From positions 1 to 36,492 of the IMG/VR virus record IMGVR_UViG_3300038441_001652: a DNA stretch of 36,492 nt; one strand, given 5' to 3'. Position 1 is the stretch's first letter; each line of letters begins with the position of its first letter. Positions 1-36,492 of this stretch are shown here, piece by piece. This DNA is from a virus. Below the pieces are notes generated by a model. That model was not told the DNA's origin. It did no database searches and worked only from the letters and a program-made list of their open reading frames with translations. The position numbers and the translations under genes were made by a program.

Positions 1-1
1 T

Positions 2-94
2 AGAAATTTAATGCGACCTTCTATTAACCAAGCTAGATCTGCTCTAGAAGCCATATTAATAAAGGGAGATTTTTCAGCCCCCAAAAACGGCTAA
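2..94 (+). CDS. Possible 3' end of an ORF entering from the left edge
   Basis: An open frame runs from the first bases to a TAA at 92-94, with an internal ATG at 11 that would give 27 residues. No Shine-Dalgarno sequence can be judged because the region upstream is off the window. If the window is a circular permutation, joining the last bases to the first keeps the frame open back to an ATG near 36440, giving a peptide of about 48 residues. There is no recognisable family. It may simply be chance. Confidence 0.2.
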   Translation, partial: RNLMRPSINQARSALEAILIKGDFSAPKNG

Positions 95-179
95 GTCTCT
101 ACCAATAGTTTAGATGTGTAGCGCCAAGGTTGCATACCCTGATACCCATTTGTAGGTTAACTATTAAATATTGACGTTT

Positions 180-225
180 AACATTATAATAACATGTTGA
201 CAACATCATAGCAACATGTTATATT
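180..225 (+). promoter_or_regulatory. Left early promoter with two 19-bp RHH operators
   Basis: A TTGACA (197-202) and TATATT (220-225) lie 17 bp apart, a near-consensus sigma70 promoter with an expected start near 232. Two 19-bp units, AACATTATAATAACATGTT (180-198) and AACATCATAGCAACATGTT (202-220), overlap it and begin 22 bp apart, about two helical turns. The first unit is identical to the one at 8608-8626 beside the RHH repressor gene. I infer that the repressor silences this promoter and the small-gene block downstream. Confidence 0.75.
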
Positions 226-255
226 AGTAATGCAACCAAACCAAAGGATGTTGAA

Positions 256-477
256 ATGAGTAATTTTGTTAATGATGGTTTATTAGATAAACAGTGGAAA
301 GAGGCTTATATTAAATGGGACAGTATCATGGAATGTATATCAACTTCGATTGATAGCACAGATATTGTGACATTGGCTAATATGTTAGCTGAATCAAAGA
401 AATATAAAAAGCAGTTAGATGAGCTATCTAACGCACGTTATGCAGCATGGACGAAATATATATTCAGGGGAAAGTAG
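256..477 (+). CDS. Hypothetical protein, 73 aa, first gene of early block
   Basis: This is the first gene after the operator-controlled promoter. It starts at ATG 256 behind an AAGG Shine-Dalgarno sequence (244-247). The product is small, soluble-looking and probably helical; the second half is rich in Lys, Glu and Leu and could form a short helix or coiled coil. There is no signal peptide or membrane segment, and I recognise no family. It ends one base before the start of the next gene, so the two are probably translated together. As the promoter-proximal gene of a repressed early operon, it is a candidate host-takeover or anti-defence factor, but this rests on position only. Confidence 0.7.
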   Translation: MSNFVNDGLLDKQWKEAYIKWDSIMECISTSIDSTDIVTLANMLAESKKYKKQLDELSNARYAAWTKYIFRGK

Positions 478-478
478 T

Positions 479-811
479 ATGAAAAGGTATCACGTAGTTT
501 TAGATGTGCGCGCATTGTCAGGTTTATTGTCGATACAACAAGAAGCGCCACTAGCAAAATGGGAAGTAACTTTCACTGATGTAGCAGGAAGTAAAAGTCA
601 GGTCTTAGAAGAGGCTTTTGCCTATGTACAGAGATGTTTAGATTATAGTCATGCAATACCAGCTGTGACGGGGAAATACAAACATCCAGTGCTGCAAGCT
701 AAAGTCAGAGAGATAACCATAGTTGAAGAGGGTGAGGAAGTTGCTAATTTCCATGTGCACGGCTGGACACAGAGCTGTTCATTTAAATTTTTAGGACACG
801 AGGGAGAATAG
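479..811 (+). CDS. Hypothetical protein, 110 aa
   Basis: I place the start at ATG 479, because AGGGGAAAG lies just upstream and the longer reading from 419 would overlap the preceding gene by 59 bases. The product begins MKRYHVVLDV and alternates beta-like stretches (residues 1-35 and 80-105) with a helix in the middle (about 40-55), suggesting a small alpha/beta fold. There are no membrane segments and I recognise no family. The next gene starts two bases after its stop, so it is part of a tightly packed operon. A minus-strand ORF across its 3' end is a shadow. Confidence 0.7.
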   Translation: MKRYHVVLDVRALSGLLSIQQEAPLAKWEVTFTDVAGSKSQVLEEAFAYVQRCLDYSHAIPAVTGKYKHPVLQAKVREITIVEEGEEVANFHVHGWTQSCSFKFLGHEGE

Positions 812-812
812 C

Positions 813-1091
813 ATGAAAGATCCATTAACATTGAACACTGAATATGTCATAGAACAGCTGAGGTCTCATCTTGGAATAAATCAATGGTACTGTGAGGAAG
901 AAGGCCTCTGCCGTGAAGAAGTGGAGTCTATGGCTTTAGGTGAGATGAAAAAGGCGATAAGGCTATTCGAACGTGATGACGACATGCATTGCAAGACAGA
1001 CGCTTTAGTAAGGTTGTCTTTGTTAGTGCAAGAGCTATGTGGATATTATTCAGACGCTGCTGAAAGGGCATACGAGATAGAGTGTTTATAA
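813..1091 (+). CDS. Hypothetical helical protein, 92 aa
   Basis: The start is ATG 813 behind a GGGAGAA Shine-Dalgarno sequence that sits inside the end of the preceding gene. The product is acidic and mainly helical, with cysteines scattered at about residues 27, 33, 59, 75 and 91 that do not form a recognisable metal-binding pattern. There is no membrane segment and I cannot assign a family. A gap of about 80 bases follows, with no convincing promoter, before the next gene. Confidence 0.65.
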   Translation: MKDPLTLNTEYVIEQLRSHLGINQWYCEEEGLCREEVESMALGEMKKAIRLFERDDDMHCKTDALVRLSLLVQELCGYYSDAAERAYEIECL

Positions 1092-1170
1092 TAGAGGCAA
1101 ATATAGCAGTGTTGACTAGGAAATGTTTTTGCTGCTGAATACACCGATAATAATATAGGAGAAGAAAGTT

Positions 1171-1605
1171 ATGCTTAGCACGTTATTTTTCATATGGTTG
1201 GAAGCAACATGTTTTGGTCTAGCGATAGTAATGATAGCTGTTGGCCTCATTACGATCATACAGATGATCAGTGATTATCTGTATAAGAAGCCGTCAGCGC
1301 AAGAGCCAGACATTGAAGCACCAGCGCCTAAGGCGCCCGTGGAGACACGAGAAATGGGAACGCAGACTAGGGAAATAGATTCCCACTGGGGCAGGGATCA
1401 TTTCGCTGCTCGTGCTGCAGAGATTGAGCTGCAACTCACGCTGCCTGTTATTCCTGAGCGCTGCACTAGGGCCTCAACAGTTAGGCACACCCCAATCGCG
1501 GTGAACACGGAGAGATTAGACCTTAGCACCGTGAACACAGAAATATTGGATCTCAACACCAGAGAGGCATTGTTGCAGTACCGCTTCCGAACTCTAATGA
1601 GATAA
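1171..1605 (+). CDS. Predicted membrane-anchored protein, 144 aa
   Basis: A strong Shine-Dalgarno sequence (TAGGAG) precedes ATG 1171. Residues about 5-33 form a hydrophobic segment likely to span the inner membrane, followed by a proline- and charge-rich linker (about 38-70) and a cytoplasmic or periplasmic tail. The tail contains a degenerate repeat, VNTERLDLST followed by VNTEILDLNT. No family is recognised. Small single-span proteins in phage early regions are often involved in superinfection exclusion or host membrane changes, but nothing here proves that. A minus-strand ORF overlapping 1398-1712 is a shadow. Confidence 0.65.
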   Translation: MLSTLFFIWLEATCFGLAIVMIAVGLITIIQMISDYLYKKPSAQEPDIEAPAPKAPVETREMGTQTREIDSHWGRDHFAARAAEIELQLTLPVIPERCTRASTVRHTPIAVNTERLDLSTVNTEILDLNTREALLQYRFRTLMR

Positions 1606-1614
1606 GAGGATATC

Positions 1615-1794
1615 ATGAATAGAATAGATATATTACTCAGAGCATATGACCACGAATTCAACCAGGAGGAGAGATATTTCCTGCTGCAGGAACTAGAGGA
1701 TGAGATTACCAAGGAAAAAGAGCGCCTTGAGCACGATATGGCAGTTGAGAATTATAAGCCGACACCTATAATCATTGACTACACACGTTTTTAG
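1615..1794 (+). CDS. Small charged helical protein, 59 aa
   Basis: This short gene lies between two larger ones. ATG 1615 follows AGAGGA, ten bases after the preceding stop, and the frame runs to TAG 1792-1794. The product begins MNRIDILLRAYDHEF and is rich in Glu, Lys and Leu between residues 15 and 42, probably one long helix or coiled coil, with an Ile- and Pro-containing tail. It is in register with the operon and fills what would otherwise be a 200-base gap. No family is recognised. Confidence 0.6.
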   Translation: MNRIDILLRAYDHEFNQEERYFLLQELEDEITKEKERLEHDMAVENYKPTPIIIDYTRF

Positions 1795-1814
1795 TCTCCA
1801 CCGCTGAGTAAGTT

Positions 1815-2057
1815 ATGCAATACGAATGCACATTTCGAGTTAATTACCTTACTGTGGATGGCGTCCATGGAGAAACCGAAGTGAAGGGCACTGTAATGGC
1901 CTCATCTGAGCAGGAAGCTATAGAGATAGCTAAGACAGCTTACATAGCGGTAGGGCACCTTACTTGTAAGCAGTTGAAAGGAAGGGGATATGGCAAAGCA
2001 AGCAATGTGCTTGATGGTTGGACTTATGAATTAATACACATGGAATCAGGAGAGTAA
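1815..2057 (+). CDS. Hypothetical protein, 80 aa
   Basis: ATG 1815 is preceded by a weak GAG-containing ribosome site. The first 30 residues are beta-like (alternating hydrophobic residues, as in YECTFRVNYLTVDG), then a helix of the pattern SSEQEAIEIAKTAY occurs at about 41-54. This layout is common in small phage proteins with a ferredoxin-like or KOW-like core, but I cannot assign a family. The stop is followed directly by the ATG of the next gene. Confidence 0.65.
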   Translation: MQYECTFRVNYLTVDGVHGETEVKGTVMASSEQEAIEIAKTAYIAVGHLTCKQLKGRGYGKASNVLDGWTYELIHMESGE

Positions 2058-2279
2058 ATGAACAAGAAAGAGATAATCCAGTTAGACTTTCTCTGCTACC
2101 TTAATACGTTCAGAGAACTTGACACGAATACACAGGACTTAGTGGCGAATGCTCATTTTGCAGCTATTGAGAGCTCTAATGCCCATTTCGAGGGCCTCAA
2201 TGCACATGATATGACCATGAATGCTAGGAAATATGACAGATATCTAGAGCTTATGAGAATCATATTCGAGAAAAAATGA
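2058..2279 (+). CDS. Hypothetical protein, 73 aa
   Basis: ATG 2058 immediately follows the upstream stop, with AGGAGAG a few bases before it, which indicates translational coupling. The protein is probably helical, with a short internal repeat around residues 30-55 (three NAH-containing stretches). There is no membrane segment and no recognised family. It ends the first cluster of the early block; a promoter-like -10 element and a 5'-leader hairpin follow before the next gene. Confidence 0.65.
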   Translation: MNKKEIIQLDFLCYLNTFRELDTNTQDLVANAHFAAIESSNAHFEGLNAHDMTMNARKYDRYLELMRIIFEKK

Positions 2280-2321
2280 ATTATTTTGCCACTACATATT
2301 AGACTACAGTAAATGTTGGTC

Positions 2322-2374
2322 TATAATGCCCTTAGTAGTAGGAATTGTCCTGCTACATAAACCAAAACCAAAGG
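2322..2374 (+). promoter_or_regulatory. Internal promoter candidate with 5'-end stem-loop leader
   Basis: A perfect -10 hexamer TATAAT lies at 2322-2327, but no convincing -35 element sits at the right spacing. The predicted start (near 2334) would put a 9-bp stem with a four-base loop (2335-2343 paired with 2348-2356, one G-U pair) at the extreme 5' end of the transcript. Then comes a leader with AACCAAAACCAAAGG (2360-2374), very like the leader at 234-247 of the first gene. A 5' stem-loop of this kind can stabilise mRNA; that role is inferred. Confidence 0.45.
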
Positions 2375-2381
2375 TACGAGT

Positions 2382-2681
2382 ATGACTACAATACAAGACG
2401 AAAACTATAAATCTGCTGAGATTTCTATAGCAACAGTCCGCAAACTTCTCGATGAGTTTGTACAATTCCATACTGCTAAAAGCAGTGAAGCTTGGGAGGA
2501 AATTGACAGTGCTGTGGAAAACGAAGCATTGTGCTCATCTTTGATTATCGATGATAGCAAAGGGGAATACTTGGGAGAGCTAGCTAAGTTAGCCAATCAC
2601 CTGTTTGTAGAAATCGAGGCGTTTTTCCACTTTATTCACGAAGTGGCCAACTCAGTTGATGAAGAGCTGGATCAACAGTAG
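2382..2681 (+). CDS. Hypothetical acidic helical protein, 99 aa
   Basis: The start is ATG 2382 after AAGG. The product is strongly acidic and mainly helical, with hydrophobic residues in heptad-like spacing from about residue 15 to 30 and from about 60 to 90. It has no membrane segment and I recognise no family. Highly acidic small phage proteins can mimic DNA or bind host polymerase, but nothing in the sequence singles out a target. It is first in a second early cluster behind its own promoter candidate, and is followed by a strong hairpin at 2690-2718. Confidence 0.65.
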   Translation: MTTIQDENYKSAEISIATVRKLLDEFVQFHTAKSSEAWEEIDSAVENEALCSSLIIDDSKGEYLGELAKLANHLFVEIEAFFHFIHEVANSVDEELDQQ

Positions 2682-2689
2682 TTAATTAA

Positions 2690-2718
2690 GTGGTGTGTGT
2701 AGTTTTTACATACACCAC
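2690..2718 (+). repeat. Intergenic 12-bp hairpin
   Basis: GTGGTGTGTGTA (2690-2701) pairs with TACATACACCAC (2707-2718) around a GTTTT loop, with 11 Watson-Crick pairs and one G-U pair. No T-run follows, so it is not a classic intrinsic terminator. It may be an RNA processing site, an attenuator or a protein-binding site. It sits nine bases after a stop codon. Confidence 0.6.
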
Positions 2719-2750
2719 GCTTACACCACAATACAAATCACAACATAAAT

Positions 2751-2966
2751 ATGTTAAAACAAAAAATACAAGAGTTGCTATTAGTGGCTCATGCGGTTAA
2801 CAAAGTAACTAATGCTTTCGTTAAGGAAGCAGAAGCTCAACCATACTATGCAACAGACGAGTTAGCTAACATGGTTGCAGAATATATTTTCGTACTAGAG
2901 CGAGCCGTTATAGACATGAAGAACATGTTCAGCTTACAGGGCAGGGAGCATAAACGTGGGAATTAA
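2751..2966 (+). CDS. Hypothetical helical protein, 71 aa
   Basis: ATG 2751 has no evident Shine-Dalgarno sequence; the upstream stretch is A-rich (ACAACATAAAT), so initiation may rely on an unstructured leader or on the hairpin upstream. The product is entirely helix-compatible, with two probable helices (about 3-27 and 34-60) and a basic C-terminus. There is no membrane segment and no recognised family. A gene with a good ribosome site follows 14 bases later. Confidence 0.55.
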   Translation: MLKQKIQELLLVAHAVNKVTNAFVKEAEAQPYYATDELANMVAEYIFVLERAVIDMKNMFSLQGREHKRGN

Positions 2967-2980
2967 TAAGGAGAGATAAT

Positions 2981-3343
2981 ATGCATGAGGAAGAAGGCGA
3001 CTTAGCACACAGGGTGTACTTACAGGCGCGCAAGAACGCTGTCAGTGATGATGAGTTAACAATAATCATGAGTGAGGTTCTTGAAGTAGTAAAGCAATAC
3101 CTCCCTGACGTGCCAGTAGAAGTAGAGGCTTATACTAGGCAAGATTTATTCGGTGAACATCAACCGCGGCAGATAAACTTCCTGTTAAAACATAAATGGC
3201 ATATAGCGCTCCTTGAGTTTTATTTGACACCAGAAGGGGTTCAGGGTAACAGACCTTTTACCCGCGAATTCCTAGTAAATAAACTACCAGCTGAGGTAGT
3301 GGCTGGCTATATAAGGGCAATCGAAAATAAGGAGAAACAATAA
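2981..3343 (+). CDS. Hypothetical protein, 120 aa
   Basis: ATG 2981 follows AAGGAGAG. The protein looks globular: a helical N-terminal half (about 8-42), then a beta-containing core with two Lys-His or Trp-His stretches (about 70-85), then a C-terminal helix (about 95-118). No catalytic motif or family is recognised. The stop overlaps the next start in a TAATG arrangement, so the two genes are translationally coupled. Confidence 0.65.
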   Translation: MHEEEGDLAHRVYLQARKNAVSDDELTIIMSEVLEVVKQYLPDVPVEVEAYTRQDLFGEHQPRQINFLLKHKWHIALLEFYLTPEGVQGNRPFTREFLVNKLPAEVVAGYIRAIENKEKQ

Positions 3344-3606
3344 TGTTACCAAGAATGTGGCACCATCTGTTTAAAAGAAGCTACGATTTACCAGCACGTC
3401 CTGCTGATACACCGGCACCATCGCCAGCAAACCGCGATGGAGAGCGTGTCAGCTTATGGGATGACGAAGATCCAGACCTCGTTGAGGTAAGGGTAGTAGC
3501 AGAGAGAACAGGCACGCCAACAGCTAAGTCTCCAACACACTTCACTGATAAAGTCACCTCAGAGAAAGAGCGTTTCAGACCAGGCTTATTTATTCAAATA
3601 CCATAA
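3343..3606 (+). CDS. Hypothetical Pro-rich, probably disordered protein, 87 aa
   Basis: ATG 3343 overlaps the preceding stop and follows GGAGAAAC. Residues about 18-32 are rich in Pro and Ala (ARPADTPAPSPANRD), and the rest is charged with few hydrophobic runs, which suggests an intrinsically disordered protein or a flexible adaptor. No domain is recognisable. It shares the tight spacing of the early block, so I regard it as real in spite of its low complexity. Confidence 0.55.
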   Translation: MLPRMWHHLFKRSYDLPARPADTPAPSPANRDGERVSLWDDEDPDLVEVRVVAERTGTPTAKSPTHFTDKVTSEKERFRPGLFIQIP

Positions 3607-3623
3607 AGACAAGGGAAAGTAAT

Positions 3624-3935
3624 ATGATCAAAGATAAAGAAAAATATAAACTCGAGCTAATCAATAAGCTGAGTGAATTAAGGTTATTAATTGTAGAGAA
3701 GCAGAAATGCATGGAGTCTACAATCAATTCATTACACAACCAGAAGAACAATTCGCACAACTATCACCTAGAATTAGATGTATTTCCAAGACAGGCGACT
3801 TACTATGCAGAAGAATACTTACAAGGCATAGATGATTGTTTAGGGTACATACAGCATGATGTAGATTTTCTAAGGAAATCAACGCGTGACTACATTCTTC
3901 TTATAAATAGGATGGACAATCCAGATCTTGTTTAA
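3624..3935 (+). CDS. Hypothetical helical protein, 103 aa
   Basis: ATG 3624 follows a purine-rich ribosome site (GGGAAAG). The first 45 residues have the heptad-like pattern of a coiled coil (many Lys, Glu, Leu and Ile), followed by a less charged region with aromatic residues (HNYHLELD, YYAEEYLQG) and a basic C-terminus. There is no membrane segment and no recognised family. It is one of the more AT-rich members of the block. Confidence 0.65.
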   Translation: MIKDKEKYKLELINKLSELRLLIVEKQKCMESTINSLHNQKNNSHNYHLELDVFPRQATYYAEEYLQGIDDCLGYIQHDVDFLRKSTRDYILLINRMDNPDLV

Positions 3936-3987
3936 ATCATAATAATTTAACCTCGTTTCCATAAATGTGATTATAGGATTAATAAAT

Positions 3988-4296
3988 ATGTCCGAACAAC
4001 AAACACCTAACCAAGCTATAAAGAACATTCAAATACATCAAGATCGTGTTTTAGTGCAAGAATACGTGAGTGCTATTGAAATGCTTATTGAAATGCTAGG
4101 TTCTGTATCACGTAACTTAGTACCAGTAATAATAAAGCAAGTTGAAGAACTTAGGACGACAGCCCCTGACAGAATGATATTTGCAAGTTATTACTTAGCT
4201 GCTGATGATCAGGTGAAAATACTGCCACAAGCGTCTTTAATGGCTATACGCAAAATCAATATTGCCTATAAGCAAATGTATGATTATTCGAAATGA
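3988..4296 (+). CDS. Hypothetical helical protein, 102 aa
   Basis: I take ATG 3988 as the start because AGGA lies about ten bases upstream; the longer reading begins at a GTG (3967) with no ribosome site. The protein is almost wholly helical, with hydrophobic positions around 35-60 (SAIEMLIEMLGSVSRNLV). No membrane segment is certain and no family is recognised. Its stop overlaps the next start (ATGA), coupling it to the diphosphohydrolase-like gene. Confidence 0.65.
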   Translation: MSEQQTPNQAIKNIQIHQDRVLVQEYVSAIEMLIEMLGSVSRNLVPVIIKQVEELRTTAPDRMIFASYYLAADDQVKILPQASLMAIRKINIAYKQMYDYSK

Positions 4297-4601
4297 ACGT
4301 ATTTTATAAGAATGACGCTGGAAAGCCGGACCTAACCCTAATACCCTACAACGCACTGTCGCAGGCCGCGCTTGTAGCGATGTTTGGGGTTGGAAAATAT
4401 GGCCGTGATAACTGGAAGCGGCAGAACAACGACAGCGACACTGTACAACGTTTCATCGCTGCTGCTCTCAGACATCTCTTCCAGCGCTCAGCGGGTGAGC
4501 AGCATGACGCAGAGACTGGCCTAGACCACCTCGCCCATGCTGCTATCTCGTGCTTGTTCGCGTTGGAGTTAGTAATGGAGGAAGTTGGAAATGAAAAATG
4601 A
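4293..4601 (+). CDS. dATP/dGTP diphosphohydrolase N-terminal-like protein (DUF5664 type)
   Basis: The protein has the layout of the phage DUF5664 / dGTP_diPhyd_N family: KPDLTLIPYNAL near residues 11-22, GKYGRDNW (34-41), AALRHLFQR (57-65), a D-A-E-T-G-L-D-H-L-A-H-A stretch (73-84) and a hydrophobic C-terminal helix. This is an all-alpha, MazG-like fold, and the conserved acidic and His residues are expected to bind metal and nucleotide. The family is linked to removal or remodelling of purine dNTPs in phages; the substrate here is inferred. At 102 aa it matches a single-domain member. It is coupled to the gene before it by an ATGA overlap and overlaps the next by 11 bases. Confidence 0.7.
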   Translation: MNVFYKNDAGKPDLTLIPYNALSQAALVAMFGVGKYGRDNWKRQNNDSDTVQRFIAAALRHLFQRSAGEQHDAETGLDHLAHAAISCLFALELVMEEVGNEK

Positions 4602-4992
4602 CGTTACCATCTTCCCTTGCGAACGACGTCTTATGGGAGCTATATCGTCTGATGTAGAAGATCAGGATACGCTCTATATATTTAAGATGAGCCTAATCAC
4701 TGATGTTACTTTCGAAAGGCTAGAAAGTGGATGTTGCGTAATAAAGTATAGGACCAGCCTCGGCAGGAGTTTTCTTTCTGCTACAACGTTTGAGGATATC
4801 TTCGAGGCATTAGTCTATTATTCTGACATCGTTAATTGTATATTAGATGGCGGTCACATGCTAACTATACGCTACTGGCGCGAGAAATATCCAGATTTCG
4901 CACGCTACGAGATAATCAGATTTCATGATCAAGAATACACTCCTAGCTTGGCTTTAACAGGAGGTAAGTTAAAATTAAGTTCACTAGTGTAA
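4591..4992 (+). CDS. Hypothetical protein, 133 aa
   Basis: I place the start at ATG 4591, eight bases after a strong GGAGGA site, rather than at the upstream TTG. The product is a mixed alpha/beta protein with no membrane segment; residues about 35-60 look like paired beta strands (CCVIKYRTSLGRSFLSA) and a helix follows. The family is unknown. The last codons and the stop lie inside a perfect 16-bp inverted repeat (4972-5013), so its 3' end carries a strong RNA hairpin. Confidence 0.65.
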   Translation: MKNDVTIFPCERRLMGAISSDVEDQDTLYIFKMSLITDVTFERLESGCCVIKYRTSLGRSFLSATTFEDIFEALVYYSDIVNCILDGGHMLTIRYWREKYPDFARYEIIRFHDQEYTPSLALTGGKLKLSSLV

Positions 4993-5013
4993 TTCCGCTA
5001 GTGAACTTAATTT
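4972..5013 (+). repeat. Perfect 16-bp inverted repeat at gene end
   Basis: AAATTAAGTTCACTAG (4972-4987) is exactly matched by its reverse complement at 4998-5013, with a ten-base loop that contains the TAA stop of the preceding gene. No T-run follows; instead a Shine-Dalgarno sequence (AGGAG) for the next gene comes directly after. It could be a transcription pause, an RNase III-type processing site, or an mRNA 3'-end stabiliser. Confidence 0.8.
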
Positions 5014-5022
5014 AGGAGTAAA

Positions 5023-5310
5023 ATGACTAATCATGAAAACTTTGTTTGGCTATTATTGCCTGCAATAGGAATATGCGTTTTTGTTAAGATGTATTCCTGT
5101 GCATGTTTATGCAGCAGAAATAAACCAAGCAATCCATGGGTTCACCAGCCGCTAGTCTCACAAGACGAAGAGGCGCAGGTGGCAGAATATAAAAAGATTG
5201 AGTGGATTGACGACACGCCTTCCGAAATTAAGGAGGCAATGCTAGACCGGGAATGGATACGTTCTATTTCTGCGACGGCCGTTATTCCGCCAATTAGGTT
5301 ATCTAGGTAA
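5023..5310 (+). CDS. Predicted small membrane protein, 95 aa
   Basis: ATG 5023 follows AGGAG. Residues about 6-30 form a hydrophobic segment with three cysteines at its end (CACLC), either a membrane anchor or, less likely, a signal sequence; there is no clear lipobox. The remainder is hydrophilic and acidic, then ends in a short hydrophobic and basic stretch. No family is recognised. Phage proteins of this shape include exclusion proteins, but function is unknown. Its minus-strand overlap (5142-5378) is a shadow. Confidence 0.6.
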   Translation: MTNHENFVWLLLPAIGICVFVKMYSCACLCSRNKPSNPWVHQPLVSQDEEAQVAEYKKIEWIDDTPSEIKEAMLDREWIRSISATAVIPPIRLSR

Positions 5311-5411
5311 CCTAGAAATATAGCCATGATCCATATTCTATGGGACAATAATATTAAGGGACTACCAACAACAACCACATATGGAAATTAACATCCAGGT
5401 TTGAGGTAGAT

Positions 5412-5837
5412 ATGGAATTATGGGTTATACTAGGTTTAGCCGCACTTGCGGTGCTCGGCTTCGCATTAACAGCGCTTTACTTAGGCTATTTTTCTAAGGG
5501 CAAACCTCCAGAGGATGAAGGCCCCCCGATGATATTCCCCCTCGCTTCTGCTTTCAATGATCCAGAATATTATGAGTATTTTGCCTATAACAATGAAAGG
5601 GGTCTAACAGCTAGGGAGCAAGGGTACCAATCAGCACATTTAATGTGGATGTTCGAGAACTTTATGCGATGGAGAGCATGGGAAGCAGGGGTAAACGATT
5701 TACCTAGATATACTACGCCCGACTTTCCTTTTTGGCTCTGGCCGGAAGAGATTACTTGGCAAGATGTAGTGAGAAGGGACGCAGTATTAGAAGAACTTAA
5801 AAGAGGTCCTGTTGTACTAAGGCAGGTACCGTTTTAA
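5412..5837 (+). CDS. Predicted membrane-anchored protein, 141 aa
   Basis: ATG 5412 follows GAGGTAG. Residues 4-28 form a clear single membrane span (WVILGLAALAVLGFALTALYL), followed by a Pro-rich acidic stretch and a Trp-rich soluble domain (Trp at about 79, 87, 89, 108, 110 and 115). No family is recognised. The gene ends at 5837, four bases into the end of the convergent primase-helicase gene, and is the last of the plus-strand early block. Confidence 0.65.
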   Translation: MELWVILGLAALAVLGFALTALYLGYFSKGKPPEDEGPPMIFPLASAFNDPEYYEYFAYNNERGLTAREQGYQSAHLMWMFENFMRWRAWEAGVNDLPRYTTPDFPFWLWPEEITWQDVVRRDAVLEELKRGPVVLRQVPF

Positions 5838-8299
5838 GCCCTAATTTTAGCATGCTTAGGGACCCTGTATACTGTGCAGGGTCTTCCGCCTGTTATTTGC
5901 TTTGTACGGACCTCTAGAACCCCTTGGCGCTCCATATCCTCGAGCAACCCATTACGCTCGGCTTGCTTCATTTCACGTGAGGCTTCGCCTATTTGCCCTA
6001 GGGTTACCCAATCTCTGTGCTTATGGTTAAGCTTCTGGATGGCTTTGAATAGCTTAATGAAAGAATCCTCGTGCTTGCTCTTACCTTGGTCATAGATAGC
6101 ATTGGTTATGATATTATCTGCACAGGCATAGGCTACGTCTTTCGCCCACTCATATATCTTCCTAGAGATAACTTCACCTTCATGGCAGATAAGGGAGATC
6201 TTTAGGGCTTGGTGAGGTATGCGTCGCTGGATCGAAGCGGCAACCAGCTCCCCTCGGTCCTCTAGGGTACTTGCTTGCTTACGTATTTCGTCCTGGAACT
6301 GAGCGGCTTCCTTAGCTAGCTTCTCATCTTCGAAAGGAATAAGCTTCGGGGTAAACTTAGTTGGGTCTCGATCAGAAAGCCCCTTAGGTATCGATACGAT
6401 CTTATGGCCTAGCTCCATGATCTCTTTAGGGATGTCCCTAGGATCATTGGTATGCATTTTGGTAGGGATGAAGCTCTTATTGTCTATGATAGGCAACATC
6501 CTAGCCAAGAACCCTCCACTTGCTGCGTCTGTAAGGTAGTTCTTATAGAACAGCTCGGGCTGCGCTGTACCGTACACTGAAAGGTGCGGGTAGTGAACTA
6601 AAGGGCTATTAGCACTGTCTAGCTTAGCGCCATATGCGGCAACGGATGCGTCTGTCATGCTATATAGGTCTAGCAAACTATCTTTCACTGCTACCATGAA
6701 GGGTGACGCGTTTTTAGCGCTGGTCTTGTCTAGAAATTTAATCTGGAATTCGCGCCATATGTAGATCGCGCTACCTCGTGAGTTAAGTAACTGCGTACCT
6801 ATACCGTGGGCAGACTCAGGGACCTGGCTGGAATATTCTGGCTGGATAACTCCCATCTTTGCTAGGAACTTCTCACCACAGATAGCGCCTGCGTCCTTCC
6901 CCTCCCCGCTCTTTGCAAGACCTACTGCATATAGGTTAGGCGAGCAACGGTTAGGGCCAATAATGCGGTGGTGATATAACCCTGCAAGCGGCACAAAGCT
7001 ACTAGCAAACGCCATAGTGCGGTTAGGTACGGGTGCTGTGCCTAGGGCGTACTCTGTCCAAGCTGCAATGGCGTCGGGCGCGGTATCGATTAGGTGCTCA
7101 GGGAAGTATTTATCCGTCATGATCGGGGCGAAGTCTTTGTCAGCCTCGTCTTCTGACGTAAACGTACGGCGTTCTAGCGGAGGGTTCTCATGGTAATCTA
7201 GGACCTGCACAGACTGTAACCTGCCGCGTATATCCTTACGCTTCACTACCTTGTAGCCGTTATGATGCTCTACCCCTTTGTGCCGTGCCATCCAGAATAT
7301 ACTTCCTGCCGCTACACTCCCATTAAAGCCCTTCCATCTAGACCTAAGATCAGACGAGCCCTTATATTTATCAGCGTCTAAAGAGGACCAATCATCCCAT
7401 ACTTCTATACCAAGCCCAGAGCTTTTAATAGCCATGCCAACCTTGAGCCACTCTTCATATCCGAACTTCGAAGGATGCATTCTAGGATCAGCTAAAACGT
7501 TTAGGATGCGTTCCCTTAGAGTCATCTGCTCTGCGTCAGTGCTTAGATAGGATTTGTAATCTGCCTTAGTAAAGAGAGGTTTATTTTCGTCCTTTACAAT
7601 GTGGATAACTTGGTTATATGATGCTTCGCACGCAGCAGGAGGGTATTCACTTATACTCAATGCGTTTGTCTCAACATCCATCTTAGATTTTTGTTTCTCT
7701 TCTGCTGCTAAGAGTTGTGTTGCGTCTATCAACTCGCCAGGACCTAATATTACCTCTGCCAAATTCCGCGTTTCTGCTGTACAGGATGGCAGATACCAAC
7801 GCCACGTAGGGTTGCTACTGCTAGGGTCAATCTGCTCCTTACCATAGGGGAAAGAAGCGATAACATGATCAGCTATTATCTTAAACTGCTCGCAATCTAC
7901 AGGCTTATCGAAGAATAATACCGCTCTCCATTTTTCCCTAGGAGCTTCATTCTCTACCTGCCGCATGTGGCAATGGGTAGTATGCAGGATGTAATAATAA
8001 CCCTTCAACGTCTCCTGAATGATATCCTTAGTCAGGTGCGGAACATTATCGCTCTTGTTGTCAAAATCCAACACTAGGCCAAAAGCCCCGTCTATGTGCT
8101 CTCTAGCGCAGTGCACAGGACCAGGGAAACGCGCGAGACTGAACTGCCTGTTCATCTTCTCTTCTTTGATGCAAGCCTTAGGCGGCTTGATATCATGCAT
8201 TTTGAAGAAGTATCTAACTATCTCATCTATAGTGAATGGATAGCGCTTACCACGCGCAGCGTCTCTAGGGTTCGCAAAGATACTAATTTCAACTTTCAA
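5834..8299 (-). CDS. Bifunctional primase-helicase
   Basis: The 821-aa protein looks like an archaeo-eukaryotic-type primase fused to a DUF3987-like helicase. Visible elements are the primase acidic motif VLDFD (76-80), RAVLFFDKPV (125-134), the D-P-x(n)-W-R-x-Y-L-P-S stretch (158-172), a PriCT_2-like domain (about 280-340, with WLKVGMAI and RWKGF), and an ATPase Walker A (about 462-470, SGEGKD). The usual Walker A Ser/Thr is Asp here. I use the TTG start at 8299 because AAGGGGG lies seven bases upstream and the next Met is at residue 34. It is oriented against both neighbouring plus-strand blocks and probably shares a transcript with the RHH repressor gene. Its role is to start DNA replication. 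Confidence 0.85.
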   Translation of the reverse strand: MKVEISIFANPRDAARGKRYPFTIDEIVRYFFKMHDIKPPKACIKEEKMNRQFSLARFPGPVHCAREHIDGAFGLVLDFDNKSDNVPHLTKDIIQETLKGYYYILHTTHCHMRQVENEAPREKWRAVLFFDKPVDCEQFKIIADHVIASFPYGKEQIDPSSSNPTWRWYLPSCTAETRNLAEVILGPGELIDATQLLAAEEKQKSKMDVETNALSISEYPPAACEASYNQVIHIVKDENKPLFTKADYKSYLSTDAEQMTLRERILNVLADPRMHPSKFGYEEWLKVGMAIKSSGLGIEVWDDWSSLDADKYKGSSDLRSRWKGFNGSVAAGSIFWMARHKGVEHHNGYKVVKRKDIRGRLQSVQVLDYHENPPLERRTFTSEDEADKDFAPIMTDKYFPEHLIDTAPDAIAAWTEYALGTAPVPNRTMAFASSFVPLAGLYHHRIIGPNRCSPNLYAVGLAKSGEGKDAGAICGEKFLAKMGVIQPEYSSQVPESAHGIGTQLLNSRGSAIYIWREFQIKFLDKTSAKNASPFMVAVKDSLLDLYSMTDASVAAYGAKLDSANSPLVHYPHLSVYGTAQPELFYKNYLTDAASGGFLARMLPIIDNKSFIPTKMHTNDPRDIPKEIMELGHKIVSIPKGLSDRDPTKFTPKLIPFEDEKLAKEAAQFQDEIRKQASTLEDRGELVAASIQRRIPHQALKISLICHEGEVISRKIYEWAKDVAYACADNIITNAIYDQGKSKHEDSFIKLFKAIQKLNHKHRDWVTLGQIGEASREMKQAERNGLLEDMERQGVLEVRTKQITGGRPCTVYRVPKHAKIRA
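7600..7608 (-). promoter_or_regulatory. DnaA-box match inside primase gene
   Basis: TGTGGATAA on the plus strand is the exact complement of the consensus DnaA box TTATCCACA. It lies inside the primase-helicase gene, and the surrounding 14 bases are identical to those at 35514-35527. One match inside a coding region may be chance; the pair of matches near the right end makes it worth noting. Confidence 0.3.
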
Positions 8300-8376
8300 T
8301 GTATCCCCCTTAGATAAAATAAGCTATTGGTTGCGTTCGTAAGTTGTAAACGCTATCATATCAGGAACGGATTAGT

Positions 8377-8562
8377 CTAGGGTAAATTTTTGTGCTTAGT
8401 CTCGTCATAGTTCGTATCGACGTGGTCCATAAGGATTTTAGCAATATGACCAGACAAATGACGGTAATTAACGCGAGCCTCGAGTACAAGTTTTTCCTTG
8501 TATTCCTTGGGAATCACAAACATTACTCGAGCTTCGTTTGGACCTAAATTACTAATACTCAT
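8377..8562 (-). CDS. Arc-like ribbon-helix-helix repressor
   Basis: I place the start at ATG 8562 (61 aa), behind AAAGG at a good distance; the longer reading runs back through the operator. The sequence NEARVMFVIPKEYKEKLVLEARVNYRHLSGHIAKIL fits a beta strand followed by two helices, the Arc/MetJ fold that forms dimers and binds operators through the strand. Operator units AACAT/ATGTT lie directly upstream of its gene and also at the left early promoter, so it probably represses itself, the divergent replication operon and the early block. The primase-helicase gene lies downstream on the same strand. Confidence 0.85.
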   Translation of the reverse strand: MSISNLGPNEARVMFVIPKEYKEKLVLEARVNYRHLSGHIAKILMDHVDTNYDETKHKNLP

Positions 8563-8574
8563 AATATGCCTTTT

Positions 8575-8631
8575 AACATTATAACAACATTGCGTCAGCA
8601 TGTTGACAACATTATAATAACATGTTATATG
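8575..8631. promoter_or_regulatory. Divergent promoters with RHH operators
   Basis: Minus strand: TCAACA (8606-8601) and a perfect TATAAT (8583-8578), 17 bp apart, drive the repressor. Plus strand: TTGACA (8603-8608) and TATATG (8626-8631), 17 bp apart, drive the replication operon. The 19-bp unit AACATTATAATAACATGTT (8608-8626) is identical to the left early operator at 180-198, and a second, weaker unit begins at 8575. The plus promoter core, TTGACA through TATAT, is also nearly identical to the left one at 197-224. Repressor binding would block all three promoters. Confidence 0.75.
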
Positions 8632-8692
8632 TTTATAATCAAGTGATAAATATCATTTGGCTTTGAGACAAACAACTTAATATGAGTGCATT

Positions 8693-9061
8693 ATGACACA
8701 TACCATAGAAGCATTGAGTTCTGCATGGGTTGAGTGCAAGCGGCAAGAAGAAGAAGCAAACCGCAAACGCTTAGAAATAGAACAAGAATTATGCCAATTA
8801 GCACGCAGAGAAATACCTGCCCAGGGTTCTGCTACGCTTGGCTCAGTTAAAGTCACCACTGGCTTCGATCGCAAGTGGGATGTGGAAGTTTTGACACAGA
8901 TATACAGAACAAAACCTCCTGTGTTCCCCTTTAAGGTAAGTTGGAAAGAAGATCGCAGAGCTACAAGCAAGCTCGAGATCGAGCATGCCGAGGTAATGGC
9001 GGTGTTTATGCCAGCTCTGACTATCAGAGAAAAGAAACCGTACTTCACATTAGCGGAGTAA
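8693..9061 (+). CDS. Hypothetical protein, 122 aa, first gene of replication operon
   Basis: This is the first gene of the plus-strand replication/recombination operon. The N-terminal third (about 8-45) is a charged helix resembling a coiled coil (ECKRQEEEANRKRLEIEQEL), followed by a beta-rich domain (about 50-118) with GSVKVTTGFDRKWDVEVL. This pattern occurs in small phage proteins encoded beside ssDNA annealing or nuclease genes, but I cannot name the family with certainty. The Shine-Dalgarno sequence is weak (GAGTG). A minus-strand ORF of similar length is a shadow. Confidence 0.65.
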   Translation: MTHTIEALSSAWVECKRQEEEANRKRLEIEQELCQLARREIPAQGSATLGSVKVTTGFDRKWDVEVLTQIYRTKPPVFPFKVSWKEDRRATSKLEIEHAEVMAVFMPALTIREKKPYFTLAE

Positions 9062-9066
9062 CCGCC

Positions 9067-9207
9067 ATGACATCAGAAGAAGCTTACGAAGCCTATAAGC
9101 GGCAGATGAAAATAGTAGAGGGCAACCTTTGCCGCCTTAATCAGTTAGGCGCGATGTACAAACAACTATGTGAACAAGAAGGAAAACAGGAGAAAGAAAA
9201 TGTTTAA
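9067..9207 (+). CDS. Small helical protein, 46 aa
   Basis: ATG 9067 lies six bases after the preceding stop, with GGAG just upstream. It encodes 46 residues of mainly charged helix (EEAYEAYKRQMKIVEGNL at about 4-21, then a Lys/Glu-rich tail). Its last bases overlap the start of the next gene (ATG 9200), so it is coupled. No family is recognised. It is supported by operon spacing rather than by content. Confidence 0.55.
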   Translation: MTSEEAYEAYKRQMKIVEGNLCRLNQLGAMYKQLCEQEGKQEKENV

Positions 9208-10108
9208 TCCAGATATGATAGAAACAGGGAGGCAGATTGAGCCCCCACGTATTCTTATTTATGGTGAGCCAGGTATAGGTAAAACCAAGTTTGCCTCCGA
9301 ATCAGAATCGCCAATCGTTTTAGACTTTGAAGGTAGCAGCAAAACCTTCCAGATGGCACGCATTAAGAAAGATGCTCTTACTTCATCTAACATCGTGTTG
9401 GAAGCTATTAGATATCTATACAAAGCTGAACACCCTTACAAGACAGTAGTACTTGATACAGTAGACTGGTTAGAGCGCATGCTATGTGACGAGATCGCTA
9501 AAGAGCATAAGGCACAGGCTATAGACGACAATAAGGTGAAGGCTCTAGGATTCGGCAGAGGATACACCCTAGTAGTTAATAAGTTCAGAGAGATTTTGCA
9601 TGCTCTAGATTACCTCGTGCAACATAAGGGCATGACTGTCATCTTATGCTGCCATCACAAGGTAAAAAGGATCGAAGAGCCTGACAACGAGGGCTATGAC
9701 ATCCACACACTAAAACTGCACGATAAGGTGCGTGAGCTTATGCAAGAATGGTGTGACTGCATATTATTCGCCAAGCTGAAAGTCCATGTGTCTTCTACGG
9801 ACGCAGGGTTCGGTAAGAAGATAACTAAAGGCCATACAGGCGACGTAGTCCTACATACAAGGAAATCTGCGTCTTATCTAGCTAAGAGTAGGTACCAGAT
9901 CCCAGATGAAATACCGCTTAGCTTCAAGGCGTTCTGGGATGCCTTCGTGCGTGATACTGGTTTTAACCAAGCGCAAAAACCTCTCGCTCCACAAACAAGA
10001 ACAGCAAAAGTAGTACCCATTACACCTACTACGCCAACCTCAACTACTTCTGCTGCCTTTCAAACTGCAAATGGTGCTTATAACCACGCAGAATACCTAG
10101 AACTCTAA
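9200..10108 (+). CDS. RecA-like NTPase (Sak4/AAA_24 type)
   Basis: I place the start at ATG 9200 behind CAGGAGAAAG. The 302-aa protein has a Walker A, GEPGIGKT (22-29), a Walker B-like VVLDTVDW (82-90), and a following ILCCHHK stretch (148-154) typical of the single-domain RecA-like phage NTPases grouped with Sak4 and AAA_24. These act in single-strand annealing or recombination together with a phage ssDNA-binding protein. The C-terminus (about 265-290) is Thr/Pro-rich and probably disordered. The next gene codes for exactly such an ssDNA-binding-like protein (DUF669), which supports the role. Confidence 0.85.
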   Translation: MFNPDMIETGRQIEPPRILIYGEPGIGKTKFASESESPIVLDFEGSSKTFQMARIKKDALTSSNIVLEAIRYLYKAEHPYKTVVLDTVDWLERMLCDEIAKEHKAQAIDDNKVKALGFGRGYTLVVNKFREILHALDYLVQHKGMTVILCCHHKVKRIEEPDNEGYDIHTLKLHDKVRELMQEWCDCILFAKLKVHVSSTDAGFGKKITKGHTGDVVLHTRKSASYLAKSRYQIPDEIPLSFKAFWDAFVRDTGFNQAQKPLAPQTRTAKVVPITPTTPTSTTSAAFQTANGAYNHAEYLEL

Positions 10109-10122
10109 CTAAAGGAAACAAC

Positions 10123-10557
10123 ATGACAAGTTTTTATTTCGACACCAGGGAATACACACCCGACTCTAAGTACGGCGCTATGCCAGACGGCACTTACAAT
10201 GCCATGGTTGTAAAGGCAGAAGAGAGGGTATCTAAAACTACTAATACCCCTTACTTATCGCTAGAACTCGAGATCCTCGAGGGTAAGTACAAAGGCCGTA
10301 AGGTATTCGAGAACCTCTTTATCAATGGCTCAGAGACTGCTCAGAACATCGCAAAAAACAAGCTCAACGGCATTGCTAATGCGTTAGGTTTAGTGGTGAT
10401 CAACAGCGAGAAGGATTTTACCTTCAAACCAATGTCTGTGGTTCTTGCTACTAAAGAAGATAAGAATGAGATCAAGAAGTACTTGCCGAAGCAGCAGAAT
10501 GTAGAGCCTGCTCATTCTAAGGCAGCGCCTCAAATCCACGATTCAATACCGTTCTAA
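10123..10557 (+). CDS. DUF669-family ssDNA-binding-like protein
   Basis: The 144-aa protein shows the DUF669 pattern: an N-terminal GTYNAMVVKAEERVSKTTNTP (about 23-43), GKYKGRKVFENLFING (about 55-70), then a helix and a variable tail. Family members are encoded beside Sak4-like NTPases and are thought to bind ssDNA. The extreme C-terminus is HDSIPF, which resembles the acidic DIPF tip that bacterial SSB uses to recruit partners. ATG 10123 follows AAAGGAAAC. It is two bases before the nuclease gene. Confidence 0.85.
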   Translation: MTSFYFDTREYTPDSKYGAMPDGTYNAMVVKAEERVSKTTNTPYLSLELEILEGKYKGRKVFENLFINGSETAQNIAKNKLNGIANALGLVVINSEKDFTFKPMSVVLATKEDKNEIKKYLPKQQNVEPAHSKAAPQIHDSIPF

Positions 10558-10559
10558 CA

Positions 10560-11378
10560 ATGTTAGTAGATCGTATCTATCAGCATTATGAACAGCAGCA
10601 TGAGGTGGCGCCCCCAAGGTTCCACCTCGGTGCTAGCCAGCTTGGCGCCGATTGCGAGCGCTATGTCTGGATGAGTTATCGTTGGTTCGCCAGCGAGGAC
10701 TTCGAAGGCAGGAAGCTAAGGCTGTTTGATACTGGTAAACGAGAAGAATTCAGGCTGCTTGATGAGTTAAAAGCGATTGGTGTTCAGGTGAAGTTCATCA
10801 GTGATGATCCTGATTTGCAGCATAGAGTATCTGCGCTTAGCGGGCACTTTGGCGGCTCTCTTGATGCAATCGCTACACACATAGATCCTATGGATCCTGA
10901 GAAGCCTTACATACTTGAGTTCAAAACGCACAACACTAAGTCGTTTAACGACCTAAAGAAAAATGGTGTCGTTCAGGCCAAGTGGCAGCACTACGTGCAA
11001 ATGCAGATTTATATGGGGCTAATGGAAATCCCTCAGGCTATCTATCTTGCGGTCTGTAAAGATAACGATGAGCTTTACGAGGAAGAAGTTGTCTTCGATG
11101 AAGAGGTGTTCTCACAACTGATGCAGAAAGCGAGAAGGCTTGTTAAATCGCCCTCCGCACCAGATAAGCTGCACAATAGCCCACAGTTCTTCAAATGTAA
11201 ATGGTGCCCTATGCTAGACGTATGCCATAATGGCACTAAAGCAGCCAAGAGCTGCCGCACCTGTGTTCATTCCGCACCTCATGAGTCAGGCACATGGCTA
11301 TGCACTAAACATGGGGCTACCCTAAGCAACGAACAGCAATTAGCAGCATGCGATGAGTATACTGCAATAGAGTTATGA
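10560..11378 (+). CDS. Cas4-like PD-(D/E)XK nuclease with Fe-S cluster
   Basis: The 272-aa protein has nuclease signatures GGSLDA (98-103, with D102) and LEFKTHN (119-125, with E120 and K122), followed by QMQIY (147-151). Cys32 together with C213, C216 and C222 in CKWCPMLDVC gives the four-cysteine layout of a 4Fe-4S cluster, as in Cas4 and AddB-type nucleases. A further cysteine group, C232, C235, C248 and C264, suggests an added zinc-binding knuckle at the C-terminus. It probably resects DNA for phage recombination. It starts at ATG 10560, two bases after the DUF669 stop. Confidence 0.85.
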   Translation: MLVDRIYQHYEQQHEVAPPRFHLGASQLGADCERYVWMSYRWFASEDFEGRKLRLFDTGKREEFRLLDELKAIGVQVKFISDDPDLQHRVSALSGHFGGSLDAIATHIDPMDPEKPYILEFKTHNTKSFNDLKKNGVVQAKWQHYVQMQIYMGLMEIPQAIYLAVCKDNDELYEEEVVFDEEVFSQLMQKARRLVKSPSAPDKLHNSPQFFKCKWCPMLDVCHNGTKAAKSCRTCVHSAPHESGTWLCTKHGATLSNEQQLAACDEYTAIEL

Positions 11379-11379
11379 T

Positions 11380-13011
11380 ATGGAATTACGTTATTATCAA
11401 GCGGAGTCAGTGGCTAGGACGATGTTATCCTTGCGAGACTCTAGCTCCAACCCATTAGTTGTATTACCCCCAGGAGCTGGTAAAAGCGCTACCATGGGGG
11501 CAATCACTGCCGAACTTGGCGTTCATAGAAGTAAAAAGCTTATCATCGCGCACCGCCTTGAGTTAGTGGAGCAGAACTATAACGCTGTTAAAGCTATTAA
11601 TTCAGGAGCTAGCGTTAGCATTTACTCTAATTCAGCAGGAGAAAAAGATTTCAGCGGCGATGTTGTAGTAGCAAGTATCCAATCTCTTGCCGCCTTACCA
11701 TCTGAAAAGCTGCCCGAGTTCAGCCATCTCTTGATCGATGAGTGCCACATGGTAAATACTGTGGAAATGGGAGAATATAGACGGATTATTTCCGCTCTCA
11801 ACACTCTAAGACGCACTCCCGTAATAGGGATGAGTGCCACCCCCTACCGCTTAGCGGGCGGATATCTTCACAAGGCGAAAGATAGAATCTTTACAGAAAT
11901 AGCCCATGCAGTTCCTATGGCAGAGCTAATAGAAAAGGGATACCTATCACCATTCGCTCATAAAGACTCTATAGAAAGGGTAGATACATCTGAGATAAGC
12001 GTTCATAAAGGAGATTTCGCTCAATATGAATGCGATCAGGCGTTCAACAATACTCCGCTAATCACTGCTGCTATCCAAGATATTCTATCTTACGCTAAAG
12101 GGAGAGATAGCTGGATTGTATTTTGTACTAGCGTAGATCACGCTCATAAAGTCATGAGAGAATTGTGGCGTTACGGAGTTAGCGCCGTAACCGTGACAGG
12201 GGACACTCATATAGATGAACGCAAGATGATCGTGCAGCAGTTTAGGGAAAAGAAAATTAGGGCCATATGCAATTACGATGTGTTAAGCACAGGGTTTGAT
12301 GCTCCTAACGTTGATATGGTAGTGCTACTTAGACCCACAAAAAGCCCAGGGCTGTACGTACAAATGGTAGGGCGTGGCACACGCCTATACCCTAACAAAA
12401 AAGACTGCCTGGTTTTAGATTACGGCCAAAACATTGAGCGCTTTGGGCCAGTAGATAAGGTGAAGGTTAAGCAAGTTAATAATAAAGCTGTAGCAGAAAC
12501 CATCCCTCTGAAGGTCTGTCCTGACTGCCGTGAGGTTATAGGTGATACTGAAAAGATCTGCTCTTCCTGCGGCAAGGTATTTCCTGTGGTTGAGCGTAAG
12601 CGCACACTCCCTGGGACACGCGCCTCCAATTTAGAGGTATTGCGAGGCAGCCTGATGAAGGCTAAATTCGATGGTAAGCAAATATTACAAGTGGTAAAAC
12701 ATAGCGTAGTACTGCACCAGAAGCTCAATAAACCCACAAGCGTTAGAGTGGATTATTATCTGAATATGCTTGATAAGGTGTCTGAATGGATATGCCCAGA
12801 GCACACGGGATATGCTAAAACACAGGCCTTAAAATGGTGGAATCTACACACAGGTAATGACGATATGCCAGAGACTGCAGAAGACCTAAGATATGCTATG
12901 CATAACGTTGGTCTAGCACAGAAGATTGTAGTAGAGTTAGATAATGATTTCCCTAGAATCATAACTAGATATCGCAAAGATAGCCCATTTGGAGGAGTAA
13001 CTCTTGAGTGA
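11380..13011 (+). CDS. SF2 DEAD/DEAH-box helicase
   Basis: The 543-aa protein carries the SF2 motifs in order: PPGAGKS (30-36), DECH (120-123), SATPY (152-156), then the C-terminal RecA-like domain with IVFCTS, STGFD and QMVGRGTR (about 245-350). A four-cysteine zinc ribbon (CPDC and CSSC, about residues 385-405) follows, and a further helical domain of about 140 residues ends the protein. It resembles SSL2/RadD-type phage helicases used in replication or recombination. Its start, ATG 11380, follows one base after the TGA of the nuclease gene. Confidence 0.9.
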   Translation: MELRYYQAESVARTMLSLRDSSSNPLVVLPPGAGKSATMGAITAELGVHRSKKLIIAHRLELVEQNYNAVKAINSGASVSIYSNSAGEKDFSGDVVVASIQSLAALPSEKLPEFSHLLIDECHMVNTVEMGEYRRIISALNTLRRTPVIGMSATPYRLAGGYLHKAKDRIFTEIAHAVPMAELIEKGYLSPFAHKDSIERVDTSEISVHKGDFAQYECDQAFNNTPLITAAIQDILSYAKGRDSWIVFCTSVDHAHKVMRELWRYGVSAVTVTGDTHIDERKMIVQQFREKKIRAICNYDVLSTGFDAPNVDMVVLLRPTKSPGLYVQMVGRGTRLYPNKKDCLVLDYGQNIERFGPVDKVKVKQVNNKAVAETIPLKVCPDCREVIGDTEKICSSCGKVFPVVERKRTLPGTRASNLEVLRGSLMKAKFDGKQILQVVKHSVVLHQKLNKPTSVRVDYYLNMLDKVSEWICPEHTGYAKTQALKWWNLHTGNDDMPETAEDLRYAMHNVGLAQKIVVELDNDFPRIITRYRKDSPFGGVTLE

Positions 13012-13026
13012 TCCATTAACACTCTG

Positions 13027-13055
13027 TTGACAATAGATTATGTATCTTATATTAA
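13027..13055 (+). promoter_or_regulatory. Promoter candidate before the membrane-protein pair
   Basis: A perfect TTGACA (13027-13032) is followed 17 bp later by TATTAA (13050-13055). An alternative TATATT (13048-13053) would be at a 15-bp spacing. It sits in the 69-base gap after the helicase gene, before the first of two small membrane-protein genes, and so may give them separate expression. A CTCTA...TAGAG inverted repeat covering the start point (13057-13074) could be a binding site. Confidence 0.5.
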
Positions 13056-13080
13056 TCTCTAGTATATTATAGAGATCGTC

Positions 13081-13335
13081 ATGGAACCAGAAGACATTGA
13101 AGTAACACTAAGGAAGAGCATAAAGAAGTTCGGAGGAGGGCCAGAGTTCTCGAACCAGTACGGTTCTTTAGGTTATACTCAGTTACAGTCTGAAAAGCCT
13201 AATAAGATAGATTTCTATATATATAAGCAGGAGCTATATAAAAAACTCAGGAATTACACGGTAGGATTAGGGTTGAGCTTGACCATTGTAATCGCACTTG
13301 CCACTATATATTTACGCTTAACATTAGGAGAGTAA
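13081..13335 (+). CDS. Small single-span membrane protein, 84 aa
   Basis: The first 55 residues are hydrophilic (basic, then Gly- and Ser-containing), and residues about 59-80 form a hydrophobic span (TVGLGLSLTIVIALATIYL) close to the C-terminus. This suggests an N-in, tail-anchored topology. The gene follows a strong promoter candidate, ends one base before the next gene, and that neighbour has the same tail-anchored layout. No family is recognised; a role in membrane interference or exclusion is possible but unproven. A lysis role is less likely because the lysis genes are elsewhere. Confidence 0.6.
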   Translation: MEPEDIEVTLRKSIKKFGGGPEFSNQYGSLGYTQLQSEKPNKIDFYIYKQELYKKLRNYTVGLGLSLTIVIALATIYLRLTLGE

Positions 13336-13336
13336 T

Positions 13337-13609
13337 ATGAAACTGGAGAACTCAGTAGTATCTACCAAGGAATACATCGATATCCAAATGGAGAGCACTC
13401 ACGACAAATTAGCTCTTAGGGCAGAAGATCGTTTCAATAAGATTATCGATCGTATGGACTCTAAATTTGATCATATGGACTCTAAATTTGACCGTATTGA
13501 GGCAAAATTCGATGCCAGGTTTAATCACCTAGACACCAGGTTCAATTGGATCGGCGGTCTAGTGGTCACACTGATCATCGCTATCTTTATCAATATCTTT
13601 ATTAGGTAG
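13337..13609 (+). CDS. Tail-anchored coiled-coil protein, 90 aa
   Basis: ATG 13337 follows AGGAG. Residues about 30-66 form heptad repeats with a repeated MDSKFD unit at about 40-52, then IEAKFD and LDTRF, a typical trimeric or tetrameric coiled coil. A membrane span lies at about 71-89 (IGGLVVTLIIAIFINIFI). The repeat is visible in DNA, where the same 17-base run of coding sequence occurs twice in tandem near 13456-13493. Proteins of this architecture recur in phages and mobile elements, mostly without known function. Confidence 0.65.
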   Translation: MKLENSVVSTKEYIDIQMESTHDKLALRAEDRFNKIIDRMDSKFDHMDSKFDRIEAKFDARFNHLDTRFNWIGGLVVTLIIAIFINIFIR

Positions 13610-13612
13610 ACC

Positions 13613-13858
13613 ATGGTCCAACGTGTGATGCTAACTACCAAACAAGCCGCTGCCTACTTAGGCACAACCACAGGCACAATGCGCCAATGGAGGCACACTG
13701 GGTACTATAATATACCCCACATTAAAAGCGGCATTAATTGCTACTATAGCATAGAAGCTTTAGATGAGTTCAAGGCTAACCGATTGTTGTTTAAAGCTAA
13801 ATCTAAGCCCGAAATTTTACGACAAGCGGAGCGTCGTATTGAGGTAGACCATCTATAA
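13613..13858 (+). CDS. Small helix-turn-helix DNA-binding protein
   Basis: The 81-aa protein begins with MLTTKQAAAYLGTTTGTMRQWRHTG (from residue 6), a clear winged-helix / HTH_17 pattern as in MerR-like and excisionase-type proteins, with a YYNIPHIKSGINCYYS wing (about 31-46). ATG 13613 lies three bases after the preceding stop. Its 3' end overlaps the convergent VRR-NUC gene by 56 bases. No integrase is present, so an excisionase role is unsupported; it may regulate transcription. Confidence is high for the fold but low for the job. Confidence 0.75.
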   Translation: MVQRVMLTTKQAAAYLGTTTGTMRQWRHTGYYNIPHIKSGINCYYSIEALDEFKANRLLFKAKSKPEILRQAERRIEVDHL

Positions 13859-14141
13859 CATCCTCAAGCTTATAGGCTAAGATATATTTCGCCCCTAGGG
13901 CTTCGATTTGTTCCTGAAATGTCTTCTGGTCCTTACTCTGCTTCCCCTTACCATACTTGGCTTCGATAGCAATAAACTTGCCGCCTTCAAGTATTGCGAA
14001 TATATCAGCGTGTCCCTTGCAGCCGAACTGCACGAAACGATTGCCAATAACACCTGCCCCCACATTGTTGCGCCAACACATTATATCTTTTCTTTGCTGC
14101 AGATATAACATGATTTCCTTAACAAATAATGTTTCTGACAT
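13803..14141 (-). CDS. VRR-NUC domain nuclease
   Basis: The 112-aa protein is a minimal VRR-NUC (PD-(D/E)XK superfamily) nuclease: KGHADIFA (42-49, with D46), then FIAIEAKYGKGKQSKDQ (56-72), which gives E60, K62 and Q72. Related phage proteins are often predicted to act on DNA junctions or replication intermediates. It starts at ATG 14141 behind GAGGAT, and its 3' end overlaps the end of the plus-strand HTH gene by 56 bases. It is a lone minus-strand gene between two plus-strand groups, so it either has its own promoter or is read from the late transcript. Confidence 0.85.
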   Translation of the reverse strand: MSETLFVKEIMLYLQQRKDIMCWRNNVGAGVIGNRFVQFGCKGHADIFAILEGGKFIAIEAKYGKGKQSKDQKTFQEQIEALGAKYILAYKLEDVIDGLPQYDAPLVVKFRA

Positions 14142-14202
14142 TGATTATCCTCAATCTAAGTTCTATACTGATTATAGCAAATGCAATCAATAGGTGAAAG
14201 AA

Positions 14203-14436
14203 ATGACGAAAAGAGCAACAGAAACTAGAATGACGATGAAAGAAGCTTTCAAGTTAGCAAGAGAGCAAGGGAAAAGTCGCAAAGATGCTTTGATGGAAGC
14301 TTTAGCTGCTGCGGGGAAATCTAAAACGCTAGTAATACTGACAGAAGAAATCGAAGAAGTGCCAGCTCCAGCAGAGCCTTTAATAGGGGCGGCTCCAGTA
14401 AAAAAGAGCAGAAGGAAAACCCTGACGGAAGAATAA
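14203..14436 (+). CDS. Hypothetical basic/acidic protein, 77 aa
   Basis: I place the start at ATG 14203, behind AGGTGA, not at the GTG nine bases earlier. The N-terminal half is basic and helical (RATETRMTMKEAFKLAREQG), the middle is hydrophobic (about 33-48) and the C-terminal third is acidic with a Pro/Ala linker. No membrane span is certain and no family is recognised. It is nine bases from the RMF-like gene, and the two are likely one transcript. Confidence 0.55.
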   Translation: MTKRATETRMTMKEAFKLAREQGKSRKDALMEALAAAGKSKTLVILTEEIEEVPAPAEPLIGAAPVKKSRRKTLTEE

Positions 14437-14445
14437 TGAGGACCT

Positions 14446-14655
14446 ATGGAGCAGGACCAAAAACAGCCTGATATAGCGTACCGCAGTGAGCATATATTCA
14501 ACCAGGGCAAGGACGGTTTTTTAGGCGGCGCTAAGAACCCCTACCGTAACTGTAACGATTACAGGCGGGACGACTGGGAGGCTGGATTCCTGTACCAACA
14601 ACGGTTATATTACAAACTGTTGATGGAATCGGAAGGTAAGGATTTCGACTTTTGA
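14446..14655 (+). CDS. RMF-like (Rmf/CrpP-family) small protein, 69 aa
   Basis: Residues about 17-48 carry the layout of ribosome modulation factor: FNQGKDGFLGGAKNPY with G21, G24 and G27/28, N31-P32-Y33, a charged stretch with R40-R41, and DDWEAGF with W44 and G47. In E. coli, RMF drives 70S ribosomes into inactive dimers. Phage-coded members exist, but their roles are mostly unknown. ATG 14446 follows GAGG. The gene overlaps the convergent endolysin 3' end by 46 bases. Confidence 0.65.
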   Translation: MEQDQKQPDIAYRSEHIFNQGKDGFLGGAKNPYRNCNDYRRDDWEAGFLYQQRLYYKLLMESEGKDFDF

Positions 14656-15296
14656 ATTAAGTTCTTAAGTTCGTTTAAGTACAATTCCACTTTGTCTAAA
14701 GAAACTTCCCACTCGTGTCGGAACTCATCTCTACCTATATTAAAAAGGTGTTTAAAAACCATAGCTTTGTAGTGGCCAGCAAGCCCTTCGAAGCTTAGAC
14801 TTTCGCTGAGGAATTCGCGATTGCTAATGGGTTTGTTAGCTATAGTTTCTACTGGTTTTAAGAACATAGAACGTTCAGCCATACGCCTTCTATCTAAGCC
14901 GATAAGAGGCCGACCATCAGCTTTATTCCACCTAAGGAGTTCCTCTGCTGCTAAGTCATAACGGCCTAGGTTTAGATACCTCAGCAAGGTACTCTTCTCG
15001 AATGCTTTAGAGCCTACATTGTATACAAAGCTTAGCAATGCTATAGTTTGATTACTGTTGATGTGAACTTTTACAAGCCTGCCTAGGGCATCAGAAGCCT
15101 TCTTTAAGTCTTCTATAAGATAAATTTTCGCCTGTTCTTCTGTAAGAGGAAGTTGTACTTCTGGATGGTTGACTACTAAAGAACCATATCCAAATGTTAG
15201 CGAACCTCCCGGGCACACATACTCATTAGGTTGGAACCCTTCAAACTGGGCGACTAAATCAGCCGCCCTTTCAAGTGTATGATCGTTCATTGTCAC
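14610..15296 (-). CDS. GH24 endolysin (T4-type lysozyme)
   Basis: The protein has the GH24 catalytic triad as E-x8-C-x5-T (FEGFQPNEYVCPGGSLT, near residues 17-33), with Cys instead of the Asp of T4 lysozyme, a variant known in several phage endolysins. It cleaves peptidoglycan glycan strands. There is no signal-anchor sequence, so it should need the adjacent holin to cross the membrane. The gene may start at GTG 15296, which overlaps the holin stop, or ATG 15290. The C-terminal 70-80 residues are an extension of unknown role. It is the last gene of the late operon. Confidence 0.9.
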   Translation of the reverse strand: MTMNDHTLERAADLVAQFEGFQPNEYVCPGGSLTFGYGSLVVNHPEVQLPLTEEQAKIYLIEDLKKASDALGRLVKVHINSNQTIALLSFVYNVGSKAFEKSTLLRYLNLGRYDLAAEELLRWNKADGRPLIGLDRRRMAERSMFLKPVETIANKPISNREFLSESLSFEGLAGHYKAMVFKHLFNIGRDEFRHEWEVSLDKVELYLNELKNLIQKSKSLPSDSINSL

Positions 15297-15460
15297 TTCT
15301 TGCTTAAAGTTAGTACATCGATCCCGAAAACCGTGGGTAGTACCAACTGTATAATAGCATCAATGTTATCTGGGGTAAAAGCCATAACTATTGCGGCAGC
15401 AGAAGAAATTAAAAACTTGAGTGACTCTTTTGTAAATAACTTGTCTGTGATAAAACTCAT
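15293..15460 (-). CDS. Small holin-like membrane protein, 55 aa
   Basis: ATG 15460 follows TAGGAGC, and 55 residues run to a TGA at 15295-15293 that overlaps the endolysin start. A hydrophobic stretch SLKFLISSAAAIVMAF lies at about 13-28, with a second weakly hydrophobic segment AIIQLVLPTVFGIDVLTL at about 35-52, so one or two spans. Position immediately before the endolysin, and a short basic C-terminus (SKK), are holin-like. It would set the timing of lysis by making membrane holes. The family assignment is uncertain. Confidence 0.65.
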   Translation of the reverse strand: MSFITDKLFTKESLKFLISSAAAIVMAFTPDNIDAIIQLVLPTVFGIDVLTLSKK

Positions 15461-15470
15461 TTTAGAGCTC

Positions 15471-16637
15471 CTATATTATGTTTATGTTACCGATGCTAGA
15501 AATAACTATAAAGTCTGTGTTTGCAGCACTGCAAACCATCCTTACAGCGTCTCCTTGCTCGGTTGATTGAAGTGATCCGCCAGTACCTGTTGTCGTTGTT
15601 AGCGTGCCGAAACGGATAGTCTGCCCGGAGCTTTGAGCAATGGTGAAACCACCGCTGCCCGCAGCAGCCACTTCAAACTCGGATCCCACACCGCAAACAG
15701 CCGGTATGGTTAAAGTGATATTGGAAACAGAATCAGTTATGTAACCATTATTGACCGTCATAGTGGCGTCATTAGTTACAACGTTCCAAGGATCAAATAT
15801 AGGGTCGCTTGGATTAACCCAGGTAAGGTTCCCACTTCCTGTTGTGGATAACACCTGACCATTAGTGCCATCTGTATCAGGCATTGTATAGATCAAGGTA
15901 TCAACCAAAGCGTCAGGAGCTTTAAATCCTACATAGTTAGTACCATTAGCAGCAAGCTCTAGTAAGCGTATTTCACCTACCTCCCCTGCCCCAGTTCCAT
16001 ATGGATTAAAAGTCATCGCGCCGTTATCAGATATGGTCACTATACTGTCATCGATCAACAAACCCGTAGTACCGTTGAAGCGCGCAATAGCATTATCAGT
16101 GGCGCCAGCTGGACCTGTAACATCCCCCATTAAAGTCAAATCTATGTCAGAGAGGTCAAACCCCGTAGCATCCTCATTGACTATAAGGGCCCTGCCGGAG
16201 TTATCTGAAATCATAGGCGGTAAGGTATTATCGAATCCACTCATTAACGTGCCCTCAGGAGCCTGTGGAGTGCGGTTGGCTTGTGCTTGCAATGTGCGAA
16301 CGGCTGTCGCCAGATAATCTAGGGCATCTTCGGTAGTAGCAGCAGGGAAAGCATCATTCTCTACATAGGTAGCGTTCTGCAAGGAAGGAGTGTCTGTAAG
16401 TAAGGTAACTCTAGTACCTGAGGCAGGAGCAGTGCCAAAAGTAACTGTAAAACTATCTACTGCGATCACAACAGTATAGTCAGTAGTGATTGTTTTTACA
16501 GTATCTACACCGGTAGTAGTGTCTGTGGTTATCACCTGTACTGCACTCGTATCGGGAATATAATAATTACCCACAAAATCTACGGTTGAACCATCGCCGT
16601 TGAATTGATTTATATAATTTAATGAACTTACAGCCAT
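15471..16637 (-). CDS. Tail fibre protein (T7-fibre-like N-terminus), 388 aa
   Basis: The N-terminal 110 residues (NYINQFNGDGSTVDF...) resemble the T7 gp17-type tail-fibre attachment domain that fixes a fibre to the tail tube. Middle modules (residues 171-210 and 220-276) and the C-terminal block (about 293-387) are also found in the two fibre proteins at 30352-32341. The C-terminal block begins MTVNNGYI and ends ISSIGNINI, and matches the 418-aa protein's end by about half its residues. It probably forms trimeric receptor-binding fibres. It lies after the ejection proteins and before holin. Confidence 0.8.
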   Translation of the reverse strand: MAVSSLNYINQFNGDGSTVDFVGNYYIPDTSAVQVITTDTTTGVDTVKTITTDYTVVIAVDSFTVTFGTAPASGTRVTLLTDTPSLQNATYVENDAFPAATTEDALDYLATAVRTLQAQANRTPQAPEGTLMSGFDNTLPPMISDNSGRALIVNEDATGFDLSDIDLTLMGDVTGPAGATDNAIARFNGTTGLLIDDSIVTISDNGAMTFNPYGTGAGEVGEIRLLELAANGTNYVGFKAPDALVDTLIYTMPDTDGTNGQVLSTTGSGNLTWVNPSDPIFDPWNVVTNDATMTVNNGYITDSVSNITLTIPAVCGVGSEFEVAAAGSGGFTIAQSSGQTIRFGTLTTTTGTGGSLQSTEQGDAVRMVCSAANTDFIVISSIGNINII

Positions 16638-16638
16638 T

Positions 16639-19600
16639 TTAATTTACCCCTATTGCACTGTTAAAAGCATCTTCCACCTCATCCCAAAGGAACCTCCCCC
16701 CAATAAAGTTCTGTGTCGGGAGAACAGATTGCCTGAAAGAATGAGTATCGTATGAACTCCATTTACTCTTATCATCTATAAGCTTAGCTAGGTTTAGGAA
16801 GTCCACCGCCGTTTGGCCGGATGGTCCTAGCAGAGCAGCAAAGCTACGATAAGGGTCCACCCCTCTCTGACTACCATAGCCTGGCGCTCCAATAAATGCC
16901 CCTGCTCTAATTCTACCATTAGTTACCTTAGCAAGCCTATCATTAACTGAAGACATGGCGCCAAAGATACCTGAATTTTCAAAACCTTGAGCGATCCATA
17001 CGCTAGGATCGTCGCTTAATTTATGACCATTAGCCAATTGTCTATAGGCGTATACCATCATACCAGCAGATACCATGCTAAGCATCGAGGACATTGTTCT
17101 AGCATCTGCTTGCTGAAGACCTGCGACCATAATCTTACTAGTAGCAGCAAGGTTAAAGCTCTCGAATTGCAAGAGAGTTTTGCCTATTTCAGAGCTCATA
17201 AACCTAGGGCGAGTGCCTATGGTAGGCGCTGTGTTAAACAATAGGATCTGACGGTTCAAAGCAGCATGGTAAGCATCAACAGCTGTTCTATCTGTCCACT
17301 TCTGGGTGTTGGCGATTACCGTACTGCCGCTCATCTCAGAATGTTCTCCTAGCATCTTAGCGATACGACGGGCCGCAACTTCATCGATACCACTTGCAGC
17401 TAGCTGCTCTATCTGCTTCTGAGAAATCTTCCCTGTTACGACCTTATTAATGCTATCAACCATCTCATTCTGGATAAGTACAGAAGACATCTGGCGCTTT
17501 ACTTTTTCAAAGTAGTTTGTAAGGTTCCATTTGGAATAGCGATCAGTCAAAGCCTGTAAGCCGCGCTGAATCCTGCTGCTCCCGTAACTAGGCTGCACTA
17601 ACTCTGCCATATTGAGCGCACGGTTATTATTAAGCACTGTCTCCCAGATAGCCCCAGACCTTCTAGCCTCCTCCACAGAAGCCTTAAATCCCTTCATGTT
17701 ATTGATCATAGGGAGCAACGCTTCGCTGAATGCTTTGCGGAAGCCGCGAATAGCCGTGATACGTCCCAAATCAGGCAACATAGAAACTGATGTTCCACCA
17801 AGCTTAGTTACCACGTTTAATGCCCTGGATACTTGTAGCGCATTGGTAATAATGCCATCAGCATCTGTAGGACGTCCATATGTGCCACGAAGCCTACCTA
17901 CTAGCGCTTCTATATCTTTAATATCATTGTCTCTCTGGGCCTGGAGTTTTACCACCTTCTTAGGATCAGTAGTTTTGTTAATAAGATCGGCATACTCTGC
18001 ATTAATAGCAGCGATCTCGCTCTTAAGCTCTACCCCGCCAAACTCTTTATGAAATTCAATCTCTGGAGTTATGGACTTCAAGTAAGTATCAGTAACTTCA
18101 GAAGCGCGAGTCTTAGTCCACGGAGCTAATTCCTCTTGAGGGATAAAATCTAGCTTCTTGTACTTTAGAGGCCCCTTGGTTAAGGGCATCCTCATCCTAT
18201 AAGCAAGGCCGTCTTTTAAACCTTGGACGTGACCAATCATCTCGTCTGCTATATCAGCGAAATCTGCTTCAGTCATATCTTCCGCTACGCGATAATCCTC
18301 TAGAATGTCTTCGATTTTCGAAAGCTCTTTATCGATTTTTGCAATACCAGCTTTGTCCTTGAGCTTACCCCTAGTAGCTAATAATGAATCACGCGCTGCT
18401 TCCGCCGCCGCTTTCTTCTCTAACTCGGTACCATAGGCTGCAGGAAGGTACTTCATAATGACCTGCCTTAGCCCCTGACGATCGGCATTAATTGCTGCGT
18501 AATCATACTGAGTTGGGAAGTATGACAGGGCGTTCTTAGGTTGGATATCCTCAGCTAGTAACCCTGCTCCCTGGGCTCTTTCAAGGATCTCATCGAAGAC
18601 TGTATCACGGTAGTGTTTAGCTGCAGCGGCCACCTCTGGTATATCACTCGCCTCCTTACGCATCAAGGCAAGGCCAACAGCCTCATCGAATTGCTCATAT
18701 GTAAGCGGTTTTACACCTGTACTCTTAGACTCATTAGCAACACGCGTTTTGTAGTTTCTGTATTGCACATGGAGGTTCTCAATGGCATAGCCTTTCATAG
18801 CATCATAGGGCATGAGCTTAACCTCAATAGAATGAGGCGTGGCATAAAAAGCTGCATTCTCATTAAACACAAAGTCGCTGGTCATAAGTCTCTGGCCCAA
18901 TCTTCTTGAAGTTAAACTAGGGCTTTGTGCTAGGTTGAATTGTGGGCTTAGCTTCTTAAACATCTTTGCCGCATATTGAGCGACGGCTCCTTTGATAGTC
19001 AGGTCTTCTAAGGTTGGTTGTCTTACTGCTGCTGCGCCAATACTACCATTATTCATATCGTTTGCGATCTGCTCAGCCAGCTTGTTCAGCCTAATTCTTT
19101 TGGCCTGAATCTCAGTAGTTACATCCGCTGCCACCTCTGCTGCAAACTTATCGCGCATAGACCTAGTAACACCAGACAGCGTGCCACCTAAAACCGCACC
19201 TATAGCAGTACCTATACCTATGTTAGCTAGCATCTCCTCGTTAGCTCTTAGTTCATTGGTACTGAGCAAAATTCCTTCAGAAACAGCGGTGGTTGCTCCT
19301 GCTGCTACAGCGTTTATCATCGCGCCTTTCGCCGCAGCGCCAGCTGTGGTAACATCCTTGACACGCTGAACCAGTGATATCCCCGCCTTCGCACCTAATC
19401 CAAAGCCAAAAAGGTTAATAGGATCAGCAACAGCGGCAACCAAATCCATACCGGTGCCAAGTATGCCAGCATTCTTAAGGGTCTTCTGATCCCTTAAGCG
19501 CCTATCAATACGAGCTTTAACAATTTCTACGTCCTGCTGTGTATCAGCATCCAAGAACTCTTCGTAATATGGTTCGTAAACTGTTCCCTTTATCTCTTGG

Positions 19601-19836
19601 AATGAGTCGAAATCAAAGTCCTCTCTTGGTCCGAGCACACCCTCAGAGTAATGAGCAACGGTAGAGCCAATTGAGTTCGTAGTGCTAAGCGCCGCTTTGG
19701 TTACACCGAAGAAAGATGGCCCAGGCTCCGGACGTGCATTTAAAACAGGCAGCAGGTTAGACCTTGGGGCATTGTCTACTGGCGCTACCACCTCTTCTTC
19801 GTCGCCTAGATAGCTATCGATGAATTCCTCTTCCAC
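16639..19836 (-). CDS. Large internal virion / DNA ejection protein (gp16-like), 1065 aa
   Basis: The position after gp14- and gp15-like genes and the size fit a gp16-type ejection protein that leaves the capsid with the DNA and forms part of the channel across the cell envelope. There are hydrophobic helices at about 126-150, 165-191 and 203-222, then long helical regions. I see no lysozyme (SLT) motif at the N-terminus, which T7 gp16 has, and the protein is shorter than T7 gp16 (1318 aa). It starts with a GTG that overlaps the upstream stop (TAGTG) after AAGGAGG. Confidence 0.75.
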   Translation of the reverse strand: MEEEFIDSYLGDEEEVVAPVDNAPRSNLLPVLNARPEPGPSFFGVTKAALSTTNSIGSTVAHYSEGVLGPREDFDFDSFQEIKGTVYEPYYEEFLDADTQQDVEIVKARIDRRLRDQKTLKNAGILGTGMDLVAAVADPINLFGFGLGAKAGISLVQRVKDVTTAGAAAKGAMINAVAAGATTAVSEGILLSTNELRANEEMLANIGIGTAIGAVLGGTLSGVTRSMRDKFAAEVAADVTTEIQAKRIRLNKLAEQIANDMNNGSIGAAAVRQPTLEDLTIKGAVAQYAAKMFKKLSPQFNLAQSPSLTSRRLGQRLMTSDFVFNENAAFYATPHSIEVKLMPYDAMKGYAIENLHVQYRNYKTRVANESKSTGVKPLTYEQFDEAVGLALMRKEASDIPEVAAAAKHYRDTVFDEILERAQGAGLLAEDIQPKNALSYFPTQYDYAAINADRQGLRQVIMKYLPAAYGTELEKKAAAEAARDSLLATRGKLKDKAGIAKIDKELSKIEDILEDYRVAEDMTEADFADIADEMIGHVQGLKDGLAYRMRMPLTKGPLKYKKLDFIPQEELAPWTKTRASEVTDTYLKSITPEIEFHKEFGGVELKSEIAAINAEYADLINKTTDPKKVVKLQAQRDNDIKDIEALVGRLRGTYGRPTDADGIITNALQVSRALNVVTKLGGTSVSMLPDLGRITAIRGFRKAFSEALLPMINNMKGFKASVEEARRSGAIWETVLNNNRALNMAELVQPSYGSSRIQRGLQALTDRYSKWNLTNYFEKVKRQMSSVLIQNEMVDSINKVVTGKISQKQIEQLAASGIDEVAARRIAKMLGEHSEMSGSTVIANTQKWTDRTAVDAYHAALNRQILLFNTAPTIGTRPRFMSSEIGKTLLQFESFNLAATSKIMVAGLQQADARTMSSMLSMVSAGMMVYAYRQLANGHKLSDDPSVWIAQGFENSGIFGAMSSVNDRLAKVTNGRIRAGAFIGAPGYGSQRGVDPYRSFAALLGPSGQTAVDFLNLAKLIDDKSKWSSYDTHSFRQSVLPTQNFIGGRFLWDEVEDAFNSAIGVN

Positions 19837-21710
19837 TAGAACCCTCCTTCAAGACCAGCTGACGTCCAATCCCAAACAGGCACCTGGCCATAAAGCTCAT
19901 GCTTTGCGCGTTTCTCTGCCACATCGTTGAGGTAAGCTTGGTAGCGTTCTTCAGTAGTCTGCCCTTGGTACTTCTCCATTAGAGACTCATACAGCCCACT
20001 TTCTTCCCAGCTTGGCTTGAATTTAACAGGCACTCCGTTGGCATCGTAAAACGGCTCTAGCCCCCCCGTCTGCTTATCAAACATATAAACATTATATACA
20101 ATCTGCCCTTCGTTATCTAAGTATGGGTTAGCCTCTATAACTGTGCGTTTCAATGTAGCTTCTGGTTTTTCGTCAAACATGGCATGCTTTGAAATCTCTC
20201 CGAACAGTTCTTCTTTAATCCAGTCGCTACCATGTTCGTTGCCATATACTGTTTCTGGCGCATGCTTCATGTACCTGCCACGGCCGGTGCTTTTGCTATA
20301 ATGCCAATTGCCTTTAAGATCATTAAGCGCAGCACTCTTAGCTTGCTCAGCTGTAAGGCCACTATTCACATAATATCCTTGCAATAACATCTTGCCCTCA
20401 ACCTGCATCTGATCAGGAATAGCATCGCTACCAGGGCCAAAGAAAGAAGTAAACTCGCTTTGGATAGAATCAAAGTTTAGCTTCTCTTTCTTAAAAGAAG
20501 ATTCCCTTTCCTTCATCACTCGAGCATCTGCAATATTCGTCTGCTTATCAGCCCACTGAACTGCAGTCTCAGGTTTCACACCACCCTCGACAGCTTCAGC
20601 GATCATCATGGCTCTAGCCTTGTTAGTAGCTGACATCTTATTCACAAGGTTAGGCACGGTCTGATGTAGTCTTTTTAGCTGGCGAGCGGCCTCTACCTGC
20701 TGTGAGGGAGAGCCAGTAGCCAGTTGCGCTGTTATATCATCAGCCATGGTCTTAGGAAGAATTTTTGTACGTTCTACAACCTGTGTGAAATCGACAGTTG
20801 GATCTTCCTGCTTTGCTTCGATATAAGCCTTATCAACAATCTTCTGTGACTTAACACTCTCAGGATTTAGAGCCACGCCACCATTAACTGCTGCCCATAC
20901 AGCATCATTCTCCTGCTTCTCCTCCAAAGCTTTTTGTGCTTGAGCCTCCAATACCTTTTGCTGGTATTGCGCACTCTTAGACAAGGATGCATAGTTCTTA
21001 GCAGATAGGCTGTCTTTGTATTGCTCAACAAGACCTAAAGCAGCAGAAGGGTTACTCTGCATCATCTGAGAAGCTGTTGTACTCAATATCTGGTTCTTAT
21101 AAAAATCCATCCTATCGCGAGCATCGGTAAGGCCCAAAGTCTCAGTAGCAGCTGCCATGTCACCTTCAAGCTGCTTCATCAGCTGCGGTATCTGGGAAGG
21201 ATCTGTTGCAGCAGCCTTAGCATAATTATCAGCTGCTTTGTCTAGATTGCTCTCATATATTTTAATCCTAGCAGAAGACTCGAATTTCATAGACTGCGCT
21301 AACAACGAATTACGTGCCTGCATCATTCGCTCAGACAGAGCTTCTCTACCGAGGTCATTGGGGGCGCTCTCGAGAGCTTTGGCTACGGTCTCGTCATAGC
21401 TTTTAAGGAAATTCTCTGTGTAACCATCGACATTGCCAGCGGCTAAAGCCTGCTTCTGTGAGTTATCCATCTCGCGGATAACAAACTCCTGTATCTCGGC
21501 ACTAGTCTTGGTAGTGTAGTCAGCGGCCCTACGTTGCTGTTCAGCTTGGAATATATGGCCTACATCACCTGCAAGCCCCTGAATTGCCTGCCCTGCTCCT
21601 TCCATCGCACTTGTCCGCGCAGGAGAGGTATATAACTGTCCAACAGGAGTAGCAGACATAGTGTCTAGAGACTGGCCTATACGTCCATCAAATCTAGGGA
21701 TTACTGCCAT
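19836..21710 (-). CDS. Internal virion protein (gp15-like), 624 aa
   Basis: This is a long, mostly helical protein with Gln-, Ala- and Lys-rich coiled-coil-like stretches (about 40-330), then a mixed C-terminal domain (about 470-620) with PETVYGNEHGSDW. By position, between the gp14- and gp16-like genes, and by size, it fits T7 gp15, which assembles with gp16 into the ejection tube. There is no catalytic motif. Its stop overlaps the GTG start of the gp16-like gene, so production of the two is linked. Confidence 0.7.
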   Translation of the reverse strand: MAVIPRFDGRIGQSLDTMSATPVGQLYTSPARTSAMEGAGQAIQGLAGDVGHIFQAEQQRRAADYTTKTSAEIQEFVIREMDNSQKQALAAGNVDGYTENFLKSYDETVAKALESAPNDLGREALSERMMQARNSLLAQSMKFESSARIKIYESNLDKAADNYAKAAATDPSQIPQLMKQLEGDMAAATETLGLTDARDRMDFYKNQILSTTASQMMQSNPSAALGLVEQYKDSLSAKNYASLSKSAQYQQKVLEAQAQKALEEKQENDAVWAAVNGGVALNPESVKSQKIVDKAYIEAKQEDPTVDFTQVVERTKILPKTMADDITAQLATGSPSQQVEAARQLKRLHQTVPNLVNKMSATNKARAMMIAEAVEGGVKPETAVQWADKQTNIADARVMKERESSFKKEKLNFDSIQSEFTSFFGPGSDAIPDQMQVEGKMLLQGYYVNSGLTAEQAKSAALNDLKGNWHYSKSTGRGRYMKHAPETVYGNEHGSDWIKEELFGEISKHAMFDEKPEATLKRTVIEANPYLDNEGQIVYNVYMFDKQTGGLEPFYDANGVPVKFKPSWEESGLYESLMEKYQGQTTEERYQAYLNDVAEKRAKHELYGQVPVWDWTSAGLEGGF

Positions 21711-21722
21711 TATATTCTCCTA

Positions 21723-22247
21723 TTAGAACCAGTTACGGCCATATTTCCCACCTAGCGAATAGTAGGTAGATGCAGACTTACCAGCACCTGTGAGTAAACT
21801 GCTGAATGCGCGACTATTACCCTGGCTGCGAGCTACCGTGCCCTCTGCGCGTAGTGTAGTGGCGTTCCCACGTGCCATCTGGGCGCTACGCTCACGGCCT
21901 AGCTGACGCGACATACCATTAAAACGAAGCATAAGAGCGTCTAACTCCTGCTCCTCGGCATTACTTGAAATAAACTGCTGAGTAGAACCTGATAGACTCA
22001 CACCACTTGCAGCAGCTGAAGCTCTCTGAGAGGCACGTGTTGCGTCGATCCTCTTGCGTAACCTCTCGGCTTCAAACTGGGTAGAGGCTTGCTCTAGCTT
22101 TGCCTGCTGCTCAAAATCCCTTGCTTCCATCTCGCTCATAAACGCACGATTATTGTAAGCCTGTTGCTCATACTTAGCTGACTGCATCTGTCCAATCGCA
22201 GATAGTCCACTACCTACCAAAGAAGCTATACCTATTGCTCCTGCCAT
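21723..22247 (-). CDS. Internal virion protein (gp14-like), 174 aa
   Basis: The N-terminus (GAIGIASLVGSGLSAIGQM, about 3-21) is Gly/Ala/Ser-rich and weakly hydrophobic, followed by a Gln-rich coiled coil (about 25-70) and a small-residue-rich tail. This is the usual layout of gp14-type proteins, the smallest member of the T7 ejection set, thought to form an outer-membrane pore. It starts within the end of the gp13-like gene and precedes the gp15-like gene by 12 bases. The N-terminal layout resembles that of the 89-aa protein at 32669-32938. Confidence 0.75.
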   Translation of the reverse strand: MAGAIGIASLVGSGLSAIGQMQSAKYEQQAYNNRAFMSEMEARDFEQQAKLEQASTQFEAERLRKRIDATRASQRASAAASGVSLSGSTQQFISSNAEEQELDALMLRFNGMSRQLGRERSAQMARGNATTLRAEGTVARSQGNSRAFSSLLTGAGKSASTYYSLGGKYGRNWF

Positions 22248-22687
22248 GTTCCCCTCGCATATATGTAATAATCTGCGCCCTCTACGCCGTATTGGCGCAT
22301 AAATCCTTCACGCTCAAAACCAAGCCACTCGATAAACCTTATCGCCTTATCATCGTCGCATTTAATAGTGGCCTGTAAGCGCCTGTATTTCGTTCCTATA
22401 AGGCTATCTACATAGTCCTTAACAATCGCACACACGCTAAACACAGGAAGATCTATATCATCAGCAAGCACGAACCATGCCTCTCCCATGCCTTCCCATA
22501 GCTTAAGAACTCCGCCACAGGCAAAAATCCTGCCTTCATGCCGGAATGTATGAGAGCCCTCTAACGTCTCGTAAGCATCCAGCAATCCTGGGATCATGAA
22601 TATAATCTGGCTACGCTCAGCAAGCTTCATGTCTAAAATATGCTCAGCTTTAAATGGCTCTAGTTGTGGGTTATTTTGTGTTTGCAT
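22232..22687 (-). CDS. gp13-like protein with GNAT fold (DUF2833 type), 151 aa
   Basis: The C-terminal half shows the GNAT acetyltransferase pattern, KCDDDKAIRFIEWLGFEREGFMRQY (about 111-135), where a helix and strand form the acetyl-CoA binding platform in true enzymes. Related proteins sit at the gp13 position of T7-like phages and are needed for virion assembly. Whether it acetylates anything is unknown. It overlaps the end of the gp12-like gene and the start of the gp14-like gene by 16-17 bases each. Confidence 0.8.
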   Translation of the reverse strand: MQTQNNPQLEPFKAEHILDMKLAERSQIIFMIPGLLDAYETLEGSHTFRHEGRIFACGGVLKLWEGMGEAWFVLADDIDLPVFSVCAIVKDYVDSLIGTKYRRLQATIKCDDDKAIRFIEWLGFEREGFMRQYGVEGADYYIYARGTWQEQ

Positions 22688-24920
22688 TTAATATAGCACT
22701 TAGTGAAAGGATGGTTGCAGGGTAAGGCTGCGCCTGGCGGATGAAGATCGTGGACCGGTTGGAGTCCCAGTCGCCATTAAAGTCGATCTCGTAATCCTTA
22801 GGGTCGTCCTGCCCGAACAAAGTCGGAGGGTTGTCCATAGCGCCAGAAGTGAACCTGAATGGGATAGTATATAAGTCGCTCGAGGTCGGCCCAACTTGGA
22901 GACCAAGCGTTTTATAGAGCCGTACATAGAGTTTGTTTATTCTGGTAGGTTTAGATAGGTTTATGCCATCTTCGGTCTGTGCGAGCATCCTATGGCTTTC
23001 ATAATCGCTGTTATAAGGTAGGCCTACTGCTATCTTAGTGCAGTCATAAGGCAGCACGATTTCTCCTGAGCCACTGACAGTCTGATCGTCAGTAACAGCA
23101 AGCTCTTGGGTAGTTGATGTGCTCTTGGCTAGTAGTACTCTTACTCTCTCGCCTGCTAGATGATCAAAGCCGCCGTAATTACCAGCAACAACTGCAGTAC
23201 CAGAGTAATATACACCAGCATCAAGATGATATCGTCTCGACTCATTCGGTTCTAAAATCTCTACAAATCTAACGGTGGCGCTGCCTATAGTGCGCTTTGA
23301 TACAATCCATAATTCATCTGTGTCATTAGTGGGAATAGTGGCAATACTTTCTATTTCTTCCTGGACAAGATTCCCATTCTCATCCATCCTACTAGTAGTG
23401 TGTCTATGCCATCCTGCGACTTTCTGCCCCTGCTCTATTGTAAGGGCAGCTATGGTTCCATCGTTTAGGACTAGCCATAATATACTACTTGGCTCCTGTT
23501 GATAAGCGATATCCTTGATGCCAGCTTCTAAAATATAATTAGCTCTAACAGTCAAATCCTCGGCCTGGAAGCTGTCCGTCTCGAAGTTATAAGCGGTAGA
23601 GAACAACTTCTTTCCTGCCCTATGACCGAACATCAGGTAGTTACCTACGAGCTCAGGAGCGATATTAGAACAGGAGATATCGGTATGCTGTTTAGCTTGT
23701 ACGTTAGAAGGAGTGATAATCTGATCAACCGTGGAAGGTTTAACCACAAACACGCCACCAGCCGTACCCACAACAAGCGCATTCTTAGAAGCAAGCCACT
23801 TAATCGAGTCAGCACTTTGGGAACTAAGCTCAAACGTAAGAGCCTCATCATCAAGCCCTGCGCCGGTATCAAAATTCTCGAAGTCGCCATTAGTCCTACT
23901 AGCCCATATAGTCTGCGGCTTCCGTGTTGTGCCACCATAAAACGCACGCTGCTCGTAAAAGACTATCGAGCTAGGCCAGCCTTGATCATCAGACCAAGCG
24001 CCTTCATTCCAATAGGTTGTAGCAGTGCTTGTAACAGTATTAGGCAGCCTAACCTGTACAGTGCCTGAGAACGAAGTGGAGCTATTATAAGTCTCGAACT
24101 TAATATAGCCAGTACCGTCATTTACATACGTCCAGTTAACACCACCATCACTAACAGTGCCGCGAGTATGAACAGGAGGAATGGTCCCGCTAGTACCGGA
24201 AGATGCTGCAACATAAACACGTCCATCATTACGCCTAAAAGCTCCTGCTGTATAAGCTGTAGAAGTAACCCAGGCAGTATATGCACCCAAGCTACCACTC
24301 GGCTCAGAAATCGCCCATACTCCGCCTACCATATTAGCATTAAATATCCCAGTCGAAGCAGTGATAGTTACAGTGCCGGTAGTAGCAGACGCGGTTAAGG
24401 TCGTAGCAGTTTCATTCTCATCAAGCGTAGGCCCCTTCTGGAAATCTACTTCATCTAACGAGAAAGTAGGAGTTACAGCAGTGCGAGATAATACGCGAGG
24501 CGCATAGTTGCCATGTACTATGTACAAAAGGTCATTTACCTGCGCAAATTGCAGATCGAATAAGTCAGCCTCAAGATAAGGGGAAGATAACTCTAGCGGG
24601 CTACCGCCGCTCTCAATTTGGGCTTGGTTTTGGTAAAATCTAATGTACTGGTTGCCAAATTCCAGCATGTAAACATCACCTACCGCGAATACGAACGGGT
24701 ATAGGCGTGTAGCACGAGAAGCATCGCCCGATCCAAAGGTCTTGGTCGTTGCCACGTAACGGAATCCCATACGGTTCTTAATAGGCCCTTGCGGCGTAGG
24801 AATGAAATTAAGAAGGTTTTTCGCAGTACTAGAGTAGAAATCTAAATCAATACGAGCGTCTAATAGCGGGGTTATTTCACCACCGTTAAAACTAGTAATA
24901 GCAGTAGATATACGAGCCAT
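22671..24920 (-). CDS. Tail tube protein B (gp12-like), 749 aa
   Basis: The N-terminal stretch SFNGGEITPLLDARIDLDFY (about 9-28) and PQGPIKNRMGFRYV (about 43-56) are hallmarks of the phage stabilisation / gp12-type tail nozzle family. The rest is beta-rich with Thr/Ser stretches, and the length is close to T7 gp12 (794 aa). It forms the lower tail nozzle to which fibres attach. It directly follows the gp11-like gene. Minus- and plus-strand ORFs inside it are shadows. Confidence 0.9.
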   Translation of the reverse strand: MARISTAITSFNGGEITPLLDARIDLDFYSSTAKNLLNFIPTPQGPIKNRMGFRYVATTKTFGSGDASRATRLYPFVFAVGDVYMLEFGNQYIRFYQNQAQIESGGSPLELSSPYLEADLFDLQFAQVNDLLYIVHGNYAPRVLSRTAVTPTFSLDEVDFQKGPTLDENETATTLTASATTGTVTITASTGIFNANMVGGVWAISEPSGSLGAYTAWVTSTAYTAGAFRRNDGRVYVAASSGTSGTIPPVHTRGTVSDGGVNWTYVNDGTGYIKFETYNSSTSFSGTVQVRLPNTVTSTATTYWNEGAWSDDQGWPSSIVFYEQRAFYGGTTRKPQTIWASRTNGDFENFDTGAGLDDEALTFELSSQSADSIKWLASKNALVVGTAGGVFVVKPSTVDQIITPSNVQAKQHTDISCSNIAPELVGNYLMFGHRAGKKLFSTAYNFETDSFQAEDLTVRANYILEAGIKDIAYQQEPSSILWLVLNDGTIAALTIEQGQKVAGWHRHTTSRMDENGNLVQEEIESIATIPTNDTDELWIVSKRTIGSATVRFVEILEPNESRRYHLDAGVYYSGTAVVAGNYGGFDHLAGERVRVLLAKSTSTTQELAVTDDQTVSGSGEIVLPYDCTKIAVGLPYNSDYESHRMLAQTEDGINLSKPTRINKLYVRLYKTLGLQVGPTSSDLYTIPFRFTSGAMDNPPTLFGQDDPKDYEIDFNGDWDSNRSTIFIRQAQPYPATILSLSAILNANTK

Positions 24921-24921
24921 A

Positions 24922-25557
24922 TTACCCTCTCGACGTTAGCCAAGCGCTTAGCTCTATTCTTTCTCTTGTACCCTCCTGGCCATTATTCTGTTGCGCTTGA
25001 GTTAGCAGATATTGGAATTCATCTGCCAAGTCTTTACGCATCTGTACACTTCCACTTACTTGGTAAGCAATAGTCATCGCTATCCTCACGCCTAGCATCT
25101 CAACGAAGCTTGGATCGAATTGTGTAGTGTCAGCAATATCGGCGATGTATTTGATCTTTACAGTGCCATCGTCGCTATAAAGGTTACGCCCGATAATTTT
25201 GTATCTATCGGCTTGCGCGTAATCTACTCTGTTGCTTATAGTGACGAATCCATTGAAGTCGCCGCCATAGCCATATAAGTATGCCTCATCCTGGTCGCTC
25301 GTAGAGATCACACGCAGACAGTCAGCAGGTAGAGCATAACTATAATCATAATCGAATAACGGCTCATCAACGTTCTGTGCTAGTTGCGCCATCTTAAGGG
25401 CAAAGTTCCAAGGGTGAGAACGCAGCAGGTCCCTCCTTGCGATATCATATTGCAGATTGCAGGCAATAGCCGCAGGTGAGTTCTCGGTCAGCGATGAAAT
25501 CAACTGACCCCCGACTCGCAAGATTGCAATATTACAGATATCAACAGGAGAGGCCAT
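24922..25557 (-). CDS. Tail tube protein A / adaptor (gp11-like), 211 aa
   Basis: The N-terminus MASPVDICNIAILRVGGQLISSL together with RRDLLRSHPWNFALKMAQL (about 52-70) is the typical gp11-type tail-tube A signature. T7 gp11 is 196 aa. It forms a ring between the portal and the gp12 nozzle. It lies one base from the gp12-like gene and 14 bases after the 161-aa virion protein gene. Confidence 0.9.
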   Translation of the reverse strand: MASPVDICNIAILRVGGQLISSLTENSPAAIACNLQYDIARRDLLRSHPWNFALKMAQLAQNVDEPLFDYDYSYALPADCLRVISTSDQDEAYLYGYGGDFNGFVTISNRVDYAQADRYKIIGRNLYSDDGTVKIKYIADIADTTQFDPSFVEMLGVRIAMTIAYQVSGSVQMRKDLADEFQYLLTQAQQNNGQEGTRERIELSAWLTSRG

Positions 25558-25571
25558 GCTGCGGCTCCTTT

Positions 25572-26057
25572 TTAGTACTGAGCAGTTAGAACTTTAACCG
25601 CCACATTACCAGCTACAGTACCTACGGTATTTGCAGTTAGTGCTAAGTCATAAACCTTACATGGATCCGAAGTTAAACCTAAAAGCTCGTAAACGCGCTT
25701 ATTTAAGTTAGCCACAGAAACATTTGACATACCGTCTAAAACACGAGAAGCACTCGCTAACGTTTGTCCGTCCATGAATAAGTCTGCATCAACCACAGCG
25801 CCACCTGCGCCTGCTTCATATAGACCTAAGTCCCAGTCAGTACCACCTGTAATCGCTGTGCATGCGATCACGATCTCATATATAATCGCGTTAGAAGCAA
25901 TACGCCCCAAACGATATACAGAACCATCATCATCCGCTGCAGCAACTGCAAAGGCCTGGAAAGGGTTGATCAGAGAGCGAGAGCCCCCTGCTTTATTTGG
26001 ATCTTGCCTTAAGCCACTTGCTAAATCAGGATCAACGTATTTATTTTCAACAGCCAT
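25572..26057 (-). CDS. Probable virion protein next to capsid, 161 aa
   Basis: The gene lies between the major capsid and gp11-like genes. The protein is rich in Ala, Gly, Asp and Val, with beta-strand patterns (VYRLGRIASNAIIYEIVIACTAI, about 46-68) and no membrane segment. The fold looks like a small beta sandwich or decoration-type protein. I cannot assign a family, so a head-decoration or head-tail joining role is inferred from position alone. Confidence 0.65.
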   Translation of the reverse strand: MAVENKYVDPDLASGLRQDPNKAGGSRSLINPFQAFAVAAADDDGSVYRLGRIASNAIIYEIVIACTAITGGTDWDLGLYEAGAGGAVVDADLFMDGQTLASASRVLDGMSNVSVANLNKRVYELLGLTSDPCKVYDLALTANTVGTVAGNVAVKVLTAQY

Positions 26058-26070
26058 TTTATACCTCTAA

Positions 26071-26976
26071 TTAGCTTTCTACACAGTCAACTTGCTGTAC
26101 TTTCACGCCTTCGGTACGAATAGCATCTAAGAACATCGAAGCTTGGATTTGCCAGGAGTTATTCTTGTCAGGACGATTATCGATACGAATACTAATATCT
26201 TTGTTCATACCTACGATCATGCCACTCTTAGCAAAAGCGATACAATGGCGAGTTGTGCTTGTTTTACTGATCATTGATTTAGTCGCATTAGCACCAAAGA
26301 TAACTAGGTTCATACCCATAGCTTTAGTAATCTTGCCGCGATCAATTACAGTTTCATTGCCCATGCCGCCGTTTGTATAGTCACGGCTAGTTAGCTCCAT
26401 CTCTTTCAAGAGGTCTGAGTGCTGATTACCAGTGATGCAGAGGTATATCTCTTCATCATTATCTAAACCAACTTCGTTGTTGATAAAGTTTTGACGAATC
26501 TCTACAAGTTTCTCGAATGTTAGACCTGTCGCATTAGCAGACACAGTCAACACACCATCACTAGATGCAGTTACAGGAGTATCAAGATTGCGACCGGTAT
26601 TAACTGATGCTATAGCGTTAGTCAGCACAAGATAGTCATACTGTCTCATCATTGCGCGAGCTACAGCAGATGCATAATCCCGCTGAGGATCAATTAATAC
26701 TTGCAATTCGTCGAATTGGTCTAAAAGCATAGTTGAACGGAAGTCCCTCATTGTGCCACCACGGCGTGAATGCGCTATATCTTGCGCTACAGTGTCGGCA
26801 TGACGAGTTGTTACTTCGATAGCTTCTACGCTATCTAAACGTTCGTATGTGAATTTATTACCACGTACGCTTTGTTCTAAAACGCGGCCTTTCAATCGGG
26901 AACCCATTTGCTGTGCTAAGAAATGTACCATTTCCCCGAACTGAATGACCAGCGACTGATCTATAGTCAGTGACAT
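26071..26976 (-). CDS. Major capsid protein, 301 aa
   Basis: The N-terminus MSLTIDQSLVIQFGEMVHFLAQQMGSRL and the strand-helix pattern through residue 300 match phage capsid proteins of the Phage_capsid_2 kind found in many short-tailed phages. The size (301 aa) is close to typical. It sits downstream of scaffold with an unusually long leader (183 bases), as is common for highly expressed capsid genes. It forms the icosahedral shell around the scaffold. Confidence 0.85.
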   Translation of the reverse strand: MSLTIDQSLVIQFGEMVHFLAQQMGSRLKGRVLEQSVRGNKFTYERLDSVEAIEVTTRHADTVAQDIAHSRRGGTMRDFRSTMLLDQFDELQVLIDPQRDYASAVARAMMRQYDYLVLTNAIASVNTGRNLDTPVTASSDGVLTVSANATGLTFEKLVEIRQNFINNEVGLDNDEEIYLCITGNQHSDLLKEMELTSRDYTNGGMGNETVIDRGKITKAMGMNLVIFGANATKSMISKTSTTRHCIAFAKSGMIVGMNKDISIRIDNRPDKNNSWQIQASMFLDAIRTEGVKVQQVDCVES

Positions 26977-27159
26977 CTGGATTACCTTATTCAGTTATAG
27001 TTGATAATTGATTTTCTCGACACGCTACCCGGATTCCGGACGGTTCTTCTTTTTACGTTTAGATAAACGAGCAATCCAGCTACGGCTCAAAGGACCCTAA
27101 GGCTACCCTTCTACTATTAATTGAGTTTACCCCTTAATTTTTAAACTCGCAAGCAAAAA
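26977..27159 (-). other. 183-base leader before the capsid gene
   Basis: This is the only long gap inside the late operon. On the minus strand it holds a hairpin (27148-27142 with 27129-27123, GAGTTTA and its complement), a short CCGGA/TCCGG palindrome (27029-27039) and a TATAAC box shortly before the capsid gene, but no convincing -35. It probably affects capsid expression, by RNA structure or a weak promoter. Confidence 0.5.
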
Positions 27160-27972
27160 TCATTTAGATAAATTCAACTGATTAGTATATTTCTGGAATA
27201 GTTCACGGACCTTAGCTTGCTTCACTTCATTCTGCCTGTAATCTGGCTCTGCCATTATCTTGCGGGCCTCTTCCTTATAATCACCAGGAGCAGCTTGAAC
27301 AGCAGGTTGAGTAGTCATACGATCTTCTTTTACGAAGCGTTCTTTGATAGTAGCAAGAAGGGAAATAAACTCTGGATCGTTGCCGTATTTTTCCAGTTTC
27401 TGGAAACCTTCGTCGCCAGCTACGCGCTTAGCAAAGCCACGGACTTCGTCTAGCTTCTCTTCGTAATTACGGCCCCACTTTACCTTTAGTTCAGCCTCTG
27501 CCTTTGCTTGAGCCTCGACTTGCGCCTGCTCGTAATATGATTCGACAGCCTGGGCTTCTTTATTATACCAGTCGAACATTTGTTTAGCTTGCTTCTGGCT
27601 AATTCCGTTTTCAAAAGCAGTTTGCTTAAACTTACCCAGAAACTCTTTATCAATCGCACTATCATCTTGTAACTCAAATTCGTATTTCTCAGGAGCTTCA
27701 GGACGCCCTAGCTTGGAGTAGAATTTCGCCAACTCCTCTGGGCTAGCATCTTCCTTTGGCATAGAAATAGAAGACCCCATTTTACGCACTAGTTCGTCAT
27801 AGCCCTTTACAAAGTCCTCTGGCTTCTTGAACTCTGGATACATAGAACGATATTCTTCAGGCAACATAGTGCGGAAATCTGGTGTTCCTTGAGCAGCGGA
27901 GGCTTCGGTTGTAGCAGGGGCTGACTCATTAGCAGCTGCGATGCTGCCGTCGGTGATTACTTCTTCTGTCAT
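27160..27972 (-). CDS. Scaffolding protein, 270 aa
   Basis: The gene precedes the capsid gene, and the product is typical of gp9-type scaffolds: an acidic, flexible N-terminus (Ala/Thr/Glu-rich), RTMLPEEYRSMYPEFKKPEDFVKGYDELVRKM (about 33-64), a long helical middle and a short basic C-terminus (VRELFQKYTNQLNLSK) for capsid binding. It starts at ATG 27972 after TGAGGAATA. It guides shell assembly and then leaves the procapsid. Confidence 0.85.
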   Translation of the reverse strand: MTEEVITDGSIAAANESAPATTEASAAQGTPDFRTMLPEEYRSMYPEFKKPEDFVKGYDELVRKMGSSISMPKEDASPEELAKFYSKLGRPEAPEKYEFELQDDSAIDKEFLGKFKQTAFENGISQKQAKQMFDWYNKEAQAVESYYEQAQVEAQAKAEAELKVKWGRNYEEKLDEVRGFAKRVAGDEGFQKLEKYGNDPEFISLLATIKERFVKEDRMTTQPAVQAAPGDYKEEARKIMAEPDYRQNEVKQAKVRELFQKYTNQLNLSK

Positions 27973-27974
27973 AG

Positions 27975-28250
27975 TTATTCCTCAATTGTTGTTGTTTGTA
28001 GTTGTTTAGGTTCAGTAGTAAGTACATTCATGATGTGGTAACCCATGGACTGCTTACCTAGGTTGAAAAAGGTTTGATTGTCCGCTTTCATGCAGAAAGC
28101 AGTTCTATCCACAGCAGTATAATAGAGAAGATCGTTCAACACGCGCTTGCCTTCAGGAGTGTTGTAGACCTTAGCGTAATCTTCGTATCTGGACTGAACG
28201 TCAATGTTGCCGTGTGGTAGTTGTAAGTATGGAGGTTCAACTTTGATCAT
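27975..28250 (-). CDS. Hypothetical protein between portal and scaffold, 91 aa
   Basis: The start overlaps the portal stop (TAATG) and the stop is two bases before the scaffold ATG, so the three genes are coupled. The protein is mixed alpha/beta with CMKADNQTFFNLGKQSMGYHIMN (about 53-75). I recognise no family. In T7-like phages a small gene often occupies this place; a portal- or scaffold-associated role is inferred. Confidence 0.65.
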   Translation of the reverse strand: MIKVEPPYLQLPHGNIDVQSRYEDYAKVYNTPEGKRVLNDLLYYTAVDRTAFCMKADNQTFFNLGKQSMGYHIMNVLTTEPKQLQTTTIEE

Positions 28251-29887
28251 TACATTAATCCTGCTTGATTAGCGTTTTTAGCTATCTCAGAGCCTTGCTG
28301 CATCTGCTCTAACATCATCTGCGCTTGTTGCTCTTGTTGCCTTTGTGCGCGTATCTTCTTAACGGTATCACGGTCATTCAAGACCGCGCTTGGTACACTC
28401 TGAATATCATGTAGTTCTCTTACAACCTCATCGAAGTTCAGGTTATCTAGAACTTGTGGGGCCACCTGAGAGTAAGGCACAACAGAGTTCACGAACATCA
28501 CGATGCTGTTAGCCTCGCTAGCACGCTGTGCACGTTCTAGAGGGCTCACGTACTTAATCTTAAATCCAGATTCCTGAAGAATTTGAGGCGGCAGTGGGAA
28601 TGGTGCATTCTCGAAGCCCATGTCTAGAGAGCGGCGATATAGTATACCAAATGCACGTTCTACCGTAGGCCCTAGTAGTTCAGACTGTACACGTCCGATC
28701 ATAGGAGCCATGAGCCGTAGCTTCTCATCAGTACGAGCCATAACCTCAGTTGCAGTCATCTGTGGCGATTCTGCTAGTTGCAGGCGGTCGATATAGAATG
28801 CCTCACGCACTAGGTTATGTGAAGCCATGAGCATTTCCGTGGTGAACGGGATGTTACCAATAGTCATAATTGGCTCTAAGCGCCCCTGAGACATAGAACG
28901 ATATACATTCAGTGCACCTGGAGAGAGATCGATATTACCTAAGAAGCCATCGTCTGGCATCTGCATAGGCGGATTTAACATCTTCTCAGTAGCAAGGATG
29001 TAAGTCTTCTGCATCTGATTAAGCATCTTAATCTCAGGCAGCACACGAACAGCAGGAGAAGTACCATAAACGTCATTGGGATAAACATCCCATCTAGCAA
29101 CAGGGAGCGGCATCTCGAAGAAGCCAGATTCTTGCAGAATGGTCTTAGACTCTTTCTCTATATACACGCTAGAAATCGGAGCATCTAAAACACTCTCGCC
29201 GCCGGGAATAGCATCTTCCCTAGGTTCAAGTACGTGGATAATCGGGATCAGTTCATCTGGCTTTTCGCGCAGCTTCTCACGGGAAGCAGGAGATAACGCC
29301 TCTATACCAAACTTCTGCACCATCTGGCGTGGTGTCATCAAAAGGTCGCGGAAAACAGTATCGATATTACCGCTAGCATCTTCTGCGACGTAGAGTTCTT
29401 TTACATAACGTGCAGAAAACTCCAACATAGACCTAGACCCTTCCTGAATCATAAGGCCGACAGTACCAAAAACACCAAGGTCAATGGCACACATTTTAAG
29501 GTTACTGTAGAACTTAGCAGAAGGTTCGTTGAAAGCGGCAAGGAGACGTTTACTTGCAATGTCGAACCATTCAGCTACTTCCTGCACTTCGAGTAGAGAC
29601 TCATCAGTAGGAGCAAGTTCAAACCATTGCATAGCGGGGTTAGCCAGGAATCCTACTAAGCTCGAAGCAAAAATATCCACAGCGAGCTGAGCAGTCGAGT
29701 CAAAGGTCTTAGTCCAATTGGCTCTAGAGCTCTCGAAGTTAGCTTTCTGGATCTCATTGGTCTTAAATGGATATGACCTTTGTGGTTGAATATAGTCCGC
29801 CTCACTAAGCCATAAGTTGTCAAATGGCATGCGTTGCTCTTGCAGCGTCTTATAACGACGCAGGTAGTACTCTACTGGTTTGGCCAT
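28250..29887 (-). CDS. Portal / head-tail connector (gp8-like), 545 aa
   Basis: The protein has the gp8-type connector layout: YYLRRYKTLQEQRMPFDNLW near the start, ESSRANWTKTFDSTAQLAVDIFASSLVGFL (about 48-77), long helical stem regions, and a Gln- and Met-rich helical end (about 500-545). Its length is nearly that of T7 gp8 (536 aa). It forms the 12-mer ring for packaging and tail joining. It is preceded by the tail-fibre assembly-like gene and followed by the 91-aa gene. Confidence 0.95.
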   Translation of the reverse strand: MAKPVEYYLRRYKTLQEQRMPFDNLWLSEADYIQPQRSYPFKTNEIQKANFESSRANWTKTFDSTAQLAVDIFASSLVGFLANPAMQWFELAPTDESLLEVQEVAEWFDIASKRLLAAFNEPSAKFYSNLKMCAIDLGVFGTVGLMIQEGSRSMLEFSARYVKELYVAEDASGNIDTVFRDLLMTPRQMVQKFGIEALSPASREKLREKPDELIPIIHVLEPREDAIPGGESVLDAPISSVYIEKESKTILQESGFFEMPLPVARWDVYPNDVYGTSPAVRVLPEIKMLNQMQKTYILATEKMLNPPMQMPDDGFLGNIDLSPGALNVYRSMSQGRLEPIMTIGNIPFTTEMLMASHNLVREAFYIDRLQLAESPQMTATEVMARTDEKLRLMAPMIGRVQSELLGPTVERAFGILYRRSLDMGFENAPFPLPPQILQESGFKIKYVSPLERAQRASEANSIVMFVNSVVPYSQVAPQVLDNLNFDEVVRELHDIQSVPSAVLNDRDTVKKIRAQRQQEQQAQMMLEQMQQGSEIAKNANQAGLM

Positions 29888-29889
29888 GG

Positions 29890-30345
29890 TTATCCTTGTG
29901 ATGGTACCGGCATGTCTATGCCTTCAGGTATAGTGCTTGCTAGCGCCTCTACGTCAGTAACAGCGCTTAGGTCCAGAGTCTGTGGTATATCTCGTAGCCT
30001 CTGCTTTTCAGTCTTAATATCAGACCAGTCTTGATCCATACTAATGCGTTTGGATTGCTCTGCATCCAGCTCTGCAAGCTTCTTATCGCGGTAAATACGG
30101 ATCCTATCCATATGAATTACCTTAGCTTTATCCAAGTCCTCTTTAACAACGCCTTGGTCTAGTACCCAAGCGTCTCTAAAGCGCCTATCTTGTGGCAACT
30201 TGGAACCATCAAGGATATGGTAATCCGTACCTTCTGGGATGGATAATCCTATTATCTGCTCAAGCGTGAGACCTGATTTATCTATAGGAATCATCACAGA
30301 TAAATTACCTTCATCGTTTGTATATACTATTCTTGTATTTTCCAT
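29890..30345 (-). CDS. Tail fibre assembly / DUF4376-like protein, 151 aa
   Basis: The C-terminal half has the pattern DKAKVIHMDRIRIYRDKKLAEL followed by KTEKQRLRDIPQTLDL (residues 71-124), with the LRDIP motif seen in many phage tail-fibre assembly chaperones and DUF4376 / XkdW-like proteins. It lies directly after a fibre gene, which supports a chaperone or fibre-associated role, though fibre genes here also occur elsewhere. It is two bases from the portal gene. Confidence 0.65.
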   Translation of the reverse strand: MENTRIVYTNDEGNLSVMIPIDKSGLTLEQIIGLSIPEGTDYHILDGSKLPQDRRFRDAWVLDQGVVKEDLDKAKVIHMDRIRIYRDKKLAELDAEQSKRISMDQDWSDIKTEKQRLRDIPQTLDLSAVTDVEALASTIPEGIDMPVPSQG

Positions 30346-30351
30346 AATTGC

Positions 30352-31077
30352 CTACCTAATTACAGCTGCTGAAACTGTTTGTATATCAGTGGTCGTTGTG
30401 TTAACGTGAGCCAAGATACGGAATTGCCCTGTTTGTATATTAACTGTCTGGACTGAAGTAATAGGCGTTCCCGAAGCGTTGCCACAACCCGTAACAACAG
30501 CATAATTAGCATCAGGTAATGACGAGCTAAAAACAATTACCGTATCTCCTACATTATTGTCAGTAAGCGAAGCTATTCCATCAGAATCTAAAATCGTGGG
30601 CACCCCGGCGGTATACGTAAACCTGACCCATGGAGTGACACTAGATATAGGATCCCAACTTAAGGTGCCGCTTGTATTAGTAAGCACGCCATTAGTATTA
30701 GTACTTGGCACTGTGTAAGTAACGCTAGATGCTAAGGAGCTAGGTGCTTTGAAGCCAACATAGTGGGAACCTCCCATGCCATTCTCGTATAACCTTAACT
30801 CACCTGGATCAGAGTTACCGTTAGCTAATGCCAGCGATAGGCTATATACAGAAACTTCAGCGCTTCCCTTCGCCGCGAGAGAAATCCCAATATTCGTATC
30901 TGAGCCTAAGGGAGAAATCCGAGGGTTGTTAGTAGTTACGTTGTTCTGTATCTCTAGATGATTGACTGCACTTGCCACATCATTGAAAGCTAGAACAGTA
31001 TTACCATTGGAACCAGTTATAGTTTCTAGGTCAGCTATACTGTCTGAGGTTTTATTTATACTATTATTCGTTGCCAT
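30352..31077 (-). CDS. Fibre-like protein, 241 aa
   Basis: A repeat-rich beta protein with Gly, Ser, Asn and Thr abundant. The block SDPGELRLYENGMGGSHYVGFKAPSSL (about 84-110) followed by VTYTVPSTNTNG matches residues 220-262 of the 388-aa fibre protein, so a common module is shared. It lacks the T7-type attachment domain and the long C-terminal block. It may be a second short fibre or an accessory subunit of the 418-aa protein encoded directly before it. Confidence 0.7.
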   Translation of the reverse strand: MATNNSINKTSDSIADLETITGSNGNTVLAFNDVASAVNHLEIQNNVTTNNPRISPLGSDTNIGISLAAKGSAEVSVYSLSLALANGNSDPGELRLYENGMGGSHYVGFKAPSSLASSVTYTVPSTNTNGVLTNTSGTLSWDPISSVTPWVRFTYTAGVPTILDSDGIASLTDNNVGDTVIVFSSSLPDANYAVVTGCGNASGTPITSVQTVNIQTGQFRILAHVNTTTTDIQTVSAAVIR

Positions 31078-31084
31078 ATTTCCC

Positions 31085-32341
31085 TTATGTAATTGTAATT
31101 ACGCCGATCGAACTCACCACGTTCCAATCTGTATCCGCTGCAACGCATACTAGCTCCACAGAATCCCTCTGATGAGTAGAGGCTATGGAGCCAGTGGCGC
31201 CGGTAGTAGATGTGGTATTTCCGAAATATATTGTCTGCCCTGCGTTCTGAGCAACACTCCACCCCCCTGCTCCTACGCCCGTAAGTTTGACGCGTGAGCC
31301 AATAGCGGCAGTTGCTGGCAGGGTTAAAGTAACGAGGCCAGCATTGTTTGCTATGTAGCCATTATTAATAGCCATAGACTGAGAAGTGCCCGTAACATTT
31401 GTCCAAGTCTCTGCATCAGTCGCAGCCACGGTTATAGATCCTGCACCGTTGGTGATGCTTATCCCTGATCCAGCCGTAAGAGTAGCAGTAGAAGGAGGGT
31501 TACCAGTAGAACCAATAAGCAATTGGCCATCGGATAACTCACTTGTCGCTGCAATTGCGTTAGTGCCATTTCCATATAGAATCCCGTTATCAGTGAATAT
31601 CTGTGCACCGGTACCTCCATCAGCAACTGTGATAGGCGCTGTATAAGCATCAGCAAAACTGAGGTTACCAAGGCCATCCGTAGTTAAAAACTGTCCGCCA
31701 GTGCCATCCGTTGCAGGATAAGTAAGGCCCTGAATCGTTACATCCCCAACTGCAGCAATATCTATGTCTGTCGCAGCGCTTAAATCAATCGCGGCAGCAG
31801 AAGTTAAGTTGATGCTACCAGATGTAGTAGTGGTAAGTGCTAAGTTGCTACTATCTGTAGTAGCGGTAATGCCTGCTGCGCAATCTATAGTAAAGGCCCC
31901 AGTACTATCTATCGTAGTTGTGCTAGTTGCAGTTATGCCAAAGTTCGCTGCGCTGATACTAGAATTACCAGTGGAACTTAGCGCCATGGTACCCGCTGAA
32001 GTAATAGCAATATTACCAGATGTAGTAGTAGTAAGGCTAAGGTTGCCACTAGTATTATTTACAGAGAGCACGCCCTCGAATTGCCCAGTATCTGAAAGAG
32101 TTACGGGAGAATCTTGGATAATAGCCCCAGTCGTACCATCAAACCTTACGACTGCGTTATCAGCCACACTACCAGGGCCTACGATTCCTCCAGGCGCTAC
32201 AGCTGGTGACCAGGTGCCGTCAGCTTTTAGGAAGTAATCCTCTTCGCCAGCCAGAGGAACAGGGACTAACCCCTCCTCGCCTGCCCTAGTGGACGTCGCC
32301 CCAGTAAAATGCTTTGGATAAATACCACCGTAAATAGTCAT
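31085..32341 (-). CDS. Fibre / receptor-binding protein, 418 aa
   Basis: The central part (about 90-210) is made of many Ser/Thr/Ala-rich short repeats (TTTTSGNIAITSAGTMALSS and similar), typical of trimeric beta-helix or triple-helix fibre shafts. A VADGGTGAQIFTDNGILYGNG unit (about 240-260) is the usual GGTG fibre motif. The C-terminal block (about 322-417) matches the end of the 388-aa fibre protein. It has no T7-type attachment domain, so how it joins the tail is unknown. The gene lies upstream of the portal cluster, on the terminase side. Confidence 0.8.
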   Translation of the reverse strand: MTIYGGIYPKHFTGATSTRAGEEGLVPVPLAGEEDYFLKADGTWSPAVAPGGIVGPGSVADNAVVRFDGTTGAIIQDSPVTLSDTGQFEGVLSVNNTSGNLSLTTTTSGNIAITSAGTMALSSTGNSSISAANFGITATSTTTIDSTGAFTIDCAAGITATTDSSNLALTTTTSGSINLTSAAAIDLSAATDIDIAAVGDVTIQGLTYPATDGTGGQFLTTDGLGNLSFADAYTAPITVADGGTGAQIFTDNGILYGNGTNAIAATSELSDGQLLIGSTGNPPSTATLTAGSGISITNGAGSITVAATDAETWTNVTGTSQSMAINNGYIANNAGLVTLTLPATAAIGSRVKLTGVGAGGWSVAQNAGQTIYFGNTTSTTGATGSIASTHQRDSVELVCVAADTDWNVVSSIGVITIT

Positions 32342-32667
32342 TACTTACTGATCCTTACGTCTGCACTTCCAGAAGTGAAATCACCAGTTTTAAACCCAGC
32401 GCGATATAACACTCCAGACTCAATCTCCTGATCCCAGTTCTCTACATTTACAGTAAAAGTATCAACATCGAACCAATCAACGCCGTTATTGAAACTGCGT
32501 TGCAAGGTAACAGTCCCTTCCCAAGTTCCGGAAATACTTAAGTTAAACTCACCTTTAATCTGAATACCTGCTGTGCCTGCCTCTGCTTGAACCGCACCTA
32601 CAGTGTCTCCTGTAAATTCGTCTTCTGCATCAAGTGTAGTTTTGACTAAGCCTACTGGTCCTAACAT
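32341..32667 (-). CDS. Probable virion protein, beta-rich, 108 aa
   Basis: The small protein is almost wholly beta-strand-compatible with Gly/Asp turns (AGIQIKGEFNLSISGTWEGTVTLQR, about 33-57), which fits a beta sandwich of the kind used in phage head or tail decoration. I recognise no family. It lies one base from the fibre gene, and its start follows the 89-aa gene by one base. It is preserved in the late operon, so a virion part is likely. Confidence 0.6.
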   Translation of the reverse strand: MLGPVGLVKTTLDAEDEFTGDTVGAVQAEAGTAGIQIKGEFNLSISGTWEGTVTLQRSFNNGVDWFDVDTFTVNVENWDQEIESGVLYRAGFKTGDFTSGSADVRISK

Positions 32668-32668
32668 A

Positions 32669-32938
32669 TTATGCCCCTAATAAAGTATTGTTGCCTGAAT
32701 CTCCGCCACCTAATGAGGTCAAGATTGTTTGCGTTTTATTTTCTCCAGACGCTCTGCGTCTCATCTGGCGTCCTACTTGCTGTTGGTTCTGCATGGCTTT
32801 CTGGGCTTCTAACTGCTTACGCGTAGCTTCAGCTTGGCGCTGCTGTGCAGCCATTTGGTTTTGAAATTGTATTTGTTGTGCCTGAGCTTGCTTCTTTGCT
32901 GCATTCTGGCCAGTTATAGCGCCTACTACTGAAGACAT
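32669..32938 (-). CDS. Gln-rich coiled-coil protein, 89 aa
   Basis: Residues about 10-55 are dominated by Gln, Ala, Arg and Lys in a helical pattern (KKQAQAQQIQFQNQMAAQQR), with a Gly-rich end. The layout is like the N-terminus of gp14-type virion proteins, so I take it to be a small structural or ejection-related protein. It lacks the HTH of a small terminase subunit. It overlaps the end of the terminase gene by 13 bases. Confidence 0.6.
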   Translation of the reverse strand: MSSVVGAITGQNAAKKQAQAQQIQFQNQMAAQQRQAEATRKQLEAQKAMQNQQQVGRQMRRRASGENKTQTILTSLGGGDSGNNTLLGA

Positions 32939-34320
32939 AAGGACCCCTCTGGTTTTAAATAGTTTCTTTGACGTGGCGCATAGAAAAACGCCGCTTTATT
33001 GTCTGGTTGCGAAATGTATTCCGATATAGCCTTGGTTTGCCTTGGAGAATTCTCACGCTCCCATTCATCATCTAACGACACACACAGATAGCGGAACGCA
33101 TCTGCGAAATGTGAAGACCAGTCATGAAGTGGCTTTTTATCAAAGCATTGACGGTCTTCGTCGTATTTCTTGCGGTACTGCTTCAGTGCTTGAATACCGT
33201 TCTTACACCTCGCTTTGTCGAACCAACAACGAAGCAGCATAGAACGAACACAGTTGATGCCGTCTACGACTGGGATTTGTTTTACTACACGGAAGCGAAG
33301 GCCGAGGCTCTGGGCGTGTTCTAGGCGGGATTTACCCGTGCCAAGCTCTCGGACCTTGATATCATGCGGGGCATAATGTTCCCCGTATACGTATGGCTTA
33401 CTTTGAAGCAGCTTGATATAGTGTTCAAGCCCTTCACCAGTGCCTTCGTAACAATCGATTATTCTTATTTGGTTATTATGCTTTTGATAAAACCAGATAG
33501 TTGTGGAATCTGACATACCCAAATCCCATGCTGTATGGACTGGGAGTAGGGGGTCATACTCTATAGTTGTGAGACGGCCGTCAGCTTCAGCCCTGTCGAA
33601 CTGCTCGCTATAATAAGCACCAGAGATAGATCCGCGAAAACTACAGTAATATTCTTGCTGAATCTCTTCCTCGGTCTTGGTACCCTCTTCACGAATCTGC
33701 TGTATCTGTTCTTCGCTAATAGCATGGGTATCCTTCACAGTCTTAAGGGAAGCAAACCACCGTGGATTATCCTTAGCCATTTCATACAAATGGAAGAAAT
33801 GGTTTTCTCCGCGAGGCGTTCCGTTAAAGATCGCCCAACCTTCTTGCTCGATGATCATCGGCTCAACATAAGCCCAAAAACTAGGTTTAATAAGGCTATA
33901 CTCCGAAAGAACTGCCCCCTTCAACCCCGCTCCTACAAGAGAGTCAGAGTCAGCACCCACAAGACGGATCAGAGAGTCGTTCTTAAGAGTTAAGATCATC
34001 TCGCTACCGTTCTTGTGAGCGAGAATTTCCTTAGGAATAAAATCTAGATAGGCAATACCGTCTTTGGTTTTACCTTCCCAGATGGCCTTCTTAGCCTGAG
34101 CATAAGTAGGCAGAACATACCAATAGTTTCCAACAACACGATACGCCTCTTTGATCAAGTAATTGAAGCAAGCGAGATCCTTCCCGGCACGACGATGGTG
34201 CACGAGCACAGCCCGCTTTATACCCCCGTCCATAGCCTCAAAGAGCGGCAATTGGTATGGACGTGGGGTATACTTGTGCGGTAACGAAATACGGAGGGTA
34301 TTCACGCCGCGTATACTCAA
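32926..34320 (-). CDS. Terminase large subunit, 464 aa
   Basis: ATPase motifs are visible: Walker A-like HHRRAGKDLA (41-50), an atypical Walker B (VLSEYS, about 137-142), and the coupling motif FNGTPRG (165-171). The nuclease domain has WDLGMSD (265-271, with D266), a second acidic site at D289 and HFADAFRY near the C-terminus. This fits Terminase_6-type enzymes; it cuts and pumps DNA into the portal. The start may be TTG 34320 or GTG 34305; neither has a strong ribosome site. It is shorter than T7 gp19 (586 aa). No small subunit is recognised beside it. Confidence 0.9.
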   Translation of the reverse strand: MSIRGVNTLRISLPHKYTPRPYQLPLFEAMDGGIKRAVLVHHRRAGKDLACFNYLIKEAYRVVGNYWYVLPTYAQAKKAIWEGKTKDGIAYLDFIPKEILAHKNGSEMILTLKNDSLIRLVGADSDSLVGAGLKGAVLSEYSLIKPSFWAYVEPMIIEQEGWAIFNGTPRGENHFFHLYEMAKDNPRWFASLKTVKDTHAISEEQIQQIREEGTKTEEEIQQEYYCSFRGSISGAYYSEQFDRAEADGRLTTIEYDPLLPVHTAWDLGMSDSTTIWFYQKHNNQIRIIDCYEGTGEGLEHYIKLLQSKPYVYGEHYAPHDIKVRELGTGKSRLEHAQSLGLRFRVVKQIPVVDGINCVRSMLLRCWFDKARCKNGIQALKQYRKKYDEDRQCFDKKPLHDWSSHFADAFRYLCVSLDDEWERENSPRQTKAISEYISQPDNKAAFFYAPRQRNYLKPEGSLCLQ

Positions 34321-34477
34321 GTTGTTTGTCTCAACTATTAGCTTATAAGGTATACGGACATTGTCTAGTTAAAATTGAAACCTAGCTGTAATGGAATTGG
34401 ATTCCCGATTAGCCGGGAATATCCCATCTAGATCCCATCTAAAGTATCTAAAGTCCCTCACGTTGCCCTAAGGAAAT

Positions 34478-34542
34478 CTAGGAAATTCAGGAAATTTGAG
34501 GCTGAAATCAGGGTAATTTCCTAGAATTCCTGAATTTCCTAG
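34478..34542. repeat. 16-bp inverted repeat with CTAGGAAATT units
   Basis: CTAGGAAATTCAGGAA (34478-34493) is matched exactly by its reverse complement at 34527-34542, with a loop of 33 bases. The loop contains another AATTTCCTAG (34515-34524), so the unit CTAGGAAATT occurs three times in both orientations. It may be a protein-binding array or a cruciform. Confidence 0.75.
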
Positions 34543-34565
34543 AAGTTGCCGATTAACGCATTTCA

Positions 34566-34609
34566 CAACTAATCCATAACTAGGCCACAGTTAGTCCACA
34601 ACTAAGTTG
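34566..34609. repeat. Four tandem 11-bp iterons
   Basis: Four 11-base units lie head to tail: CAACTAATCCA (34566-34576), TAACTAGGCCA (34577-34587), CAGTTAGTCCA (34588-34598) and CAACTAAGTTG (34599-34609), with a consensus near YAACTARTCCA. Eleven bases is close to one helical turn, so bound proteins would line up on one face, as at replication origins. Confidence 0.65.
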
Positions 34610-34662
34610 TCCGGAATTTCTTGATAACTGATCCCAGAGCTAATCTAATAAAGGTCTAAACC

Positions 34663-34684
34663 GTTCAGAGGTTATGGTCTGAAC
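34663..34684. repeat. 7-bp hairpin
   Basis: GTTCAGA (34663-34669) and TCTGAAC (34678-34684) form a perfect stem with an eight-base loop. No T-run follows directly. It adds to the dense structure of this region; its role is not known. Confidence 0.5.
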
Positions 34685-34772
34685 CCTTCAACTATTGAAA
34701 AAAACAGGGGGGGTTAGGTTGTTTTTTTGATGAAATGGTTAACAAAAATTAACCCCCGTATAAATCAACAAA

Positions 34773-34786
34773 CCCCTTTAAAGGGG
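34773..34786 (-). terminator. Palindrome, possible terminator of methyltransferase gene
   Basis: CCCCTTTAAAGGGG is a perfect palindrome just beyond the methyltransferase stop on the minus strand and is followed there by TTTGTTG. The stem has little or no loop unless the central bases open, so termination strength is uncertain. It also touches the start of the 50-bp direct repeat. Confidence 0.4.
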
Positions 34787-34833
34787 GAGGAACACCGTTT
34801 ATTTTTTCGAGTTTTGACAACGAGTAGTTAATA
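34784..34833. repeat. 50-bp direct repeat, copy 1 (methyltransferase 3' end)
   Basis: This copy agrees with 35367-35416 at 44 of 50 positions with no gaps. It covers the last codons and the stop of the methyltransferase gene. The two copies flank the whole gene, 583 bases apart, which suggests duplication or recombination that inserted or removed a gene here. Confidence 0.75.
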
Positions 34834-35305
34834 CGTCAGTCATGATCCCTGTGCCTGGAAATAAATCATCAAGGGTATCTCCTGGTTGATACCCCAGAAG
34901 GTCAAGTATCCAGCCACAAAAAGCCTCAGGCTTAGCGCCAGTGAGCCCTTTCTTTAGAGTAATGTTGCAAGCTAGGTGATCTCTAATAGTGCTACGCGTC
35001 CTGTCTCCCTTACGACCGCCCATAAATACAACAGGCTCCCATGTATAAGCTGGGTTAACGTTAGGCTTGAATATAGCAAACGGCTTCACCCAGGCTGCTA
35101 TCCTAGCTTCCTTAGGGATATAAGGTAGTAAATCATGGAGGTTGCCACTAGTCATACTTAACGCCCAACCGTCAGGGTACTCAGATACCAGTCTATCGAT
35201 CAAAGACTGGTGCCACTCTATCGCATCGCATTCCATCCAGTTAGGATGCTCCTTATAAAGTTTACCGCATCCAAAATATGGGGGGTCTGCATAAGCGAAT
35301 TTCAT
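34799..35305 (-). CDS. DNA methyltransferase (DPPY type), 168 aa
   Basis: I place the start at ATG 35305, since the catalytic motif comes immediately after it (YADPPYFG, residues 4-11) and the longer reading has no better site. The SAM-binding motif DLFPGTG lies near the C-terminus (about 151-157), so the order is catalytic first, SAM site last, as in beta-type N6-adenine or N4-cytosine methyltransferases. It is short, with little room for a target-recognition domain. No restriction enzyme partner is visible, so it probably protects phage DNA. Its ends lie within a direct-repeat pair. Confidence 0.8.
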   Translation of the reverse strand: MKFAYADPPYFGCGKLYKEHPNWMECDAIEWHQSLIDRLVSEYPDGWALSMTSGNLHDLLPYIPKEARIAAWVKPFAIFKPNVNPAYTWEPVVFMGGRKGDRTRSTIRDHLACNITLKKGLTGAKPEAFCGWILDLLGYQPGDTLDDLFPGTGIMTDVLTTRCQNSKK

Positions 35306-35366
35306 ATAACACAACTCTATTTTTAGTTGAAGAGTAGATCTATTCTCCACACCTGTCAAAAAAACA

Positions 35367-35416
35367 GGGGAGGAACATCATTATTTTTTTCGAGTTTTGA
35401 CAACAAGTGGTTAATA
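35367..35416. repeat. 50-bp direct repeat, copy 2 (methyltransferase 3'-end remnant)
   Basis: Read on the minus strand, this copy still codes for LTTCCQNSKK, close to the VLTTRCQNSKK end of the intact methyltransferase. It lies upstream of that gene's start, so it looks like the relic of a second, deleted copy or the scar of a gene exchange. Confidence 0.7.
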
Positions 35417-35420
35417 GGTT

Positions 35421-35453
35421 GGCGAGTTCGCTAATCGCGAGGCGAATTCGCCT
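35421..35453. repeat. Tandem palindromes, 20 bp apart
   Basis: GGCGAGTTCGC (35421-35431) and GGCGAATTCGC (35441-35451) are near-identical palindrome-bearing units 20 bp apart, about two helical turns. The second lies in a perfect 14-bp palindrome (AGGCGAATTCGCCT, 35440-35453). AATAGG and CCTATT flank the pair (35413-35418 and 35451-35456). It looks like an operator or other protein-binding site, not a terminator. Confidence 0.55.
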
Positions 35454-35513
35454 ATTGTTTAACCAGAGGTTACCAGAGCAGGGGAGTAGTAACTTAATGT
35501 TCTATTGTGGGTA

Positions 35514-35522
35514 TGTGGATAA
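35514..35522 (-). promoter_or_regulatory. DnaA-box match
   Basis: TGTGGATAA is the exact complement of the consensus DnaA box TTATCCACA. It lies in the untranslated stretch (35306-35595) between the methyltransferase gene and a plus-strand small gene. That stretch also holds the direct repeat and the palindromes and has no credible gene of its own. Confidence 0.45.
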
Positions 35523-35595
35523 CTTGGGGGATAATCTACAGGTTGAAACGTTGGCCATGGACACAGAATGCGGCTGTGTGGTAGAATAGGGGATT

Positions 35596-35724
35596 ATGAA
35601 ACCACGCAAGTATAACATCCAACTGAAATCCTTCACCAAGTCACAGAAGGAAATCGACAAACTGATTGTTGAGTACTTGCAGCGAACGAAGAAACAAAAA
35701 ACCCCTGCTAAGTGTGGTGCTTAA
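35596..35724 (+). CDS. Small basic protein, 42 aa
   Basis: ATG 35596 is seven bases after AGGGG, a fair Shine-Dalgarno sequence, and the frame runs 42 residues to TAA 35722-35724. The product is strongly basic (MKPRKYNIQLKSFTKSQKEI at the start, TKKQK near the end), so it may bind nucleic acid. Its last codons are inside an intrinsic-terminator-like hairpin. No family is recognised. Confidence 0.5.
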   Translation: MKPRKYNIQLKSFTKSQKEIDKLIVEYLQRTKKQKTPAKCGA

Positions 35725-35742
35725 CAGGGGAAGTGTCATTTT
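35702..35742 (+). terminator. Intrinsic terminator
   Basis: CCCCTGCTAAG (35702-35712) pairs with CTTAACAGGGG (35720-35730) at 10 of 11 positions, followed by a short spacer and a run of six T (35737-35742). An A-run precedes the stem, so the structure may also act on the minus strand. It closes the 42-aa gene. Confidence 0.7.
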
Positions 35743-35834
35743 TTAAAAGAGATAACTCAGGACTAGTCGCAACGCTAAAATGCCGTCCGTTGTTGAAACA
35801 TACCCTAGAATATCAACTCAAGAATGTCAACCCA

Positions 35835-36032
35835 ATGACTACCGAAGACATAGACGAAGACCTATACGATTATGCTGTAATGTTAACCCAAATGGGTTCG
35901 AGGCTAAAACAAACGGAAGCTGACAAACAAGCCCACGAAGAGCGTGCAAGGGCCAAGTACGACCAACTCGTCAAAGTCTTTGGTTCGTGGAAGGGATTGT
36001 ATAAAGCAATGGCTGAAGATGGTATTTTTTAG
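35835..36032 (+). CDS. Hypothetical helical protein, 65 aa
   Basis: The reading frame is open from 35712, but that region holds the terminator, so I use ATG 35835. No good ribosome site is seen there. The 65-aa product is acidic at its start (TEDIDEDLYDY) and then a charged helix (SRLKQTEADKQAHEERARAKYDQLVKVF). It does not look like a small terminase subunit, although its location near the possible packaging region makes that worth testing. The GGGGG and T-rich stretch following its stop may end transcription. Confidence 0.45.
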   Translation: MTTEDIDEDLYDYAVMLTQMGSRLKQTEADKQAHEERARAKYDQLVKVFGSWKGLYKAMAEDGIF

Positions 36033-36132
36033 AAAAACGATTTTAAAGCCCGTAGAGCAGGGGGTTTTTGCTGAGATAGGTATTCTATCATGACACCCCC
36101 ATACCGCGAATGTACGGCGCGTTTCCGCCTGT

Positions 36133-36405
36133 TTAAACGATATCTCTGCGTGTTATGTAAGCCTTATATGCAAAATGCATACCATGAACAAGACTTTCTG
36201 ATACTGTTCCTAAGGACAAATCCTCAGGAAGAAATGCGCTAAACGATGATAGGGAGCGTGATTCTCCCTTAGTGAACCATATCATATAGGCCCTAATTGT
36301 ATCATCATTTTCTCCAATTACTTCTACCGTTCCGATCTGAAGGTCAGATTTGAAATCATCGTCAAGCCGCTCTAGGACTGCTAATTCAAGTTCTTCTAAA
36401 TTCAT
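36133..36405 (-). CDS. Hypothetical protein, 90 aa
   Basis: I use ATG 36405; a longer frame begins at GTG 36468 but would run through a DnaA-box-like site and an A/T-rich leader. Neither start has a clear Shine-Dalgarno sequence. The product has an acidic helical N-terminus (NLEELELAVLERLDDDF) and then a beta-like region (VEVIGENDDTIRAYMIWF). No family is recognised. It is the only gene on this strand in the right-hand end and may continue past the window's context. Confidence 0.5.
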   Translation of the reverse strand: MNLEELELAVLERLDDDFKSDLQIGTVEVIGENDDTIRAYMIWFTKGESRSLSSFSAFLPEDLSLGTVSESLVHGMHFAYKAYITRRDIV

Positions 36406-36460
36406 AAAAATAAAAAAATGTTGTTGGGCGAACCACACAATGTGCGGTAACTCGCCAGAG

Positions 36461-36469
36461 TTATCCACA
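36461..36469 (+). promoter_or_regulatory. DnaA-box match near right edge
   Basis: A perfect TTATCCACA lies 24 bases from the window end, in the leader of the 90-aa gene. Together with the match at 35514 it is one of two within about 950 bases. If the genome is circularly permuted it is also close to the left early promoter. Confidence 0.45.
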
Positions 36470-36492
36470 TTTGGGGTGCTGCCATTATCATA

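Follow-up and report, generated by a model that had tools for sequence, protein, structure and literature searches.

The closest published system to the arrangement described here is F55 of the archaeal virus SSV1, Sulfolobus spindle-shaped virus 1, a 55 aa ribbon-helix-helix (RHH) repressor reported to recognise an 11-nt site that is repeated several times at the early promoters and also at the promoter of the repressor itself (PMC5569661, PMC9608457). RelB dimers are described as occupying one DNA face across adjoining 12-bp half-sites (PMC2812701), so that head-to-tail binding, the mode considered here by analogy, has RHH precedents in both F55 and RelB. Apl of phage 186 is reported to bind cooperatively to direct repeats 10-11 bp apart, situated between paired early promoters that it represses (PMC7498355). 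A small repressor gene cotranscribed with a replication gene has been described for copG-repB of pMV158 and orf56/orf904 of pRN1 (PMC5717011, PMC4234260), and early anti-defence regulons of archaeal viruses are reported to carry a conserved regulatory sequence around strong early promoters thought to be silenced by a small viral regulator (PMC11065993).

In the present study, a phage record of 36,492 nucleotides (the window, analysed at its full length) was examined (Table 1). We favour, with moderate confidence, a reading of both repeat arrays and all three predicted promoters in which one phage DNA-binding protein, likeliest the neighbouring 61-aa protein, exerts negative feedback by repressing P1, P2 and its own operon. 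This would constitute a compact circuit, open to direct testing, in an uncultured phage: a small protein, two short targets on the DNA and three predicted promoters.

Table 1 Features of the analysed phage record
Feature	Position	Strand	Description
Phage record IMGVR_UViG_3300038441_001652	1-36,492		Uncultured phage; record completeness may be partial
Operator array 1 (putative)	180-223	+	Four 11-bp units: AACATTATAAT / AACATGTTGAC / AACATCATAGC / AACATGTTATA
Predicted promoter P1	197-225	+	TTGACA-17-TATATT, TG before -10; faces 17 small ORFs at 256-5837
Early block	256-5837	+	17 small ORFs (ORF list)
Primase, 821 aa	5834-8299	-	PriCT_2; PHROG DNA primase; TTG start
61-aa RHH-like protein	8377-8562	-	Proposed repressor; RHH identity weak
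Operator array 2 (putative)	8575-8629	+	Five 11-bp units: AACATTATAAC / AACATTGCGTC / AGCATGTTGAC / AACATTATAAT / AACATGTTATA
Predicted promoter P3	8578-8606	-	TCAACA-17-TATAAT, TG before -10; from promoter scan
Predicted promoter P2	8603-8631	+	TTGACA-17-TATATG; faces genes from 8693 onward
Genes facing P2	8693-13011	+	122-aa ORF, 46-aa ORF, Sak4-like ATPase, DUF669, Cas4-type exonuclease, helicase
81-aa HTH_17 / excisionase-like protein	13613-13858	+	Rival candidate binder of the arrays

The arrays, their register, their overlap with predicted promoters and the gene order are read directly from the sequence. The original prediction proposed a shared 19-bp operator. Two exact copies of its sequence AACATTATAATAACATGTT are indeed present, at 180-198 and at 8608-8626; a copy with three mismatches lies at 202-220, and the variant claimed at 8575-8593 is also present (94% identity over 16 nt between 8575-8590 and 8608-8623). 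Three matches were found in the record versus 0.03 expected, a number reached in none of 100 dinucleotide shuffles. The shared sequence is therefore real and far beyond chance, but the true repeat unit is 11 bp, about one DNA turn, arranged head-to-tail in both arrays with the consensus AACATNNTRNN. Units start at 180, 191, 202 and 213 in array 1, and at 8575, 8586, 8597 (AGCAT), 8608 and 8619 in array 2. A window-wide search for 5-mers of at least three different letters that recur four or more times in a row at an unchanging spacing of 6-30 bp found a single case, AACAT with a period of 11 (units 180-213); no such repetition was present in any of 100 shuffles. When a single mismatch is tolerated, the pair AACAT-N6-AACAT is found 12 times versus 2.78 expected (maximum of 7 in 100 shuffles), with seven occurrences inside the two array loci and the remaining five being lone scattered pairs. 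The seven adjacent unit pairs had matrix scores from 28.0 to 22.0 compared to 13.4 for the top 11-bp-spaced pair elsewhere, a ranking that is partly circular because the matrix was built from the nine units themselves. No further array of the AACAT type exists elsewhere in the record and none of 100 shuffles holds a comparable one; as the original prediction required, the motif was not seen at many unrelated positions within this record, its arrays being confined to two loci. A dyad, AACATGTT, accounts for 24 of 36 pairs over the nine units, and was discarded as an independent sign of a dimer because it is complete only in units also bearing -35 or -10 sequence.

Array 1 covers predicted P1, beginning ahead of its -35 box and reaching into its -10, while array 2 spans the P3 -10 and the -35 boxes of the divergent P3 and P2, which overlap at 8603-8606, before entering the P2 -10. 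Roughly 11-bp tandem sites, as at F55-controlled promoters, were thus found over predicted P1, P2 and the candidate regulator's own P3, bearing out the proposal that the second locus also covers the promoter of the 61-aa gene. The expected TTGACA-17-TATAT promoter is present at both loci, except that the -10 of P2 lacks its final T, and P2 is absent from the promoter-scan entries. Transcripts from P3 would have a leader of ~9 nt ahead of the ATG at 8562; an alternative 74-aa start for the small protein was rejected, as P3 would then initiate inside the gene. Genes facing P2 are, judging from their sequences, recombination and replication genes. Among the 17 early-block ORFs one passed a Pfam cut-off, a dATP/dGTP diphosphohydrolase N-terminal domain at 4293-4598 (PF18909, 4.4e-26). 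The promoter scan placed internal promoter-like sites in this block at 1745-1772 and 2300-2327, and the pair scan of the record found no AACAT array at either, so that the claimed control of the early block is suggested by the array over P1 and not established for the block as a whole.

Proximity suggests that the 61-aa protein is the most likely array binder, the start codon of its gene being 12 bp from array 2. The assignment of this protein to the RHH class is weak, with no convincing homologue. Its closest resemblances include Mnt (E = 0.79) and a two-sequence Arc/Mnt profile, against which it ranked first of 423 stop-to-stop window segments (E = 0.77; runner-up 1.2) and was equalled by 9 of 5000 letter shuffles, a score being reported for 3859 of the 5001 sequences. 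Other weak matches were to TraY (0.071, below cut-off), phrog_795 'partition protein ATPase' (0.072) and phrog_13358 of unknown function (0.087). No cut-off of a curated family was reached, an NCBIfam search was empty, and the Arc family PF03869 had no match anywhere in the record at E≤10, this model having matched 1 of 25 records searched (below cut-off) and 10 of 14 control genomes (two over cut-off). Hence, of the claim that one RHH repressor serves three promoters, the repeats common to P1, P2 and P3 stand, but the RHH identity reaches no family cut-off. No homologues were found in IMG/VR using peptide patterns, in phages and plasmids at E≤1 in one search (one match each at E≤10, with E=1 and E=4), or in 62 related or other records searched without a positive control. 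A structure was predicted by AlphaFold from the single sequence, giving an uninformative E-E-E-H-H model that is not ribbon-helix-helix (mean pLDDT 71.8; other four models 53-62).

The 61-aa gene is followed after a 77-bp gap by the primase, whose TTG start is preceded by a ribosome-binding-like AAGGGGG. No terminator-like site was found on that strand between the two genes, which are probably cotranscribed from predicted P3. Single-protein scans of viral contigs confirmed no relatives of either protein. Primase matches in 26 phage records were all distant, none covering 80% (~22-27% identity among the 20 matches listed), and an alignment search recovered one distant locus. A terminase alignment search returned 310 relatives, of which 80 were kept; the 47 of these records that were examined yielded no 61-aa protein (E≤10), no primase (E≤0.001) and no AACAT triple with up to one mismatch. 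Across 87 loci (998,174 bases), 5-mers running four times gave eight rows in five loci, AACAT not being among them. The sole stretch compared with phage records at the DNA level, 33000-36492, showed no similarity.

From these features we infer promoter activity, cotranscription, the RHH fold, binding, repression and timing. In the proposed mechanism both arrays serve as operators of a single phage-encoded protein that binds the DNA head-to-tail, with one molecule or dimer per 11-bp turn; neighbours would therefore lie on approximately one DNA face and occupy the array cooperatively. Early in infection P1, P2 and P3 would fire freely and the 61-aa protein would build up alongside primase, until filled arrays excluded RNA polymerase from all three promoters, shutting its own operon, the recombination and replication genes and the first early promoter. 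The outcome would be a brake that acts by negative feedback on early expression and on the dose of replication proteins, instead of a lysogeny switch. The original prediction of a lysogeny-like or delay switch in a phage with no visible integrase is in part upheld. One model each for tyrosine recombinase (PF00589), resolvase (PF00239) and ParA-type ATPase (PF01656) matched nothing in this possibly incomplete record at E≤0.001; the same models matched 14, 10 and 14 of 14 control genomes, respectively. These empty searches leave the lysogeny half unsupported and make the feedback or delay brake the better half of that guess, with integrated lysogeny and ParA-type partition both set aside.

The 81-aa protein has to be taken seriously as a rival, since direct repeats spaced 10-11 bp are what Apl of 186 and other excisionase-type regulators bind, and the two candidate binders present a clear either/or. 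The original prediction that the 61-aa protein is the only nearby regulator holds by proximity, but the record encodes a second HTH protein further along. Under this alternative, each repeat would be occupied by one monomer in head-to-tail order, as with Apl, and the promoters would be repressed in a delayed feedback loop, the 81-aa gene lying toward the end of the plus-strand genes downstream of P2. The protein exceeds the Pfam cut-offs for HTH_17 (PF12728, 34.9 bits against a cut-off of 27) and MerR_1, its top match among nine PHROGs is phrog_66 'excisionase and transcriptional regulator' (4.3e-6), TIGR01764 'excise' matches below cut-off (E=1.8e-4), and a PDB search at E≤1 gave a single match, to the recombination directionality factor RdfS (E=0.2). 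The array units are direct repeats one helix turn apart, and such head-to-tail 10-11-bp repeats are equally the hallmark of excisionase-type regulators, which counts against the 61-aa reading. However, HTH_17 proteins are common in phages and have many roles, the 81-aa gene is 5 kb from the arrays with none near its start whereas the 61-aa gene sits on array 2, and the integrase and resolvase models identified no partner. We regard binding by the 81-aa protein as unlikely.

A lesser rival, and a rather improbable one, is that the arrays are origin iterons at which the primase, or else some unrecognised protein, binds two cis sites as replication initiator, with the promoter overlap secondary or autoregulatory. 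Two-site iteron origins exist, as in phage P4; the primase operon is flanked by array 2, and the two array loci are AT-rich (AT 72% vs 56%). The 11-bp AACAT array recurs in at least 119 IMG/VR stretches, and among the matches listed 17 of 52 distinct arrays (one locus per array) fall within ORFs of 100 aa or more while 35 do not. Ten of these 17 ORFs were scanned: one, standing for 56 loci, matched DnaB_2 'replication initiation and membrane attachment' and two matched Phg_2220_C above cut-off, but three had sub-cut-off matches only and four had none. Moreover, both arrays in the present phage overlie predicted promoter boxes and finish within a -10, and no DnaD/O-type initiator was found among the ORFs scanned. 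Very unlikely, in our view, is that the arrays resemble each other simply as a repeated strong early promoter, through promoter constraint or a host DNA-binding protein. The core TTGACAACAT-N6-AACATGTTATA also occurs in nine viral contigs and one bacterial MAG contig, several with a start codon close behind (judged by eye; ORFs listed for three), so the core string can arise in strong promoters alone. This leaves unexplained the strict 11-bp register and units 180 and 8586, which fall outside the promoter boxes, and none of the ten core-bearing loci has three consecutive AACAT-type units in the DNA examined. These contigs, recovered with a relaxed form of the core, carry no arrays, and an exact-pattern scan of viral contigs for a stricter core found none.

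Repression by the 61-aa protein, the candidate repressor, would make this phage a fresh case of an already known kind of switch. Arc and Mnt of phage P22 are the nearest in sequence to the 61-aa protein, a resemblance not significant alone, and their operators have inverted, not head-to-tail, half-sites. The phage shares with the Apl and recombination directionality factor (Xis, Cox) family its 10-11-bp direct repeats at paired early promoters and an excisionase-like gene, but unlike phage 186 it has no integrase or further array seen, the candidate gene lies well away from the arrays, and the promoters are divergent with overlapping -35s instead of face to face. As in copG-repB and orf56/orf904 a small gene precedes a replication gene, here the primase; those are plasmid systems of copy-number control, and the portions of the accounts consulted describe no further, distant early promoter that shares the operator (PMC5717011, PMC4234260). 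The archaeal anti-defence regulons are described as using Aca8 (wHTH) at many single genes (PMC11065993), in contrast to the two loci here. The likeness to F55 lies in a small viral candidate protein with 11-bp sites at early promoters and its own predicted promoter, whereas F55 belongs to an archaeal virus with archaeal promoters, the repeat ATAGATAGAGT and a studied carrier-state role; the present phage gives no carrier-state sign, and its RHH protein and binding are putative. Tentatively, this may be a lytic-type bacterial podovirus in which one 61-aa RHH protein, encoded in the primase operon, silences P1 and both divergent replication promoters through helically phased 11-bp direct repeats, as a counterpart of F55 serving as a replication-dose brake (possibly also a superinfection block) without lysogeny. 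If the RHH reading is true, an F55-style tandem operator would occur in a bacterial podovirus in which no lysogeny genes were found, and the early brake that it forms would be coupled to the gene for the primase.

The 19-mer that the original prediction had read as a shared operator is indeed identical at 180-198 and 8608-8626, but in register it forms part of an array of 11-bp head-to-tail units at each locus (array 1, 180-223; array 2, 8575-8629). Unit positions 1, 3, 4 and 5 are constant in all nine units, position 9 is always a purine, and positions 2 and 8 are A and T, respectively, in eight of nine. AACAT is the sole 5-mer in the window (with at least three different letters) to recur four times in a row at one fixed period between 6 and 30; a comparable four-fold run was found in 0 of 100 dinucleotide shuffles. 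A genome scan for the shared motif upheld the link between the loci: AACAT-N6-AACAT with at most one mismatch occurs 12 times in the record (2.78 expected), seven of them in the two arrays, and a matrix derived from the very nine units it then scores gave 28.0-22.0 for the seven array pairs and 13.4 for the best pair outside both loci.

Predicted promoters underlie both arrays. P1 is one of two promoter sites scoring 11/12 within the first 18 kb; of this pair, only P1 carries a TG before its -10 box. P2 is missing from the scan list because the scan demands a final T in the -10 box; P1 and P2 share TTGACA-17-TATAT and differ in this terminal base. The -35 boxes of P2 and the divergent P3 share 8603-8606, thus the two promoters should compete with each other, and array 2 covers the P3 -10 box and extends four bases into that of P2. 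Promoter-like sites in the first 18 kb (42) barely exceed shuffles (36.8, sd 5.9), so the calls lean on quality, position and the arrays rather than number. No array accompanies further + strand promoter-like sites of the early block, for example those at 1745-1772 and 2300-2327.

Downstream of P1 lie 17 small + strand ORFs (256-5837), one of which exceeds the Pfam cut-off; its diphosphohydrolase domain may reflect altered nucleotide pools or modified bases. P2 faces Sak4, DUF669, exonuclease and helicase genes, with the 81-aa helix-turn-helix (HTH) gene further downstream. P3 faces the 61-aa gene and, 77 bp on, the primase gene, which starts with TTG preceded by AAGGGGG; on the minus strand, the interval separating these two genes showed no terminator-like site.

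Array units, predicted promoters and selected genes of the record
Feature	Position	Strand	Details
Array 1 unit	start 180		AACATTATAAT
Array 1 unit	start 191		AACATGTTGAC
Array 1 unit	start 202		AACATCATAGC
Array 1 unit	start 213		AACATGTTATA
Array 2 unit	start 8575		AACATTATAAC
Array 2 unit	start 8586		AACATTGCGTC
Array 2 unit	start 8597		AGCATGTTGAC
Array 2 unit	start 8608		AACATTATAAT (same as unit at 180)
Array 2 unit	start 8619		AACATGTTATA (same as unit at 213)
P1, predicted promoter	197-225	+	TTGACA-17-TATATT, TG before -10
P2, predicted promoter	8603-8631	+	TTGACA-17-TATATG
P3, predicted promoter	8606-8578	-	TCAACA-17-TATAAT, 10/12, TG before -10
dATP/dGTP diphosphohydrolase N-terminal domain	4293-4598	+	PF18909, 4.4e-26
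Primase gene	5834-8299	-	821 aa
61-aa protein gene	8377-8562	-	putative repressor
81-aa HTH protein gene	13613-13855	+	excisionase-like

Judging from sequence, we lean towards the 61-aa protein, whose start codon lies 12 bp from array 2, as the repressor acting through the arrays. Its predicted Arc-like character survives as a weak ribbon-helix-helix (RHH) resemblance (Mnt, E=0.79, weak; TraY, 0.071, under cut-off; phrog_795, 0.072, weak), but the Arc family PF03869 and NCBIfam gave no match. With a two-sequence Arc/Mnt profile it ranked top of 423 window segments (E=0.77; runner-up 1.2), and 9 of 5000 letter shuffles of it scored equally well. A single-sequence structure model was poor and showed no RHH topology, and searches found no convincing homologue (one match in plasmids, E=4; one in phages, E=1). 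The 81-aa protein carries an excisionase-type HTH, and according to PMC7498355, recombination directionality factors (RDFs) bind head-to-tail on tandem repeats that follow each other by one turn; in phage 186, the sites of Apl between the early promoters are direct repeats at 10-11 bp. Array geometry alone is thus no basis for choosing a binder; the 61-aa protein owes its edge to position, and the 81-aa protein is a credible but less likely candidate.

A rival reading takes the arrays as origin iterons. Period-11 AACAT arrays are not rare in viral contigs: a four-unit scan returned at least 119 stretches, comprising 52 distinct arrays among the matches listed (told apart by the first 27 bases; a single locus was inspected for each). 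Among these matches, 17 of the 52 arrays are embedded in ORFs of 100 aa or more, and three have a promoter-like string nearby by a crude test. Ten of the 17 ORFs were profile-scanned; one matched DnaB_2 (array L005, standing for 56 loci among the matches listed), two Phg_2220_C, three gave sub-cut-off matches alone (two DUF1376, one FaeA) and four had no match. Such arrays can thus mark replication regions, and in other viral contigs 11-bp AACAT arrays inside DnaB_2 replication-type and Phg_2220_C genes (L005, L008, L082 and others) suggest recurrent origin iterons of this form. In the present phage, however, the overlap with promoter boxes speaks for regulation; we regard iterons as improbable here and arrays without any phage regulator as more improbable still, while a dual role in regulation and replication is conceivable. 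The core TTGACAACAT-N6-AACATGTTATA also occurs in nine viral contigs and one MAG contig (L129-L138), by eye in several cases shortly before a start codon, perhaps through plain promoter convergence.

The 36,492-base record, all of it taken as the window, encodes a T7-type head-tail connector (PF12236, 4e-121), a major head protein, tail proteins, a lysozyme and a Sak4/DUF669/Cas4/helicase recombination-replication set. Its terminase is 44.6% identical to the best of the matches listed, from an uncultured podovirus, and 33000-36492, the single stretch searched, had no DNA match among 50,697 phage records. Since 15 of the 47 related-terminase records searched measure 38.7-43.3 kb, the present one may lack a few kilobases. 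Single models for tyrosine recombinase, resolvase and ParA-type ATPase matched nowhere in the record, in agreement with the earlier statement that no integrase is visible. Of the lysogeny-like or delay switch once proposed, a feedback brake is therefore the more likely form and lysogeny the less.

Near the right end, a 50-bp imperfect direct repeat (34784-34833 and 35367-35416; 44/50 identical, 20 bp exact, TTTTTTCGAGTTTTGACAAC) flanks an ORF at 34799-35359 (-), one copy over its 3' end and one upstream of its start. This ORF, possibly a cargo-gene insertion, had no match in Pfam and PHROG searches, and contains a DPPY motif resembling that of N6-adenine methyltransferases. The ~480-bp gap between the terminase gene start and this ORF holds a perfect 17-bp inverted repeat (34477-34543; TCTAGGAAATTCAGGAA and its complement), possibly an origin or control site.

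Our literature search found no bacterial podovirus described as pairing an array of this kind with a small repressor, which, given partial coverage of the sources, is weak evidence of absence. The RHH protein F55 of SSV1 (55 aa) recognizes an 11-nt site that recurs several times at early promoters and at the promoter of F55 itself (PMC5569661, PMC9608457), and repressors cotranscribed with a replication protein are known from copG-repB (PMC5717011) and orf56/orf904 (PMC4234260). The present array system would act like F55 or Apl, and its regulator is at most a candidate member of either family.

Follow-up and report, generated by a model that had tools for sequence, protein, structure and literature searches.

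The window analysed here comprises the whole 36,492 bases of IMG/VR record IMGVR_UViG_3300038441_001652, which is linear by classification and, judged from its sequence, represents an uncultured podovirus-like (short-tailed) phage. Podovirus-type virion genes occupy the minus strand in the right two thirds of the window and include those coding for a portal/head-tail adaptor (phrog_332), a major head protein (phrog_3437), a tail protein (phrog_376) and a large terminase (phrog_2). Relatives of the internal virion protein (1065 aa) were found in Vibrio, Klebsiella and environmental podoviruses (25-28 % identity), while the closest sequence found, the 4.9 kb contig L004, encodes capsid-region proteins with 50-67 % identity. 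No close relative over the whole length of the record was found, and tRNA and Rfam searches returned no matches. Joining the record end to end generates an open minus-strand frame of 147 codons, although 31 % of random joins, used as a control for circularity, also give an ATG before a stop codon, and the record may be incomplete.

At the opposite end of the window, seventeen plus strand open reading frames (ORFs) cover 91 % of positions 256 to 5837 (Table 1). They occur where the preliminary description had placed them, with the starts of the second, thirteenth and fifteenth genes slightly corrected to the ATG codons at 479, 3988 and 4591, and the tight packing it described is evident from three overlaps (1, 4 and 11 nt), one zero gap and remaining gaps of at most 102 nt. 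Its mention of good ribosome sites applies to most of the genes, but the Shine-Dalgarno motif is weak (3 nt) at 479, 1815 and 4293 and absent at 2751. The product properties it listed were likewise recovered, with a strong hydrophobic segment in the proteins encoded at 1171, 5023 and 5412 and in no others of the seventeen, several acidic products (such as that of g8), and a proline-rich product at 3343 (g11) which is probably disordered. An AlphaFold model of the g2 product, built without an alignment, suggests a beta-beta-alpha-beta-beta arrangement at low confidence (pLDDT just 62).

Table 1. Genes and regulatory features of the early region, with positions in the window
Feature	Position	Strand	Description
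Promoter P1 in operator array 1	180..225	+	TTGACA-17-TATATT at 197-225 within four AACATnnnnnn units
g1	256..477	+	orphan, 73 aa
g2	479..811	+	orphan, 110 aa
g3	813..1091	+	acidic orphan, 92 aa
g4	1171..1605	+	orphan, 144 aa; single N-terminal hydrophobic helix, then soluble tail
g5	1615..1794	+	acidic orphan, 59 aa
g6	1815..2057	+	orphan, 80 aa
g7	2058..2279	+	orphan, 73 aa
Candidate internal promoter	2300..2327	+	TAGACT-16-TATAAT ahead of g8; 10/12 positions; chance matches common
g8	2382..2681	+	very acidic orphan, 99 aa, pI 4.2
g9	2751..2966	+	orphan, 71 aa; no Shine-Dalgarno motif
g10	2981..3343	+	orphan, 120 aa
g11	3343..3606	+	orphan, 87 aa, 13 % Pro
g12	3624..3935	+	orphan, 103 aa
g13	3988..4296	+	orphan, 102 aa
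g14	4293..4601	+	102 aa; DUF5664 / dGTP_diPhyd_N (PF18909) dATP/dGTP pyrophosphohydrolase-type domain
g15	4591..4992	+	orphan, 133 aa
AT-rich hairpin	4972..5013	+	spans g15 stop codon and gap to g16; z -5.3 for 4950-5035
g16	5023..5310	+	orphan, 95 aa; N-terminal hydrophobic segment; lowest coding score
g17	5412..5837	+	orphan, 141 aa; N-terminal hydrophobic segment
RHH-like protein, candidate repressor of both early promoters	8377..8562	-	61 aa; ATG 8562, AAAAGG upstream
Operator array 2	8575..8631	+	five 11-bp units, one of them AGCAT
Putative second early operon	8693..13858	+	AAA_24 (Sak4-like) ATPase, DUF669, PD-(D/E)XK nuclease, DEAD-box helicase, HTH_17 protein

The block is preceded by a promoter, P1, which matches the consensus at 11/12 positions and has a TG-extended -10 element. 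Overlying it is an operator-like array in which AACAT occurs four times from position 180 with a period of exactly 11 bp. The units of a second array (8575-8629) are accompanied by a rightward near-twin of P1 (TTGACA-17-TATATG, 8601-8631) and a leftward promoter-like sequence (TCAACA-17-TATAAT). This array begins 12 nt upstream of the ATG of a leftward gene for a 61 aa protein and lies between that gene and a rightward operon with recombination and replication genes which falls under the near-twin promoter. The -10 element of the latter is poorer than that of P1. Within the window, an identical promoter-operator pattern of 29 nt (22 specified bases) occurs at 195 and 8601 only; it was absent from all 100 shuffled sequences, and even three AACAT units at an 11-bp period were found in 0/200 shuffles. 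The exact pattern was also absent from every other viral contig searched. Looser AACAT arrays were present in many contigs, none of which carried a relative of the 61 aa protein or of the early genes, and the few with a promoter-like context were all simple repeats. The leading promoter had earlier been described as repressed; the promoter match and the operator-like array agree with this, while repression itself is a prediction from that arrangement.

The 61 aa protein is the candidate repressor. Searches with its residues 2-61 gave as the only match among PDB sequences the P22 Mnt repressor (E 0.76, in register) and as the only Pfam match TraY, which is also a ribbon-helix-helix (RHH) family (E 0.068). 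A single-sequence AlphaFold model (pLDDT 72, pTM 0.49) was not RHH-like. The RHH proteins Arc and Mnt bind as side-by-side dimers on repeated subsites, and small proteins of this kind, such as P22 Arc, also act in early shut-off during lytic growth. In RelB, four 6-bp repeats are recognised and the dimers bind one helix face (PMC2812701). As in the Arc, Mnt and RelB systems, a small protein, here a candidate RHH protein, is encoded beside its own presumed operator, with repeated subsites (four and five units of 11 bp) spaced at about one helical turn. The present arrangement differs from those systems in that direct 11-bp units, four in one array and five in the other, occur at two promoters within a single phage, and in the weak sequence match to Mnt. 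Considering the geometry of the arrays, the near-twin promoters and the adjacent Mnt/TraY-like gene, the most economical model is that of a single autoregulated RHH repressor, which most likely silences both early operons.

Such a repressor may serve different ends. As no integrase was found, both a lytic shut-off switch and a lysogeny repressor are possible. That the protein is the prophage repressor in an immunity circuit of a temperate, perhaps plasmid-like, phage seems rather unlikely. The sharing of one operator type by both early promoters, next to a small divergent regulator, is reminiscent of immunity regions, but the record, which may be incomplete, has no match to tyrosine or serine recombinases (PF00589, PF00239), no partition genes were noticed in it, and small RHH proteins also act in lytic shut-off.

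Among the block genes, only g14 (4293-4601) could be assigned to a family, as had been proposed from the sequence. Pfam and PHROGs searches with all seventeen products yielded no significant match for the other sixteen, and nothing significant was obtained with PADLOC (all seventeen; a collection of defence rather than anti-defence systems) or NCBIfam (10/17 products). The sixteen orphans were also without a match among PDB sequences and without a significant tblastn match in 50,697 phages. No match was found in plasmids using a concatenated tblastn query of 8/17 block proteins, nor in 49 related viral records with a concatenated query of 8/17 proteins, the latter search being run without a positive control. 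Megablast of positions 1-12000 revealed no close relative of the block, and none of approximately 240 loci reached via the portal and terminase genes contained a relative of it. Scan matches to g10 and g15 were rejected, since all were centred on one shared 8-mer in unrelated proteins. The capsid genes have relatives where the early block, apart from the DUF5664 domain of g14, has none in the collections searched. Paralogues are absent from the block, and as no relative with the same gene set exists in the collections searched, conservation of a gene pair or module cannot be demonstrated. Membership of every product in a known family, the outcome against which the preliminary description had set its proposal, is clearly contradicted by the 16/17 orphans. 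Such an outcome is hardly attainable for any environmental phage.

Comparable blocks occur in other phages. In MW202801.1 (ctQWt234, Manatee Spring), positions 744-6632 likewise encode about 18 small plus strand genes. Almost all of these are hypothetical, and a DUF5664 gene lies towards the end of the run. The similarity to the present block is limited to DUF5664 (46 % identity), and MW202801.1 differs in having an integrase and different neighbouring genes. MW202485.1 (Podoviridae sp. ctHz2215), which heads the annotated genomes listed for the internal virion protein (27 %), has related capsid genes (28-45 % identity) as well as an exonuclease, a helicase and a VapE-type primase, whereas its run of small genes (1395-3805) has nothing in common with the block. 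Phages that lack cultured relatives commonly have early blocks of orphan genes. The orphan share is higher here (16/17) than in MW202801.1, where 6/10 tested products of the early block lacked a PHROG match, in keeping with capsid proteins that are only about 60 % identical to those of the nearest known relative.

The preliminary description further regarded the block as the likeliest place for host-takeover and anti-defence genes or an undescribed system. Its picture of an early-type orphan operon with one assignable gene behind a probably repressed promoter holds up, but nothing beyond position points to takeover, anti-defence or a system, and none of the Pfam, PHROGs, PADLOC (seventeen products) or NCBIfam (10/17) results leads there. 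Position makes such functions a sensible starting assumption, but no more than that. It is doubtful that a dedicated anti-defence or host-takeover island, with several genes jointly forming an undescribed system, makes up most of the block. The leading early position, small gene size, orphan status and three membrane-anchored products would suit an island, and host-takeover genes are typical of phage early regions. A parallel exists in plasmids, whose leading regions are reported to contain clusters of anti-defence genes (PMC11541004). Weighing against an island are the lack of significant known-family matches beyond DUF5664 (PADLOC covering defence), of any sub-cluster conserved in other phages, and of paralogues or repeats pointing to a coordinated set. 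A more modest version, that the block includes at least one undescribed anti-defence or takeover module, is a tentative possibility; an example would be the three single-span membrane proteins acting at the inner membrane, whose genes would be switched on at the same time as those for recombination, under one RHH repressor reading the 11-bp tandem sites. The block is ordinary in kind, and its sequence does not single out a new system.

The seventeen small genes are confirmed as real. A greedy count of non-overlapping plus strand ORFs of at least 59 aa gave 16 for the block, whereas 300 Markov shuffles of it averaged 2.5 and never exceeded 7. In a codon model built from 20 further genes in the window, with 50 spurious ORFs for comparison, 17/17 ORFs scored highest in their own frame and 15/17 scored above at least 95 % of the spurious ORFs. 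The weakest scores were those of the membrane proteins at 1171 and 5023 (10 % and 16 % of spurious ORFs as good, respectively), the composition of which differs from the training set. That many of the ORFs are chance or miscalled reading frames, as these two low scores and the missing Shine-Dalgarno motif at 2751 might suggest, is very improbable given the own-frame scores of all seventeen and a tiling far above that of the shuffles.

The assignment of g14 is well defined, with matches to PF18909 (E 4e-26; 91 bits, the curated cut-off being 27; alignment over positions 6-94 of the 99 in the profile) and phrog_801 (E 9e-30). A nanobody, its sole match among PDB sequences, was due to chance. The protein retains 24 invariant family columns and the signature FG..KY....W, AA..RH, GE..D.E.G..H.AH seen in the DUF5664 proteins of Arthrobacter phage Wayne and Klebsiella phage KL01, with R60, H61, G68, E69, D72, E74, H79 and H82, among others, invariant across five sequences. 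It is a short, stand-alone form whose identity to the other DUF5664 proteins does not exceed about 46 %. The stand-alone DUF5664 protein of phage Wayne converts dATP, dUTP and dGTP to monophosphates (PMC12884076), and by analogy the g14 product probably reduces the dNTP pool through hydrolysis of dATP/dGTP to the monophosphates. In phages with 2-aminoadenine (Z) genomes, DUF5664 domains occur alone or fused to DUF550 (PMC12884076), but a role of g14 in the Z-genome pathway is scarcely credible and, provided that the record covers the whole genome, largely refuted, because PurZ is missing (no PurZ/PurA homologue, PF00709, in the record; search controls positive 14/14), Z-genome genes do not adjoin g14, no phage DNA polymerase was noticed among the genes examined, and the domain is present in 813 phage records, including canonical-genome phages (PMC12884076).

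The reading we consider probable is that 256-5837 constitutes the first early operon of the phage, controlled by the RHH protein and made up of fast-evolving accessory genes together with a DUF5664 dNTP enzyme. Host RNA polymerase would read the seventeen co-directed genes from the sigma-70 promoter P1, until binding of the RHH protein to the tandem 11-bp AACAT sites over P1 and its near-twin turned off both early operons as well as the RHH gene itself. The products would be accessory proteins typical of phage early regions, of which some would target host enzymes, the membrane or defence and others would be dispensable, with the g14 product adjusting the nucleotide pool as outlined above. We infer the early timing from the promoter and position only, while the single early operon transcript, the identity and targets of the repressor and all gene functions are likewise predictions at the sequence level. 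Counting against this account are the missing Shine-Dalgarno motif of g9, the low score of the RHH assignment, the single-sequence model that did not show an RHH fold and the poorer -10 element of the near-twin promoter. Furthermore, the block may comprise more than one transcript, considering that some of its genes are 52-102 nt apart, that it has candidate internal promoters, and that a hairpin is located at 4972-5013, which could be an attenuator, an RNase site or a terminator.

As it stands, the locus is an orphan-rich early operon in an uncultured phage, as would be expected. Host inhibitors and anti-defence proteins have in the past come from phage early genes, and the block would, if tested, supply sixteen proteins without relatives in the searched collections. 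The two operator arrays would provide a concrete and cheap handle on early-gene control in this phage.

Two arrays of AACATnnnnnn units, with a period of exactly 11 bp, overlie promoters that are near-identical to each other, and the second array adjoins the small ribbon-helix-helix-like gene, with which the arrays may form a clean repressor-operator pair on the basis of sequence.

Features of the phage record
Feature	Position	Strand	Remark
Array 1	180-225
Array 2	8575-8631
Hairpin	4972-5013		covers stop codon of 4591 gene
HTH_17/MerR-like excisionase-type protein	13613-13858		last gene, second early operon
Direct repeat (53 nt, 87 % identity)	34784-34836; 35367-35419
ORF	34799-35359	minus	bracketed by repeat copies
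End-spanning frame	36133-36492 fused to 1-84	minus	open, 147 codons

No integrase (PF00589, PF00239) was found in the record, despite the excisionase-type protein. The repeat-bracketed ORF has zero matches in Pfam and PHROGs. The strong AT-rich hairpin, within a region (4950-5035) folding at -26 kcal/mol (z -5.3), is atypical as a terminator. The frame across the joined ends, considering that an ATG precedes any stop in 31 % of random joins, weakly hints at a complete permuted genome.
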